A DNA stretch of 64,000 nucleotides from Hydrogenophilales bacterium 28-61-23 (lineage in GTDB: Bacteria > Pseudomonadota > Gammaproteobacteria > Burkholderiales > Thiobacillaceae). The notes below the pieces were generated by a model. That model worked only from the letters and a program-made list of their open reading frames with translations. It was not told the DNA's origin and searched no databases. The position numbers were made by a program, and so were the translations under genes. Below are positions 1-64,000 of the stretch, one piece after another (the first letter of the stretch is position 1; every line of letters begins with the position of its first letter). The DNA lies in contig NCGJ01000015.1 in assembly GCA_002281555.1 (NCBI GenBank), positions 1 through 64,000 of the forward strand. Direction: 5' to 3'.

Positions 1-101
1 TGGCGTTCAAGGTCAAGGGCGCCAAGGCCGGCGACAAGGTTGCCGTCAACTGGGCGGACAACACCGGCGACAAGAACGCCGCCGAAGCCACCATCGGCTA
101 A
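1..101 (+). CDS. soxZ: SoxZ, C-terminal end (partial)
   Basis: Only the last 32 codons are present; the window begins inside the gene and the TAA is at 99-101. The tail reads AFKVKGAKAGDKVAVNWADN and continues through a charged stretch to ATIG, which matches the C-terminal beta strand of SoxZ. SoxZ pairs with SoxY to form the periplasmic carrier on which thiosulfate-derived sulfur is covalently held during Sox oxidation. Its position 77 bases upstream of soxA fits the usual soxYZAB order. The identification relies on the short tail together with context. Confidence 0.85.
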   Translation, partial: AFKVKGAKAGDKVAVNWADNTGDKNAAEATIG

Positions 102-178
102 GTAGTTAGACGAAGAAAGGGCCGGGGATTCGGGTTGTTTTGCCCGCCGGCCCGCTTGCATCACTTTTGGAGGACGGC

Positions 179-1009
179 ATGAAGAAAATTATTGTTGCGC
201 TGGCAAGTCTGGGCGTTCTGATGGGTGCGGTTGCCGCCAATGCCGGCCCAGAAGAAGATCGCCTGAAACTGGTTAAATTCTTTGGCGAAAAATATTCCGA
301 TGTCAAAGCGGGCGATTACATCTACGGTTCGCTGGCCTTCGATCCGGATTCCATGTCCCAGTACAAGAGCATCATGGAATTCCCGCCTTATTCCGGCGAT
401 ATCGACAAGGGCGAGAAGCTCTGGAAAACGGCGCTGAAGAGCGGCAAGACCTATGCCGATTGCCTGCCCAACGGCGGCAAGGACATCGCCGGAAATTACC
501 CGATGTTCGACGATGCCAAGGGTAAAGTCGTTACGCTGGAAGATGTCATCAACGCCTGCCGCGTTGCCAATGGCGATGAGGCTTATGCTTTTGGCGACCC
601 CAAGACGATGGGCTTGCTGACCGCCTACATGCGTACTCTGTCCGATGGCATGAAGATGAACATCAAGGTGGAAGGCGAAGGCGCCAGGAAAGCTTATGAA
701 GACGGCAAGAAAACCTTCTACAGTCGCGCCGGTCAATTCAATTTCTCCTGCGCCAACTGCCACGTCGACAACGCCGGCAACCGTCTGCGTTCCGAGCTCC
801 TGTCACCCGCCGTCGGCCATGCGACGCATTGGCCGGTATTCCGTGGCGGCGACACGTTGGTGACCCTGCAGAAGCGTTATGAAGGTTGCCACAAGAACGT
901 GCGTCAGGTACCCGACAAGGCCGGCAGCACGCGCTACAACAATCTGGAGTATTTCCACTCCTACATCTCCAACGGCCTGCCCCTGCAAGCTTCGGTTTTC
1001 CGCAAGTAA
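179..1009 (+). CDS. soxA: SoxA, monoheme diheme-lineage cytochrome c of the SoxAX complex
   Basis: 276 residues, periplasmic. With SoxX it oxidatively couples thiosulfate to the SoxY cysteine. I place the start at ATG 179, preceded by GGAGG at 169-173; a longer frame opens at 140 but would spoil the signal peptide MKKIIVALASLGVLMGAVAANA. One heme site, CANCH, lies at residues 191-195. C237 in RYEGCHKNVR is at the position of the conserved cysteine-persulfide heme ligand. C95 and C127 have no CxxCH around them and sit where diheme SoxA carries its first heme, so a structural disulfide is likely, as in monoheme SoxA proteins. The gene lies between soxZ and soxB. Confidence 0.95.
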   Translation: MKKIIVALASLGVLMGAVAANAGPEEDRLKLVKFFGEKYSDVKAGDYIYGSLAFDPDSMSQYKSIMEFPPYSGDIDKGEKLWKTALKSGKTYADCLPNGGKDIAGNYPMFDDAKGKVVTLEDVINACRVANGDEAYAFGDPKTMGLLTAYMRTLSDGMKMNIKVEGEGARKAYEDGKKTFYSRAGQFNFSCANCHVDNAGNRLRSELLSPAVGHATHWPVFRGGDTLVTLQKRYEGCHKNVRQVPDKAGSTRYNNLEYFHSYISNGLPLQASVFRK

Positions 1010-1025
1010 GCAAGGTTGGATCGTT

Positions 1026-1070
1026 ATGGAAATCCGGGCCATGGGCTATGACCATGGCCCGGATTTCCAT
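1026..1070 (+). other. Perfect 19-bp inverted repeat between soxA and soxB
   Basis: Positions 1026-1044 and 1052-1070 are exact reverse complements with a 7-base loop, centred on a CCATGG core. No T-run follows, so it is not a standard intrinsic terminator. It sits 17 bases after the soxA stop and about 105 bases before soxB. It may be an mRNA-stabilising or processing hairpin inside the sox operon, or a partial terminator. Confidence 0.8.
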
Positions 1071-1175
1071 TTAAGCCAACCGGTTTTGACTGGCCGAACT
1101 GGCTCATCACTACCATTTACCCAGCGCGTGGCTGTCGCAAAAATGTGCGCCGCCCGTCTACCCGGAGACTAGTCC

Positions 1176-2897
1176 ATGTCCATGCAACGTCGTGAATTCC
1201 TGCAAATCCTCGCCGCCGCCGCCGCCGGTGGTTTTGCCCTGGATAGCCGCCAGGTGCTGGCCGGCAACGCGCCGAGCAACTACTACGACATCCCCACGTA
1301 CGGCAACGTGTCGTTGATGCACATGACCGATTGCCATGCCCAGCTGAAGCCCATCTATTTCCGCGAACCCAACGTCAATCTGGGCGTCGGCGCTTCCGTC
1401 GGCAAGGTGCCGCACCTGGTCGGCGAACATCTGCTCAAGGCCTACAACATCAAGCCCGGCAGCATCGACGCGCACGCTTTCACCTATATCAACTTTTCCG
1501 CGGCCGCCAAAACCTACGGCAAGGTCGGCGGCTTCGCCCACCTGAAGACCCTGGTCGACAAGGTGCGCGGCTCGCGTCCCGGTTCCCTGCTGCTGGACGG
1601 CGGCGACACCTGGCAAGGTTCCGCCACCGCGCTGTGGACCAATGCCCAGGATATGGTCGATGCCTGTATCGCCCTGGGTGTCGACGTGATGACGCCGCAC
1701 TGGGAAATGACCTACGGCGCGGCGCGCGTGCAGGAAATCGTCAACGGCGATTTCAAGAAGGCCGGTGTCGATTTCGTCGCCCAGAACGTGGTTACCAACG
1801 ACTTCGGCGACCAGGTGTTCAAGCCCTACGTCATCAAGAACATCAACGGTGTCCAGGTCGCCATCATCGGCCAGGCCTTCCCCTACACCCCGATCGCCAA
1901 CCCGCGCTGGATGGTGCCCGACTGGTCGTTCGGCATCCGTGACGACAGCATGCAGAAGTTCGTCGACGAGGCTAGGGCTAAGGGCGCTCAGGTCGTCGTC
2001 GTGCTGTCGCACAACGGCATGGACGTCGACCTCAAGCTGGCCAGTAAGGTTACCGGCATCGATGCCATCTTCGGCGGCCATACCCACGATGGCGTGCCGC
2101 AGCCGATCCCGGTCAAGAACGCCAAGGGCGTCACCCTGGTCACCAACGCCGGCTCCAACGGCAAGTTCCTCGGCGTGATGGACTTCGACGTCAAAGATGG
2201 CAAGGTCAAGGGCTTCAAATACCGCTTGGTGCCGGTGTTCTCCAACCTGCTCGCCGCCGACGCCAAGATGGATGCGCTGATCACCAAGATCCGTGCCCCG
2301 TTCGAAGCCAAGCTGAACGAGAAGCTGGCGGTCACCGAGGACCTGCTCTATCGCCGCGGCAACTTCAACGGTACCTACGACCAGATGATCTGCGACGCGC
2401 TGATGAAGGTGAAGGGCGCCGACGCCGCTTTCTCGCCAGGCTTCCGCTGGGGCACCAGCCTGCTGCCGGGCGACGTGATTACCATGGAACAACTGATGGA
2501 CCAGGTCGCCATCACCTACCCGCAGACCTCGCTGACCAACATGACCGGCGAAACCATCAAGACCATCATGGAAGACGTCTGCGACAACCTGTTCAACGAC
2601 GATCCTTACTACCAGCAGGGTGGCGACATGGTGCGCGTCGGCGGCATCCAGTACTCGGTGACGCCGAACGCCGGCATCGGCGAGCGCATCGGCGACATGA
2701 CCCTGAAGGGCAAGCCGGTCGATGCCAAGAAGACCTACAAGGTCGCCGGTTGGGCGCCGGTGGGCGAGGGCGCTCAGGGCGCGCCGATCTGGGAAGTGGT
2801 GGCCGAATACTTGCGCGATGTGAAAGTGGTCAAACAGGTCAAGCTGAACCAGCCGAAGGTCATCGGCATGGGTAAAAACCCGGGCATGATTGTCTGA
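1176..2897 (+). CDS. soxB: SoxB, thiosulfohydrolase (dimanganese)
   Basis: 573 residues, the usual SoxB size. It hydrolyses the sulfate group from SoxY-bound cysteine S-thiosulfonate in the periplasm. The N-terminus MSMQRREFLQILAAAAAGG carries a twin-arginine motif and hydrophobic stretch, so export by Tat is expected. Metallophosphoesterase motifs are clear: MTDCHAQ (D52, H54), GGDTWQGSA, SHNGMDVD and GGHTHDG, followed by a 5'-nucleotidase-type C-terminal domain. A GGAG ribosome-binding site lies at about 1164-1167. It is the last sox gene here and is followed by an intrinsic terminator. Confidence 0.97.
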   Translation: MSMQRREFLQILAAAAAGGFALDSRQVLAGNAPSNYYDIPTYGNVSLMHMTDCHAQLKPIYFREPNVNLGVGASVGKVPHLVGEHLLKAYNIKPGSIDAHAFTYINFSAAAKTYGKVGGFAHLKTLVDKVRGSRPGSLLLDGGDTWQGSATALWTNAQDMVDACIALGVDVMTPHWEMTYGAARVQEIVNGDFKKAGVDFVAQNVVTNDFGDQVFKPYVIKNINGVQVAIIGQAFPYTPIANPRWMVPDWSFGIRDDSMQKFVDEARAKGAQVVVVLSHNGMDVDLKLASKVTGIDAIFGGHTHDGVPQPIPVKNAKGVTLVTNAGSNGKFLGVMDFDVKDGKVKGFKYRLVPVFSNLLAADAKMDALITKIRAPFEAKLNEKLAVTEDLLYRRGNFNGTYDQMICDALMKVKGADAAFSPGFRWGTSLLPGDVITMEQLMDQVAITYPQTSLTNMTGETIKTIMEDVCDNLFNDDPYYQQGGDMVRVGGIQYSVTPNAGIGERIGDMTLKGKPVDAKKTYKVAGWAPVGEGAQGAPIWEVVAEYLRDVKVVKQVKLNQPKVIGMGKNPGMIV

Positions 2898-2917
2898 TTC
2901 GGGTTGCTTGAGGTTCT

Positions 2918-2946
2918 GAAAAGGGGGGGCGGAAGCTCCCCTTTTT
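2918..2946 (+). terminator. Intrinsic terminator after soxB
   Basis: A GAAAAGGGG arm pairs with CCCCTTTTT across a short GC-rich loop, about 20 bases after the soxB stop, ending in a T-run. It closes the sox operon. The exonuclease gene converges from the other side, and the AAAAGGGG/CCCCTTTT symmetry could also serve it. Confidence 0.75.
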
Positions 2947-3058
2947 CATGGGCAGGCCAAGGCATCTGGTTGGACTTGTACTGCAAGGCTGGAAAAGTAA
3001 AGTCTTCCGCCGAATGAACATCGGCGACTCATCTCCGCCCTCACTCATTGAGGCGGTC

Positions 3059-4459
3059 TTACAAGCGCCGCACCGCCACCCTGCCTTTGCCCAGGTGCGC
3101 CTTGAGCAGTTTGTAGGTGTCCATGTCGAAGCGTGCCTGCCCGGTCTGTTCCAGCAACGCATGCACCTCGGCTTCGCTTTTTGCCGTGCCCAGGTAGCGC
3201 CAGCCGTCGACCACGTGGACTTCTTCCACGTCCATGAACTCGTCGTGTTCGACCAGGCCGATGGGGCCGGGGTAGGGCCAGGCTTTCAGCTTGAGTTTCG
3301 CCAGGGCGGCCATCAGGCGGGCGCTGTGCAGGCCGATGGGCTCCTTGCCGACGCAGGCGCCCCGGCATTTGCCGACCTGATGCGCGAAACAGGGGCGACC
3401 GGGGTGAGTGGATTTTTCAAGGCCGAGCACGACCGGGCAGAGAGCGTAGGCGTCGGCGATCTTGCGCAGGCTGTTGCTGGCTTCGCGCGGGTTGGCGAAC
3501 GGGCCGAACAGGTCGTCCGAGCGGCCGAAATCCGCTTCCATATCGCTCACCAGGCGGGGCCGGAAGTCGCCCGCGGCGACTTCGCGCAGTTGCCAGGCGC
3601 ATAGCTCGGCGGCGCGGCGCGGACGGCGGTTGTGCAGTGGCTGGCCGGTCTTCACCAGATTCGATTCCAGCAACAGCGCGCCGAGTTCGCCGACCGTTTC
3701 CCGCCAGTCGATGCGGCGCACTTGCTGGGCGAGCTGCATATCCTTGGATTCCCGCGTGTCGGCGGCGAAGTGGGCGAGCACACGCTTGCGCAGGTTGAGG
3801 CTCTTGCCGACATACAACAGCACCTCGCTCTCACCGTGGAACAGGTAGACACCGGGGGTTTCGGGCAGATCGTCGAGCAACGCGGCATCCAGATGCGGCG
3901 GCAGGCTCGGACGTTGGAGCTGATGGCGGACAGCCTCGATCACGGTATCCGCGTCCCGCTCCCGACCTAGCAGACGCCAGAATTGCCAGATCAGGTCGGC
4001 GTCGGTCAACGCGCGGTGGCGGTCGCTGCCGATCTCCAGGTTATGGCGGACGATCAGGCTGTCCAGATTGTGTTTGTGGTGTTCCGGATAGAGCTTGCGC
4101 GACAGGCGCACGGTGCACAGCACGTCGGCGCGGAAACGCTGGCCCAGGCGCTGGAATTCATTGCGCACAAAGCCATAGTCGAAGCGGGCGTTGTGGGCGA
4201 TGAACAACCGCCCGTGCAGGCGTTCGGCCAGTTCCCCAGCGACCTGGGCGAAGGTGGGCGCGTCGGCCACCATGGCGTCGTCGATGCCGGTGAGTTGCTG
4301 GATGAACTGGGGAATCGGCTGTTCCGGGTTGACCAGGGTGCTCCAGGTGCTGACCCGGTCGCCATCTACCTCGACGATGCCGATTTCGGTGATGCGGTCG
4401 CGCACCGGGTTGGCGCCGGTGGTTTCCAGGTCGATGAAGGCAAGCCGCTGCGGAAGCAT
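3059..4459 (-). CDS. DnaQ-like 3'-5' exonuclease fused to a GIY-YIG (UvrC/Cho-type) nuclease domain
   Basis: 466 residues. Residues about 1-170 form a DEDDh exonuclease domain (FIDLETTG at the start, then HNARFDYGFV and HRALTDADL), like the DNA polymerase III epsilon subunit. From about residue 200 a GIY-YIG domain follows (TPGVYLFHGESEVLLYVGKS, LNLRKRVLAHF), as in UvrC and Cho. The remaining C-terminus contains a UvrC-like cysteine region (CFAHQVGKCRGACVGKE). The fusion is a known bacterial family often annotated as an exonuclease or DNA polymerase III epsilon-like protein. A nucleotide-excision-repair role is inferred from the Cho-like half. It stands alone, convergent with soxB. Confidence 0.88.
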   Translation of the reverse strand: MLPQRLAFIDLETTGANPVRDRITEIGIVEVDGDRVSTWSTLVNPEQPIPQFIQQLTGIDDAMVADAPTFAQVAGELAERLHGRLFIAHNARFDYGFVRNEFQRLGQRFRADVLCTVRLSRKLYPEHHKHNLDSLIVRHNLEIGSDRHRALTDADLIWQFWRLLGRERDADTVIEAVRHQLQRPSLPPHLDAALLDDLPETPGVYLFHGESEVLLYVGKSLNLRKRVLAHFAADTRESKDMQLAQQVRRIDWRETVGELGALLLESNLVKTGQPLHNRRPRRAAELCAWQLREVAAGDFRPRLVSDMEADFGRSDDLFGPFANPREASNSLRKIADAYALCPVVLGLEKSTHPGRPCFAHQVGKCRGACVGKEPIGLHSARLMAALAKLKLKAWPYPGPIGLVEHDEFMDVEEVHVVDGWRYLGTAKSEAEVHALLEQTGQARFDMDTYKLLKAHLGKGRVAVRRL

Positions 4460-4517
4460 GGCGGGATTATAGGGAGCCGCCGTACTCCTCCCGCAGCCTG
4501 TTTTACATGCCGGGTTT

Positions 4518-7941
<3,424 letters not shown>

Positions 7942-7964
7942 GCAGACACTGATTTATTCGGGTT

Positions 7965-8032
7965 CGTCGTTCCCGCGCAGGCGGGAACCGGTTGAATCGA
8001 TAACCTGGATCCCCGCCTGCGTGGGGATGACG
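7965..8032. repeat. Inverted-repeat element (dRS3-like)
   Basis: A left arm CGTCGTTCCCGCGCAGGCGG continuing to AACC (7965-7989) faces a right arm TGGATCCCCGCCTGCGTGGG continuing to ATGACG (8006-8032). It is the same family as the pair at 5124-5222 but with a shorter core. The two copies bracket the nif genes. Confidence 0.7.
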
Positions 8033-8056
8033 AATTATCCAGTGCCTGCCTAGCGC

Positions 8057-8091
8057 GCCAGGGTCAGCTCTGAATCAGAGCTGACCCTGGC
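8057..8091. repeat. 35-base near-perfect palindrome
   Basis: A 17-base arm starting GCCAGGGTCAGCTCTGA (8057-8073) is followed by one unpaired base and its exact reverse complement (8075-8091). No T-run follows. It could be a bidirectional transcription stop, a REP-like unit or a remnant of a transposon end. Function is not established. Confidence 0.7.
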
Positions 8092-8334
8092 CTGCCACCC
8101 CTACAGCCAGGCAATTTATAGCGTGGGTCGGCAACCCTTTGCCGACTGTCCCTCTCGCTGGGGGCGCCGTCTGATCCATCCTTTGGCAAATTCAGCACGA
8201 ATGGCAACTCATTGATTGCGTACCTGACGTGCTTGTCGAGCCATGCGAAGGAATAATTAAGTAAGAATATCCTTCAATGTTAATAAAGCTGTCATCTGAA
8301 AAAAATAGACTAGACGATGTCCATTTGCTGGATA

Positions 8335-8368
8335 CCCCTAGACGGGGTGTGGCCCTACTTAGGGGGGC
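8335..8368. promoter_or_regulatory. Paired GC-rich palindromes upstream of the PEP-CTERM gene
   Basis: ACCCC-TAGAC-GGGGT (8335-8349) is followed by CCCTA-CT-TAGGG and extra G residues (8354-8368), ending 35 bases before the ATG at 8404. The two share a CCC(C)TA/TAGGG(G) core. They look like tandem operator sites or a leader hairpin. The binding protein is unknown; a link to PEP-CTERM regulation is my inference. Confidence 0.45.
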
Positions 8369-8403
8369 GCATGCGCGCTGCCCATTTTGAAAAAGGAATT
8401 CCT

Positions 8404-9786
8404 ATGAAAGTTAAAGCTCTCTCCCTCGCGGTCGCCATGGTTCTGGCTGGCCAGGCTCAAGCAGCCGTCCCCCATACCGTCCCCACCCTGCCCGTTGGCA
8501 GCGCCGCTGAAATGACCAGTCCGTATGTGCTGGCGGCGGGTTACACCCAGAAGGTCATCGCCAATAGAAACAATCAGGTTGCGCTGGGCCAGGGCAATTC
8601 CGGCAACTGGGACATGATCGATACCAACCGCACCGGGCCTGACGCCAACCGCTATCTGTTCATGCCGTTCGAAACCGACACCGGCGGCGTGCAGCGCGTC
8701 GACCTGTGGGATGCCAACTACAACACCCGTACCGTCACCATCGTCGCGCCCGGCACCAACGGTTTTGTTGCGGGTGACGCCTCCCGTTGGACCCCCTGGG
8801 GCACCTACCTGACTGCCGAAGAGGCCTGGAGCGACCCGAACCAGCCCGCCAGCGGCTATGGCCGTCTGTTCGAAGTCACCAACCCGACCACCGCCGGCGC
8901 CAACGGCGCCAACTTCGTGCAGCGCAAGATCGGCCCGGCCGACATCCGCGTTTCCCACGAAGGTCTGGCGTTCGACAAGAACAACAACTTCTACTTCATC
9001 GACGAGCGCAACAACAGCCACCTGTTCAAGTTCACCTCTACCAACCCCAACGCCACCAACGGCGCTGATTTCTTCGCCTCCGGCAAGACCTCCGTGCTAC
9101 GCGTGGGTGATGGCATGACCAAAGAGGCCACCGGCGGTTACTCCTGGGTCGCCATGACCACCGCGACCGGCGCCCCCCTGGCCAACGCTATCGTCAAGAC
9201 CGATCCCAATGGCATGGTCATCCTGGATGGCCGCGCCACCCCTAACGTCGTCGATTACCTGGGCACCAACCTTGATCGTCCGGAAGATATCGAGATCGTG
9301 ACCCTGGCCGATGGTTCGGAGAAGCTGATCGTCGCCACTACGACCAACCACAATGTCTTCTCAGTGGGTCTGGCCGATGGCATGGTCACCAAGTATGTTA
9401 GTCGGGGCACCATCGACGAAGCGACCGGCCTGCCGGTCGGTTCCGTTTTCACCAACCCGGACAACATTGCGATCGGACCTGACGGCACCATCTATGTCAT
9501 CGAGGACCAGCCGGGCGGTGTCGAGAACCTCTGGCGTACCGTAGATGCAAACAATGACGGCGTGGCCGAATCCATGGGCATTGTTGCGACGCTGCAAGTC
9601 GAAGGCGCCGAATCCACCGGTATGTTTGTCCTGAACGGCAAGTATTACGTGAACGTTCAGCATCCCGACAGCGGCAACGATATGCTGGTTGAGATCAGCC
9701 CCGTTCCGGAACCCGAGACCTACGCCATGATGTTGGCCGGTCTGGGTCTGGTCGGCTTTATGGCTCGCCGCCGTGCCGCTCGCTGA
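8404..9786 (+). CDS. Secreted PhoX/DUF839-like beta-propeller with PEP-CTERM sorting signal
   Basis: 460 residues. A signal peptide (MKVKALSLAVAMVLAGQAQA) starts the protein; ATG 8404 is preceded by AAAGGAAT, so the longer open frame from 8317 is not used. The C-terminus VPEPETYAMMLAGLGLVGFM followed by ARRRAAR is a textbook PEP-CTERM tripartite signal (VPEP, transmembrane helix, basic tail), recognised by exosortase. The body has motifs such as WTPWGTYLTAEEAW, SHEGLAFDKNNNFYFIDE and DNIAIGPDGTIYVIED. These resemble the calcium-dependent PhoX/DUF839 propeller family, so phosphatase activity is possible but unproven. No exosortase gene is in the window. Confidence 0.85.
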   Translation: MKVKALSLAVAMVLAGQAQAAVPHTVPTLPVGSAAEMTSPYVLAAGYTQKVIANRNNQVALGQGNSGNWDMIDTNRTGPDANRYLFMPFETDTGGVQRVDLWDANYNTRTVTIVAPGTNGFVAGDASRWTPWGTYLTAEEAWSDPNQPASGYGRLFEVTNPTTAGANGANFVQRKIGPADIRVSHEGLAFDKNNNFYFIDERNNSHLFKFTSTNPNATNGADFFASGKTSVLRVGDGMTKEATGGYSWVAMTTATGAPLANAIVKTDPNGMVILDGRATPNVVDYLGTNLDRPEDIEIVTLADGSEKLIVATTTNHNVFSVGLADGMVTKYVSRGTIDEATGLPVGSVFTNPDNIAIGPDGTIYVIEDQPGGVENLWRTVDANNDGVAESMGIVATLQVEGAESTGMFVLNGKYYVNVQHPDSGNDMLVEISPVPEPETYAMMLAGLGLVGFMARRRAAR

Positions 9787-9831
9787 TCTTGATTGAAGTT
9801 TGATTCGGCGTTTTCAACGCCGAGCAACTTG

Positions 9832-9856
9832 AACGCGGCCTTCGGGCCGCGTTTTT
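9832..9856 (+). terminator. Intrinsic terminator after the PEP-CTERM gene
   Basis: AACGCGGCC, TTCG tetraloop, GGCCGCGTT, then further T residues. It is a strong stem 46 bases after the stop at 9786. A second hairpin (GGCGTTTTCAACGCC) lies just before it at about 9807-9821. Confidence 0.9.
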
Positions 9857-9901
9857 CGTTTGGGTTGGCTAAACAGGCCAGGCGCTTTTCGAGAAAGCGC
9901 G

Positions 9902-10780
9902 TCAAACCCCGTTCTGTTTGAACCAGTCCCGCATCCGCTTCCAGCCGTCATCGGCTTCCTCCTTGCGATAGCTCGGGCGGTAATCGGCGTTGAAGGCGTG
10001 CGGGGCGTTGTCGTAGACATGGATGCGCGAGGCTTGGCTGGTCGGATTGCCGGCGGCGAGTGCGGCTTGCATGGTTTCCACCGATTCCAATGGAATGCCT
10101 TGATCGAGGCCGCCATAAAGTCCCAATACCGGGGCTTTCAATGCGCCGGCCAGATCGAGCGGATGTTTCGGTGTCATCGCGCCGGTCGGGCCGGTGAGTT
10201 TGCCGTACCAGGCCACGCCGGCTTTGACGCCCGGGTTGTGCGCGGCATATAGCCATGTGATGCGTCCGCCCCAGCAAAAACCGGTGATGCCGAGTCGCGC
10301 GCTGTCGCCAGCATGGCTTTTTGCCCAGGCGACGCAGGCGTCGAGGTCGTTCATGACCTGGCTGTCCGGCACGTTGGCGACGATTTTGCCGATGATGTCG
10401 GGAATCGCGCTGTACTGGCGCGGGTCGCCCTGGCGCGCGTACAGCTCGGGCGCGATGGCCTGATAACCCAACTTGGCCAGTCGGCGGCAGAGGTCTTTGA
10501 TATGTTCATGCACGCCGAAGATTTCCTGCACCACCAGGATCACCGGGAATTTGCCACCTTGCGCCGGCTGAGCGCGATAGGCGGGCATGGCGCCATCGGC
10601 GGTTGGCACGCTGATTTCACCGGCCAGCAGGCCGTCGGCGGAAGTGGCGATGGCGGTTTGCGCGATGACCGGCTGCACGGCCAGGGCGAAGCCGGCGCCC
10701 AGCGCGGTGACCAGAAAACCGCGTCGATCGAGGGGTAGGGCGGGGGGAACCAGACTGTCGAATTCACTGTTATCGGTCAT
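9902..10780 (-). CDS. Dienelactone hydrolase family protein with Tat-like leader
   Basis: 292 residues from ATG 10778-10780, which has AAGGAG upstream on the minus strand. The frame extends to 10825 but has no better start. The N-terminus [20 protein letters not shown] has a twin-arginine motif and hydrophobic core, so periplasmic export is likely. The alpha/beta-hydrolase nucleophile is the cysteine in ITGFCWGG, as in dienelactone hydrolases, and a histidine in APHAFNAD fits the triad. The true substrate is unknown; many family members are esterases of broad specificity. It lies 41 bases downstream of the moxR-like gene and probably shares its transcript. Confidence 0.88.
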
Positions 10781-10821
10781 GCGAGATCTCCTTTGATGTG
10801 GCTGTCTTGTGGCGTTGAAAT

Positions 10822-11736
10822 TCAAGGGATGGCGACTTCCAGCAATATTCTCGCCGCCCAGTCGTCGTCCGGATTAACCAGGCCGACGGCCGGGTAGAGC
10901 CGATGCGGGGTCAGGCCCGGCAGCACGGCCTGGACATCTTCCGGCTGGACGAAATCGCGTCCATCCAGATAAGCCCAGGCTTGCGCGACGCGCAGCAGGC
11001 CCAGCCCGGCGCGTGGCGACAGGCCGGCGATGAAGCGCGCCTCCAGCCTGCTGGCGGCGATCAGGGCTTGCAGGTAATCCAGCAGCGCATCGGAAACGTG
11101 GACTTGCTGAACATGATGTTGCTGGGTAATGAACTCGGCCGGGGTGATTGCGGGGCGCAGATTGGCCAACAGATCGCGTCGGTCGTCGCCGCGCAGCAGC
11201 GCGCGTTCGGCGGCGTGGTCGGGGAAGCCCAGCCGGATGCGCAATAGGAAGCGATCCAGTTGCGATTCCGGCAACGGCGACGCGCCGATCTGGTCGCTCG
11301 GGTTCTGGGTGGCGATGACGAAAAAAGGCGAGGGCAGGGCGCGGGTTTCGCCTTCGATGCTGACCTGGCCTTCCTCCATTGCTTCCAGCAATGCGCTTTG
11401 CGCCTTCGGGCTGGCGCGGTTGATTTCGTCGGCCAGGATGACCTGGGCGAAGATCGGGCCGGGATGAAAGCTGAACTTGCCGCTGTCCCGGTCATAAATC
11501 GCCGCGCCCAGAATGTCGGCCGGGAGCAGATCGCTGGTGAACTGGATGCGGTGGAAATCGAGGCCCAGCGTGCGCGCTAGGGCATGCGCCAGCGTGGTTT
11601 TGCCGACCCCGGGGACGTCTTCGATCAGCAGATGTCCGCGCGCAAGCAGGCAGGCAAGGCAAAGACGAACTTGCGTTTCCTTGCCGAGGACGATCCGGTT
11701 GATCTGGTTTATGACGGGTTGGAGTGCGGCGTGCAT
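10822..11736 (-). CDS. MoxR-family AAA+ ATPase
   Basis: 304 residues. Walker A is [13 protein letters not shown], Walker [13 protein letters not shown], and sensor 1 ATQNP, with the MoxR signature [13 protein letters not shown]. MoxR ATPases act as chaperones that help mature metal-containing or complex proteins, usually with a DUF58 or von Willebrand A partner. No such partner is adjacent here; the only co-directional neighbour is the dienelactone hydrolase. The target is therefore unclear. Confidence 0.93.
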
Positions 11737-11916
11737 CGATGTTCTGCGCTGAATGGGAAGGCGGCCGATTGTGTCTCCGGATTTTGTTTGCTGTCACCTT
11801 TGCCTGGTTTTTTACGCACTGAACAGGTCGCCGGAAGTCGGCAAGGATTCCGTCCGCTTCAGGTAAAATCCGCGCCCATTCTTCGTCCAGACGCCTCGGC
11901 GTGTCCCAGGTTTTTC

Positions 11917-13716
<1,800 letters not shown>

Positions 13717-13725
13717 GGGCAAACC

Positions 13726-13950
13726 ATGTTGCGCACGCTAGAAGCGGTTATAGACGAACAAGGCCACATCAAATTGCTGGAATCCGCCCCGCTGATCAGC
13801 GGCCAGCGCGCGCTCGTCACTTTGCTGGAAGAGGAACCCGGCGAGGCGGAATGGTTGGCGGATGCGAGTCGAAGCCCGGCTTATGCTTTCCTGAACGATC
13901 CCGCTGAGGACATTTACAGTCTGACCGATGGGAAGAAATATGGCAGTTAG
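13726..13950 (+). CDS. Probable type II antitoxin (partner of the MazF-like toxin)
   Basis: 74 residues. The N-terminus MLRTLEAVIDEQGHIKLLES looks like the short beta-strand DNA-binding region of AbrB/MazE-like or DUF2281-type antitoxins; the acidic C-terminus (EEEPGEAEWLADASR, DPAEDIYSL) would wrap the toxin. It ends 2 bases before the toxin ATG, as in typical toxin-antitoxin pairs. The family assignment is tentative and rests mainly on size and context. Confidence 0.7.
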   Translation: MLRTLEAVIDEQGHIKLLESAPLISGQRALVTLLEEEPGEAEWLADASRSPAYAFLNDPAEDIYSLTDGKKYGS

Positions 13951-13952
13951 CT

Positions 13953-14303
13953 ATGGCAACTGAAGGCAAGTTGGTTCTATTGCCATTTCCCTTCGATGAC
14001 TTTAGAACGGCAAAGGTGCGTCCGGCGCTATGTCTTACCGAGCCCATTGGCGCCTATAGGCATGTCATTGTCGCGTTCATTTCCAGCCGCCTGCCCGATG
14101 CATTTTTAGCATCGGACTTGCTCATTACGCGCAGCCACCCAGAATTTGCCAGTACCGGCTTGAAGCTCGATTCGGTGCTCAAACTGCATCGTCTGCTCAC
14201 TGTTCCAGAATCGTTATTTCAACGCGAACTGGGAACACTTCCTTCCATCCTGCGCAGTTCCGTCTCGGACAAACTGCGCACTTTGTTCCAACTACATCTC
14301 TAG
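13953..14303 (+). CDS. MazF/PemK-like toxin
   Basis: 116 residues, the MazF size. The N-terminus KLVLLPFPFDDFRTAKVRPALCL matches the PemK/MazF fold (Y/L-PF-D...K-RPAL), followed by a hydrophobic strand VIVAFISSRL and the later stretch LDSVLKLHRLLTVPESLF. MazF-type toxins are ribosome-independent mRNA endonucleases. It overlaps nothing and stops 3 bases before the lepB ATG, so the pair is embedded tightly between lepA and lepB. Confidence 0.82.
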   Translation: MATEGKLVLLPFPFDDFRTAKVRPALCLTEPIGAYRHVIVAFISSRLPDAFLASDLLITRSHPEFASTGLKLDSVLKLHRLLTVPESLFQRELGTLPSILRSSVSDKLRTLFQLHL

Positions 14304-14306
14304 CCC

Positions 14307-15143
14307 ATGAACTTCGCTCTCATCCTCTTCATCGCCCTGGTCATCACCGGCGTCATCTGGCTGTTCGATCATCTGTTCCTCGCCAAGGCGCGCGCATCGG
14401 AAGCCAAGTTGCCGATGCTGGTGGATTACTCCAAGAGCTTTTTCCCGGTCATCCTGATCGTGTTCGTGCTGCGCTCGTTTCTGGTCGAGCCGTTCAAGAT
14501 TCCGTCCGGTTCGATGTTGCCGACGCTGCTGATCGGCGATTTCATTCTGGTCAACAAGTTCGAGTACGGCGTCCGCCTGCCGGTGATCAACAAGAAAATC
14601 GTCCAACTCGGCACGCCCAAGAATGGCGATGTCATGGTGTTCCGCTACCCGAACGATCCATCGCTCGATTACATCAAGCGTGTGGTCGGCGTGCCGGGCG
14701 ATGTCGTCGAATACATCGACAAACAACTCACCATCAACGGCAAACCGGTGCGGCGCGTGCGTGAAGGCAAATATGAGTACACCGCGCAAGGCCTCAATTT
14801 CATTCAGGGCGACACCTGGCGCGAGCAGTTGGGCGCGCATAGCCATATCGCGATGACGCAAAGCGACATGCCGCCGGTGATCGTGCATCAGGTCGAAGGC
14901 AATTTCCCCAACCGAGACAATTGCAGCTACAACGACAACGGTTTCAAATGCACCGTGCCCGCCGGCCATTACTTCATGCTGGGCGATAACCGCGACGCAT
15001 CCAACGACTCGCGCTACTGGGGCTTTGTACCGGACGAAAACGTCGTTGGCCGCGCCTTTTTCATCTGGTGGAATTTCGATGACTTCCTGAACATGGTGAA
15101 GTCTTTTTCCAGCCCTGCCCGCATTGGGCGCAGCATTGAGTGA
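14307..15143 (+). CDS. lepB: Signal peptidase I
   Basis: 278 residues. Two N-terminal membrane segments (ALILFIALVITGVIWLFDHL, and SFFPVILIVFVLRSFLV) precede the catalytic domain. The nucleophile serine is in IPSGSMLPTLL and the general-base lysine in YIKRVVGVPGD. The box E motif GHYFMLGDNRDASNDSRYWG is present. It removes signal peptides from exported pre-proteins at the periplasmic face. In related genomes it follows lepA directly; here the toxin-antitoxin pair lies between them. Confidence 0.97.
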   Translation: MNFALILFIALVITGVIWLFDHLFLAKARASEAKLPMLVDYSKSFFPVILIVFVLRSFLVEPFKIPSGSMLPTLLIGDFILVNKFEYGVRLPVINKKIVQLGTPKNGDVMVFRYPNDPSLDYIKRVVGVPGDVVEYIDKQLTINGKPVRRVREGKYEYTAQGLNFIQGDTWREQLGAHSHIAMTQSDMPPVIVHQVEGNFPNRDNCSYNDNGFKCTVPAGHYFMLGDNRDASNDSRYWGFVPDENVVGRAFFIWWNFDDFLNMVKSFSSPARIGRSIE

Positions 15144-15150
15144 GGTCGTC

Positions 15151-15525
15151 ATGAAGCAGGCACTTATCAAACGTCAACGCGGCATTACCCTCGGCGGCGT
15201 ATTCATGTTCATGATCTTTGTCGGGTTCGGCGCTTACGTCGCGGCGCGGGTTTTGCCCGCTTATTTCGATTATTGGACCGTCCAGCGCATCATGAAAAAC
15301 ATACTGGAACAGCCCGATATCGGAGATATCAAGGAAAGCGCGATACGCGCCAAGTTCCTCAAGGAACTGCAACTCAACAACATGAAGACGGTGAGTGAAG
15401 ACGATTTGCAAGTCGAATGGATTCCGAATGGCGTGCGTCTGAGCGTCGAATTTTCGATGAAGCAGCCATTCATGGGGCCGGTGAGTCTGTGTATGGATTT
15501 CAAGGCCGAGGCGACTTCCAAATAA
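15151..15525 (+). CDS. DUF4845 small membrane protein
   Basis: 124 residues. A single N-terminal membrane segment follows the type-IV-pilin-like start KRQRGITLGGVFMFMIFVGF; the rest is a small soluble domain. DUF4845 proteins are regularly encoded between lepB and rnc in betaproteobacteria; their role is unknown. ATG 15151 lies 7 bases after the lepB stop. The RGITL-hydrophobic start invites comparison with prepilins but has no glutamate at position +5, so I do not claim pilin processing. Confidence 0.85.
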   Translation: MKQALIKRQRGITLGGVFMFMIFVGFGAYVAARVLPAYFDYWTVQRIMKNILEQPDIGDIKESAIRAKFLKELQLNNMKTVSEDDLQVEWIPNGVRLSVEFSMKQPFMGPVSLCMDFKAEATSK

Positions 15526-15542
15526 GCCGGGCGCAGCGCGAA

Positions 15543-16220
15543 ATGTCGCCGGCTTGTGCTCAACTCGAAACCAGATTGGGCCATACCTGGCAGCAACGCG
15601 AGTTGCTGACGCAGGCGCTGACGCACAGAAGCTTCAGCGCGCATAACAATGAGCGGCTCGAGTTTCTCGGCGATGGGGTGCTCAACTGCGTCATCGGCCT
15701 GATGCTGTACCAGCGCTTTCCGGATCAACCCGAGGGTCGTTTGTCGCGCTTGCGCGCCAATCTGGTCAATCAGGAATCCCTGCATGAAATCGCCCTGCAA
15801 CTGGAACTCGGGCGCCATCTGCGTCTGGGCGAGGGAGAAATGAAAAGCGGCGGCGCGCAACGTCCATCGATACTTGCCGATGCGCTCGAATCCTTGCTGG
15901 GCTCGGCCCTGCTCGATGCGGGTTTCGAGGTGGCGAGCGGCATCGTCGAGCGGCTGTTCGGCGCCAGGGTGAACGCCATCAACCCGACCCACCAAGGCAA
16001 GGACGCCAAGACGCGCCTGCAAGAGTGGCTGCAATCGCGTCGCCTGGGTTTGCCCGACTATGCGCTCAGCCAAACAGCGGGGCAGGCGCATGCCCAGATA
16101 TTTCATGTCGAATGCCGTATCGCGGTGCGTAAACTGACAACCGTTGGCCACGGTGCCAGCCGCAAGGCGGCCGAGCAAATGGCCGCGGAGGCCGCTTTGG
16201 CTGAACTGGAAAAAGGATGA
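15543..16220 (+). CDS. rnc: Ribonuclease III
   Basis: 225 residues. It cleaves double-stranded RNA in rRNA and mRNA processing. The signature ERLEFLGDGVLNCVIG holds the catalytic acidic residues, and the second acidic pair is in ILADALESLLGSALLDAG. A C-terminal double-stranded RNA-binding domain follows (KTRLQEWLQSRRL, GASRKAAEQMAAEAAL). I use ATG 15543; the frame is open upstream but shifts into the DUF4845 gene. The stop overlaps the era start (ATGA). Confidence 0.96.
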   Translation: MSPACAQLETRLGHTWQQRELLTQALTHRSFSAHNNERLEFLGDGVLNCVIGLMLYQRFPDQPEGRLSRLRANLVNQESLHEIALQLELGRHLRLGEGEMKSGGAQRPSILADALESLLGSALLDAGFEVASGIVERLFGARVNAINPTHQGKDAKTRLQEWLQSRRLGLPDYALSQTAGQAHAQIFHVECRIAVRKLTTVGHGASRKAAEQMAAEAALAELEKG

Positions 16221-17131
16221 GTTTGAAAATTAACGACCCAGCGAATAATGCAAGTTTCAAAACCGGGGTCATCGCCGTGGTCGGCAGGCCCAATGTCGGT
16301 AAATCCACGCTGGTCAACGCGCTGGTCGGCGCCAAAGTCAGTATCGTCTCGTCGAAACCGCAGACCACGCGCCACCGCATACTTGGCGTGCGCACCGAAG
16401 CCGACGCGCAATACATCTTCGCCGATACGCCCGGCTTTCAGACCCAGTACAAAAGCGCGCTGAATTCCGCGATGAATCGCACCGTCACCCAGGCGCTGGC
16501 GGAAGTCGATGTCGTGCTCTGGCTGGTCGAAGCGCGCAAATTCACCGCCGCCGATCAGCGCATTCTGCCGTTGCTTCCGCGTGACAAACCGGTCGTGCTG
16601 GTGGTCAACAAGATCGATCTGGTCGAAGAAAAAAACAAGCTGCTGCCGTTTCTGGAAAGCATGGCCCAGCAGTTCAAATTCGCCGAAATCGTGCCGCTCA
16701 GCGCCGAGAAGGAAAAAGACGCGTTGCGCCTGCCAGCCATCCTGAAACCCTATCTGCCCGAGGGCGAAGCCTGGTTCGGCGAGGACGATATCACCGACCG
16801 CAGCTCGCGTTTTCTGGCCGCGGAAATTGTGCGCGAAAAGGTGTTTCGTCTGACCGGCGACGAGATTCCCTATGTCGTCGCGGTGACCGTGGAACAGTTC
16901 GAGGAAGATGGCGCGATGTTCCGCATCGGGGTGGTGATCTGGGTCGATCGCGACGGCCACAAGCCCATCGTTCTGGGCCGTGGCGGCGAGCACATCAAAC
17001 GGATTGCCAGCGAAGCGCGGGTGGACATGGAAAAACTGTTCGATCGCAAGGTCTTCCTTCAGGTCTGGGTCAAAGTCAAAGGTGGCTGGGCGGACGACTC
17101 TCGCCTGATCAAGCAATTCGGCTACGAGTGA
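16217..17131 (+). CDS. era: GTPase Era
   Basis: 304 residues. It is an essential GTPase in 16S rRNA maturation and 30S assembly. G1 is GRPNVGKSTLVNALVG, G3 DTPGFQ and G4 NKIDLVEEKN. The C-terminal KH domain has the GRGGEHIKRIASEAR loop that binds 16S rRNA. It is translationally coupled to rnc through an ATGA overlap. Confidence 0.97.
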   Translation: MSLKINDPANNASFKTGVIAVVGRPNVGKSTLVNALVGAKVSIVSSKPQTTRHRILGVRTEADAQYIFADTPGFQTQYKSALNSAMNRTVTQALAEVDVVLWLVEARKFTAADQRILPLLPRDKPVVLVVNKIDLVEEKNKLLPFLESMAQQFKFAEIVPLSAEKEKDALRLPAILKPYLPEGEAWFGEDDITDRSSRFLAAEIVREKVFRLTGDEIPYVVAVTVEQFEEDGAMFRIGVVIWVDRDGHKPIVLGRGGEHIKRIASEARVDMEKLFDRKVFLQVWVKVKGGWADDSRLIKQFGYE

Positions 17132-17145
17132 ACCTGGGTTGAGTT

Positions 17146-17904
17146 GTGAGTGAAAAAATCGACGGCGATCCCGCCTTCGTGCTGCACACCCGGCCCTGGC
17201 GCGAAACCAGTCTGATCGTCGATGTGCTGTCGCGTCATCACGGCCGCGTCGCTCTGGTCGCGCGCGGCGCGCGGCGGCAGGCATCGAGCCTGAAAACCCG
17301 TTTGACCCCGTTTCAGCCGCTGGCCCTGTCCTGGTTCGGCAAGAGCCAGTTGCGCACCCTGCACGATGCCGAATGGCAGGGCGGCGGTTTGATGTTGCGC
17401 GGCCATGCGCTGATGTGCGGTTTCTACCTGAACGAACTCTTGTTGCGTTTGCTGCCCGAGGGCGATGCGCATGAAGGGCTGTTCGATCTGTACGCAGTGA
17501 CCCTCGCGGCGTTGAACGAGCGGGCGGATGTAGAACCGGTATTGCGCCGTTTCGAACTCGATTTGCTGTCCGAACTGGGCTATGCGCAGCCGCTGGGCCA
17601 TCTGGCCGACGGCGGTGAGCTTGAGCTGGCGCGGCGTTACAGCTTCGCTATCGGGCATGATGCACGCCACGGCGCGGGTCACGGTGTTGTACCGTTGCGG
17701 CGCGATGAAAACGGCTATCGCGGCAAAACCCTGCTCGACCTGGCCAGCGGCGATCTGTCCGACCCCGCCACGCTGGCCGAGGGCAAAATACTGATGCGTA
17801 CGTTGCTGGCGCATTATCTTGGCGATAAGCCGCTGGCCACCCGACAACTTCTTATTCACTTGCAACAACTTCACTTGCAACCACTCGACCCGCAAAAGCC
17901 ATGA
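17146..17904 (+). CDS. recO: DNA repair protein RecO
   Basis: 252 residues, starting at GTG 17146. An N-terminal OB fold ([32 protein letters not shown]) binds single-stranded DNA; a helical C-terminus follows. RecO loads RecA with RecR and RecF. The position between era and pdxJ is conserved in betaproteobacteria. The stop overlaps the pdxJ ATG by 4 bases. Confidence 0.93.
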
Positions 17905-18653
17905 ACAATCAAACGAGCGTGCTCAAACTGGGCGTCAACATCGACCACGTCGCTACGCTGCGCCAGGCGCGCGGCACCCGCTATCCCAGCCCGGTACAGG
18001 CGGCGTTGCTGGCGGAATCGGCCGGCGCGGACTCGATCACGCTGCATCTGCGCGAAGATCGCCGCCACATTCAGGATGCCGATGTGCATATCCTGCGCGA
18101 GTTGCTGCAAACCAAGATGAATCTGGAAATGGCGGTCACCGATGAAATGCTCGCTATCGCCGTCCAGGTTCGGCCGCAGGATGTCTGCCTGGTGCCGGAA
18201 CGCCGTGAGGAACTGACCACCGAAGGCGGTCTCGATGTCGCCGGACAGTTCGCCGCCGTGCAGTCCGCCTGCACGATCCTGGCCGGTGCCGGCATCCGCG
18301 TTTCGTTGTTCATCGACGCCGACGCGCATCAACTCGAGGCGGCCAAAGCGGCAGGCGCGCCGGTGGTGGAAATCCATACCGGCCGCTATGCCGACGCGGT
18401 CGATCCGCATGCGGTGCAACAGGAGTTGCAACGCATCGAGAACGCGGTAGAGAAAGGCATTTCACTCGGCCTGGCGGTGAATGCCGGTCATGGCCTGCAC
18501 TATCACAACGTCCAGGCCATCGCCGCGCTTGCCGGCGTGGAAGAACTCAACATCGGCCACGCCATCGTCGGGCATGCGATTTTTGTCGGCTGGGAAAACG
18601 CGGTGCGGGAAATGAAACGGCTGATGCTGGAAGCGCGGTGGACGGCGCGCTAA
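17901..18653 (+). CDS. pdxJ: Pyridoxine 5'-phosphate synthase
   Basis: 250 residues. It condenses 1-deoxy-xylulose 5-phosphate with 3-amino-2-oxopropyl phosphate in the DXP-dependent vitamin B6 pathway. Hallmarks are [39 protein letters not shown] and the HAGHGL-like [11 protein letters not shown], ending in [12 protein letters not shown]. acpS, which often follows, is absent here; a convergent histidine kinase overlaps the stop by 4 bases. Confidence 0.97.
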
Positions 18654-20410
18654 GCAACGCCCGGTTCGGTCACTTGCGCCAATTCAAAGCAGACATAGCC
18701 TTCCCGGTTCTCGCGCAAGCGCAGCCGGTAACCCAGTTCGGCGGCCTGTTTTGAGGCCTGGTAGAGGCCGATGCCGAGGCCATCATGGGTCGAGACCGGG
18801 GCATGAAACAGTTTTTCAGTGACCTCCTCGGTCGCCATCTCGCCGGTGTCGCACACGGTCAGACTGCATAAGGGCGAAGTCAGCAACTCGACCCGAATAT
18901 GCAACTCCGGTTCGCGCAGGCGTTTGCGCAGGGCGTTTTGCAACAGATTGTCCGCGACGCTGTCGAACAGTTCCTGGGGCAGCCAGACCGAGGCATTGGC
19001 GTCGTCGATGAGGAAATTGATGTTGTCCCGCCCGTAGCGGTTATTCAGATTGCGCCACCACTCGCGCGCCATGATTTCCTTGCGGTCCGCCGCGGTGGTG
19101 GGCGATTTCAACTTGTCGAGCGTGATTTCCAGGCGCTTCGCCATCTGCGGCAATTGCCGCTGCATCAACATCTGCAGCGACATGGCCTGGTCGGGCCGGC
19201 TATGTTCGGCGGCGGAACAGAGCGTCTTCAACGACTGCAACAGATTTTTCACATCGTGCGTCAGGCGCGATCCGGTCTCGTAGATCGCTTGTGTGTAGGC
19301 ATTCGCCTGCATCATCCGTTCGCGTGTTTTGGCGGCGTGAAAATAGCCGATGATTTCAGTCAGCAGACGCAAATGCAGCGCAAATGCCGGATTGACCGGT
19401 GAGTCGGTAAAGAACCGCACTTCCACGCCCTGGTGCGAGAACGACTCGGAATAGGGACTCCGCACGCCCAATTCGCCCTGAGCTTGCAAGGTCGACCAGG
19501 TTACGCCGGTCGACCAGGGCAACAAGGTGAAACCCGCCATCGCTTCGCGTAAAAAAACCTCCGGGTCCGGCTCGCGTTCAGCCGAGTCGGACAGTTGCTT
19601 CAACCATTCCTCCAGCGGTAAACCGAGCGACAGCACATAACGCGAGAACAGATTGCGCAGGCCGGACGCTTCGCCGCGCGGTTGCCAGAGCCAGGCAATG
19701 ACCAGCAGCGATACCGTCAACGTGCCCAAACTGATGAATACGCCCCGGGCATAGTCGGTATGGGTCAGCTGCATCGCGGCGTAGCTTCCCAGCGCCAGCA
19801 CGCCGATCACCAGGACGAACAACAAGGTGTAGAGCAGATCGACAACGCCGGTCTGGCGTTGCAGCGTCGGCGCTGGGAACAACAGCATCAGCGCCGGTAG
19901 CGCAAGCAGGCTGTCGCGCAGCAATATCGTGTAGGCGTCGTGCCGCACAGGCAGGCCAAAGCCCTGCGGCAATAGCCAGAGGAACAACATCAGCAGTAGA
20001 TACAACACGGCCAACCACAGTCCGATGCGTTCCTTGATCGGTTTCAGGCTGACCGTCACACCGCCCAACAGGCCCGCCAGCAAAACGGCCCACAAGGCGG
20101 CGGCCCAGATGCTGTCGAGCGCGGCCAATGCCGCGCCGACCGCCAGCACGCCGAGCGCGCGCTGCCAGGACAAATGCTGTTGGCCGCTGAAAAACGGTTG
20201 CCAGAGCAGGAATACGCCGTAATGAGCCAGCACCATCGCCTGGCCCCAGGCTTCGCCGCGTCCCCACACGAAAGCCGCGTGCAGCAGGAACAACATCAGC
20301 ACCAGGATGCGATTGCCATTGCGTTGCAAGCCGACATGCTGGACAAGCGCCGCGGATATTTTTGAAGAGGCGGAAGTCCGCGACACAGGGGGGACAGAAG
20401 TTTCAGACAT
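18650..20410 (-). CDS. Membrane sensor histidine kinase
   Basis: 586 residues. The first about 260 residues hold roughly nine or ten hydrophobic segments. A GAF-like middle region ([23 protein letters not shown]) precedes the H-box [18 protein letters not shown] and a HATPase domain with an N-box ([12 protein letters not shown]) and G-box ([12 protein letters not shown]). It should autophosphorylate on the H-box histidine in response to a membrane or cytoplasmic signal. No response regulator lies beside it. The layout recalls the PrsK kinases of exosortase organisms, but I cannot confirm that. It converges on pdxJ with a 4-base overlap. Confidence 0.88.
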
Positions 20411-20606
20411 CGCGCCAGAATGAAATCGTCATCGTTGAGACCAAGGCCATCGGATCAAGCGTTTTGTTGAAGGAGGTAACGGTGTCCGATGGACTCATGG
20501 GCATTTCCTTGGAACATGGTGCATAAACGGCAATCCTGAGCGGTTCTTGAAACGCATGTTCGTTAAAATGCATCGCGTCATGTTTTTGCCCAGATCGCTT
20601 CCCCCG

Positions 20607-20864
20607 ATGAATGATTCTTTGCGTATCCCTTTAGACATCAAACCTGGCAATACTTACAGCAACGGCGCTTATGGGCGCTCTTGGGGCGTGCGCCAGGTGA
20701 TCGAGTTTTCACTGGATGCCGAAAGCGGAGAGGAGACGGTTTCGTTCAAGGGGATCGCCGGCGCTTGTCGCCGCAAGACGGGCTTATGCACTTTGGCGGA
20801 GTTTCAAGGTTGGGTGCGCTATGAAGTGGCGCTGAATGAAAATAGTTGGCAGCGAATCCGTTAG
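20607..20864 (+). CDS. Small protein of unknown function
   Basis: 85 residues from ATG 20607; an upstream in-frame ATG at 20547 is possible but gives an unlikely N-terminus. Composition is soluble and mixed (IPLDIKPGNTYSNGAYGRSW, GIAGACRRKTGLCTLAEFQG). Two cysteines, in GACRRKTGLC, are the only notable motif. I do not recognise the family. The coding case rests on amino acid composition only; no strong ribosome-binding site is seen. Confidence 0.5.
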   Translation: MNDSLRIPLDIKPGNTYSNGAYGRSWGVRQVIEFSLDAESGEETVSFKGIAGACRRKTGLCTLAEFQGWVRYEVALNENSWQRIR

Positions 20865-20980
20865 CGCTTCAGCGCTTAGGGATTCGGCGTCCTTCTTGCG
20901 AGGGCGGCGGATCGGTTATCGCGAGGAATTCTGGACCTAACCTGCATGAAAGCCTCAGAGCCACTGTTATCGTCACCGAC

Positions 20981-21016
20981 AATGCAAAAAGCCGCCCGAA
21001 GGCGGCTTTTTGCATT
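20981..21016. terminator. Bidirectional intrinsic terminator
   Basis: A perfect 16-bp stem, AATGCAAAAAGCCGCC / GGCGGCTTTTTGCATT, with a CGAA loop. The run of T on each strand lets it stop transcripts of the ompA-like gene from the right and of the small gene from the left. Confidence 0.9.
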
Positions 21017-21035
21017 TCTGCGCCAGACAACCGAA

Positions 21036-22505
21036 TTACTTGGCTTTGGCGATCACTTCGATCTCAACGCGACGATTCGGCGCATGGCATTCTTTCAACG
21101 CATCCGTCGCCAGCGCCTTGTCGCACTGAACGACGGGTTGTGTATCGCCCATGCCGCTGCTGACGATAACGCCGGGTTTTACGCCTTTGGCAATCAGATA
21201 AGACTTCACGGACTTGGCGCGGGCCTCGGATAACGTGCGGTTCGCGCCAGTGTTTCCAGTCGGATCGGCATGGCCCACCACCTTGATCTGATCGAGAGGG
21301 CCCATTGCATTGAGCTTGCTGACGACCTCGTCCAGACGCGCCCGGCCTTCCTTGGATAAATCCCTGATGCCGGATTTACCCGATTTGAACAAGGCATCGC
21401 CCGCCAGAACCATTTTGCTGGCGACAGGGGCGGGGGCGGGCGCCGGTACGGGTGCAGACGCCAAGGCAGGCGCCGGGATGACAACCGCCGGCACGATGGC
21501 CGTTTTCTGAACTTCAACGGCCTTGGGCGCTTCGGCAATTTTCGCCGCCACTGCAGGTTTAGGTATCTCGATCGCCTTGGCTTCGATCGGGGCGTGAGTT
21601 TGTACCGGCGCGGGGGCGGATGCGATTGCGGCCGGTTTCACCTCGGTCGGCGCGGCAACGAGCGCGGGAGCAGGAAATGTATCTGGAACTGGCGTTGCCG
21701 CAGGCTGCGTCGGTGCGGTGAAGCTGGGCAGCGTCGGCAGCTTCAACTGATTCAGACCGGGAATCCAGCCAGACAGGTTGCCAGCCATCGCTATGGGATC
21801 CCACATGGCGAAACTGCCCGCGCCTTGTATGGCGGGGGCCGGAGCCCAGGTCAGCCAGCTATTGGTGCCTTGTCCGTAGGCATTGGGATTCACGACGGCG
21901 CCCGCCATGCCGGTGTAAAGCGCCGGATTGGCGACCGTGCCCATCAGATTCCAGGCGCGCGGATCGAGCGCCGCCATCGGCCAACGAATATAGGTGTTCG
22001 GATTGATTGTGTTGCCGAGCACGCTCCACAACTTGGGATCCATCGGCACCATGCCCCAGCGCATCAGCTTGCCGGGGTCTGAAAGCTGGGTCAGCAAGGC
22101 CGTGTAGAAATTGGGATCGAGCGACGCTGCGGACCATTTCAGGTAGATGGAGGGGTCGGCGAAGGCAAGCGCATTTCGGACGGCATCGGGATGCGCGGCG
22201 GTATTCATCATATTCAGCCAGCCGCCCGGATCCATCATGCCGTTGGCCATGGCGATATAGAAACCGGGCTCGGTGACCGCATTTGTCCAGGGTATGAAGG
22301 TTTTTGGATCCTTGAACGCGGACATATTGCGTGAAAAATCGGTCATCCGCGCCAGCCATTCTTCCGGCGATTTTGGCGCTTCGTTCCTTGCGGCGGCTTG
22401 CGCCGCAGCTTGTCCGGCGAAGGTGGGGATATCCGTGGTGCCCATTGCGGCGAGGGCGGGGGCTGCCGCGAAAGCCAGCGCTAGCGTGATCAGTTTCAGT
22501 TGCAT
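21036..22505 (-). CDS. OmpA-family protein with N-terminal internal repeats and a Pro/Ala-rich linker
   Basis: 489 residues. Signal peptide MQLKLITLALAFAAAPALA. Residues about 50-240 contain repeated units of the form (D/N)P-x2-(F/Y)-x2-W-x2-A-x3-(D/E)P, for example DPKTFIPWTNAVTEPGFY, DPSIYLKWSAASLDPNFY and NPNTYIRWPMAALDPRAW. A long Pro/Ala/Val linker follows. The last about 120 residues are an OmpA peptidoglycan-binding domain (VVGHADPTGNTGANRTLSEARAKSV, ending PNRRVEIEV). It is expected to be periplasmic or outer-membrane associated, anchoring the envelope to peptidoglycan. The repeat domain is unrecognised. Confidence 0.88.
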   Translation of the reverse strand: MQLKLITLALAFAAAPALAAMGTTDIPTFAGQAAAQAAARNEAPKSPEEWLARMTDFSRNMSAFKDPKTFIPWTNAVTEPGFYIAMANGMMDPGGWLNMMNTAAHPDAVRNALAFADPSIYLKWSAASLDPNFYTALLTQLSDPGKLMRWGMVPMDPKLWSVLGNTINPNTYIRWPMAALDPRAWNLMGTVANPALYTGMAGAVVNPNAYGQGTNSWLTWAPAPAIQGAGSFAMWDPIAMAGNLSGWIPGLNQLKLPTLPSFTAPTQPAATPVPDTFPAPALVAAPTEVKPAAIASAPAPVQTHAPIEAKAIEIPKPAVAAKIAEAPKAVEVQKTAIVPAVVIPAPALASAPVPAPAPAPVASKMVLAGDALFKSGKSGIRDLSKEGRARLDEVVSKLNAMGPLDQIKVVGHADPTGNTGANRTLSEARAKSVKSYLIAKGVKPGVIVSSGMGDTQPVVQCDKALATDALKECHAPNRRVEIEVIAKAK

Positions 22506-22656
22506 GGTGGTTGCCTTTCAAAAAAACTATAAAAAACATATCGTTACAAACGTTTTTTGCATTCTAACAACGGCGCTGTTTCAGGGTAAACCTGAACCGG
22601 AGGCGTTCGGGTAATCATCCGGGTGCATGTTGCGGATTATCGGGTTGCCGAATGCT

Positions 22657-24678
22657 TCAAGGTGTATTTCTCTCCAGTTCCGATGCCATAGTTGCGGATG
22701 GCGTGTCAGCGATCATTCCAGACGCGTTGTTCATCAGATTCCGATACGCGTCCTGGCAGCAATTCATCAGTGTGCGATGGGCTTCCCGCCACCTGTCGGG
22801 TTGCTTCATGGCGCCAGGATATCCGTCGATTAACTTGAGTTGGAATGCAAGCTGTTCGGAGAGGTGTCGTAGTGTTTGCGCATGCTCGCTTCCGCTCCTG
22901 GAAAGCAGCGCGGCCGACAACAGATAACGTTCTCCATCGGTGCTGCTGGCTGCCAGGCCGGCTCGCCACCAGCTTAGCGCGGCGGCTTCGTCATCGGCAA
23001 ACCAGCCGGCATAGAAGTAGCCCAGACCATGGCGCGGGTTGCAGTCGAGGTCTTGGGAGATCAACCGCCGCGCATGTTTGCGGAGCATGACTGAATCTGG
23101 CGCCAGACGCAGTTGCTCGAGCATCTCCAGCGTGTAGTTGGCCTGGCACGGTGCCAGGTTTTGCGCGACTTCCAGATGCGAAATGTAGCGGCCGCGCGCG
23201 GTGGCCGGGTCGCTTCCCGCATCCATCATGTCGGCGGCGGCCTCTATCGCCATCGATTCGCGCGGTGCGGGCAGATAGGGGGCAAGCACGGAAAGGGTGT
23301 GCGCAATCGCGTAGCGCGGGTAAGGCAATGACCAGTGCAGCAAACGATGCTGTATCGTCTGTCCATGGGTCAGCAGAATTTCCACCGCCACCAGCACACC
23401 CAGGAGGTAGGCGAGCGCGACGCCATAAACCGTCCCGAAGATCCGAACAGGCAATGCAGCCGGTGAGGCTTGTCGTTGTTCCGGCGGCGCGGTCCGGGCA
23501 AGGTAAAGGCCGATCAGCAGCGCCGGTGGGGAAAAATAAAAAATGAAGTTGGTATTCGCCTGTAACAGTGCGGCGGCCAGCGCCAACAGATAGCCGAGGC
23601 GTCGAACCGATTCCGCTTGTGGCCGAGGAATGGATCGCCAAATCCAGCGCGTCACCAAAAAAGCGAGGCTCAGGAAAAGCAGCAGCATCGGCAGCCCGGC
23701 TTCCACCCAGAGCTGCAAGAAATCGTTGTGAACCCAGAAGCCCGGCGTGTCATCTTCCGCCAGATGGCGATACCTCGGATAAAGCAGGCGGAACCCGCCC
23801 AGGCCGATGCCCAGCCAGGGATGATCGAGCGCCATGGCGAGCGCCGCTTGCATCAGCAGCCAGCGCGAGGTGTCGCCATCGCGCACGGTTTGCGCGAGTC
23901 GATCCACGACGTTGATGCTTTGATGTATCTGGTGGATATGGTTCGCCGCTATCGCCGCTAGCACCAGCACCAGAACAAACGCGGCCCACTTGCGTAGCGC
24001 ACCTTTTTGACGTCGGCTGGCAACAAACAATATCGGCAAGGTCAACAACAGACTCACCCCCGCGCCGCGCGAAGCGACCAGAAAACTGACGAATAAGCCC
24101 GCTCCTAGAATTGCCAGCAAAGCCAGACGGCGTGCCCGTCCGGGTTCGTCGCCAGCCGCCAGCCAGTGTGCGAGAACCGGCAGCATCAGCATGTTCAGAC
24201 AAGCGGCATACAGGTTGGGGTCGTTGAACGGGCCTTGCGGTTTGCCGGTCAGCGTATTCGGCCCCTGCCAGACACCCCACAGCGCCAGCGCCAATAGCAG
24301 CAAGGGCAGAACCTGGGTCAGCCAGGATTCGAGATCGCCCCGCGCGGCCATCCGGCTGCCGACCAGCCAGGCCAGCGGCAGGACTATCAGTACCGCAGAA
24401 TAGAATTGCGCCCAGCCAGGTGCCAGGCTGAACACCTGGCTGAAGGGCAGCCAAAGCAGAAAGCCCGCCATCCACCAACCCAGCGCGCCACGCCAGATGC
24501 TGGCCTGGCGCGCGGCGATGAGCGCCGAGGGCAACAACAGTAAAGCCGGCAACGCGGAAAGCGGCGACCACATCGAAGCAAGCAAAGCCAGCGTCGCGCC
24601 GAGACGGGGCGACGCGATCAGTTCGATCGCTTCGATGGGTTGCTTGAGTCGATCAAGTAACGAAGTCGATATGAGCAT
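22657..24678 (-). CDS. O-antigen ligase / Wzy-type polytopic membrane protein (PglL-like)
   Basis: 673 residues. About eleven or twelve hydrophobic segments occupy residues 20-450. The Wzy_C region is recognisable from GPFNDPNLYAACLNMLML, LGIGLGGFRLLYPRYRHL and VHNDFLQLWVEAGL, in which the HNDFLQ segment is the hallmark. The soluble C-terminus (about 470-673) resembles the domain found in PglL oligosaccharyltransferases. It transfers glycan chains to lipid A or to protein in the periplasm. No glycosyltransferase genes are nearby, which slightly favours the protein-glycosylating type; this is inference. Confidence 0.85.
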   Translation of the reverse strand: MLISTSLLDRLKQPIEAIELIASPRLGATLALLASMWSPLSALPALLLLPSALIAARQASIWRGALGWWMAGFLLWLPFSQVFSLAPGWAQFYSAVLIVLPLAWLVGSRMAARGDLESWLTQVLPLLLLALALWGVWQGPNTLTGKPQGPFNDPNLYAACLNMLMLPVLAHWLAAGDEPGRARRLALLAILGAGLFVSFLVASRGAGVSLLLTLPILFVASRRQKGALRKWAAFVLVLVLAAIAANHIHQIHQSINVVDRLAQTVRDGDTSRWLLMQAALAMALDHPWLGIGLGGFRLLYPRYRHLAEDDTPGFWVHNDFLQLWVEAGLPMLLLFLSLAFLVTRWIWRSIPRPQAESVRRLGYLLALAAALLQANTNFIFYFSPPALLIGLYLARTAPPEQRQASPAALPVRIFGTVYGVALAYLLGVLVAVEILLTHGQTIQHRLLHWSLPYPRYAIAHTLSVLAPYLPAPRESMAIEAAADMMDAGSDPATARGRYISHLEVAQNLAPCQANYTLEMLEQLRLAPDSVMLRKHARRLISQDLDCNPRHGLGYFYAGWFADDEAAALSWWRAGLAASSTDGERYLLSAALLSRSGSEHAQTLRHLSEQLAFQLKLIDGYPGAMKQPDRWREAHRTLMNCCQDAYRNLMNNASGMIADTPSATMASELERNTP

Positions 24679-24783
24679 GACTTGCGAATGCGGGCTTCAG
24701 TTGCGCTGTGGCTGGCCACTTGTAATGGCGCTGCTTCGCGGGGCTGTCAGTTTGTCTGCCGCGTTTCCTGGCGCCTGAAAACA

Positions 24784-24813
24784 AAACGGGCCGGGAAAGA
24801 CCCGGCCCGTTTC
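24784..24813. terminator. Intrinsic terminator after hppA
   Basis: AACGGGCCGGG, AAAGA loop, CCCGGCCCGTT, flanked by A and T runs. It sits 17 bases downstream of the hppA stop on the minus strand and has symmetry for both directions. Confidence 0.88.
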
Positions 24814-24829
24814 AGTCAGCAAGCCAAAC

Positions 24830-26887
24830 TCAAACGATCAACGGCACGATCATCAGTGCGACGATGTTGATGATCTTGATCAGCGGGTTCACGGCGGGGC
24901 CGGCGGTGTCCTTGTAGGGATCGCCGACGGTGTCGCCGGTCACCGCGGCTTTGTGGGCATCGCTGCCCTTGCCGCCGAAGTTGCCTTCTTCGATGTACTT
25001 CTTGGCGTTATCCCAGGCACCGCCGCCGGTGGTCATCGAGATGGCCACAAAGATGCCAGTGATGATGGTGCCGACCAGCACGCCGCCAAGTGCTTGCGCG
25101 CCGAGGGTGAGGCCGACGATGACCGGAACGGCGACTGGCAGCAGCGACGGGACGATCATTTCCTTGATCGCGGCCTTGGTCAGCATATCGACACAGGTGC
25201 CGTATTCCGGTTTGGACGTGCCGGCCATGATGCCGGGGATTTCCTTGAACTGGCGGCGCACTTCGACCACCACGGAACCGGCGGCGCGACCGACGGCTTC
25301 CATGCCCATCGCCGCGAACAGGTAGGGCACCATGCCGCCGATGAACAGACCGATGATGACCATGTGGTTGGACAGGTCGAAGGTCATCGCCTGGGCAAGC
25401 GGGTCGGCCAGCAGCGCCTTGGCATTGATCGCATGGGTGTAATCCGCGAACAGCACCAGCGCGGCGAGACCGGCGGAACCGATGGCATAGCCTTTGGTGA
25501 CGGCCTTGGTGGTGTTACCGACGGCGTCGAGCGGGTCGGTGATGTTGCGGATGTTATCCGGCAGACCGGCCATTTCGGCGATGCCGCCGGCGTTGTCGGT
25601 GATCGGGCCATAGGCGTCGAGTGCGACGATGATGCCGGCCATCGACAACATGGAGGTGGCGGCGATGGCGATGCCATACAGGCCAGCCAGGTCATAAGCG
25701 CCCCAGATGGCGGCGCAAACGGCCATCACCGGCAGCGCGGTGGACTTCATCGACACGCCGATACCCGCAATGACGTTGGTGCCGTGGCCGGTGGTGGAGG
25801 CTTGCGCGATGTGACGCACCGGGCTGTATTCCGTCGCCGTGTAGTACTCGGTGATCACCACCATAGCAGCGGTCAGCGCGAGGCCGATCAGGGTGGCGTA
25901 ATACAGGCTCATCGAGGTCACCAGATTGCCGTCGATCATCACGCCTTCGCCCATCATCGTGTTGGTGATGGGGTAGAACGCGACAGCGGCGAGGCCGCCG
26001 GAGACTGCCAGACCGCGATACAGCGCGTTCATGATCTTGCCGCCTTCACGCGCCTTGACGAAGAAGGTGCCGACGATAGAGGCGATGATGGCGAAGCCGC
26101 CCAGCACCAGCGGGTAGATAACCGCTTCCGGCGAGCCGGTGATCAGCAGGCCGCCCAGCAGCATGGTGGCGATGATGGTCACGGCGTAGGTTTCGAACAG
26201 GTCGGCGGCCATGCCGGCGCAGTCGCCGACGTTGTCACCGACGTTGTCGGCGATCACGGCGGGGTTGCGCGGGTCGTCCTCGGGGATGCCGGCTTCGACC
26301 TTGCCCACCAGGTCGGCGCCGACGTCGGCGCCCTTGGTGAAGATGCCGCCGCCGAGTCGGGCGAAGATGGAGATCAGAGAGCCGCCGAAAGCCAGACCGA
26401 CCAGCGCGTGCGTCGCCTGAGCGGTGCTTTCGCCCAGCATCAGGGTGAGCACGGCGTAATAGCCGGCCACACCGAGCAGGCCGAGACCGACCACCAGCAA
26501 GCCGGTGATGGCGCCGCCCTTGAAGGCGACGTTCAGCGCCGCGTTAAGGCCGTCCTTGGCCGCTTCGGCGGTACGCACGTTGGCGCGCACCGACACGTTC
26601 ATGCCGATATAACCGGTGAGACCGGAGAGGACGGCGCCGAGCGCAAAACCAACCGCGGTTTGCCAGCCCAAGGCGAAGAAAATTGCGACCAGAAGAATCG
26701 CGCCGACGATACCGATAGTGGTGTACTGCCGGTTCAAATAGGCTTGAGCCCCTTCCTGTACGGCCGCCGCAATTTCTCGCATACGGTCGTTTCCGGTAGG
26801 CAATCCAAGGATCCATTTGATCGAGATCATCCCATAAAGCAGTGCAAGCACCGCGGCCACAAGGGCAAACATCAGACCTTCATTCAT
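24830..26887 (-). CDS. hppA: K+-independent proton-pumping membrane pyrophosphatase
   Basis: 685 residues with about 16 membrane segments. It couples PPi hydrolysis to proton export across the inner membrane. The catalytic acidic signature is seen in [20 protein letters not shown] and in the [21 protein letters not shown] stretch. [17 protein letters not shown] carries Lys and Thr at the positions that mark the K+-independent subfamily; the K+-dependent one has Ala and Gly there. A PPi-dependent phosphofructokinase is encoded 380 bases away, so the neighbourhood has a PPi theme. Confidence 0.96.
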
Positions 26888-26999
26888 CGCTTCTTCTCCT
26901 TTTGGGGGGGGGTAGGTACGGCTTGCGAAACTCTAAACAACACACACACGATCTGTATATTAGGATTTGCTTATGTTATTTACATGTAAATTTTTTAAT

Positions 27000-27221
27000 T
27001 CAAAGATCAGCTTTACCAATGGCCAAGCCGCCTTCGAACCTTGTGCCAGGTTCGAAACCAAAAATTGCATCCAATCCCAGCCCCCGGATCAACTCATCCA
27101 CGGCTATCTGACCATGTTCACGCTGAACTTCGGACAGAATCAACTTGGCTGAATTGGCGTTGTAGAAACCGCCGAAATCGGCCTGAACTTTCAGCAATTC
27201 TCGGGCGCGGAGGAGAGTCAT
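27000..27221 (-). CDS. Small conserved-looking protein of unknown function
   Basis: 73 residues (MTLLRARELLKVQADFGGFY and on to GTRFEGGLAIGKADL). It has an amphipathic helical composition with no cysteines and no membrane segment. It follows the pfk gene by 46 bases on the same strand, with a hairpin between, so it may be weakly co-transcribed. I do not recognise a named family. Natural composition and a proper stop support it as real. Confidence 0.65.
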   Translation of the reverse strand: MTLLRARELLKVQADFGGFYNANSAKLILSEVQREHGQIAVDELIRGLGLDAIFGFEPGTRFEGGLAIGKADL

Positions 27222-27237
27222 CGGGCGTCAATAGTAA

Positions 27238-27262
27238 CCAAGGGCGCCGTGAGCGCCCTTGG
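27238..27262 (-). terminator. Stem-loop after the PPi-phosphofructokinase gene
   Basis: CCAAGGGCGC, CGTGA loop, GCGCCCTTGG, a perfect 10-bp stem that overlaps nothing and lies 6 bases past the stop. There is no good T-run on the minus strand, so termination may be partial, letting the small downstream gene be read. Confidence 0.6.
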
Positions 27263-27267
27263 AATTG

Positions 27268-28521
27268 TTAAAGCTTGAACTCGGGTAGCTTTTTAGAAAC
27301 CGCCACGTTTTTCATGGTGACGTACTTGGGCAGACCGTTTTCGTAAGCCGGGTAATCCTCGCCTTGAATCAGTCCGGACAGGTAGTTGCGGCACTTGTCG
27401 GTAATGCCGTAGCCGTCTTCGCTGATGAAGTCGCGCGGCATGAATTTTTCCACGTTGGCCACATCCTTCAGTTCGGCGGAACCGATTTCCCACTTGTACG
27501 GGGTGTCGGACAGACGCACCACGGTCGGCATCACCGAGTTCTTGCCGGCCAGGGCCAGATCGACGGCGGCCTGGCCGAGGGCGTAAGCCTGTTCGACGTC
27601 GGTCTTGGAGGCGATGTGGCGGGCGGCGCGTTGCAGGTAGTCGGCCACGGCCCAGTGGAACTTGTAGCCCAGCGCGTCCTTGATCATGTTGGCGACCACG
27701 GGCGCCGCGCCACCCAATTGGGCGTGACCGAAGGCGTCGCGGGTGCCCTGCTCGGCCAGGAACTTGCCGTCCGGGTAATGGCAGCCTTCCGACACCACGA
27801 TGGTGCAGAAACCGTGCTGTTTCACATTGGCATCGACCTTGGCCAGGAACTTGGCCTGATCGAATTCGATTTCCGGGAACAGGATGACGACCGGGATGCC
27901 CTGGTCGGCGACCAGTCCGCCGGCGGCGGCGATCCAGCCGGCGTGACGGCCCATCACTTCGACGACGAATATCTTGGTCGAGGTCTTGGCCATCGACTTG
28001 ACGTCGAACGAGGCTTCCAGGGTCGATACGGCGATGTACTTGGCGACCGAGCCGAAGCCGGGGCAGCAGTCGGTGATCGGCAGATCGTTGTCGACGGTCT
28101 TCGGCACGTGGATGGCCTGGATCGGATAACCCATGGCTTCGGAAAGCTGGGAAACCTTGAAGCAGGTGTCGGCCGAGTCGCCGCCGCCGTTGTAGAAGAA
28201 GTAGCCGATGTTGTGGGCCTTGAAGACCTCGATCAGGCGCTCGTATTCGCGTTTGTTGGCTTCCAGGCTCTTCATCTTGAAGCGGCAGGAGCCGAATGCG
28301 CCGGAAGGAGTGGAGCGCAGCGCGGCGATGTCGGCGTCGGATTCCTTACTGGTGTCGATCAGATCTTCGGTCAACGCACCGATGATGCCGTTACGGCCGG
28401 CGTAGACGGTGCCGATCTTGTCGGCGTGCTTGCGCGCGGTCTCGATGACGCCGCAGGCGGAGGCGTTGATGACGGCGGTCACACCGCCGGATTGCGCGTA
28501 AAACGCGTTTTTCTTTTCCAT
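27268..28521 (-). CDS. Pyrophosphate-dependent 6-phosphofructokinase
   Basis: 417 residues. It reversibly phosphorylates fructose 6-phosphate with PPi. The nucleotide/PPi loop is YNGGGDSADTC, where the GGD-D pattern replaces the ATP-type GGDGS, and PKTVDNDLPITDCCPGFGS carries the TVDND catalytic segment. The N-terminus AQSGGVTAVINASACGV is typical. It lies in a minus-strand group with adk and a small unknown gene. Together with the H+-PPase this lets the cell use PPi as an energy currency. Confidence 0.94.
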   Translation of the reverse strand: MEKKNAFYAQSGGVTAVINASACGVIETARKHADKIGTVYAGRNGIIGALTEDLIDTSKESDADIAALRSTPSGAFGSCRFKMKSLEANKREYERLIEVFKAHNIGYFFYNGGGDSADTCFKVSQLSEAMGYPIQAIHVPKTVDNDLPITDCCPGFGSVAKYIAVSTLEASFDVKSMAKTSTKIFVVEVMGRHAGWIAAAGGLVADQGIPVVILFPEIEFDQAKFLAKVDANVKQHGFCTIVVSEGCHYPDGKFLAEQGTRDAFGHAQLGGAAPVVANMIKDALGYKFHWAVADYLQRAARHIASKTDVEQAYALGQAAVDLALAGKNSVMPTVVRLSDTPYKWEIGSAELKDVANVEKFMPRDFISEDGYGITDKCRNYLSGLIQGEDYPAYENGLPKYVTMKNVAVSKKLPEFKL

Positions 28522-28594
28522 GAATTTCTCCAGAAATAAGAGGCGGGAAAGTGCGCAACTAGTGCTGAGATAGCCGCGCTTCCTGAATGAATGG

Positions 28595-28945
28595 TTACTG
28601 GATGCCGGTTTCCTGCTGGCGACGTTCGTGTTCTGTCTCCTGCACTTTTAGCAGGGTAATCAAGCAGTCGCCGAGATTGTCGTACTCTTCCTTGCTGGTG
28701 CCGAAACGGTCTTTGATCGAATAGAAGAACATCGCCCGATAAGCAGCCGGGCTGGTCTTCGCGACCACAAAAGAGCATTTCTCGACCTGCCAGTAAATGG
28801 CCGGGCACTGGGTGAGTTCCCGGTCGCCGGGAGAGAGACGGACTTCCGTCTCCGCTTCCTGCACATCCACGTCAAAGCCGAAACGCTCTTTCAGCGTGGC
28901 GCGCGCCAGGGACAGGTCCGAGGCGGAGAAACCGGGAATACTCAT
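28595..28945 (-). CDS. Conserved-looking protein of unknown function between adk and pfk
   Basis: 116 residues, soluble and acidic (MSIPGFSASDLSLARATLKE, FGFDVDVQEAETEVRLSPGD, YRAMFFYSIKDRFGTSKEEY). There is no signal peptide and no metal motif. The ATG lies 2 bases after the adk stop, so the two are almost certainly co-transcribed. A function linked to adenylate or PPi metabolism could be guessed from position only. Confidence 0.8.
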   Translation of the reverse strand: MSIPGFSASDLSLARATLKERFGFDVDVQEAETEVRLSPGDRELTQCPAIYWQVEKCSFVVAKTSPAAYRAMFFYSIKDRFGTSKEEYDNLGDCLITLLKVQETEHERRQQETGIQ

Positions 28946-28947
28946 GC

Positions 28948-29730
<783 letters not shown>

Positions 29731-29801
29731 TCAATTTTTTGTATTCGGTTATAAGTTCAGGTTATTGGTCGCCCGCAGACCGTTTTTGACGTTCCTGGTT
29801 T

Positions 29802-30800
29802 TCATCCGCCGGTCATGCTCATGAAACGAACCAGTTTTTGCGGCGCTTCGATGAATTCGTGCCGTTCCGGTTTCATGTCGATGGCCGAGCGTATCGTTTC
29901 GACGATCTCCGCATCGCTGGCGCCGCCGCGCATCATGGCGCGGAAATCGACCCGATCTTCCTGGCCCAGGCACAGATGCAGGATGCCATCCACGGTCAAG
30001 CGCACACGGTTGCAGGTGGCGCAGAAGTGTTGCGAGATCGGCGTGATGAAACCGACGTTGAATTTTCCGTCCGGCGTGCCCAGATAACGCGCCGGGCCGC
30101 CGCCGGACATCACCGTGTCGATCAGGCCGAAGCGCTTTTGCAGGCGCGCCTTCACCGGTTGCAGATCGACATAACCCATCTTGCGCGCGGTATCGCCCAT
30201 CGGCATCAGTTCGATCAGGCGCAAGACAAAGCCGCGTTGCATGCAGTAGGCGACGATGTCGTCGACCTCGTCGGCGTTCTCGCGCATCACCACCATATTC
30301 ACCTTGATCGGCGCGAAGCCGGCTGCCCGCGCGCCTTCCAGGCCGGCCAGAATCTTGTCCAGGGCGGGACGACCGTTGATTTTTTCTACCCCTTCCGGGC
30401 GCAGCGAATCGAGGCTGACATTGAGGCGGGTAACGCCAGCGCGTTTCAGATCCCGCGCCATGCCGGCCAGTTGCGTGGCGTTGGTGGAGACGGAAACATC
30501 CTCGATGCCGGGAATTGCCGCGACCCGTTCGACCAGTCCGACGATATTGCGGCGCAGCAACGGCTCGCCGCCGGTCAGGCGCAGGCGTTTCAGGCCCAGG
30601 CTGGCGAACAGTCCCAACAGACGTTCGATTTCATCGAAGGTCAGCCAGTGCTCCGGCTCCTCGAAGCCCTTGAAACCTTCCGGGATGCAGTAGGCGCAAC
30701 GCAAGTCGCAACGATCCGTCACCGAGAGGCGGAGGTATTCGATACGGCGGCCGAAACGATCGATCAGCTTGTTCATTTTTTGTAAAACCGGGTGTGTCAT
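29802..30800 (-). CDS. moaA: GTP 3',8-cyclase (molybdopterin synthesis)
   Basis: 332 residues from 30800; a second in-frame ATG at 30774-30776 (MNKLIDRFGRR) is equally plausible, and neither has a strong ribosome-binding site. It is a radical-SAM enzyme: the cluster motif is CDLRCAYC near the N-terminus, with the C-terminal cluster motif CATCNRVRLTVDGILHLC. It starts molybdenum cofactor synthesis from GTP. The last residues MSMTGG match the MoaA-type GG tail. It diverges from mobB-moeA-moaD, giving a cofactor block that could serve the molybdoenzyme encoded at 45355. Confidence 0.95.
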   Translation of the reverse strand: MTHPVLQKMNKLIDRFGRRIEYLRLSVTDRCDLRCAYCIPEGFKGFEEPEHWLTFDEIERLLGLFASLGLKRLRLTGGEPLLRRNIVGLVERVAAIPGIEDVSVSTNATQLAGMARDLKRAGVTRLNVSLDSLRPEGVEKINGRPALDKILAGLEGARAAGFAPIKVNMVVMRENADEVDDIVAYCMQRGFVLRLIELMPMGDTARKMGYVDLQPVKARLQKRFGLIDTVMSGGGPARYLGTPDGKFNVGFITPISQHFCATCNRVRLTVDGILHLCLGQEDRVDFRAMMRGGASDAEIVETIRSAIDMKPERHEFIEAPQKLVRFMSMTGG

Positions 30801-30928
30801 TGACTGCGACGAAATATAGTCTCGCCCTCGTAGACAGCAAAGCGACGGAATTGATCGTGATCAACTCTCGGCCAGAATACCTTGCCTCGGCGCGCGCGCG
30901 GACAGCTCAAGCGAAGTATCGTCGCGCG

Positions 30929-31420
30929 ATGAAAATACTTGGCATCTCCGGCTACAGCGGCAGCGGCAAAACCACCTTGATCGAAAAACTGCTGCCGTTG
31001 ATGAACGCGGCCGGGCTTAAAGTTTCAGTCGTCAAGCAGAGCCATCACGACATCGAGGTGGATGTGGTCGGCAAGGATTCCTGGCGGCATCGCCAAGCCG
31101 GCGCGCACGAAACCCTGCTCACTTCGCCGCATCGCTGGATGCTGGTTGGCGAATTGCGCGGTGCGCCGGAACCCGGCTTGGACGATCATCTGGCCCGACT
31201 TGGGCCGTGCGATCTGGTGCTGGTGGAAGGCTATAAACACGCGGAGTTGCCCAAGCTTGAAGTCTGGCGCGCCGCGAATGAACGCCCCTGGCTGCATCCC
31301 GATGACGCATATTTCATTGCCGTGATTGCGGATCGAAAGCCGGAGAGACCGATACGCTGGCTCGACATAAACAACCCGGAGGCCATCGCCGCCTTCATCC
31401 TGGAGTGGACCCGATCATGA
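30929..31420 (+). CDS. mobB: Molybdopterin-guanine dinucleotide adapter MobB
   Basis: 163 residues. The GTP-binding P-loop ISGYSGSGKTTLIEKLLP starts at residue 5. VVKQSHHDIEVDVVGKDSWR and DLVLVEGYKHAELPKLEVWR are typical of MobB. I place the start at ATG 30929; the frame is open to 30794 but those residues do not fit the family. It assists attachment of GMP to molybdopterin for DMSO-reductase-type enzymes. The stop overlaps the moeA ATG (ATGA). Confidence 0.94.
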   Translation: MKILGISGYSGSGKTTLIEKLLPLMNAAGLKVSVVKQSHHDIEVDVVGKDSWRHRQAGAHETLLTSPHRWMLVGELRGAPEPGLDDHLARLGPCDLVLVEGYKHAELPKLEVWRAANERPWLHPDDAYFIAVIADRKPERPIRWLDINNPEAIAAFILEWTRS

Positions 31421-32637
31421 CCGACATGCTGAGTGTGGAAGCCGCGCTGGACCAATTACTGGCCGCCGCCGTTCCTGTCATCGAAAGCCAAACCCTGCCG
31501 GCGGAAACCGCCCTCGGCTTGATTCTGGCCGCGCCGCTGGTGTCCGGCGTCAACGTGCCGCCGCTGGACAATTCGGCGATGGACGGCTACGCGCTACGCC
31601 ATGCGGAATGCGTCGATGGCGCGGGGGAGCCGCAGTGGTTGTCGCCGTGGTTGCCAATCAGCCAGCGCATCCCCGCCGGCCATCCCGGTCAACCGCTGCA
31701 AGCGGGCACGGCGGCGCGCATTTTTACCGGCGCGCCGATTCCAGACGGTGCAGATTGCGTGGTCATGCAGGAAGACTGCGAGGCGGGAACCGATGAAGTG
31801 CGGGTCATGCGCCCGCCCAAACCGGGCGCCAACATCCGCCGCGCCGGCGAAGATATCCAGATCGGCCAAACCGTGCTCGAGCCCGGCGCGCGCCTGGGCC
31901 CGGCGCAACTGGGTGTCGCCGCCTCGATAGGCGAAACCCGTCTCACGGTCTACCGTCGTCTGAAGGCCGCCGTTTTCTTCACCGGCGACGAAATCGTTCT
32001 GCCTGGCGAGCCGCTTGGCGCCGGCCGCATCTACAACTCCAACCGCGCCACACTGATTGCGTTGCTGAACCAGCTCGGCATCGAAGTCATCGACCTGGGC
32101 CAGATCGGCGACAACTTCGACGCCACCCTCGTCGCCTTGCAACGCGCCAGCGCGGTGGCCGACGTAGTCATCACCAGCGGCGGCGTTTCGGTCGGCGAAG
32201 AAGATCACGTCAAGGCGGCGGTCGAGAAGATTGGCCGCATCGATCTGTGGAATGTCTCGATGAAACCGGGCAAGCCACTGGCGCATGGCCGCATTGGCAA
32301 CGTCGATTTCATCGGTCTGCCGGGCAACCCGGTTTCCGCTTTCGTCGTGTTCTGTCTGTTCGTGCGCCCCTTTCTGCTCAAACGCATGGGCGCCATTTTT
32401 CGCCCGCCCGCCGGTTTCCACCTGCCCGCCGGTTTCACTCGCGCCAAACCCGGTCGACGCCGCGAATTCATGCGTGCGCGCATCGAAATGAACCGGGCCG
32501 TGCTGTTTCCAAACCAGAGTTCCGGCGTACTCACTTCACTGGCCTGGGCCGATGGTCTGGTCGATGTCGATGCCGGCGTCACCGTGAACGTGGGCGATCC
32601 GGTGCGCTTCATCCCGCTCTCGGAGCTATTGGCATGA
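31417..32637 (+). CDS. moeA: Molybdopterin molybdotransferase MoeA
   Basis: 406 residues. It inserts molybdate into adenylylated molybdopterin. Hallmarks are PPLDNSAMDGYALR, IFTGAPIPDGADCVVMQED, TGDEIVLPGEPL, the TSGGVSVGEEDHVK loop and GLPGNPVSAFVVF. It is coupled on both sides by ATGA overlaps to mobB and moaD. Confidence 0.97.
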   Translation: MTDMLSVEAALDQLLAAAVPVIESQTLPAETALGLILAAPLVSGVNVPPLDNSAMDGYALRHAECVDGAGEPQWLSPWLPISQRIPAGHPGQPLQAGTAARIFTGAPIPDGADCVVMQEDCEAGTDEVRVMRPPKPGANIRRAGEDIQIGQTVLEPGARLGPAQLGVAASIGETRLTVYRRLKAAVFFTGDEIVLPGEPLGAGRIYNSNRATLIALLNQLGIEVIDLGQIGDNFDATLVALQRASAVADVVITSGGVSVGEEDHVKAAVEKIGRIDLWNVSMKPGKPLAHGRIGNVDFIGLPGNPVSAFVVFCLFVRPFLLKRMGAIFRPPAGFHLPAGFTRAKPGRRREFMRARIEMNRAVLFPNQSSGVLTSLAWADGLVDVDAGVTVNVGDPVRFIPLSELLA

Positions 32638-32903
32638 ACATCCGCCTGCTTTATTTCGCCCGTCTGCGTGAAATTTTCGGCATCGGCCAGGAACGCCTTG
32701 AGCTTGTCGCACCAAGCGCAACCTCAACCGTCCGCCTCGCCGATCTGCTCGACACCCTGCGCGCCCGCGGCGGCGTCTGGACGGAAGAGCTGGCCGAAGG
32801 CCGCGCGTATCGCGTCGCGATCAATCAGGACATCGTCGGCCCGGAGCAGGCATTGAACGATAACGACGAAGTCGCGCTGTTCCCGCCGGTAACCGGGGGC
32901 TGA
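32634..32903 (+). CDS. moaD: Molybdopterin synthase sulfur carrier subunit
   Basis: 89 residues, a ubiquitin-like protein ending in FPPVTGG; the C-terminal Gly-Gly is thiocarboxylated and donates sulfur to molybdopterin. It overlaps moeA by 4 bases. moaE, its partner, is not in the window. Confidence 0.95.
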   Translation: MNIRLLYFARLREIFGIGQERLELVAPSATSTVRLADLLDTLRARGGVWTEELAEGRAYRVAINQDIVGPEQALNDNDEVALFPPVTGG

Positions 32904-32996
32904 GCGGTCTTTGCGTGAAACTGCTTGGTTACCGGATTGCGTACCGCTATTCTTCAGCCCCATCGTCCACCTGAACAAAAGTCGAGGAATGTCGAC

Positions 32997-33296
32997 ATGG
33001 CGCGCCGCAGTTTCATTTTTTGCGATATCTGTAATCCGCTCGCAATCCGTTACATCGAGATGCGGCGTTCATCCGGACGCGATTCGCGCATCGGCCGGCG
33101 GGTATCCGACGGCCGCAACTGGTTTGACGGAACCGATGAAGACGCAAGGCTTGCCGGCTGGGTCTCGGCCGACGACGGACAACACGTCTGCCCGGCCTGT
33201 TTCGGACGCATGAAATCGATGCGTCACGTTCTGGAAGAACGCCTGTTCGTTTCAGAAAAACTGAGCAAGATCCTCGAAGACGAGGCCGATTTCTGA
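32997..33296 (+). CDS. Small protein with two CxxC pairs, unknown function
   Basis: 99 residues. CDIC near the N-terminus and CPAC at about residue 66 could bind one zinc ion. The rest is charged and soluble. A GAGGA site precedes ATG 32997. I do not recognise the family; a zinc-ribbon nucleic-acid or regulatory role is only a guess. It lies between the cofactor operon and the Sel1 gene. Confidence 0.7.
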   Translation: MARRSFIFCDICNPLAIRYIEMRRSSGRDSRIGRRVSDGRNWFDGTDEDARLAGWVSADDGQHVCPACFGRMKSMRHVLEERLFVSEKLSKILEDEADF

Positions 33297-33342
33297 GCAT
33301 TCCCAGGGATTTTTGACGGGCATCCGGAGTCCGCCGTTGAAA

Positions 33343-34038
33343 ATGTCCAAGGCGCGCGTGGCCTGGCTGGTCGCGATCGCGGCCCTGTGCGGGAGCGTCG
33401 CGGTGGCAATGGACAGATCGCCCAGCCTCCAGTTTGAACTCGGCTATGCCTACGAAAACGGCAATTTCCACGGCTGGTCTCCCGGTTTCGCCCAGAACCA
33501 TCGGAAGGCAGCCCATTGGCTGGGACTTGCGGCACAGGCGAACCACCCACGCGCCCAGTACATGCTGGGCATGCTTCATGCTCATGGCTGGGGCCTGGCC
33601 AGAGACAGCGCCAAGGCCGTGGTTTGGTTCAGCCGGTCGGCCCGAAACGACTATGGGCCCGCTTGCTATCATCTTGGCTGGATGTACCACAAGGGCGACG
33701 GTGTGCCCAGGGATGAAGAAGCGGCGCGGCGCTTGCTGGAACGGGCGGCCGCCCAGGGCATGGCCGCGGCCCAGCTAGCCTTGGGCGGGTTTTACGAGCG
33801 TGGCGCGGGAGTGCCGGCGGACGATGTGGAGGCGCTCAAATGGTATGGCCTGGCCCTGCATTTCGTCCGCGCTCAACCTGGCTTGTTTGATAACGCGGCT
33901 TTTTCCGGTCGGGCTCAAGCCGCCTACGCCACGCTGGCCGCGCGGAGGGATCCGTCGCATGAAGAACAGAGCCGGATACTGGCTCGCCAGTGGCTGGCCA
34001 AGCCGCCACGGCAACGCGCGGCAGCTGTGTCGTGGTGA
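33343..34038 (+). CDS. Exported Sel1-repeat protein
   Basis: 231 residues from ATG 33343, which has a GGAG about 13 bases upstream; a TTG at 33313 opens the longer frame. Signal-like N-terminus (RVAWLVAIAALCGSVAVA). At least three Sel1-like repeats follow: AQYMLGMLHAHGWGLARDSA, CYHLGWMYHKGDGVPRDEEA and AQLALGGFYERGAGVPADDV. Such repeats form alpha solenoids for protein binding. The partner is unknown. Confidence 0.83.
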   Translation: MSKARVAWLVAIAALCGSVAVAMDRSPSLQFELGYAYENGNFHGWSPGFAQNHRKAAHWLGLAAQANHPRAQYMLGMLHAHGWGLARDSAKAVVWFSRSARNDYGPACYHLGWMYHKGDGVPRDEEAARRLLERAAAQGMAAAQLALGGFYERGAGVPADDVEALKWYGLALHFVRAQPGLFDNAAFSGRAQAAYATLAARRDPSHEEQSRILARQWLAKPPRQRAAAVSW

Positions 34039-34158
34039 ATCCGTTTCATCCGGGCCGAGGTGTAGACATCGGCTTTTTCTTAGGGCTTCCGGGGGAATCC
34101 ATGCCGAGGCATTCGACCGACTGCTCGAAGCCACAAAACCGAGCCAATCAAGCAAGAC

Positions 34159-36543
34159 TCAGGCGCGTCTCTGAAAGTGTTCGAACACATTGTTCACCGC
34201 GCGTTCGATCAACGGCACGTTGTCGATTATTTGCGCGTGCCCCTCGCGGAATTTCGCGGCCAGCCCCCGCGAGTTGATCGATACGGCGCGTTTGCCGAGC
34301 CGGTTGGTGAACAGGTAAGTGCCTTGCAGCGGACTGATCCAGGCCAGTTTGGCGCGCAGGGCGCTGCCATCATCTTGTATGAATTCGATCCAGGTTCCGC
34401 GTTTGAGATGTTTCACCTGGGTTTCGAAATGGCTGTCGCGCGGTTCGTCCCAGGTTTCGCCGCGCACGTCGCCGATGGTGATTTCCTCAAGGTCGTCAGT
34501 GTCCGCTTCAACCGCGCCGATTTCTTGCAGGAGCGCGTCATCGGGCGCGACCGAGTCGGTCAAGACCGGAATGTCGACGAAGTCCTGCGTCGAAAACACC
34601 GGTGCTGTCTGGTCTGATAAGTCCGGAATTTCATATTGGCTGGTTGCGCTGGTCATGGCCGGATCGATTTCGGCTTGACCGTCGCGGAAACCGGCTTTCA
34701 CGGCGACCGCATGGCATTTCACCAGATCCGAGAAAAACGCGTCGCGCACCGATTGTTCGATCTGGAGCGCGTCGATGCCGCTATCGATGCGCTTCAACAG
34801 TTGCGGCAGCAATTCGATCAACTTGCGCCGCTCTTCCTTGTCGGTCTTGGGGGTCAGGCTCCAGAGCAGGTCGTTCATCGTGGCGACCGCATTGTTCCAT
34901 TCCGGGCTGTTTTCGCCGGTCTCGACGTAATGTTTTGCCAGCAAGCGTTCCCAATGGGCGAGCAGAAAGTCGTGGATGGGCACTGGCGTCGGGTGGTCGA
35001 GCAGACTGGCGACGATGGCGTCATGCGCCGCCACCTGGCCGATCGCGAGTTGCTCGCGAGTGCGCAGGAACTGTGCGCTGCGCGTGGCGAGCTGGTCGCT
35101 GACCTGTTTTTCCTCGGCCATATAGTTCTGGAATTCGCTTAAAGCTTCCGCGAATACGTCGAGTCCGTCGTCGAACTGGTTCAGGATGAGCTGCACGAGC
35201 TGTTCGACTTTTTGGTACAGACTGCTGTCATGACCTTCCTCCGGATCCCAGCCGAGCGAGGCGTCCGCCAGCGAATCGAGCAGTCGGCGTACCGGGTGGG
35301 CCTTCTGCGAGAAGAAGGTCTTGTCGATCATGGTCACCTTCAGCACCGGGATCTGCAGGCGGCCAATCAGCGCTTTCATCGCATCCGGAATGCGGTTGTC
35401 GCCGAGGATGTAGTCGAACACCAGCACCACGATGTCCAGGGTCATGGCATCCATCTGCCCGAACATGCCGGCCGCTTGCGAATTCTTCAGTTCGCGCAGC
35501 ACGTTGGTATGGCCATCGGCGATCAGGTTCGCATTCAGATTGCCCATGTTCAGACCCAGACCTTCAATCCGGCCATGCTGGAGTTGGGTCAGCGTGTGCA
35601 AGACGGCCGGGTCCAGACTGTGGCCCATGTTCGGACTGCCGCCCTGTCCGCCGCTTATTCCTGTTCCCGCGCCGAATTCCTGACTGCCGGGCAGTTCCGG
35701 TAACGAGGGCAGTCCCGGCATGGCGGGCGCCATTCCGGCGCGCCCGAACGAGATCAATTGTTGCAGCATGGCGAACATGTCCTGTCCGGCATTCGCCGCG
35801 ATATTGCCACCCAGGTTGCCACCCAGGTTGCCAACAGGATTTCCAGCCGGTACGCCCGGATCGCTCGGTTTGTGCGCCGGTGCGGGGGTAGTGCGATTGA
35901 TGCCGGCGCGTATGGTCGGCAGCACGTTGTGTTTGATCAGATGTTGGTTGAGTTCCTGAAATACGACGCGCACCTTGGCGGGAAGACGTTTGTTGATGCG
36001 AGTGACCAGCAACAGTTTTATTTTGACGCTGGCATTCTGGTCTTGCATCGCGTCGAGCAGGGCGGCACCTATTGCGTTCGGGCCCAGCGGAATCTGCTCG
36101 GTTTTCAAGTCGGGTTCATTGAGCAGCACGCCAAGGCGTTTACCCAGGCCAAACAGTTCTTCGCCACAGCTATTGGCAATGGCGTTGGCGATGGTGTCGG
36201 CGGCCAGCGTCTGTTCCAGATCGTCTGGTTCGAGCAGGCTCAGCTTGCTCATGTCCAGATTGCGTCCGCCGGACTGGCCGTTGGACTCATGGAGGACGCG
36301 CCGCTTTTCATCGTTGAAACGGGTAAAGAAGTGTTTCTTGAAGCCGGAGGTAATGGCGGCGCTCTTGTCGCGCGCCAGTTCCATGCTGTCCATGTACAGG
36401 CTGTACATCTCTTGCGAGGGCATTTTGCTGACCAGTTCGGCCAACTCGCTGACCACGTGCGCCAAAGTCTGCGCAAGTTCTTCGGATAGCCGCGTGGCGG
36501 CAATGTCCCGACAACTATCCAGCAGTGCGGTTTCCGACATCAA
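34159..36543 (-). CDS. DUF1631 family protein
   Basis: 794 residues, the size of this proteobacterial family. The N-terminus has helical segments (LAQTLAHVVSELAELVSKMP), then a Gly/Asn/Pro-rich low-complexity region at about residues 215-310, and a helical C-terminal half ending with a PilZ-like region (GTWIEFIQDDGSALRAKLAW, YLFTNRLGKRAVSINSRGL). The PilZ-like end suggests cyclic-di-GMP sensing. Function is not established for the family. It diverges from tex. Confidence 0.85.
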   Translation of the reverse strand: MMSETALLDSCRDIAATRLSEELAQTLAHVVSELAELVSKMPSQEMYSLYMDSMELARDKSAAITSGFKKHFFTRFNDEKRRVLHESNGQSGGRNLDMSKLSLLEPDDLEQTLAADTIANAIANSCGEELFGLGKRLGVLLNEPDLKTEQIPLGPNAIGAALLDAMQDQNASVKIKLLLVTRINKRLPAKVRVVFQELNQHLIKHNVLPTIRAGINRTTPAPAHKPSDPGVPAGNPVGNLGGNLGGNIAANAGQDMFAMLQQLISFGRAGMAPAMPGLPSLPELPGSQEFGAGTGISGGQGGSPNMGHSLDPAVLHTLTQLQHGRIEGLGLNMGNLNANLIADGHTNVLRELKNSQAAGMFGQMDAMTLDIVVLVFDYILGDNRIPDAMKALIGRLQIPVLKVTMIDKTFFSQKAHPVRRLLDSLADASLGWDPEEGHDSSLYQKVEQLVQLILNQFDDGLDVFAEALSEFQNYMAEEKQVSDQLATRSAQFLRTREQLAIGQVAAHDAIVASLLDHPTPVPIHDFLLAHWERLLAKHYVETGENSPEWNNAVATMNDLLWSLTPKTDKEERRKLIELLPQLLKRIDSGIDALQIEQSVRDAFFSDLVKCHAVAVKAGFRDGQAEIDPAMTSATSQYEIPDLSDQTAPVFSTQDFVDIPVLTDSVAPDDALLQEIGAVEADTDDLEEITIGDVRGETWDEPRDSHFETQVKHLKRGTWIEFIQDDGSALRAKLAWISPLQGTYLFTNRLGKRAVSINSRGLAAKFREGHAQIIDNVPLIERAVNNVFEHFQRRA

Positions 36544-36742
36544 CTTCTCTCCAGAGGGGCGCTCGGTTCCAACTCGACTCCGTGCATAACAATTTATCCG
36601 CCGACATAAATGCCGATACGGACTCGATTTTCAAGGAAAAATTTCCGCATTGCCCGAATAGTATCAATTGGAATGTCAGGCCTTGTCCGCGGCGGCGCCT
36701 TGGCCCATCCTCGCGCACCCTTGCCGACCGACTTTTTGACTC

Positions 36743-39046
<2,304 letters not shown>

Positions 39047-39064
39047 ATCGTTCGAATATCCGCA

Positions 39065-40407
<1,343 letters not shown>

Positions 40408-40411
<4 letters not shown>

Positions 40412-42300
40412 CCTGGCATGCGTGTGGAAGCCTCCGGCAGTCGCACGACGAAGCGGCTGCCGCGGCCGGGTTGGCTGTCGAATTCGATCTTGCCACCGTA
40501 ACCTTCGATGATCGAGCGGCAAATGGACAGGCCCAGACCGGTGCCGCTCTGGCCGTCGGCACGGTGGCTGAAGAAGGGGTCGAACACATGCGGGGCATCC
40601 TCGGCCGTGATGCCCACGCCGGTGTCCTCGAACACGATTTCCACCAACTCGCCGTCATGCCGGCTGCTTACGTTCAAGGTGCCGCCGTCTGGCATGGCAT
40701 GTATCGCGTTCTGCGCCAGATTGAGCACCACCGCGCGCAATTCGCTGTCTGTGGCCATGATGCGCGGGGTCGGAATTTCCAGTTGCGTGGAGATGGATAC
40801 CTTGTCTTCACCTGCCTCCCAGGCCAGCAAAGACAGGGTCTCTTCCACCGCCGGGTTGACTGCCACCAGTTGCGCCGTCGCCTGCGGCGTGATGCCTAGT
40901 TTCAGCAGGCGTTCCGTGACGTCGATGCAACGGTCGATCTCGCCATCCACCATCTGCAGATACTCGCGCAGCACCGTGGGTTGCTCTGCGTCCATTTCGG
41001 TGACGCGCAACATGGCATGCAGCGCGAGGCGGATCGAGGCAAGCGGATTGTGGATCTCGTGCGCGACACCGGTGGCCAGACGCGCCATCTCGGCCAGCTT
41101 TTGTTCCTGTGAGAACTTCAGCAGCTTGGCCAGGTCGCGGCTGGATTCCACGACAAAGTGTTTTTCCACCCCCTCCACCTGCGCCAGCAGGGGCGCCGCG
41201 AACACCTCCACCTGGCGCTCGCCGCCTTCGGCACGGCTGAAGTTCATCAGACTCTTGCAAGGCTGGCCATTCTTGCCGATCTCATGCAGCGGACAGCACA
41301 CCATCGAAGGCGGGCAGGGCGTGGCCCGCCCTTGGCTGGAGAGGTGGCACGGCGTGCCCGCGTGGCTGTGTGCAGGCAGAAGGCCGATCTGGTCACGGTA
41401 GGCCTGATTGTCGAGCACGATGCGGAAATTCTCGCTGTCGATCACCCGGATGCCATCGGGAATGGCATCCACCAGGGCTTGCAGGAAGGCCTCCTGCTCG
41501 CGGGTGCGGCGGATCAGACTTTGCAGGCTTTCCGCCATCTGGTCGAAGGTATGGCCGAGGTCGGCCAGTTCGTCGTGTCCGGAAAGGTGGGAGCGGCTTT
41601 CCATATGTCCCGCCGCCAGCGCGCGACTGGCGTCGGCCAGTCGCGCCACCGGCAGCAGCACGTAACGGTGGATGAACCAGGCGCCGCCCAACAAGGTGGC
41701 CAGCAGCAGCACTCCGCCCATACCGGCCAGCCCCACAGCAGAGAGGATGGCCTGGCGGCGGATCGGCACGGCGTCGTAATCCACCACCAGGACGCCATTG
41801 ATAGGATGTGCTGCCGCTGTTCCGTGGCAGCCGGTGCAGGCCGGTTTGTTGGCCACCGGGTTGAAGCTGCGCATGACTTCGCGCCCCTGTGCATCCAGCG
41901 TGAACTGGGTGGTGAGCGCAACCGGCGAGTTTTGTTGCGGGCAATCCAGGCACACCCCAAGCGCCCGCAAGGGAAACACCTGACCCAGTTGCGCCGGGTC
42001 GGAGGCGAAACGGATTTCCCCGTTGGGAGCAACGATCATCGCCCCGCGTACACCGTGTTGCTGTCCCATCTGGGTGACGATTTCGCGCAATCCGGGCAGA
42101 TCGCGCTTGAGCATGGCGTTCTCCAAAGCCGCCTGGAGCAACCGGTTGACCTCGCGCGAAGCCTGGCTGCGTTCCTGCGTCAGCTGGTGCTGATACAACG
42201 CCGCCGCCAGGCCGATCAGGGCCAGCGACAGGGTGAGCAATCCCGCCGCCGTGCCCAGCAGAAACTTGTGGCGCAGGCTCGTGATCCGGAAAAAAACCAT
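40408..42300 (-). CDS. Sensor histidine kinase with periplasmic CxxCH site and Cys-rich PAS region
   Basis: 630 residues. TM1 is at about 12-35. The periplasmic part includes C117-x2-C120 and a heme-type motif C155-TG-C158-H159. TM2 is at about 185-210, then HAMP, then a PAS region (about 270-380) with C318, C329, C335, C336 and C348. The H-box is ATGVAHEIHNPLASIRL with H414, and the HATPase domain ends FVVRLPEAS. A periplasmic c-type heme would let it sense redox state, oxygen or a heme ligand; the cytoplasmic cysteines could bind an Fe-S cluster or zinc. Both are inferences. It diverges from the multiheme/molybdoenzyme cluster that it presumably controls. Confidence 0.93.
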
Positions 42301-42408
42301 GCAAATACCTCGTGTTTCGGCGCGCTCAAGTCAATCGCAGGGCAGCCCCAAGATTGACCTGGCCCCAACGGGGCACAGCTAACCGGGACGACTGCCAACC
42401 TACGTTAC

Positions 42409-42421
42409 TGCCAGATTGGCA
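42409..42421. promoter_or_regulatory. Putative regulator-binding palindrome 1
   Basis: TGCCAGATTGGCA. Same 5-base arms as sites 2 and 3. Its centre is about 222 bases upstream of the -24 element. A half site (TGCCAA) lies just before it at 42393. Confidence 0.65.
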
Positions 42422-42493
42422 GACCTCGAACTGAACTGGCCTGCCGTAATGGTACGGATCATGCAGCCCCGATTCCTACCACTGAATGTCATG

Positions 42494-42510
42494 CCTGCCA
42501 ATTTGGCAGG
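42494..42510. promoter_or_regulatory. Putative regulator-binding palindrome 2
   Basis: CCTGCCAATTTGGCAGG, a perfect inverted repeat with a 3-base centre. Its centre lies about 135 bases upstream of the -24 element, in the normal range for an NtrC-type activator. Confidence 0.75.
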
Positions 42511-42540
42511 GCCAACCAACGGCTTTCCGGGGTTCTCGCG

Positions 42541-42569
42541 CGCCCTCCTGCCAACTTGGCAGGAGGGCG
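42541..42569. promoter_or_regulatory. Putative regulator-binding palindrome 3 (extended)
   Basis: The core TGCCAACTTGGCA (42549-42561) is extended to perfect 13-base arms from CGCCC to GGGCG. The centre is about 82 bases upstream of the -24 element. The extra arm length could also give an RNA hairpin, but it lies upstream of the predicted transcription start. Confidence 0.75.
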
Positions 42570-42636
42570 CGGCGTCGCCCGCTTGGATAAAAGCTCATAC
42601 ACATTAAAAACAAAGGGTTAGAAACGAAAATCGGCA

Positions 42637-42651
42637 TGGCACGGGCTTTGC
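42637..42651 (+). promoter_or_regulatory. Sigma-54 (-24/-12) promoter of the redox cluster
   Basis: TGGCACGGGCTTTGC matches the RpoN consensus TGGCAC-N5-TTGC completely with correct 10-base GG-GC spacing. It predicts a leader of about 60 bases before ATG 42723. Confidence 0.9.
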
Positions 42652-42722
42652 TGAATGGCTTGCATGTGGTGTGGCGCCGTCTGAACGGTGCGCATCTTGA
42701 TTGCAAACCGTCTGGAGGAAGC

Positions 42723-43076
42723 ATGTCCCACGACTTGACCCGAAAAGCCTGGCTATCCGTGGTTGTCACGCTCGCCGCATTTCTTGCCGTGGCGCCGGCG
42801 AGTGTCCTCGCCGATGAGTTCATTGCCGGCACGGAGCCATCGCTGCGGCCCGTCGGCGCGCCGGTGCTGCGTTCATTCACCAAGGACGCAGCCTGGTACC
42901 GCACCGCTCTCAGCGGCATCGAGGCCCCCCCTTATCCCTTCAGCCTGCGTTTCCTGGAAGACCAGGGCGCCTGGTACACCCCCTTCAATCGTCCAGGCCT
43001 GACCGGCCCCTACGACATCCGCAATTGGCACGGCTCCGCTTCCGGTGGTGCTGGTCGGTCCGTCCCAGGACGGTGA
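42723..43076 (+). CDS. Small exported protein of unknown function, first gene of the sigma-54 cluster
   Basis: 117 residues from ATG 42723, preceded by GGAGGA; the longer frame from 42636 would start inside the promoter. Signal peptide: KAWLSVVVTLAAFLAVAPASVLA. The mature part is rich in aromatic residues, Pro and Gly (GIEAPPYPFSLRFLEDQGAW, YTPFNRPGLTGPYDIRNWHG) and has no cysteine. The segment GAWYTPFNRPGLTG loosely resembles the aromatic spacers of the next protein (LMWFYAPPTG, IFFYPQQG). No family recognised. It is the promoter-proximal gene of the cluster. Confidence 0.8.
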   Translation: MSHDLTRKAWLSVVVTLAAFLAVAPASVLADEFIAGTEPSLRPVGAPVLRSFTKDAAWYRTALSGIEAPPYPFSLRFLEDQGAWYTPFNRPGLTGPYDIRNWHGSASGGAGRSVPGR

Positions 43077-43080
43077 ATTG

Positions 43081-43101
43081 AACGCTCTTGCGAGCGTTTT
43101 T
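43081..43101 (+). terminator. Terminator-like hairpin inside the cluster
   Basis: AACGCTC, TTGC loop, GAGCGTT followed by TTT. It stands directly after the first gene and 49 bases before the repeat-protein ATG. If active, it would make the first gene a short abundant transcript with read-through into the rest. Confidence 0.6.
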
Positions 43102-43149
43102 CCATGCCGGTCAGAAAGCCGGCTGTTTTGATCTCAAGGAGAGAATTCG

Positions 43150-44247
<1,098 letters not shown>

Positions 44248-44255
44248 GACGCCGC

Positions 44256-44313
44256 GCGCACCGTGTTCTGCGGTGCGCCGACTTCTGGGGGTGACGGGCG
44301 CAGCCCGTCACCC
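44256..44313 (+). other. Two hairpins between the repeat-protein and cytochrome genes
   Basis: GCGCACCG/CGGTGCGC (44256-44278) and a perfect 11-bp stem GGGTGACGGGC, GCA, GCCCGTCACCC (44289-44313). No T-run follows either. They may be processing or stability elements that set the ratio of the abundant repeat protein to the enzymes downstream. Confidence 0.7.
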
Positions 44314-44357
44314 TCCCTCCCATGTGATTGAGGCCGTTTCAGGCCAAGGAGAGGCAG

Positions 44358-45371
44358 ATGTCGCAATGTAATGAGAATGACCAGAAGTCCGAGTACGTCG
44401 GCAAGATCATCCTGTGGGTGGGGGTGGGGCTATCGCTGATGCTCGTGGCCGTTATGACCTTTGCTGCCGGCGAGCCTACGGGTCATGCCGCCGCGCGTTG
44501 GAACCCGCTGCATTTCAAACCCGCCATTGAACTGGCGGAGGACAAGGAATGCCTGGTCTGCCATGCCGAAGTGCTTAAACCCAGCGTGCGCGCTCAGTCG
44601 CCAGCCGGGGTTCGGGCCGACCAAAGTCTGGCCTGGTACCAGACCCTGGAGGTTTACAGCGGAAATCAGGACACCTTCCATCGTCGCCATCTGGTCGGCG
44701 AGTTGGCCAAAAAATTGATGAACCTGCGCTGCAATACCTGCCACCAGGGCCACGATCCCCGCGATGAGGCGCCCGGCACTTCGGCCACGACGCAGGCCAC
44801 TGCTTACACCTTGCGCAAACAGGTCGATCCGAAAACCTGTCTGATGTGCCATGGTCAGTTCAACCACGAGGTGATGGGGCTGCCCGGCCCGTGGGCGCAG
44901 CACGGCGAGACCTTCGGCAACAACTGCCTGATGTGCCATGAAGGCATCCGCACCAGCCGGCATAACGTCAACTTCCTGAAGCCGAAAGCGATCGAGGCGG
45001 CGGGGCGCGAATCCGCCGATCACTGCTATGGCTGCCACGGTGGCCGCGCCTGGTATCGCATCCCCTTCCCCTATCCGCGCCATGCCTGGGACGGCATGGA
45101 CAAGGACGTGCCGGATTGGGCGAAGAACCGGCCAACGGCCTCGGACCCTCGTTTCCTGCTGGATGTGTGGATTCCGCCTTCGGTCGTACCGGCGGCGGCA
45201 ACGCCCGCATCGACCGTATCGCCCGCCATCCCCGCAACCTCGGCGCCGGCCGCGAAAACCAGCAGCAAGGCCAAGCCCAAATCCCGCCCTGCTGTTGCCC
45301 GCAAAGCGCGCAAGAGCAGTTATGTCCGGATCCAGACCAGCAAGGGAAGCCAACATGTCAGCCAGATTTGA
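44358..45371 (+). CDS. Membrane-anchored pentaheme cytochrome c
   Basis: 337 residues from ATG 44358 with AAGGAG upstream. One N-terminal membrane segment (GKIILWVGVGLSLMLVAVMTFA, about 15-37) leaves the rest in the periplasm. Five CxxCH sites occur: CLVCH 65-69, CNTCH 125-129, CLMCH 161-165, CLMCH 190-194 and CYGCH 223-227. A Pro/Ala/Lys-rich tail (about 278-337) follows, ending in a basic stretch. It is not a clear NapC/NirT protein. The molybdoenzyme gene starts inside its last codons (17-base overlap), so the two are translationally linked. It probably passes electrons between the quinone pool or other cytochromes and the enzyme. Confidence 0.92.
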   Translation: MSQCNENDQKSEYVGKIILWVGVGLSLMLVAVMTFAAGEPTGHAAARWNPLHFKPAIELAEDKECLVCHAEVLKPSVRAQSPAGVRADQSLAWYQTLEVYSGNQDTFHRRHLVGELAKKLMNLRCNTCHQGHDPRDEAPGTSATTQATAYTLRKQVDPKTCLMCHGQFNHEVMGLPGPWAQHGETFGNNCLMCHEGIRTSRHNVNFLKPKAIEAAGRESADHCYGCHGGRAWYRIPFPYPRHAWDGMDKDVPDWAKNRPTASDPRFLLDVWIPPSVVPAAATPASTVSPAIPATSAPAAKTSSKAKPKSRPAVARKARKSSYVRIQTSKGSQHVSQI

Positions 45372-47940
45372 ATTCGACCTGAACCTCCTCAGCGAACGCC
45401 TGAACCCGGGCCGGCGCGAGTTCCTCAAGACCACCGCAGCGGGCGCCGGTGCGCTGGCGGCCGGCGGCCTGGTTGATCTGGGCACGGTGAAAGAGGCGAA
45501 AGCCTTCGCTTATGAGCCCTACCCGAAGGACGACCAGTTGACCACCGTGGTCACTTCCTGCGCCCACAACTGCGGCTCGCGCCACATGCTGGTGGCGCAC
45601 AAGAAAGGCGACGTGATCGTCCGCCTGTCCACCGATGACGGTCGTTATCAGCAGGGCGGCGTGTTCGGCAAGGACACCTTCGAGGAACCGCAACTGCGCG
45701 CCTGTCTGCGCGGCCGTTCCTATCGCCAACGCATCTATTCCGCCGAGCGCCTGCTATACCCGATGCTGCGGGTGGGCAAGCGCGGCGAGGGCAAGTTTAA
45801 GCGCATTTCCTGGGACGAGGCGCTGAACTATGTAGCCAGCAAGATGATTGAAATCAAGGATAAATACGGCCCCACCGCGCTGCTGGATCAGTCCTATGCC
45901 GGCGCTTCATATGGCGTGCTGCACAAGTCGGATCAGATCGAGGGGCTGCTCGGACGCTTCATGGGCATGTTCGGCTGCCGCACCAATTCCTGGTCGGTGC
46001 CGTCCTATCAAGCCACCACTACCAGTTCGCGCTGGACCTACGGCACCATCGAGGACGGCAACGAGGACGACACCTTCGCCCATTCCAAGCTGGTCATCAT
46101 GTGGGGCTGGAACCCGGCCTATACCTTCCACGGCGGCAATACCTTCTACTACATGCGCCTGGCCAAGCAGAACGGCTGCAAGTTCGTGGTGATCGACCCC
46201 CAATTCACCGATTCGGCGGCGGCTTATGACGCCTGGTGGATTCCGATCAAGCCGAATACCGATGCCGCGATGATGGCCGGCATGGCGCACTACATCTTTA
46301 TCAACAACCTGCAGGACCAGAGCTTCATCGACAGGTTCTGCCAGGGCATGGACGCCGGCACCATGCCGGCCTGGGCGGCACAGTCGCCCAATGGCGGCGA
46401 GAACTTCAAGGATTACATCCTGGGCAAGTACGACGGCGTGGCGAAGACGCCGGAATGGGCCTCCGCCATCTGCGGCGTGTCGGCGACGGACATCGTCAAA
46501 CTGGCGCATATGTACGCCACTACCAAGCCGGCCGCCTTGAAGGCATCGTGGGCGCCGGGACGGGCCGAGTACGGTGAGCAGTACAGCCGCATGGCGGCGG
46601 CATTGCAGGCGATGACCGGCAACATCGGGGTACTCGGCGGCTGCGCCGAGGGCGTTGGCAAGGCCTGGCACGCGGAGGCGGTGGCCTATCCCTACGATCA
46701 GTACGCCAACGTCTGGTTCGCCTCTATCAAGAGCGACCGCTGGGCGCATTGCGTATTGAACTACCCCAATGTGAAGCGCGAGGAAATCGGCTGCTGGCCG
46801 CGCCAGGACGCCACCGACGGGCAGATTCCCAACATCAAGGGTATCTTCTGGCAGGGGTCGGACTGGTTCAACCAGCTCACCAACATCAATAAGGAAATCG
46901 CCGCGATCCGCAAGCTGGAACTGGTGGTGTGCATGGATTCCACCATCACGCCATCCGGCCTGTGGGCGGACATCCTGTTGCCGGTGTCGACCCACTTCGA
47001 GCGGCATGACGTGGCTTTGCCATGGTACAAGGGGCACTACTACATCCACCGGCCGAAGACCATCCAGCCGCTGGGCGAGTCCAAGACCGATTTCCAGATA
47101 TTTACCGAACTGGCATGGCGTATCGGCGGCGAGACCTTCGGCCGCGCCTACAACCCGAAAGCCAATCGTGACTACTTCGACAACGACGATGCGGTGGACG
47201 AGGCCTATCTGCGCGAATGGTGGGAGCACAAGGTGATGGCGCACCAGCATGTCACGATGAGCTGGGAAGACTTCAAGATGCATGGCGTCTACAAGTTCAA
47301 GCTGGACCAGCCCCACGTCGCCTTCCGCGACCAGATCGAGAAGGGCAAGCCGTTCGCCACGCCATCCGGCAGGATCGAAATCCTCAGCTCGGAACTGGCC
47401 AGCATCCACGACTGGAAGAAGACCAAGTATGGCGCGCACATCCCGTCGATTCCGAAATGGATCGAGCCGAATGAATACCTCAACAACAAGAAGCTGACCA
47501 AGGATTTTCCCTTCCACCTGATCTCGCCGCACCCGCGCCATCGTACCCATTCCATCTTCGCCAACTGCACCTGGCTGAAGGAGGCGTTCGAGCAGGAATG
47601 CACGATCAACGCCAGCGACGCGAAACGGCTGGGGATCAAGACCGGCGATACCGTCGAGGTGTGGAACCAGCGCGGCAAGGTGGTGGTGCCGGCCTATGTC
47701 ACCGAGCGCGTGCTGCCGGGCGTGCTGGTGATCCACGAAGGGGCCTGGATGGATCTGGACGAATACGGCGTCGATCGTGGCGGCAACCCGGATTTCCTGA
47801 CCCTGGATGAGCCCAGCCCGGCCGGTGCGTTCACCTACAACAACGCCATGGTCAACATCCAGAAGACCGATCTGGAGCATCGCCCGGGCTGGGACACCAC
47901 GTCCACCTCGCGTTCCCACGTGTTCCGCCGCGACTACTAA
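45355..47940 (+). CDS. DmsA-like molybdopterin oxidoreductase, catalytic subunit, Tat-exported
   Basis: 861 residues from ATG 45355; the open frame upstream belongs to another reading frame of the cytochrome gene. Tat leader: NPGRREFLKTTAAGAGALAAGG. The Fe-S motif is C69-x3-C73-x3-H77 with C117 in ACLRGRS; DmsA has Cys where H77 stands. The following LRVGKRGEGKFKRISWDEAL, VVIDPQFTDSAA, KTPEWASAICGV and LPGVLVIHEGAWMDLDEYGV closely follow E. coli DmsA from memory. A serine in NSWSVPSYQA is at the probable Mo-ligand position. The C-terminal MGD-binding domain is complete. DMSO-reductase-family enzymes reduce or oxidise S- or N-oxides, selenate, arsenic or sulfur species; the substrate here cannot be read from sequence. 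No DmsC/NrfD anchor is encoded. Confidence 0.92.
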   Translation: MSARFEFDLNLLSERLNPGRREFLKTTAAGAGALAAGGLVDLGTVKEAKAFAYEPYPKDDQLTTVVTSCAHNCGSRHMLVAHKKGDVIVRLSTDDGRYQQGGVFGKDTFEEPQLRACLRGRSYRQRIYSAERLLYPMLRVGKRGEGKFKRISWDEALNYVASKMIEIKDKYGPTALLDQSYAGASYGVLHKSDQIEGLLGRFMGMFGCRTNSWSVPSYQATTTSSRWTYGTIEDGNEDDTFAHSKLVIMWGWNPAYTFHGGNTFYYMRLAKQNGCKFVVIDPQFTDSAAAYDAWWIPIKPNTDAAMMAGMAHYIFINNLQDQSFIDRFCQGMDAGTMPAWAAQSPNGGENFKDYILGKYDGVAKTPEWASAICGVSATDIVKLAHMYATTKPAALKASWAPGRAEYGEQYSRMAAALQAMTGNIGVLGGCAEGVGKAWHAEAVAYPYDQYANVWFASIKSDRWAHCVLNYPNVKREEIGCWPRQDATDGQIPNIKGIFWQGSDWFNQLTNINKEIAAIRKLELVVCMDSTITPSGLWADILLPVSTHFERHDVALPWYKGHYYIHRPKTIQPLGESKTDFQIFTELAWRIGGETFGRAYNPKANRDYFDNDDAVDEAYLREWWEHKVMAHQHVTMSWEDFKMHGVYKFKLDQPHVAFRDQIEKGKPFATPSGRIEILSSELASIHDWKKTKYGAHIPSIPKWIEPNEYLNNKKLTKDFPFHLISPHPRHRTHSIFANCTWLKEAFEQECTINASDAKRLGIKTGDTVEVWNQRGKVVVPAYVTERVLPGVLVIHEGAWMDLDEYGVDRGGNPDFLTLDEPSPAGAFTYNNAMVNIQKTDLEHRPGWDTTSTSRSHVFRRDY

Positions 47941-47964
47941 ACAGCGCTGAGAGGAGTCTGAAAA

Positions 47965-48645
47965 ATGGCTGATGAAAAAGCAGTTCACGAAAAAGACCCG
48001 GCGCAGATCAAGGCGGCGGTGAAGCGGCGCAAGAAAGAGGTCTATACCCCCGTCGTGCCGGACATGCAGTTGGGCTTTGTCCACAACAACGTCGACTGCA
48101 TCGGTTGCCGCGCCTGCGAGATCGCCTGCAAGGACAAGAACGGCCTGGCGCCCGGACCGCGCTTCCGCCGCGTGATGTATGTCGAAGGCGGCACCTTCCC
48201 GGAGGTCTATGCCTTCAAGCTGAACCTGTCGTGCAATCACTGCGCCGAACCGGCCTGCCTGCCAACCTGCCCGACCGGCGCGATCTTCAAGCGCAAGAAG
48301 GACGGCATCGTCGATATCGACTCGACCCTGTGCATCGGCTGTCGCCGCTGCGAGGCGGCATGCCCCTACGGCGCGCCGCAGTTCATCCCGGAACAGAACA
48401 TCGTTTCCAAATGCAACATGTGTGTCGACGAGATCGACGCCGGGCGTAAACCGTATTGCGTCATGGCTTGCAAGATGCGGGTGCTGGACATCGGTCCGAT
48501 CGACAAACTGCTGGCCGGCGAATGGGTCACCAAGGCGATGGGCAAGAACGAGAAAGCGGTGCGCGCGGTGAAGAATTTCGCCGACCCGGAACTCACCAAG
48601 CCGTCCATCGCTTTCATCCCACATAACAAAGCCAAGGTGGATTGA
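47965..48645 (+). CDS. DmsB-like iron-sulfur electron-transfer subunit
   Basis: 226 residues. Four ferredoxin-type cysteine groups: CIGCRACEIACKDKN, CNHCAEPACLPTCPTG, CIGCRRCEAACPYG and CNMCVDEIDAGRKPYCVMAC, predicted to hold four [4Fe-4S] clusters. It would carry electrons between the molybdoenzyme and the pentaheme cytochrome. It has no signal peptide and presumably travels with the catalytic subunit through Tat. It lies 24 bases after the catalytic gene. Confidence 0.94.
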   Translation: MADEKAVHEKDPAQIKAAVKRRKKEVYTPVVPDMQLGFVHNNVDCIGCRACEIACKDKNGLAPGPRFRRVMYVEGGTFPEVYAFKLNLSCNHCAEPACLPTCPTGAIFKRKKDGIVDIDSTLCIGCRRCEAACPYGAPQFIPEQNIVSKCNMCVDEIDAGRKPYCVMACKMRVLDIGPIDKLLAGEWVTKAMGKNEKAVRAVKNFADPELTKPSIAFIPHNKAKVD

Positions 48646-48647
48646 AC

Positions 48648-49427
48648 ATGCCTGTCACGGCCGTGGTGCCCCTGCCTACCGAGACCGCTGATGGCCTGAT
48701 GGCGGTATTTCGCGTCAGCGTCGGCGAAGACCTGGCCTTGCTGGCTGCCATGCATCACCAGGAAGTGGACGATAACCTGTTGGCGGTGCTGGCGGAATCC
48801 GGTTTTCCGAACCAGTTCGGAATCAACCTGACCCGCCTGCGGGCTCAGGAAGCCGTGAGCTTCATGCAACAAGCGATGGATGCGATGACCATGCCGCTTG
48901 ACGCCGTTCAGCGCGATGAATTGGCGGCTGATTACGCGTCCATCTATCTCAATCATGGTCTCTCCGCCTCGCCTACCGAGTCGTTCTGGCTGGACGAGGA
49001 GAACCTGGTGCTGCAAGCGCCGATGTTTCAGGTGCGTGAGTTCTATCGGCGGCATGGACGGGGCGTGGCGGACTGGCGCAAGCGCTCGGACGATCATCTG
49101 GTTCATGAACTGCATTTCATCGCCGAACTGATTCGGGCGGCGCAACCCGATGCACTCGAAGAGGCGGCCCGCTTTCTCGACGAACATCTTTTGCGCTGGC
49201 TGCCGCGCTTCGCCGAACGTGTCGCCAAGCGCTGCGTGACGCCGTTCTATGCCGGCGCGTCCTGGCTGACGGCGGAATACTGTGAGGAATTGCGTGATCT
49301 GCTGGCGTTGCTATTGGGCAAACCCCGCCCCGGCGCCGAGGAAATCGAGAAGCGCATGCAACCCAAGGTGCAAGCGCCAACAGTCGCACCTCTGACCTAT
49401 GTTCCTGGCATTGCGCCAACCTGGTGA
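48648..49427 (+). CDS. TorD/DmsD-type maturation chaperone
   Basis: 259 residues, all helical. Family features are DELAADYASIYLNHG, the SASPTESFWLDEENLVLQ segment and DHLVHELHFIAELI. TorD-family chaperones bind the Tat leader and assist cofactor insertion of a cognate molybdoenzyme. The start is ATG 48648, with AAGGTGG upstream; a TTG at 48642 overlapping the previous stop is an alternative. It directly follows the DmsB-like gene and has a Pro-rich C-terminal extension. Confidence 0.9.
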   Translation: MPVTAVVPLPTETADGLMAVFRVSVGEDLALLAAMHHQEVDDNLLAVLAESGFPNQFGINLTRLRAQEAVSFMQQAMDAMTMPLDAVQRDELAADYASIYLNHGLSASPTESFWLDEENLVLQAPMFQVREFYRRHGRGVADWRKRSDDHLVHELHFIAELIRAAQPDALEEAARFLDEHLLRWLPRFAERVAKRCVTPFYAGASWLTAEYCEELRDLLALLLGKPRPGAEEIEKRMQPKVQAPTVAPLTYVPGIAPTW

Positions 49428-49473
49428 CCCGTTATTACTTATTTCCAACCTGCATCCTCAAGGAGCACACAGC

Positions 49474-49788
49474 ATGAAAGCAATCCATTTGATTCCCCTG
49501 GCACTCGCCTCCGCACTGTGTCTGTCCACTGGTCTGGCCGCCGCCGATGAAGCCATCGCCAAGGCCAATGGCTGCATGGCCTGCCATGCCGTGGACAAGA
49601 AACTGGTCGGTCCTTCCTACAAGAGCGTAGCCACAAAATACAAGGGCGATGCCAACGCCGCCGACAAAATCGCGCATGAAGTGCGCGCCGGCAGCAAGGG
49701 TGTCTGGGGCCCGGTACCGATGCCGGCGCAGGCCAAGATCAGCGATGCCGACCTGAAGAAGGTACTGGCCTGGATTCTGGCTCAGTAA
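49474..49788 (+). CDS. Class I cytochrome c (c551/c552-like), periplasmic
   Basis: 104 residues from ATG 49474, preceded by AAGGAG. Signal peptide ends about LSTGLAAA. The heme site CMACH is in KANGCMACHAVDKKLVGPSYK and the Met ligand in GPVPMPAQAKISD. It is a small soluble shuttle, probably linking the pentaheme cytochrome or the enzyme to a terminal oxidase or to other donors. The upstream frame from 49399 lies in the end of the chaperone gene. Confidence 0.93.
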   Translation: MKAIHLIPLALASALCLSTGLAAADEAIAKANGCMACHAVDKKLVGPSYKSVATKYKGDANAADKIAHEVRAGSKGVWGPVPMPAQAKISDADLKKVLAWILAQ

Positions 49789-49794
49789 AGCATC

Positions 49795-50829
49795 ATGGCG
49801 GTCGGGGAGGGCTGCGCTGTCTTGCCGGAAATCGATGCGGCGCGCTGCGTGCACACCGCCATCGAGACCGCCTCCTGCCGCGCCTGTGTGGACGTGTGTC
49901 CGTCAGGCGCTTGGCGTCTGGATGACGCTGCGCTCGAAATCGATACAGGCCAGTGTGATGGTTGCGGCCTGTGTGTGCCGGCTTGTCCGCGCCAGGCTAT
50001 CCACTTGCCTCTGGTTTTCGCCCGGCGCCCACTGGCAGGTAGCAACGCCATGCTGGCTGCTTGCTATCGGGCCGCCGACGATAGACACACCGAATCCGTC
50101 GCCGTCCCTTGTTTACACGCTATCGGCCTCCTCGATCTCTTGCGTGCCTATCGCTCAGGTCAGCACATCTGGCTGTTGGCGTATCGGAATTGCGCCGACT
50201 GCGCGCATGGGCGCGGCGAGTCGCTGTTTACCCGTGCGGCGCATCTCAATACGGCCCTGCGCCAGCGTGGTCAGCCGACCATTCTGCTGCGCGAAGTGGC
50301 GATGTCGGTCTGGTCCCGCCTGATCAAGACACCGACTACAGTCCAGGAACAAGGGCGGAGGGAGTTTTTGCGCGCTTTGTCGCAGCGACCGGCAGCGGCG
50401 CTGTTGGGCGAAGATATCGTGCCCGAACAGGCAGTAAAGAAACCGCCCGGTGAGTATTTTCCAGACGGGGATGACGCGCTGTTGCCCTGGGTTGTGCATC
50501 TGGATGCTGCGCGCTGCGTCGGTTGTCATGCCTGCGCGCAGGTCTGCCCTGAAGGTGCAATCCGCTTCGTCGAATTTCCTTCCGCTTACTACCTGCGTCC
50601 ACGCGCTTGCTCCGGCTGTGGCCTGTGTCGCGATGTCTGCGCACTGCAGGCGGTCACCTTGCAGCCCTGGGCCGCGCCGACACAAACGGTTTTGCCGCTC
50701 AGCAAGCGGCGTTGTCGCGGCTGCGGCGCGGAATTTCATCTGCCTGTGGCAACCGCGTCTGGTGTTCAAGTCTGCTGGGTTTGTAGTCGCGCCAAACTGA
50801 CACGACGTTTGTATCAGGTCCTGAGTTGA
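49795..50829 (+). CDS. Polyferredoxin-like protein with C-terminal zinc-ribbon-like motif
   Basis: 344 residues, no signal peptide. The N-terminal pair of cluster motifs is CRACVDVCPSGAW and CDGCGLCVPACPRQA. A central Rossmann-like region follows (VAVPCLHAIGLLDLLRAYRS, WLLAYRNCADCAHGRG). A second pair, CVGCHACAQVCPEGA and CSGCGLCRDVCALQA, comes next, then CRGCGAEFH...CWVC, a probable zinc or extra iron site. The layout recalls ferredoxins with a HdrA/MvhD-like middle domain. It begins 7 bases after the cytochrome stop and ends the cluster. A cytoplasmic role, perhaps in electron supply or in assembling the molybdoenzyme, is inferred. Confidence 0.88.
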   Translation: MAVGEGCAVLPEIDAARCVHTAIETASCRACVDVCPSGAWRLDDAALEIDTGQCDGCGLCVPACPRQAIHLPLVFARRPLAGSNAMLAACYRAADDRHTESVAVPCLHAIGLLDLLRAYRSGQHIWLLAYRNCADCAHGRGESLFTRAAHLNTALRQRGQPTILLREVAMSVWSRLIKTPTTVQEQGRREFLRALSQRPAAALLGEDIVPEQAVKKPPGEYFPDGDDALLPWVVHLDAARCVGCHACAQVCPEGAIRFVEFPSAYYLRPRACSGCGLCRDVCALQAVTLQPWAAPTQTVLPLSKRRCRGCGAEFHLPVATASGVQVCWVCSRAKLTRRLYQVLS

Positions 50830-50883
50830 GGATTGCCGCCTGAGGGCGATGAGTTTCTGGGTTGCCCAATCACACGTTCATAA

Positions 50884-50917
50884 AAAACGGCCGACCGGTT
50901 GCCCGGTCGGCCGTTTT
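50884..50917. terminator. Bidirectional terminator between the redox cluster and fccAB
   Basis: AAAACGGCCGACCGG, TTGC loop, CCGGTCGGCCGTTTT, a perfect 15-bp stem with A/T ends on both strands. It separates the two convergent groups. Confidence 0.92.
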
Positions 50918-50933
50918 AGCGGGAACGCAGCGG

Positions 50934-52238
50934 TCAGATGTAGCTGTCGGAGAAGATGCTGTCCGCCCAGGTGAACATGTCCTGATAGCTGTCGCCATCG
51001 ACCATGTTCGACGCGGCTTCGCCGATGTCGACCCGATGCATGCCCTTGCCCTTCACGTTACCGGCGGCGTCGAAGATGTCGCCGTAGATGAAGTTGGTGG
51101 ACAGCCATGAGGACGTCTTGTTGGTGATCGGGCTGAAGCAGGCCGAACTGGTTGCGATGTCCTCGTCCGGTGCATCGCCGGTGAACGAACGGATGATCGC
51201 ATCGGCGCAGACCTTGGCTTCCGAGTTGGCCATGTGGCCGGACTTCGGCACCGGTTTGCCGTCGGAGGACGGGACCGCGCAGGAATCGCCGATGACATGG
51301 ATGTTCGGGTAACTGGCGATGCCGTAGGTCAGCGGATTCACCGGTACGAAGCCGGTGCTGTTGAGCGGCAGGCCCGCCGCGATGGCGCCGGCTTTCTGGT
51401 TGGGGATGTAGTTCAGCACCTTGGCCTTGTTGACGGTCATCGCGCTGGTCACGATGGAGCGGGTGCTGGAATCCACCGACAGCACGGTCGCGTTGGGCAC
51501 GTACTGGATGACGCCGGCGTGGGTTACGTTGAAGGCATGGCCGAAGGCTTCCGGTTCGGCGGTGATGCCGGCGTTGGCGTCCAGCACGATGACCTTGGCG
51601 CCGGTGCGACCCTTGCGCTTCAGGTAATCGGCTGCCACGCAGGCCCGTTCGTAGGGTCCGGGCGGGCAACGGTAGGGCGCCTTCGGCACCGTCATGACGA
51701 AGGTTTCATTGTTGCGCATGGCGGCCAACTGGTTTTTCAGCAGGGTGGTCTGCGGGCCGGCGATCCAGGCATGCGGCGTCAGGTTGGCATCCCAGTTGCC
51801 AGGGGCGGGTACGAAGTCGATGCCGGGTGACAGCACCAGATGATCGTAGGGCAGCACTTTGTTGCCGCTGCTGGTGCTGACCGTCAGCGTGTTGCCGGCG
51901 GCGTCGATGCCGACCGCGCGGCCTTGCATCACGGTGACGCCGTGGTTGGTCTTGAGCGAGCTGAAGCCCAGGGTGATCCGGCTCATCGACAGCGCGCCGG
52001 TCATGACCAGGTTGGAGAGGATGCAGGAAATATGGCTGGGATTGGCGTCCACCAGGGTGACCTGGACGTTGCCGCCCCACATGCGGACGTATTTCGCCAG
52101 CGTGGCGCCGCCGAAGCCGCCGCCGACCACGACCACGCGCGGTGCTGTTACAGCCGCGCCGACCGCGCGGGGGATGGCGGCCAGGGCGGAAATAGCGCCG
52201 GCCAGCTTAATAAATTGTCTTCTGTTCAGATTGTTCAT
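50934..52238 (-). CDS. fccB: Flavocytochrome c sulfide dehydrogenase, flavoprotein subunit
   Basis: 434 residues from ATG 52236-52238. Tat leader NRRQFIKLAGAISALAAIPR. FAD-binding VVVVGGGFGGATLAKYVR starts at about 35. C72 in SHISCILSN matches the cysteine that covalently holds FAD. Redox cysteines are present in YRCPPGPYERAC and GDSCAVP. It oxidises sulfide to sulfur in the periplasm and hands electrons to its cytochrome partner, encoded just upstream. A SoxF-type role beside a Sox system is also possible. Confidence 0.94.
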   Translation of the reverse strand: MNNLNRRQFIKLAGAISALAAIPRAVGAAVTAPRVVVVGGGFGGATLAKYVRMWGGNVQVTLVDANPSHISCILSNLVMTGALSMSRITLGFSSLKTNHGVTVMQGRAVGIDAAGNTLTVSTSSGNKVLPYDHLVLSPGIDFVPAPGNWDANLTPHAWIAGPQTTLLKNQLAAMRNNETFVMTVPKAPYRCPPGPYERACVAADYLKRKGRTGAKVIVLDANAGITAEPEAFGHAFNVTHAGVIQYVPNATVLSVDSSTRSIVTSAMTVNKAKVLNYIPNQKAGAIAAGLPLNSTGFVPVNPLTYGIASYPNIHVIGDSCAVPSSDGKPVPKSGHMANSEAKVCADAIIRSFTGDAPDEDIATSSACFSPITNKTSSWLSTNFIYGDIFDAAGNVKGKGMHRVDIGEAASNMVDGDSYQDMFTWADSIFSDSYI

Positions 52239-52255
52239 CGTGTTTGCTCCCGGGA

Positions 52256-52567
52256 TTAGTCGCCGCCGTTGCCGGGCAACGTGGACAAGAAGTTGGAAAT
52301 CAGGTCGAGCTGGGCATCGGTGTAACCGCGCGCCTGACGATCCATGATGCCCTCGACGGGGCGGTATTTCATTTCGCGCAATTCGTTGTAGAGCTCGCTG
52401 GCGCTTTTGCCCGCGATTTCGTCGAAGCCCGGACCGGCGCCGTTGGTGCCGTGGCATTGGGCGCACTGGGAGGCCAGCAAGCGGCCCGGTTCGGCTTGGG
52501 CGGACGTGGCCGCGATAAGCAGCGCGAAGCCGGTCAAGGTCGCGCGGGCGTAATTCAGAAAAGTCAT
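52256..52567 (-). CDS. fccA: Cytochrome c subunit of flavocytochrome c sulfide dehydrogenase
   Basis: 103 residues, taking the internal ATG at about 52565-52567 as start; a TTG at 52582 extends it by five residues. Signal peptide MTFLNYARATLTGFALLIAA-TSAQA. One heme site, CAQCH, and a Met in REMKYRPVEGIM as probable axial ligand. Its size and position 17 bases before fccB identify it as the monoheme FccA type. Confidence 0.88.
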   Translation of the reverse strand: MTFLNYARATLTGFALLIAATSAQAEPGRLLASQCAQCHGTNGAGPGFDEIAGKSASELYNELREMKYRPVEGIMDRQARGYTDAQLDLISNFLSTLPGNGGD

Positions 52568-52970
52568 ATATTTACCTCGCAAGTTAATATTCGGTTCAGG
52601 TAAGCCAAATCGGTCAGTCAGGTTTCCATGTCAAGCATGGCGGGCGCCAGTATACGAGTAAAAAAATTACACGCAACAGCATCATTGCTTTCATGGTTTT
52701 GTTACGGGAGTATTTAAGGTGAAAGTTCGTGGGGAAAATTACACACAAGCCGACTGGCCTTGGCCCGGCTTGGCGGACAGGGCGGATGTGGCCGCGCGCG
52801 CCACGACCCGTGACTCCGTTAAGTGACTGGACTATTTGGCGGTCCCAATTCAAAAGAGATATCCGAATGAACCCTCTGAATCGGGCCGCATCATGACCTC
52901 CAGTGTTGCCGATAGACTCAAAGCCATGGCGCCGGTTGTTATCGGCGGGATTGTCGCCTTATCGGGATGC
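52568..52970. other. Non-coding stretch upstream of fccAB
   Basis: The first about 150 bases (52568-52720) are AT-rich and probably hold the fccAB promoter on the minus strand; I found no -24/-12 element. The rest contains only short open frames. One of them, starting at 52893 (MTSSVADRLKAMAPVVIGGI then VALSGC), looks like a truncated lipoprotein-like start and then runs antisense into the permease gene. I do not call it. Confidence 0.5.
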
Positions 52971-53888
52971 TCAAAGCAGCTTCAGCAGCGCCACCACGCC
53001 CAGAACCAACGTGACCACGCCGACCACGCCGCGCAGGGAGGCTTCCGAAGTGCGGCTGACCGTCAGCGTCGCCATCGGCACCGAAAGCAGCGCGCCCAGC
53101 GCCAGCGGCATGGCTAGTTCCCAGGCGATGCTCTGACCCATGGCGAGATAGCCGAGCACGCCGATCAGGCAGGTCAGCGATTCCGCCACGGACGTCACCG
53201 CCACCGCGTGTTTGGCGGGCAGGCCGGAAACCACTTGGCCAGCGGTGACCAGCGGGCCGTAGCCGCCGCCGGACAAACCCTTGTTGAACGCGGCGATTGC
53301 GCCGATCGCGACGATGCCGCCGGCCCGATACGGGATCTGGCGATTACGGGTCAGCAGGATGATCACGCCCATTGCCAGAATGATCGCGGTGATGAATAGC
53401 CCGAGCCAGAATTTTGAAATGCTGATTGCCAGCCATACCGCCAGCAACGCGCCGACGCCGCTCAAACTACCCAGCAGCAGGGTGGTTTTGCGCGCGCGCG
53501 GGTCGCGCAGGAAATCGACGTTGCCATCGCGTTGATGCAACAGGCCGGCGCTGAGGCCGGTCATCAATTCGCTCAACAAGATGGCGGGCACGATTTGCAG
53601 CGGCTCGAAACCGGCCAACAACAGCACCGGGGTCAATGTCGTGCCATAACCCATGCCCAGGCTGGAATCCATGTATTCGCACGCCAGCGCGGCCAGGAAG
53701 ATCGCCAATACGGTGAATGTGGGCAGGCCCAGCGCCGCCCCCGCTGAGACATCCCAACCTGGCAAGTAATGCAGCGTGACCAGTAGCCCGACCACGCCGC
53801 TCACCAATAGCAGCCATAAACGCGTGCGCCGGCTCGACAAAGGCGGCAGGGCGGCTAATGACAGGGCTCTTGGCGACGGGGTGGGCAT
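52971..53888 (-). CDS. TauE/SafE family membrane permease
   Basis: 305 residues from ATG 53886-53888, with AAGGAG upstream. About eight membrane segments. The family core motifs are LACEYMDSSLGMGYGTTLTP and AAFNKGLSGGGYGPLVTAG, related by the usual internal duplication. TauE/SafE proteins export sulfite, sulfoacetate or other anions. In a sulfur oxidiser a sulfite or related exporter is plausible. It has its own -24/-12 promoter, which faces the sigma-54 activator gene. Confidence 0.92.
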   Translation of the reverse strand: MPTPSPRALSLAALPPLSSRRTRLWLLLVSGVVGLLVTLHYLPGWDVSAGAALGLPTFTVLAIFLAALACEYMDSSLGMGYGTTLTPVLLLAGFEPLQIVPAILLSELMTGLSAGLLHQRDGNVDFLRDPRARKTTLLLGSLSGVGALLAVWLAISISKFWLGLFITAIILAMGVIILLTRNRQIPYRAGGIVAIGAIAAFNKGLSGGGYGPLVTAGQVVSGLPAKHAVAVTSVAESLTCLIGVLGYLAMGQSIAWELAMPLALGALLSVPMATLTVSRTSEASLRGVVGVVTLVLGVVALLKLL

Positions 53889-53923
53889 GATCGACTCCTT
53901 GTGGTTGCGGATGCCTCTGTCTT

Positions 53924-53938
53924 GCATAAGCCGTGCCA
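53924..53938 (-). promoter_or_regulatory. Sigma-54 promoter of the TauE/SafE gene
   Basis: The minus strand reads TGGCACGGCTTATGC, with 10 bases between GG and GC; it differs from consensus by one base in the -12 box. It ends 36 bases upstream of the permease ATG. Confidence 0.75.
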
Positions 53939-53970
53939 TTCGATAACGGCGCGCGATGCGGGCCGATTTT

Positions 53971-54000
53971 TGGCTTACTCTGGCCTAAACTGGGCTATGA
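53971..54000. promoter_or_regulatory. Three 10-bp direct repeats upstream of the permease promoter
   Basis: TGGCTTACTC, TGGCCTAAAC and TGGGCTATGA stand end to end, one helical turn apart, 33 bases beyond the -24 element and just upstream of the activator gene. They are a candidate binding array for that activator. The repeats are imperfect. Confidence 0.45.
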
Positions 54001-54022
54001 AATAGAAAAACAAGGAAATGAA

Positions 54023-55189
54023 ATGGACATTAATGAAATAAAACAGATTCCAGACGGTGTGCGTGTGCTGGAAGAACTTGCCGCGCAGTGCAACGGCAGC
54101 GACTTGGGCGTCGAGGATTTTCTTGTGGAACTTGGCAACATGCTTGGCCCCGGCGCGCGCCAGTTGGTCATGCGTTTGATCGAGGAACGCAACACGACTC
54201 GGCAGAAGCGCGCCGGCCTCAATGAGGACATCGTCGGCGCTGAGGCGGGCTTGCGCGAGGTGATGGCGGCGGTGCGGCAGGTTGCGCGCGCCGATGCGCC
54301 GGTGCTGATCCTGGGCGAAACCGGCACCGGCAAGGAGGTGGTTGCGCGCGCTTTGCATGCGCACTCGCGGCGAGCCAACGGCCCGATATTGCGCGTCAAC
54401 TGCGGCGCCATTCCGCCCGAGCTGATCGACTCCGAACTGTTCGGCCACGAACGTGGCAGCTTTACCGGTGCGCTGGGCACGCGCAAAGGCTGGTTTGAGC
54501 GCGCCGATGGCGGCACCTTGTTCCTCGATGAAGTCGGCGAATTGCCGCTGGCCGCGCAAGTGCGACTGTTACGGGTCTTGCAGGACGGCAGTTTCCAGCG
54601 CGTTGGCGGCGAACGCAGCCTGAATGTCGATGTGCGTCTGGTCGCGGCGACCAATCGGGATTTGCGCCAGACGGTGCGGGACGGCGGTTTTCGGGAAGAC
54701 CTATGGTTTCGCATCGCGGTGTTCCCGATTCCGCTGCCGCCGCTACGCGAGCGTTTGCAGGACATTCCCGCCCTGGCGGCGCATTTTTCGCTGCGTGCCG
54801 CCGAACGCCTGGGGCTGCCGCCGCGCATGCCGGACGCCGCCGATCTGGCCTTGCTGGCGGCGTATGCCTGGCCCGGCAATATTCGCGAACTGGCCTCGGT
54901 GATCGAACGTGCCGCCATTCTGGGCGATGGCCGTCGTCTGGAAGTCTCACGCGCATTGGGCGTGTCGTCGCCGCTCGGTGCTGATTTGTCTCCGCGGGTT
55001 GCCAATCGGCCGCTATCCAGCTTTGAAGACGCGATCCGTTGCCATATCGAAGCCGCGCTCAACCATTGCCACGGCCGCGTCGAAGGCCCGTTCGGCGCGG
55101 CGTGTCTGCTTGATCTGAACCCGCATACCCTGCGCTCGAAAATGCGCAAGTTGGGCCTGGAGGGGAAACGCTATCGAGCTGGCGATTGA
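54023..55189 (+). CDS. Sigma-54-dependent activator lacking a receiver domain
   Basis: 388 residues from ATG 54023, after AAGGAAATGAA. Only about 70 N-terminal residues precede the AAA+ domain, and they do not look like REC or GAF. Walker A is GETGTGKEVVA, the sigma-54 loop GSFTGAL and Walker B GGTLFLDEVGE. A C-terminal helix-turn-helix follows (GPFGAACLLDLNPHTLRSKMRKLGL). With no receiver it may be controlled by a partner protein, as PspF is, or by level. It diverges from the TauE/SafE gene, whose sigma-54 promoter is its likely target. Confidence 0.93.
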   Translation: MDINEIKQIPDGVRVLEELAAQCNGSDLGVEDFLVELGNMLGPGARQLVMRLIEERNTTRQKRAGLNEDIVGAEAGLREVMAAVRQVARADAPVLILGETGTGKEVVARALHAHSRRANGPILRVNCGAIPPELIDSELFGHERGSFTGALGTRKGWFERADGGTLFLDEVGELPLAAQVRLLRVLQDGSFQRVGGERSLNVDVRLVAATNRDLRQTVRDGGFREDLWFRIAVFPIPLPPLRERLQDIPALAAHFSLRAAERLGLPPRMPDAADLALLAAYAWPGNIRELASVIERAAILGDGRRLEVSRALGVSSPLGADLSPRVANRPLSSFEDAIRCHIEAALNHCHGRVEGPFGAACLLDLNPHTLRSKMRKLGLEGKRYRAGD

Positions 55190-55204
55190 GCGGACGGAAA
55201 CCCT

Positions 55205-56449
55205 TCAGATCAGCAGCCAGCCCAACACCAGTCCACCGGCGACCGCGGCCATGCCGGGGAGAATCCGTCGGGCCAGCGCGCCGCCGCCGATGACGCTGGC
55301 GAGGCCGCTCTTGAAGGCGATGTTGGAAAGCACCGCGAGCAGAATGGCGTTGGCGGTCTGGTCGGATTGCAGGTTGCCGAGGTTGAACAGACGCAGGCTG
55401 GACAGGGTGATGGCGTCGACATCGGTCAGGCCGGAGACCAACGCCACAGCGTAAACACCTTGGCTGCCGACCAGATCGGAGAGCCAGGCGGCGGCGAACA
55501 AGACCGCCGCGTAGAGCAGGCCAAAGCTGAGCGCGGCGCGGATTTCCGTCGGGTTTTTCATCTCGAGCGTGGGCGCGGTGTGCGTGTCGTCGAGCCGACG
55601 CCAGGCCAGATACAGCACGACCAGCCCGGCCAGCGCGCCGCCACCCAGCAGCGTCAGTATCGGTTGCCACAGACCCGGCGCCAGGACGACAACCAGCACG
55701 GACAGACGCACCAGCAAGACCCAGTTGGCGAGCAGGATGACCAGCGCCGCCATGCTCGTGAGATTCGGGGAACTGCGGGCATGGCGCGAGAAGGCCAGTG
55801 TCGTCGCGGTGCTCGACGCAATGCCGCCAAACAGGCCGGTGAGCAAGGTGCCGCGGCGTTGTCCGGCGACGCGCAAGGCGGCATAACCGGCCAGCGACAA
55901 GCCCGCGATCAGTACCACCATCCACCAGATCTGATACGGGTTGAGAGCGTTGTAGGGGCCGTAATCGCGATCCGGCAAAATCGGCAAAATGACGAAGGAA
56001 AGCACAGCGAATTGCAGAATGGAGACCAAGTCCAGGCGTGTCAGGTTGTGGGTGACGCCGCGCAATTCGGGTTTGAAATAGAGCAGGGCGGTGGTCAGGA
56101 TGGCGAGCGTGACTGCCAGTTGTTCCATGTCGTACCAGACCATCGCGCCAAGGCCGTAGCACACGACGACAGCCGCGACCGTGGTGGTGCCGGGATCTTC
56201 CGTTTCGATGTCCTTGAAGTAAGTCGCCACCATCATGCCGCCCATGATCAGCAGGCCGGCGCCCAGTACCCAGGGCGCGCCGGTTTTTTCGGACAGCAAC
56301 GCGCCCAGCGTGCCAGCCAGGGCGACCAGCGCAAAGGTGCGTAATCCGGCGCGCGCGGCGGGCGAACGTTCGCGTTCAAGCCCGATCAGCAGGCCAAGCG
56401 CGAGGCTGGTCAGGAAGGGGTAGAGAGCGGCGAGTTGATTGGTTTGCAT
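55205..56449 (-). CDS. MgtC/DUF4010 membrane protein
   Basis: 414 residues from ATG 56447-56449; the frame extends to 56518. The N-terminal MgtC-like domain has SLALGLLIGLERERSPAARAGLRTFALVAL; the C-terminal DUF4010 domain follows, with repeated GLFGGIASSTATTLAFSRHA and GLTDVDAITLSSLRL motifs. About eleven or twelve membrane segments. Function is not known; transport is likely. Confidence 0.88.
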   Translation of the reverse strand: MQTNQLAALYPFLTSLALGLLIGLERERSPAARAGLRTFALVALAGTLGALLSEKTGAPWVLGAGLLIMGGMMVATYFKDIETEDPGTTTVAAVVVCYGLGAMVWYDMEQLAVTLAILTTALLYFKPELRGVTHNLTRLDLVSILQFAVLSFVILPILPDRDYGPYNALNPYQIWWMVVLIAGLSLAGYAALRVAGQRRGTLLTGLFGGIASSTATTLAFSRHARSSPNLTSMAALVILLANWVLLVRLSVLVVVLAPGLWQPILTLLGGGALAGLVVLYLAWRRLDDTHTAPTLEMKNPTEIRAALSFGLLYAAVLFAAAWLSDLVGSQGVYAVALVSGLTDVDAITLSSLRLFNLGNLQSDQTANAILLAVLSNIAFKSGLASVIGGGALARRILPGMAAVAGGLVLGWLLI

Positions 56450-56579
56450 GTCCTGATTATGGGCAATTTGAGAGTTGGTGCGGACCGTAGATGCGGCGTG
56501 CCAGAGAACCGCCTGCATCGCCCTCGCTTCGCCATTCAGGCGCGGTTTGCAAACACACCGCTTCCTGGATGTATCAGGC

Positions 56580-57188
56580 CTACGCCACCGGAACGGTGTC
56601 CTTGAACGCCGGGCGTTGCATCATGCGGTCGAATAGCTCTGACAATTTCGGGTGCTGGCGACGCCAGTCGATTTCAGGGAAGCGGAAATTCAGGTAGCCC
56701 AACGCGCAACCGACGGCGACGTCGGCCAGACAGAAGAATTCACCGGTGCACCAGTTCTGGTTGCCAAGGTCATCGCTCATCATCTTAAGGCCGGCATCGA
56801 CCTTGCTCAGTTGGCGCTTGATCCAGTCCGCGTCTTGTTTGGACGCCGGACGTTTGCGTTCCAGAAAAACCAGCGCGGCGGCGTCGCAGACGCCATCGGC
56901 GAGGGCTTCCCAGCGCTTCACGGCGATGCGCGGACGCGCGTCTTTCGGCAGCAGGTGGCCGACCGGGCTGACGTGTTCCAGGTATTCGACGATGACGCGG
57001 GAATCGAACAGGGTCTTGCCGTCGTCCAGAACCCACACCGGTACCTTGCCGAGCGGGTTGAAGTTGGGAACCTGTGTTTCTTCGCTCCATGGGGTATCGA
57101 CGACAAATTCATATTCGACGAATTTTTCCGCCGCGACGATGCGCACTTTGCGAACGAACGGGCTGGTGAGGGAACCGATAAGTTTCAT
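56580..57188 (-). CDS. Glutathione S-transferase family protein
   Basis: 202 residues. Thioredoxin-fold N-terminus with the LTSPFVRKVRIVAAEK start and PLGKVPVWVLDDGKTLFDSRVI, followed by an all-helical C-terminal domain (ADVAVGCALGYLNFRFPEID). It resembles the YibF-type bacterial enzymes. The substrate is not predictable. It lies between gltX and the MgtC/DUF4010 gene on the same strand. Confidence 0.92.
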   Translation of the reverse strand: MKLIGSLTSPFVRKVRIVAAEKFVEYEFVVDTPWSEETQVPNFNPLGKVPVWVLDDGKTLFDSRVIVEYLEHVSPVGHLLPKDARPRIAVKRWEALADGVCDAAALVFLERKRPASKQDADWIKRQLSKVDAGLKMMSDDLGNQNWCTGEFFCLADVAVGCALGYLNFRFPEIDWRRQHPKLSELFDRMMQRPAFKDTVPVA

Positions 57189-57257
57189 CTTCTGGGCTAT
57201 GAAAAAACGTTCGACTTGCGGGTAAGCGGGCTCTGATTCTAACGGTCGAGCGCGAAA

Positions 57258-58670
57258 TTACTCCATCGCCGCCAGGATATGAGGCCAGGCGGACTCGAAA
57301 CGGCGCAGGGTTTCCTCGCGGCCGAGCAAGGCGAGGACGTGGTCGATGGCCGGGGTCTGCGCGGTTCCGAACAGGATCAGACGCAGCGGCATGCCGATCT
57401 GGCCCATCTTCAGGCCGAAAGCCTGTGCCGTATCTTTCAGCAACTGGTTGAGCGCGGGGGCCTCCCAGGCCACATTGGCGAAGTCGAGCTTGAGCTGTTC
57501 GAAGGCGGGCAGGGCGGTTTTGGGCAGTTTGGCGCGCAGGTCGTCGGCCGCGGCCAGGGTTTGCTTGAAGTAGATGTGCAGGCCATCGGCCAGCTCTTCG
57601 ACGGTATTGACGCGTTCCTTGACCAGGCCGATGAGACCGGTGATGTTGCCGTTGCCGGTGCTGTCGATGTCTTGCCGCTTCAGGAACGGCTGTACCAGTT
57701 CGGCCAGCCGGGCGTTATCGGCTTCCTTCAGATATTGCTGGTTCAGCCAGGCCAGTTTGCCGCCGTCGAAACGCGCGGCGGAATGGCTGACATGGCCGAC
57801 ATCGAACCATTCGACGAATTGTTCGAGACTGAATTTTTCCTCGTCGCCGTGGCTCCAGCCCAGTCGGGCCAGATAGTTCAACAGCGCTTCGGGCAGAAAA
57901 CCTTCTTCGCGATATTGCAGCACCGAGACCGCGCCATGCCGCTTGGACAGGCGTTCGCCATCGTTGCCGAGAATCATCGGCACATGGCCGTAGGTCGGGA
58001 TCGGTGCGCCCAGCGCCATGAGAATGTTGATCTGGCGCGGCGTGTTGTTGACGTGGTCGTCGCCGCGAATGACATGGCTGATGCGCATATCCCAATCGTC
58101 GACGACGACGCCGAAGTTGTAGGTCGGCACGCCATCGCCGCGCACGATGACCAGATCGTCCAGTTCGGCATTGGCGACCGAAATCGGGCCTTTGATCATG
58201 TCGTTGAAGGTGACCACACCTTCCGCCGGTGTTCTAAAGCGGACCACCGGGGTCACTCCGCCTGGCGGATTCGGCAGAACCTTGCCGGCTTCCGGCCGCC
58301 AGCGTCCGTCGTAACGCGGTTTGTCGCCGCGCGCCTTCTGCGCTTCGCGCATGGCATCGAGCTCGTCCTTGCTGGCATAGCAGTAATAGGCGTGGCCTTC
58401 TTCCAGCAATTGATCGACCACCTCCTTGTACCGTTCCATGCGCTGCATCTGGTAGTACGGGCCTTCGTCCCAGTCGATGCCCAGCCAGGCCATGCCGTCG
58501 AGGATGGCCTGTACGGAGGCCTGGGTGGAACGTTCCTGATCGGTATCTTCGACACGCAGGATGAATTCGCCGCCCATCTTGCGGGCGTAAGCCCAGGAAA
58601 ACAGCGCTGTACGCGCGCCGCCGATGTGCAGATAACCGGTCGGGGAGGGGGCGAAACGGGTACGGACCAT
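57258..58670 (-). CDS. gltX: Glutamyl-tRNA synthetase
   Basis: 470 residues, class I synthetase. HIGH-type motif in RFAPSPTGYLHIGGARTALF and KMSKS-type motif in DGERLSKRHGAVSVL. The anticodon-binding C-terminal half is complete. It charges tRNA-Glu with glutamate. The ATG is at 58668-58670. Confidence 0.97.
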   Translation of the reverse strand: MVRTRFAPSPTGYLHIGGARTALFSWAYARKMGGEFILRVEDTDQERSTQASVQAILDGMAWLGIDWDEGPYYQMQRMERYKEVVDQLLEEGHAYYCYASKDELDAMREAQKARGDKPRYDGRWRPEAGKVLPNPPGGVTPVVRFRTPAEGVVTFNDMIKGPISVANAELDDLVIVRGDGVPTYNFGVVVDDWDMRISHVIRGDDHVNNTPRQINILMALGAPIPTYGHVPMILGNDGERLSKRHGAVSVLQYREEGFLPEALLNYLARLGWSHGDEEKFSLEQFVEWFDVGHVSHSAARFDGGKLAWLNQQYLKEADNARLAELVQPFLKRQDIDSTGNGNITGLIGLVKERVNTVEELADGLHIYFKQTLAAADDLRAKLPKTALPAFEQLKLDFANVAWEAPALNQLLKDTAQAFGLKMGQIGMPLRLILFGTAQTPAIDHVLALLGREETLRRFESAWPHILAAME

Positions 58671-58771
58671 GATCGGAAAATGGAATGGAAAGACCGCGAT
58701 TTTACGCGCCTAAACCCGGAAAAAAGCCTTTGACCGGGGTGTCCGGCCTCTTTAGAATGCGCGCCTCTTTC

Positions 58772-58846
58772 GGGCAGTTAGCTCAGCGGTAGAGCACCGC
58801 CTTCACACGGCGGGGGTCACAGGTTCGAACCCCGTACTGCCCACCA
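58772..58846 (+). tRNA. tRNA-Val (anticodon CAC)
   Basis: Cloverleaf: acceptor GGGCAGT/ACTGCCC, D arm GCTC-AGCGGTA-GAGC, anticodon arm CCGCC-TTCACAC-GGCGG with CAC at positions 34-36, T arm with GGTTCGAACCCC, and encoded CCA at the 3' end. It reads GUG codons. The accessory genes begin just downstream, so its 3' end is a possible integration site. Confidence 0.96.
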
Positions 58847-58878
58847 GATTCATGATCGAATTCAGATTGTCCAAGTCA

Positions 58879-58910
58879 AGCGAAAAGCCGCCCCCGGGCG
58901 GCTTTTCGCT
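58879..58910 (+). terminator. Intrinsic terminator after tRNA-Val
   Basis: AGCGAAAAGCCGCC / GGCGGCTTTTCGCT with a CCCG loop, followed by TTT. It lies 33 bases after the tRNA. Confidence 0.85.
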
Positions 58911-58944
58911 TTTGCGGACTCAAGCCTGACCATGGAGGCATTCC

Positions 58945-59268
58945 ATGTTCAAAAACATATTGGTGCCTATAGATTGCGGTGAACTTTCCAATGCGGCGGT
59001 CAGGCAAGCCTGTTGCTTCGCCAAGGAAGCCGGCGCGGCTGACGTTTTATTACGCGAAACCCGGATATTTGCCTGACTATCTTTCCGGCGAACCCGTCAT
59101 GGGCCTTGCCGGCATCGATCCCGCCTTCATCGCTGCGGTCAGAGCAAGGCGTGCGATCTCATCATCATGGTGTCACCTTGCCGCAGCCGTGCACACGCGC
59201 TATCGCTCGGGTCGGAAATCCAGAAGGCTCTGACCCATTGCAGGATTCCGGTGCTGGTTTATCGCTAG
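58945..59268 (+). pseudogene. Universal stress protein (UspA family), frameshifted
   Basis: ATG 58945 begins MFKNILVPIDCGELSNAAVR, a UspA N-terminus, but the frame stops at about 59073. The next piece of the family, FYYAKPGYLPDYLSGEPVMG and on, lies in another frame. The C-terminal piece CDLIIMVSPCRSRAHALSLG, then SEIQKALTHCRIPVLVYR and TAG at 59266-59268, lies in a third alignment with part of the middle missing. At least two indels and a deletion have destroyed it. It sits between tRNA-Val and the accessory ATPases. Confidence 0.85.
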
Positions 59269-59440
59269 CGTATCCAGTGGTGCAATTGCTGTTTGCGCTT
59301 GCTGCTGGGCGGACGTGCGTAATGGAGAAAGTCGATCGCTACGCCGGTATCCGGCATGCACGCCATAGGGATCAGTCAGAAATCCTTTTGCACAATGGCT
59401 TATCAACAAGGGCTTGTTATTGCCCAGATTGAAATTTATA

Positions 59441-59464
59441 TTTATGAGTAAATTAACTCATAAA
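59441..59464. promoter_or_regulatory. AT-rich palindrome upstream of the AAA ATPase gene
   Basis: TTTATGAGT, AAATTA, ACTCATAAA: perfect 9-base arms ending 9 bases before ATG 59474. The position suggests an operator covering the promoter and start region, possibly for self-repression. The surrounding 60 bases are far more AT-rich than the rest of the window. Confidence 0.6.
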
Positions 59465-59473
59465 GTTAAATAG

Positions 59474-60730
59474 ATGTCTTTCGAACGCCACCATTCACTG
59501 ACCCTGCGTCATCGGCTGAATGAACCGCCGACCTTCATGATTGTCGTCGCAGGCCCCCGCCAGGTCGGCAAGAGCACACTGGTACGTCAAGTGCTCGCTG
59601 GGCGGCCAGCAACTTTCGCCGCTGTGGATCAGCCACTTGCCGAGACGCTTGATCCCTTTGGTTCCAAGGCAGAGAGCGTGTTGTCCGCGCAGCCTATTCC
59701 TGGTGCCGCCCCGACCGCCGAGTGGCTGGTGCAGCAGTGGGCACAAGGCCGTGCCAGAGCAAGGGTGCTGCCGGAAGGTCAGTCCTATGCCCTGGCCATC
59801 GATGAAATCCAGAAAATTCCGCGTTGGTCCGAGGTGGTCAAAGGCTTGTGGGACGCGGACCGCGCCGAAGGCCTCGCCATGCATGTCATTCTGCTCGGTT
59901 CATCGCCCTGGCTGATGCAGAAAGGACTGACGGAAAGCCTGGCCGGGCGTTACGAGCCAATACGCATGACGCATTGGTCGTATCCGGAAATGCAGGAGGC
60001 CTTCGATTTCTCCCTCGACGAGTACATCTACTTCGGTGGTTATCCTGGCAGCGCCGGCCTGATCCACGATGAGCGCCGCTGGCGCGAATATGTGCGTAGC
60101 GCGCTGATCCACCCGAACATCGAAAAAGACATCCTCCAGATGACGCGTGTGGACAAGCCTGCCCTGCTCAAGACTTTGTTCGAACTGGGCTGTGCCTATT
60201 CCGGGCAAATCATCTCCTACACCAAGCTGCAAGGGCAGCTCCAGGATGCCGGAAACACGGTGACCCTGGCGCATTACCTCGATCTACTCTCGCAGGCGGG
60301 GCTGCTCACCGGGCTGCCCAAGTATGCCGGGCAGAAACACCGTCAACGCGCCTCCAGCCCCAAGCTCAACGCGCTCAATACCGCCCTGATCTCGGCGCTG
60401 GGCGGATATACCTTCGCGGAAGCGCGCAACGACCGGAGTTACTGGGGCAGGCTGGTTGAAAGCGCCGTCGGCGCCCATTTATGCAATACCGCAGCCGACG
60501 ACTGCCAGGTGCAGTACTGGCGCGAAAGCCCGGATGAAGTGGATTTCGTGCTGAGCAATGGTCGGAAATTGATCGCCATCGAGGTCAAGAGCGGCACGGG
60601 GTTCGCAAAGCCAAAGGGACTGACCGCCTTCACGGAGAAATTCAGTACCTCACGAGGCTTCATCGTCGGCGAGGGAGGTATCCCGTTGACAGAATTCCTG
60701 TCTCGCCCGGCTGCGGATTGGCTGGAGTGA
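59474..60730 (+). CDS. AAA ATPase of the AAA_14 / DUF4143 family
   Basis: 418 residues. Walker A is GPRQVGKSTLVRQVL (about 27-41) and Walker B YALAIDEIQKIPRWSEVVKG. The DUF4143 part follows with ALLKTLFELGCAYSGQIISY, LQGQLQDAGNTVTLAHYLDL and a nuclease-like end (SPDEVDFVLSNGRKLIAIEV then KSG). That E-V-D...EVKSG pattern resembles a PD-(D/E)xK site and is usual in the family. Biological role is unknown; such genes are common in accessory regions. ATG 60735 of the next gene is 4 bases past its stop. Confidence 0.9.
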   Translation: MSFERHHSLTLRHRLNEPPTFMIVVAGPRQVGKSTLVRQVLAGRPATFAAVDQPLAETLDPFGSKAESVLSAQPIPGAAPTAEWLVQQWAQGRARARVLPEGQSYALAIDEIQKIPRWSEVVKGLWDADRAEGLAMHVILLGSSPWLMQKGLTESLAGRYEPIRMTHWSYPEMQEAFDFSLDEYIYFGGYPGSAGLIHDERRWREYVRSALIHPNIEKDILQMTRVDKPALLKTLFELGCAYSGQIISYTKLQGQLQDAGNTVTLAHYLDLLSQAGLLTGLPKYAGQKHRQRASSPKLNALNTALISALGGYTFAEARNDRSYWGRLVESAVGAHLCNTAADDCQVQYWRESPDEVDFVLSNGRKLIAIEVKSGTGFAKPKGLTAFTEKFSTSRGFIVGEGGIPLTEFLSRPAADWLE

Positions 60731-60734
60731 ATCG

Positions 60735-63700
60735 ATGACGCTGGTATCTCGCCGCGCTCGCAAGGTAGAAGACCCAAGTGTGAGCCTGGCCGAGCATTTG
60801 CCCGAAGACATCCAGACCTTCCGCGATCTTCCAGCTTGGGTGCTGCTGGCTGAACCGGGTGCCGGGAAGACCACGGCATTCGAGGCGGAAGCCGAGGCTA
60901 CGGGCGGGAAATACCTGCGAATTGCCGAGTTCATCGACACCGATCCGGACGAAGACTGGCGGGGCAAGACACTGTTCCTCGATGGCCTGGACGAAATCCG
61001 CGCCGGTACTGGCAGCGATAGCGCTCTCCTGCGAACACGCAACCAGCTCAAACGATTGGGCATCCCGCCGTTCCGTGTTGCCTGCCGCGCCGCCGATTGG
61101 TATGGCAGCACCGATGCCGAAGACCTCAAGTCGGCTTCAGCCGATGGACGGATCGCGGTGTTGCAACTCGAACCGCTGGGGGATGAAGACATCCTCACCC
61201 TCTTGCGCGACAACCATGGCGTGCCTGACCCCCATGCCTTTGTCGAAAAGGCTGAGCGGCTTGGTGTTGAGGGTCTGCTCGGCAACCCGCAGACCTTGGG
61301 CCTGCTGGCACAGGCGACCCGGAGTGAAGATGGATTGACAACCCAATGGCCGGAAACTCGCGCAGAAATCTTCCGACTGGCCTGCGAAAAACTTGCCGAA
61401 GAGTCCAACAAACGGCATCGCGACAAGGCCCGCGCCCGACCCCGTTCCGTGGCAAGCATTCTCGACGCCGCTGGCCAACTCTGCGCCGTGCTGCTCCTGT
61501 CCGACCAGACCGGGATCGCGCTTGACCCGGCTCGTGTTGGCGCGCGCTTCATCCAACTCGATAGTAGTGCACCTTCGGATTTTGAAGCGGCCGCCCAAGC
61601 CGTGCGCAGCAAGCTGTTTCGTCAGGAGGGTGTAGAGCGGTTCGTGCCCAGTCACCGTAGCGTGGCCGAATACCTCGCCGCGCGCTGGCTGGCGCGGCAA
61701 ATCGACAACGCTGGCCTGCCTCTGGGGCGTGTATTGAATCTGTTGCTGGGCCAGGACGGCCGCACGGTTGCCGGTTTGCGCGGTCTGTACGCCTGGCTGG
61801 CCCTGCACAGCCAGAAAGCGCGTCCGGCTCTGATCGAAGCCGACCCATTGACAGTGGTGCTTTACGGCGACGTCAAGCCGATGCCGACCCAGGACAAACG
61901 CAGACTGCTCGATGGACTCCGCCGCGAAGCCGAGAACTACCACGGGTTTCGTTGGGGTGTGCACACTACGCACCCCTTCGGCGCCTTGGCCGATCCCGAG
62001 CTACGCGATGATTTCCTGGCTGCCCTGCAGGCGCAGGAACGCGATGACGCCAACCAGGCGTTTGTGGATTGTGTGCTCGACATTCTTTCTGAGGGGGGGA
62101 AGTTTCCGGCACTGGTGCCCGTCATGGAGCAAGTCGTCCGCGACCCCAGCCGCAAGTCCGTGATCAGGAAAGACGCCCTCAAAATATGGCTGCGATGGGA
62201 TGCTTCTCCCCAGTCGGAACTGGCCTTGCTCAACGACATCACGACAGGGCGAGTGGCCGACGAGGACGACGAGTTGGCTGGCATCCTGCTGCGGCAGCTT
62301 TACCCGGAACAGATTGCGCCTGAATCCTTGTTTCAGCATTTGCATCGACCCAAGCAAACCAACTTGATAGGAATCTATTTGTGGTTCTGGGAGGAAGTAT
62401 TGCCAGACAAAGCGCCGGAACAGCAGCTACCGGCACTGCTTGACGATCTTGTCGAACATCCAGAGCGCGTTTGTTCAGATGACATGCGAATGCGCGGCCT
62501 TCATGAAATGGCGGATGCACTGCTCACGCGTGCTATCACCCTTTTCGGGGATGCGATCAGCGACGAGCGCTTATTTGCATGGTTGGGAATCGGCACCAGA
62601 AAACATGGTGGCATAGCGCGTGAGGACAAAGCGAAACAAACGATTTCCGAATGGATGGGAAGCCATCCGGAGCGCTACAAAGCGCTACTGGCACACTGTT
62701 TCAAACAGTGTGAAAGCCAGGAGCACGCCGGATATTGCGCGCGCTCCCAAACCCTGCGCCTGCAAAATGCCGCCCCGCCGAAAGACATGGGTCTATGGCA
62801 TCTCGAACAGGCCGACAAGACCGTCAACAATGAGCTTACCCAGCTTCATTTGATAAATGCGGTGAATGCGCTTATCCACCAACGCGGAATGGAGGGTCTG
62901 TCACTGGAGCTAATCGAGACTTGGGCCGCGACACACCCTGACTGCCAGCACTTGCTCGAACCCCTGTTGGCTTGGGAAATCGATCCATGGCGTATTGAGG
63001 ATGCAGCCAACAGGATTTCGCACGAACAGGAAAAACGGGAAGCCAGACGAACTACCACCGCCAGATTGCAGGCCAAGTTACAAGAAATCCAATCAGGCAC
63101 GGCCCGGGTCGATCTGATGCACCAGCTCGCCGGTGTCTGGATGGACCTGTACCTCGACACGCGCGGTGACACCCCAGCGGAACGCTTCGACAATTATTGC
63201 GAAAACGGTCCGGAGATTTTGGCGATGGCGGAAACTGGTTTCCGCCGTTGTCCCCTGCGTGACGATCTGCCGACGGTGGACGCCATCGTCGATCTCGCGA
63301 TCAAACAACAGGAACACTTCATTCGCCGCCCCTGCTTGGTGGGCATGGAATTGCGCTGGCGGGATGGCGAGGAAGAAATCAATGCGCTGCCGGATGAGAC
63401 GCTGCGTCGCATGCTGGCCTTCCGTCTGACCGATGGCACCGGGAACACGCCGGATTGGTTCCTCTATCTTGTGCGGCAACGCCCCGAGTTGGTGGCTGAA
63501 GTCTTGATCGACTATGCGAACAGCACCCTGAAAGTGGGCAAGGAGCATGTCGATAGCCTCTACGCGCTGGAACATGATTCCACCTATCACGCTGTTGCGC
63601 TTGTCGCCGCGCCAGCCCTGTTGGCAAGCTTTCCGGTCCGGGCGCGCAGCGGGCAATTGCATCATCTGGAAAATCTGCTCAAGGCAACGTTGCGCTATGC

Positions 63701-64000
63701 GCCGGAACAGTTTCCCGCGCTGATCGAGCGGAAACTGTCGATGAAGGGCATGGACGCCGCCCAGAAGGTCTATTGGCTGGCCACAGCTTCTTTGCTCAAT
63801 CCTCAGCAATACGAGACCGAGCTATGGCGATATGTCGGGAAATCCGAATCTCGCGCCAATTATTTGTCCGGGTTTCTGGGCGACCATTTGGGCCGTATCG
63901 ATCAGGACTACGCGTTTTCCGCCGGAACCCTTGGCAAGCTGATCGAGCGCATAACGCCGCATGCTGAAATCGAGCGACCTACCGGCGGAGATGTTTACAG
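60735..64000 (+). CDS. Very large STAND/NACHT-like NTPase, 3' end outside the window
   Basis: At least 1088 residues; the frame from ATG 60735 stays open to the last base. Walker A is LLAEPGAGKTTAF (about 38-49), Walker B KTLFLDGLDEIRAG (about 78-91), the DGLDE form typical of NACHT NTPases, and VPSHRSVAEYLAARWLA is a winged-helix/helical STAND segment. The remainder is helical, without obvious motifs, and may be a repeat-type sensor. The P-loop lies at the very N-terminus, so any effector domain must be C-terminal or in a partner gene. It is probably co-transcribed with the AAA ATPase. Related bacterial NLR-like proteins act in antiphage defence; that role is inferred here. Confidence 0.85.
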   Translation, partial: MTLVSRRARKVEDPSVSLAEHLPEDIQTFRDLPAWVLLAEPGAGKTTAFEAEAEATGGKYLRIAEFIDTDPDEDWRGKTLFLDGLDEIRAGTGSDSALLRTRNQLKRLGIPPFRVACRAADWYGSTDAEDLKSASADGRIAVLQLEPLGDEDILTLLRDNHGVPDPHAFVEKAERLGVEGLLGNPQTLGLLAQATRSEDGLTTQWPETRAEIFRLACEKLAEESNKRHRDKARARPRSVASILDAAGQLCAVLLLSDQTGIALDPARVGARFIQLDSSAPSDFEAAAQAVRSKLFRQEGVERFVPSHRSVAEYLAARWLARQIDNAGLPLGRVLNLLLGQDGRTVAGLRGLYAWLALHSQKARPALIEADPLTVVLYGDVKPMPTQDKRRLLDGLRREAENYHGFRWGVHTTHPFGALADPELRDDFLAALQAQERDDANQAFVDCVLDILSEGGKFPALVPVMEQVVRDPSRKSVIRKDALKIWLRWDASPQSELALLNDITTGRVADEDDELAGILLRQLYPEQIAPESLFQHLHRPKQTNLIGIYLWFWEEVLPDKAPEQQLPALLDDLVEHPERVCSDDMRMRGLHEMADALLTRAITLFGDAISDERLFAWLGIGTRKHGGIAREDKAKQTISEWMGSHPERYKALLAHCFKQCESQEHAGYCARSQTLRLQNAAPPKDMGLWHLEQADKTVNNELTQLHLINAVNALIHQRGMEGLSLELIETWAATHPDCQHLLEPLLAWEIDPWRIEDAANRISHEQEKREARRTTTARLQAKLQEIQSGTARVDLMHQLAGVWMDLYLDTRGDTPAERFDNYCENGPEILAMAETGFRRCPLRDDLPTVDAIVDLAIKQQEHFIRRPCLVGMELRWRDGEEEINALPDETLRRMLAFRLTDGTGNTPDWFLYLVRQRPELVAEVLIDYANSTLKVGKEHVDSLYALEHDSTYHAVALVAAPALLASFPVRARSGQLHHLENLLKATLRYAPEQFPALIERKLSMKGMDAAQKVYWLATASLLNPQQYETELWRYVGKSESRANYLSGFLGDHLGRIDQDYAFSAGTLGKLIERITPHAEIERPTGGDVY

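What the first reader, a model, noticed from the sequence alone, without database searches (positions are those of the whole stretch)
42301..50829. Candidate undescribed periplasmic redox system: Met-Gly repeat protein + pentaheme cytochrome + DmsA-like enzyme under a heme-sensor/sigma-54 switch
Seen: nine contiguous elements in one direction (sigma-54 promoter, small exported protein, Met-Gly repeat protein, pentaheme cytochrome, DmsA-like, DmsB-like, TorD-like, cytochrome c, polyferredoxin), divergent from a two-component pair. Known: DMSO-reductase-family operons usually encode a DmsC/NrfD membrane anchor; none is here, and the anchored pentaheme cytochrome seems to replace it. Inference: a regulated respiratory or oxidising pathway, possibly for a sulfur species since fccAB and sox genes are nearby. 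I do not recall this gene combination from any described system.
Basis: partly seen in the sequence, partly recalled or inferred. Interest (0 to 1): 0.85.

Follow-up and report, generated by a model that had tools for sequence, protein, structure and literature searches.

The report
Methionine-repeat protein with its own reductase
A conserved bacterial gene cluster, found largely in sulfur-oxidising bacteria, pairs an exported protein built mostly of methionine-glycine repeats with a molybdenum enzyme related to those that reduce sulfoxides, which suggests a rechargeable chemical shield or redox buffer outside the inner membrane.

Summary
In detail: sigma-54 promoter, small exported protein, Met-Gly repeat protein, pentaheme cytochrome, DmsA-like, DmsB-like, TorD-like, cytochrome c and polyferredoxin run in one direction, divergent from a heme-c kinase and NtrC-type regulator. 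The set is conserved: of 90 distinct related loci 88 show the cytochrome, 88 DmsB and 77 the repeat; of 43 with enough upstream sequence, 39. In 369 class genomes repeat and enzyme co-occur in 15, enzyme alone 1, repeat alone 2. The enzyme forms its own clade, 36% identical to E. coli DmsA, keeps the Ser molybdenum ligand and a sulfoxide-reductase Tyr, and has Cys-to-His at its Fe-S motif in 91 of 91. Operator palindromes and sigma-54 sites are conserved. Best explanation: the repeat protein is a renewable methionine sink for oxidants and the molybdoenzyme its methionine-sulfoxide reductase, working like MrpX/YedYZ with other parts. The chemistry is inferred. Corrections: the cytochrome is probably not membrane-anchored in most lineages, and a sulfur-oxidising role is not supported. 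My text searches found no description.

The parts
39065..40411 (-). NtrC-type sigma-54-dependent response regulator
   Evidence: Pfam Response_reg, Sigma54_activat; found in 34 of 90 related loci, many short
40408..42300 (-). sensor histidine kinase, periplasmic CxxCH (c-type heme motif, residues 155-159), HAMP, PAS with conserved Cys 318/329/336
   Evidence: Pfam; motif conservation 32 of 33
42408..42422 (.). operator-like palindrome CTGCCAGATTGGCAG
   Evidence: only three such exact sites in the genome; motif in 22 of 25 related regions
42495..42509 (.). operator-like palindrome CTGCCAATTTGGCAG
42548..42562 (.). operator-like palindrome CTGCCAACTTGGCAG
42637..42652 (+). sigma-54 promoter TGGCACGGGCTTTGCT
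   Evidence: exact consensus; sites with up to two mismatches in 24 of 26 corresponding regions
42723..43076 (+). small exported protein ('sexp'), no Pfam or NCBIfam match
   Evidence: no family; 17 invariant columns in 23 sequences aligned
43150..44247 (+). exported Met-Gly repeat protein, (Gly-Met-x)n with short inserts such as YFRISPAGEIFFYP
   Evidence: 94 Met of 365; Met-Met spacing of three dominates in 70 homologues and fragments; repeat seen in 77 of 90 loci
44358..45371 (+). pentaheme cytochrome c with N-terminal hydrophobic segment
   Evidence: five CxxCH, invariant in 36 of 36 aligned; Cytochrome_C7; before DmsA in 87 of 88 loci
45355..47940 (+). DmsA-like molybdopterin enzyme, Tat-type N-terminus RREFLK, Ser ligand S217, Fe-S motif CxxxCxxxH...C
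   Evidence: TIGR02166 below cut-off; alignment and tree
47965..48645 (+). DmsB-like Fe-S subunit, 16 Cys
   Evidence: TIGR02951 192.8 bits against 214.1; Cys count
48648..49427 (+). TorD-like chaperone
   Evidence: Nitrate_red_del; TorD model 79.8 bits against 132
49474..49788 (+). exported monoheme cytochrome c
   Evidence: Cytochrom_C; a CxxCH protein lies between TorD and polyferredoxin in 31 of 63 loci with both in order
49795..50829 (+). polyferredoxin-like protein without evident signal peptide
   Evidence: Fer4 matches; found in 64 of 90 loci

Best explanation
The cluster encodes a periplasmic methionine redox cycle. The exported Met-Gly protein offers a dense array of methionines that react with oxidants and become methionine sulfoxide. 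The DmsA/DmsB-like pair, matured by the TorD-like protein and exported by Tat, reduces the sulfoxides back. Electrons come through the periplasmic pentaheme cytochrome, fed by cytochrome c or the quinol pool. A heme-c kinase senses periplasmic redox state and, through its sigma-54 regulator bound at the palindromes, switches the operon on. Shown: gene content, co-conservation, operator and promoter conservation, separate clade, Ser ligand and Tyr, repeat register. Inferred: substrate, direction of electron flow, regulator binding, sensing.
For: Repeat pattern and enzyme co-occur in 15 of 369 genomes with 1 and 2 discordant; one repeat-only genome, G273, shows repeat, small exported protein, kinase and regulator at a contig end (L185). 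Repeat seen in 77 of 90 loci, and in 39 of the 43 with at least 2.6 kb before DmsA. The whole set lies on a plasmid of Rhodobacter xanthinilyticus predicted as conjugative. Ser ligand and S-oxide-type Tyr in 92 of 92. Best family models are DMSO/selenate and other S/N-oxide reductases; the best solved relative is a DMSO reductase, 1eu1, 240.8 bits. DorA of R. sphaeroides, a DMSO reductase, reduces protein-bound methionine sulfoxide, about 45,000 per M per s on oxidised casein though only part of the MetO (PMC7402097, passages). A Met-rich peptide with a methionine sulfoxide reductase is described as a methionine cycle against hypochlorite (MrpX/YedYZ, passage in PMC4623255). No copper gene that I recognised is among the four neighbour groups found in six or more loci.
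Against: No biochemistry. The Trp of DorA's SYGW motif, called necessary for sulfoxide reduction in PMC7402097, is not kept (SYAG here); E. coli DmsA lacks the motif too. NF003767 (recalled as MsrP) shows no relation to the cluster, 7 of 16 against 34 of 64. Carrier G123 has no repeat beside the enzyme, and in G131 the repeat lies with kinase and regulator on another contig, next to an unrelated gene. L034, L083, L094 and L112 lack the repeat despite enough upstream sequence. Stand-alone Met-rich repeat proteins exist. The association with rDsr sulfur oxidisers is not predicted by the model as such.
Confidence: 0.5

Rival explanations
1. The repeat protein is a structural or sulfur-binding protein, such as a sulfur-globule coat, and the DmsA-like enzyme works on a sulfur compound in sulfur oxidisers.
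For: dsrA above cut-off in 14 of 16 carriers against 23 of 64 non-carriers, Fisher 2e-4; many carriers bear names of sulfur oxidisers and symbionts; genes annotated dmsAB are noted near soxY and dsrAB in lucinid symbionts (PMC11237559, passages; not checked to be these genes); the repeat is Gly-rich with Gly at every third residue.
Against: 10 of 19 hand-picked further carriers have no dsrA above cut-off (one with a partial match), among them four Dechloromonas and one Accumulibacter; Ser-type active site. A paper search for sulfur globule protein with methionine and glycine-rich found none, which says little.
Confidence: 0.15
2. The repeat protein binds soft metals such as Cu(I) through M-x-x-M arrays, and the reductase is a separate function under the same regulator.
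For: Met-Met spacing of three dominates (3510 intervals), a spacing recalled from Met motifs of copper proteins.
Against: No copper gene recognised among the recurrent neighbour groups (four groups, ORFs of 80 aa or more); the tight linkage to the enzyme is then unexplained.
Confidence: 0.15
3. A plain DMSO or similar S-oxide respiratory reductase with a multiheme electron supply, like the recalled Shewanella DmsEFABGH; the repeat protein is accessory.
For: Best family models are DMSO/selenate and S/N-oxide reductases; Ser ligand.
Against: Below the DmsA family cut-off in all 16 carriers, 508-628 bits, the lowest a truncated copy; no reason for a conserved methionine polymer.
Confidence: 0.15

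Closest known systems
MrpX / YedYZ hypochlorite defence of perchlorate reducers (PMC4623255, passages; the original paper was not held)
   Same: Periplasmic Met-rich protein with a methionine sulfoxide reductase under dedicated control
   Different: There YedYZ with sigma/anti-sigma control (SigF/NrsF); here a DmsA-type enzyme with DmsB, multiheme cytochrome, Tat chaperone and two-component/sigma-54 control. Homology of MrpX to the repeat protein was not tested
DorA DMSO reductase of Rhodobacter sphaeroides (PMC7402097, passages)
   Same: DMSO reductase family (Ser ligation recalled); periplasmic; reduces protein-bound MetO
   Different: DorA is monomeric with membrane partners DorB and DorC and has SYGW. 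The window protein is 29-33% identical to the TorA/BisC-type references; DorA itself was compared only by the match to 1eu1
E. coli DmsABC / YnfEFGH
   Same: A and B subunits, Tat-type N-terminus, TorD/DmsD-type chaperone, 16-Cys B subunit
   Different: 36% identity to DmsA, third Fe-S Cys is His, no DmsC, added cytochromes and repeat protein
Shewanella DmsEFABGH (recalled)
   Same: DMSO reductase AB with multiheme cytochrome and no DmsC
   Different: Recalled as an outer-membrane system with porin and decaheme cytochrome and no Met-Gly protein; its sequences were not compared here

Membership tests
DmsA/YnfE subfamily (TIGR02166) | Score above the curated cut-off of 777.7 bits | tested here: not met
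   623 bits; 507.6-627.6 in the 16 carriers, 0 of 369 genomes above
DmsA/YnfE subfamily (TIGR02166) | Cys at the third position of the Fe-S motif | tested here: not met
   CxxxCxxxH...C in 91 of 91 with the region present; E. coli DmsA and YnfF have Cys there
DmsABC complex | DmsC-type membrane anchor in the operon | tested here: not met
   E. coli DmsC or YnfH match in 1 of 96 loci (L099), many loci short; NrfD-type anchors were not searched as a family
Ser-ligated S/N-oxide reductases (type III) | Ser at the molybdenum-ligand position | tested here: met
   S217 in 92 of 92, aligned with Ser of DmsA, TorA and BisC
Ser-ligated S/N-oxide reductases (type III) | Reduces S- or N-oxides | not testable with these tools
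   needs an assay
DorA-like sulfoxide reductases of PMC7402097 | SYGW motif | tested here: not met
   SYAG: Tyr, Ala, Gly in 92 of 92, Ser in 83 of 92
MrpX/YedYZ type methionine cycle | Exported Met-rich protein genetically tied to a molybdoenzyme | tested here: met
MrpX/YedYZ type methionine cycle | YedY-family enzyme | tested here: not met
   the enzyme is DmsA-like; the window's genome has no NF003767 match
NapC/NirT quinol dehydrogenases (for the cytochrome) | Pfam Cytochrom_NNT above cut-off | tested here: not met
   22.8 bits against 24.1, so close; fold search of a low-confidence model found nothing significant

The most novel reading that the evidence does not exclude
A methionine polymer acts as a rechargeable periplasmic redox buffer, possibly a solid-phase electron sink, with a dedicated cytochrome-fed DmsA-type enzyme with a His at its Fe-S site that takes the repeat as substrate: a class of protein-methionine-sulfoxide reductase distinct from MsrA, MsrB, MsrP and DorA, spread by gene transfer among sulfur-oxidising and other respiring proteobacteria.
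Probability: 0.4. Interest if true: 0.85.

Novelty: new variant of a known kind. Interest (0 to 1): 0.75.

Why it matters
If right, this is an oxidant-handling system present in many environmental sulfur oxidisers and chemosynthetic symbionts whose enzyme genes are easily taken for dmsAB and read as DMSO metabolism, as may have happened in PMC11237559 (passages; identity of the genes not checked). It would give a clean model for a sacrificial methionine polymer and for how a sulfoxide reductase takes a protein as substrate.

Tried and rejected
Chance repeat or frame artefact: rejected by the Ser and Gly codon mix and by conservation. Collagen or tail-fibre kinship: Pfam Collagen and phage tail models match, which follows from Gly at every third residue; no proline occurs among the x residues of the M-x-G units, so I did not file it as collagen. 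Repeat-only genomes: G273 shows the kinase-side half of the cluster at a contig end, G238 an EF-hand-like protein (my reading) with a short Met tail. Structure of the small exported protein: poor, pTM 0.26, not searched further. Structure of the cytochrome: mean pLDDT 63, one insignificant match. Rfam: no match at 38000-56000. A text search for sulfite-driven methionine oxidation listed four papers that did not look to the point (listing only); the idea that sulfite autoxidation yields MetO is recalled and untested. NF003767 (MsrP, recalled) showed no association. Limits of the counts: genomes are related, so Fisher values are not corrected for kinship; the 16 carriers span 14 genera. The 64 non-carriers were taken in handle order with mostly small genomes left out by eye; the 19 genomes were picked by me from 20 asked for, one not held. 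The census used 16 loci and the best 80 of 305; six duplicates were dropped. The first alignment left out one truncated locus (L019); N-termini of DmsA were trimmed before the tree and the truncated L035 was left out.
Full report
What is there. The window lies in a genome of 3.5 Mb in 30 contigs. Its DmsA-like protein is 97% identical to one in a metagenome-assembled genome deposited as Tepidiphilus sp. J10 (L037), so a Hydrogenophilaceae-like bacterium is likely (inference).

Conservation. A protein search of 369 genomes of the class at E <= 1e-100 found the DmsA-like protein in 16, the window's own included, the others at 71-82% identity. A scan of a genome collection found 305 relatives; the best 80 were kept, 76-97% identical. 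I examined 96 loci (16, 80), 90 after removing six duplicates. By BLAST and a composition rule the pentaheme cytochrome was found in 88, DmsB in 88, TorD in 84, polyferredoxin in 64, the small exported protein in 42, kinase in 35, regulator in 34 and the Met-Gly protein in 64; many contigs are short. Five more loci show the repeat and eight more, cut at a contig start, which makes 77 of 90. Of the 43 loci with at least 2.6 kb before DmsA, 39 have it; L034, L083, L094 and L112 do not. The repeat gene runs into a contig or locus end in 29 loci, and the cytochrome precedes DmsA in 87 of 88. L060 and L098 have polyferredoxin upstream of the cytochrome instead.

Linkage. A DNA pattern for the repeat occurs in 17 of the same 369 genomes. 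Both features: 15; enzyme only: G032, whose locus L036 carries a variant repeat; repeat only: G238 and G273; neither: 351. Fisher 1e-23, not corrected for kinship. G273 shows repeat, small exported protein, kinase and regulator at a contig end; G238 is an EF-hand-like protein. Looking at each carrier, the repeat lies directly before the cytochrome in 14 of 16. In G131 it lies with kinase and regulator on another contig, beside an unrelated gene, while its DmsA contig starts inside DmsA. In G123 the pattern lies on another contig, and downstream of the cytochrome there is a cytochrome-like frame with an FKITATGEILLSP module but no run of repeats. The whole set, kinase and regulator included, also sits on a plasmid of Rhodobacter xanthinilyticus predicted as conjugative, where the cytochrome carries a further N-terminal heme motif.

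The repeat protein. In 70 proteins or fragments the spacing between successive methionines is exactly three in 3510 intervals; the next commonest spacing, 20, occurs 60 times. The form is (Gly-Met-x)n with x mostly Ser, Gly or Asn, broken by short inserts such as YFKITPQGQIFFYP. With three residues per turn of a polyproline-II-type helix all methionines would lie on one face; this is inference. A further gene, found in 21 of 90 loci between kinase and small exported protein, carries similar short modules.

The enzyme. It matches TIGR02166 with 623 bits, below the 777.7 cut-off. In 369 genomes the family members score 508-628 bits and the next matches 457 or less; the best of these, in G084, is of TorA/BisC type. 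In a FastTree phylogeny of 92 family members with E. coli DmsA, YnfF, TorA and BisC, a Rhodovastum DmsA, G084 and three own-genome paralogues, the family is monophyletic (support 0.918, long stem); its order relative to DmsA and BisC is not resolved. Ser217 aligns with the molybdenum-ligand Ser and is kept in 92 of 92, as is Tyr181 at the Tyr of the SYGW of BisC and DorA; the Trp is not kept. The Fe-S motif is CxxxCxxxH in 91 of 91 with the region present, where E. coli DmsA has a third Cys.

The cytochrome. Five CxxCH are invariant in 36 of 36 aligned. By eye most N-termini listed look like cleavable signal peptides; the window protein, L097, L104, L107 and some others could be anchored. A crude motif rule passed 75 of 86, the window protein included, and so does not separate the two. 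No dedicated quinol-oxidising subunit is evident. A CxxCH protein lies between TorD and polyferredoxin in 31 of 63 loci. The only DmsC-family match in the genome lies beside a PhsA-like gene.

Regulation. Sigma-54-type sites with up to two mismatches occur in 24 of 26 regions between kinase and the first operon genes; shuffled copies of single regions had one in 0-15% (one region had zero length). A palindrome TGMCA-N3-TGKCA occurs 36 times in 22 of 25 such regions; mononucleotide shuffles gave 0.12 on average and at most 1. In the window's genome the exact form CTGCCANNTTGGCAG occurs only at the three sites here. The kinase's heme motif and three PAS cysteines are kept in 32 of 33.

Ecology. 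Above cut-off, dsrA: 14 of 16 carriers and 23 of 64 others (Fisher 2e-4); soxB: 12 of 16 and 29 of 64 (0.05); NF003767, recalled as MsrP: 7 of 16 and 34 of 64 (0.58). The 64 were taken in handle order with mostly small genomes left out by eye. Of 20 further carriers picked to favour other lineages, 19 could be searched and 9 have dsrA above cut-off. So the system is common in, but not tied to, rDsr sulfur oxidisers.

Interpretation. A Ser-ligated enzyme with an S-oxide-type Tyr, tied closely to a methionine polymer, is most simply a methionine sulfoxide reductase serving that polymer. DorA does reduce protein-bound MetO, in part (PMC7402097, passages), and MrpX/YedYZ is described as a periplasmic methionine cycle against hypochlorite (PMC4623255, passages). 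The present system would work like MrpX/YedYZ but is not a member of it. The direction of electron flow and the oxidant remain unknown.

Novelty. Text searches of the held library for methionine-rich with DMSO reductase and related terms (five papers listed, one read in passages), methionine-rich with glycine-rich, sulfur-oxidizing and molybdopterin (none), methionine-rich with multiheme and DmsA (none) and the repeat letters (none) showed no description. PMC11237559 (passages) mentions dmsAB in lucinid symbionts as DMSO reductases; I did not check that these are the same genes. The library omits most subscription journals and all bioRxiv preprints.

Noticed in passing
   Followed up: partly
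L177 (G009:C131): A second set in one genome: the upx-type protein, a small protein with a YFVKLPSGDIYLFP module, a Met-Gly protein and a polyferredoxin-like fragment, without DmsA on the stretch seen.
   Followed up: partly
L032 after 5480: In G123 a cytochrome-like frame downstream of the pentaheme cytochrome carries a GSFKITATGEILLSP module like the inserts of the repeat protein.
   Followed up: no
L077: Two copies of cytochrome-DmsA-DmsB in tandem in a Lamellibrachia symbiont, the second cut by the locus end.
   Followed up: no
L184 (G238:C22): EF-hand-like exported protein with a short MSGMEG/MSGKDG tail in another context.
   Followed up: no
L179, L183 (G177): Stand-alone Met-rich repeat proteins (MEGMSGMEG and MSGMSSMDG types) away from the DmsA cluster.
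   Followed up: no
L022 6941-8533 after reversal, and 18 other distinct loci: Thioredoxin-like protein of about 530 aa downstream of the cluster in 19 loci, many named as lucinid symbionts.
   Followed up: partly
L099 16202-18094; L044: L099 is the only locus with a DmsC/YnfH-like match, on the opposite strand; L044 holds a TorC-like cytochrome.
   Followed up: no
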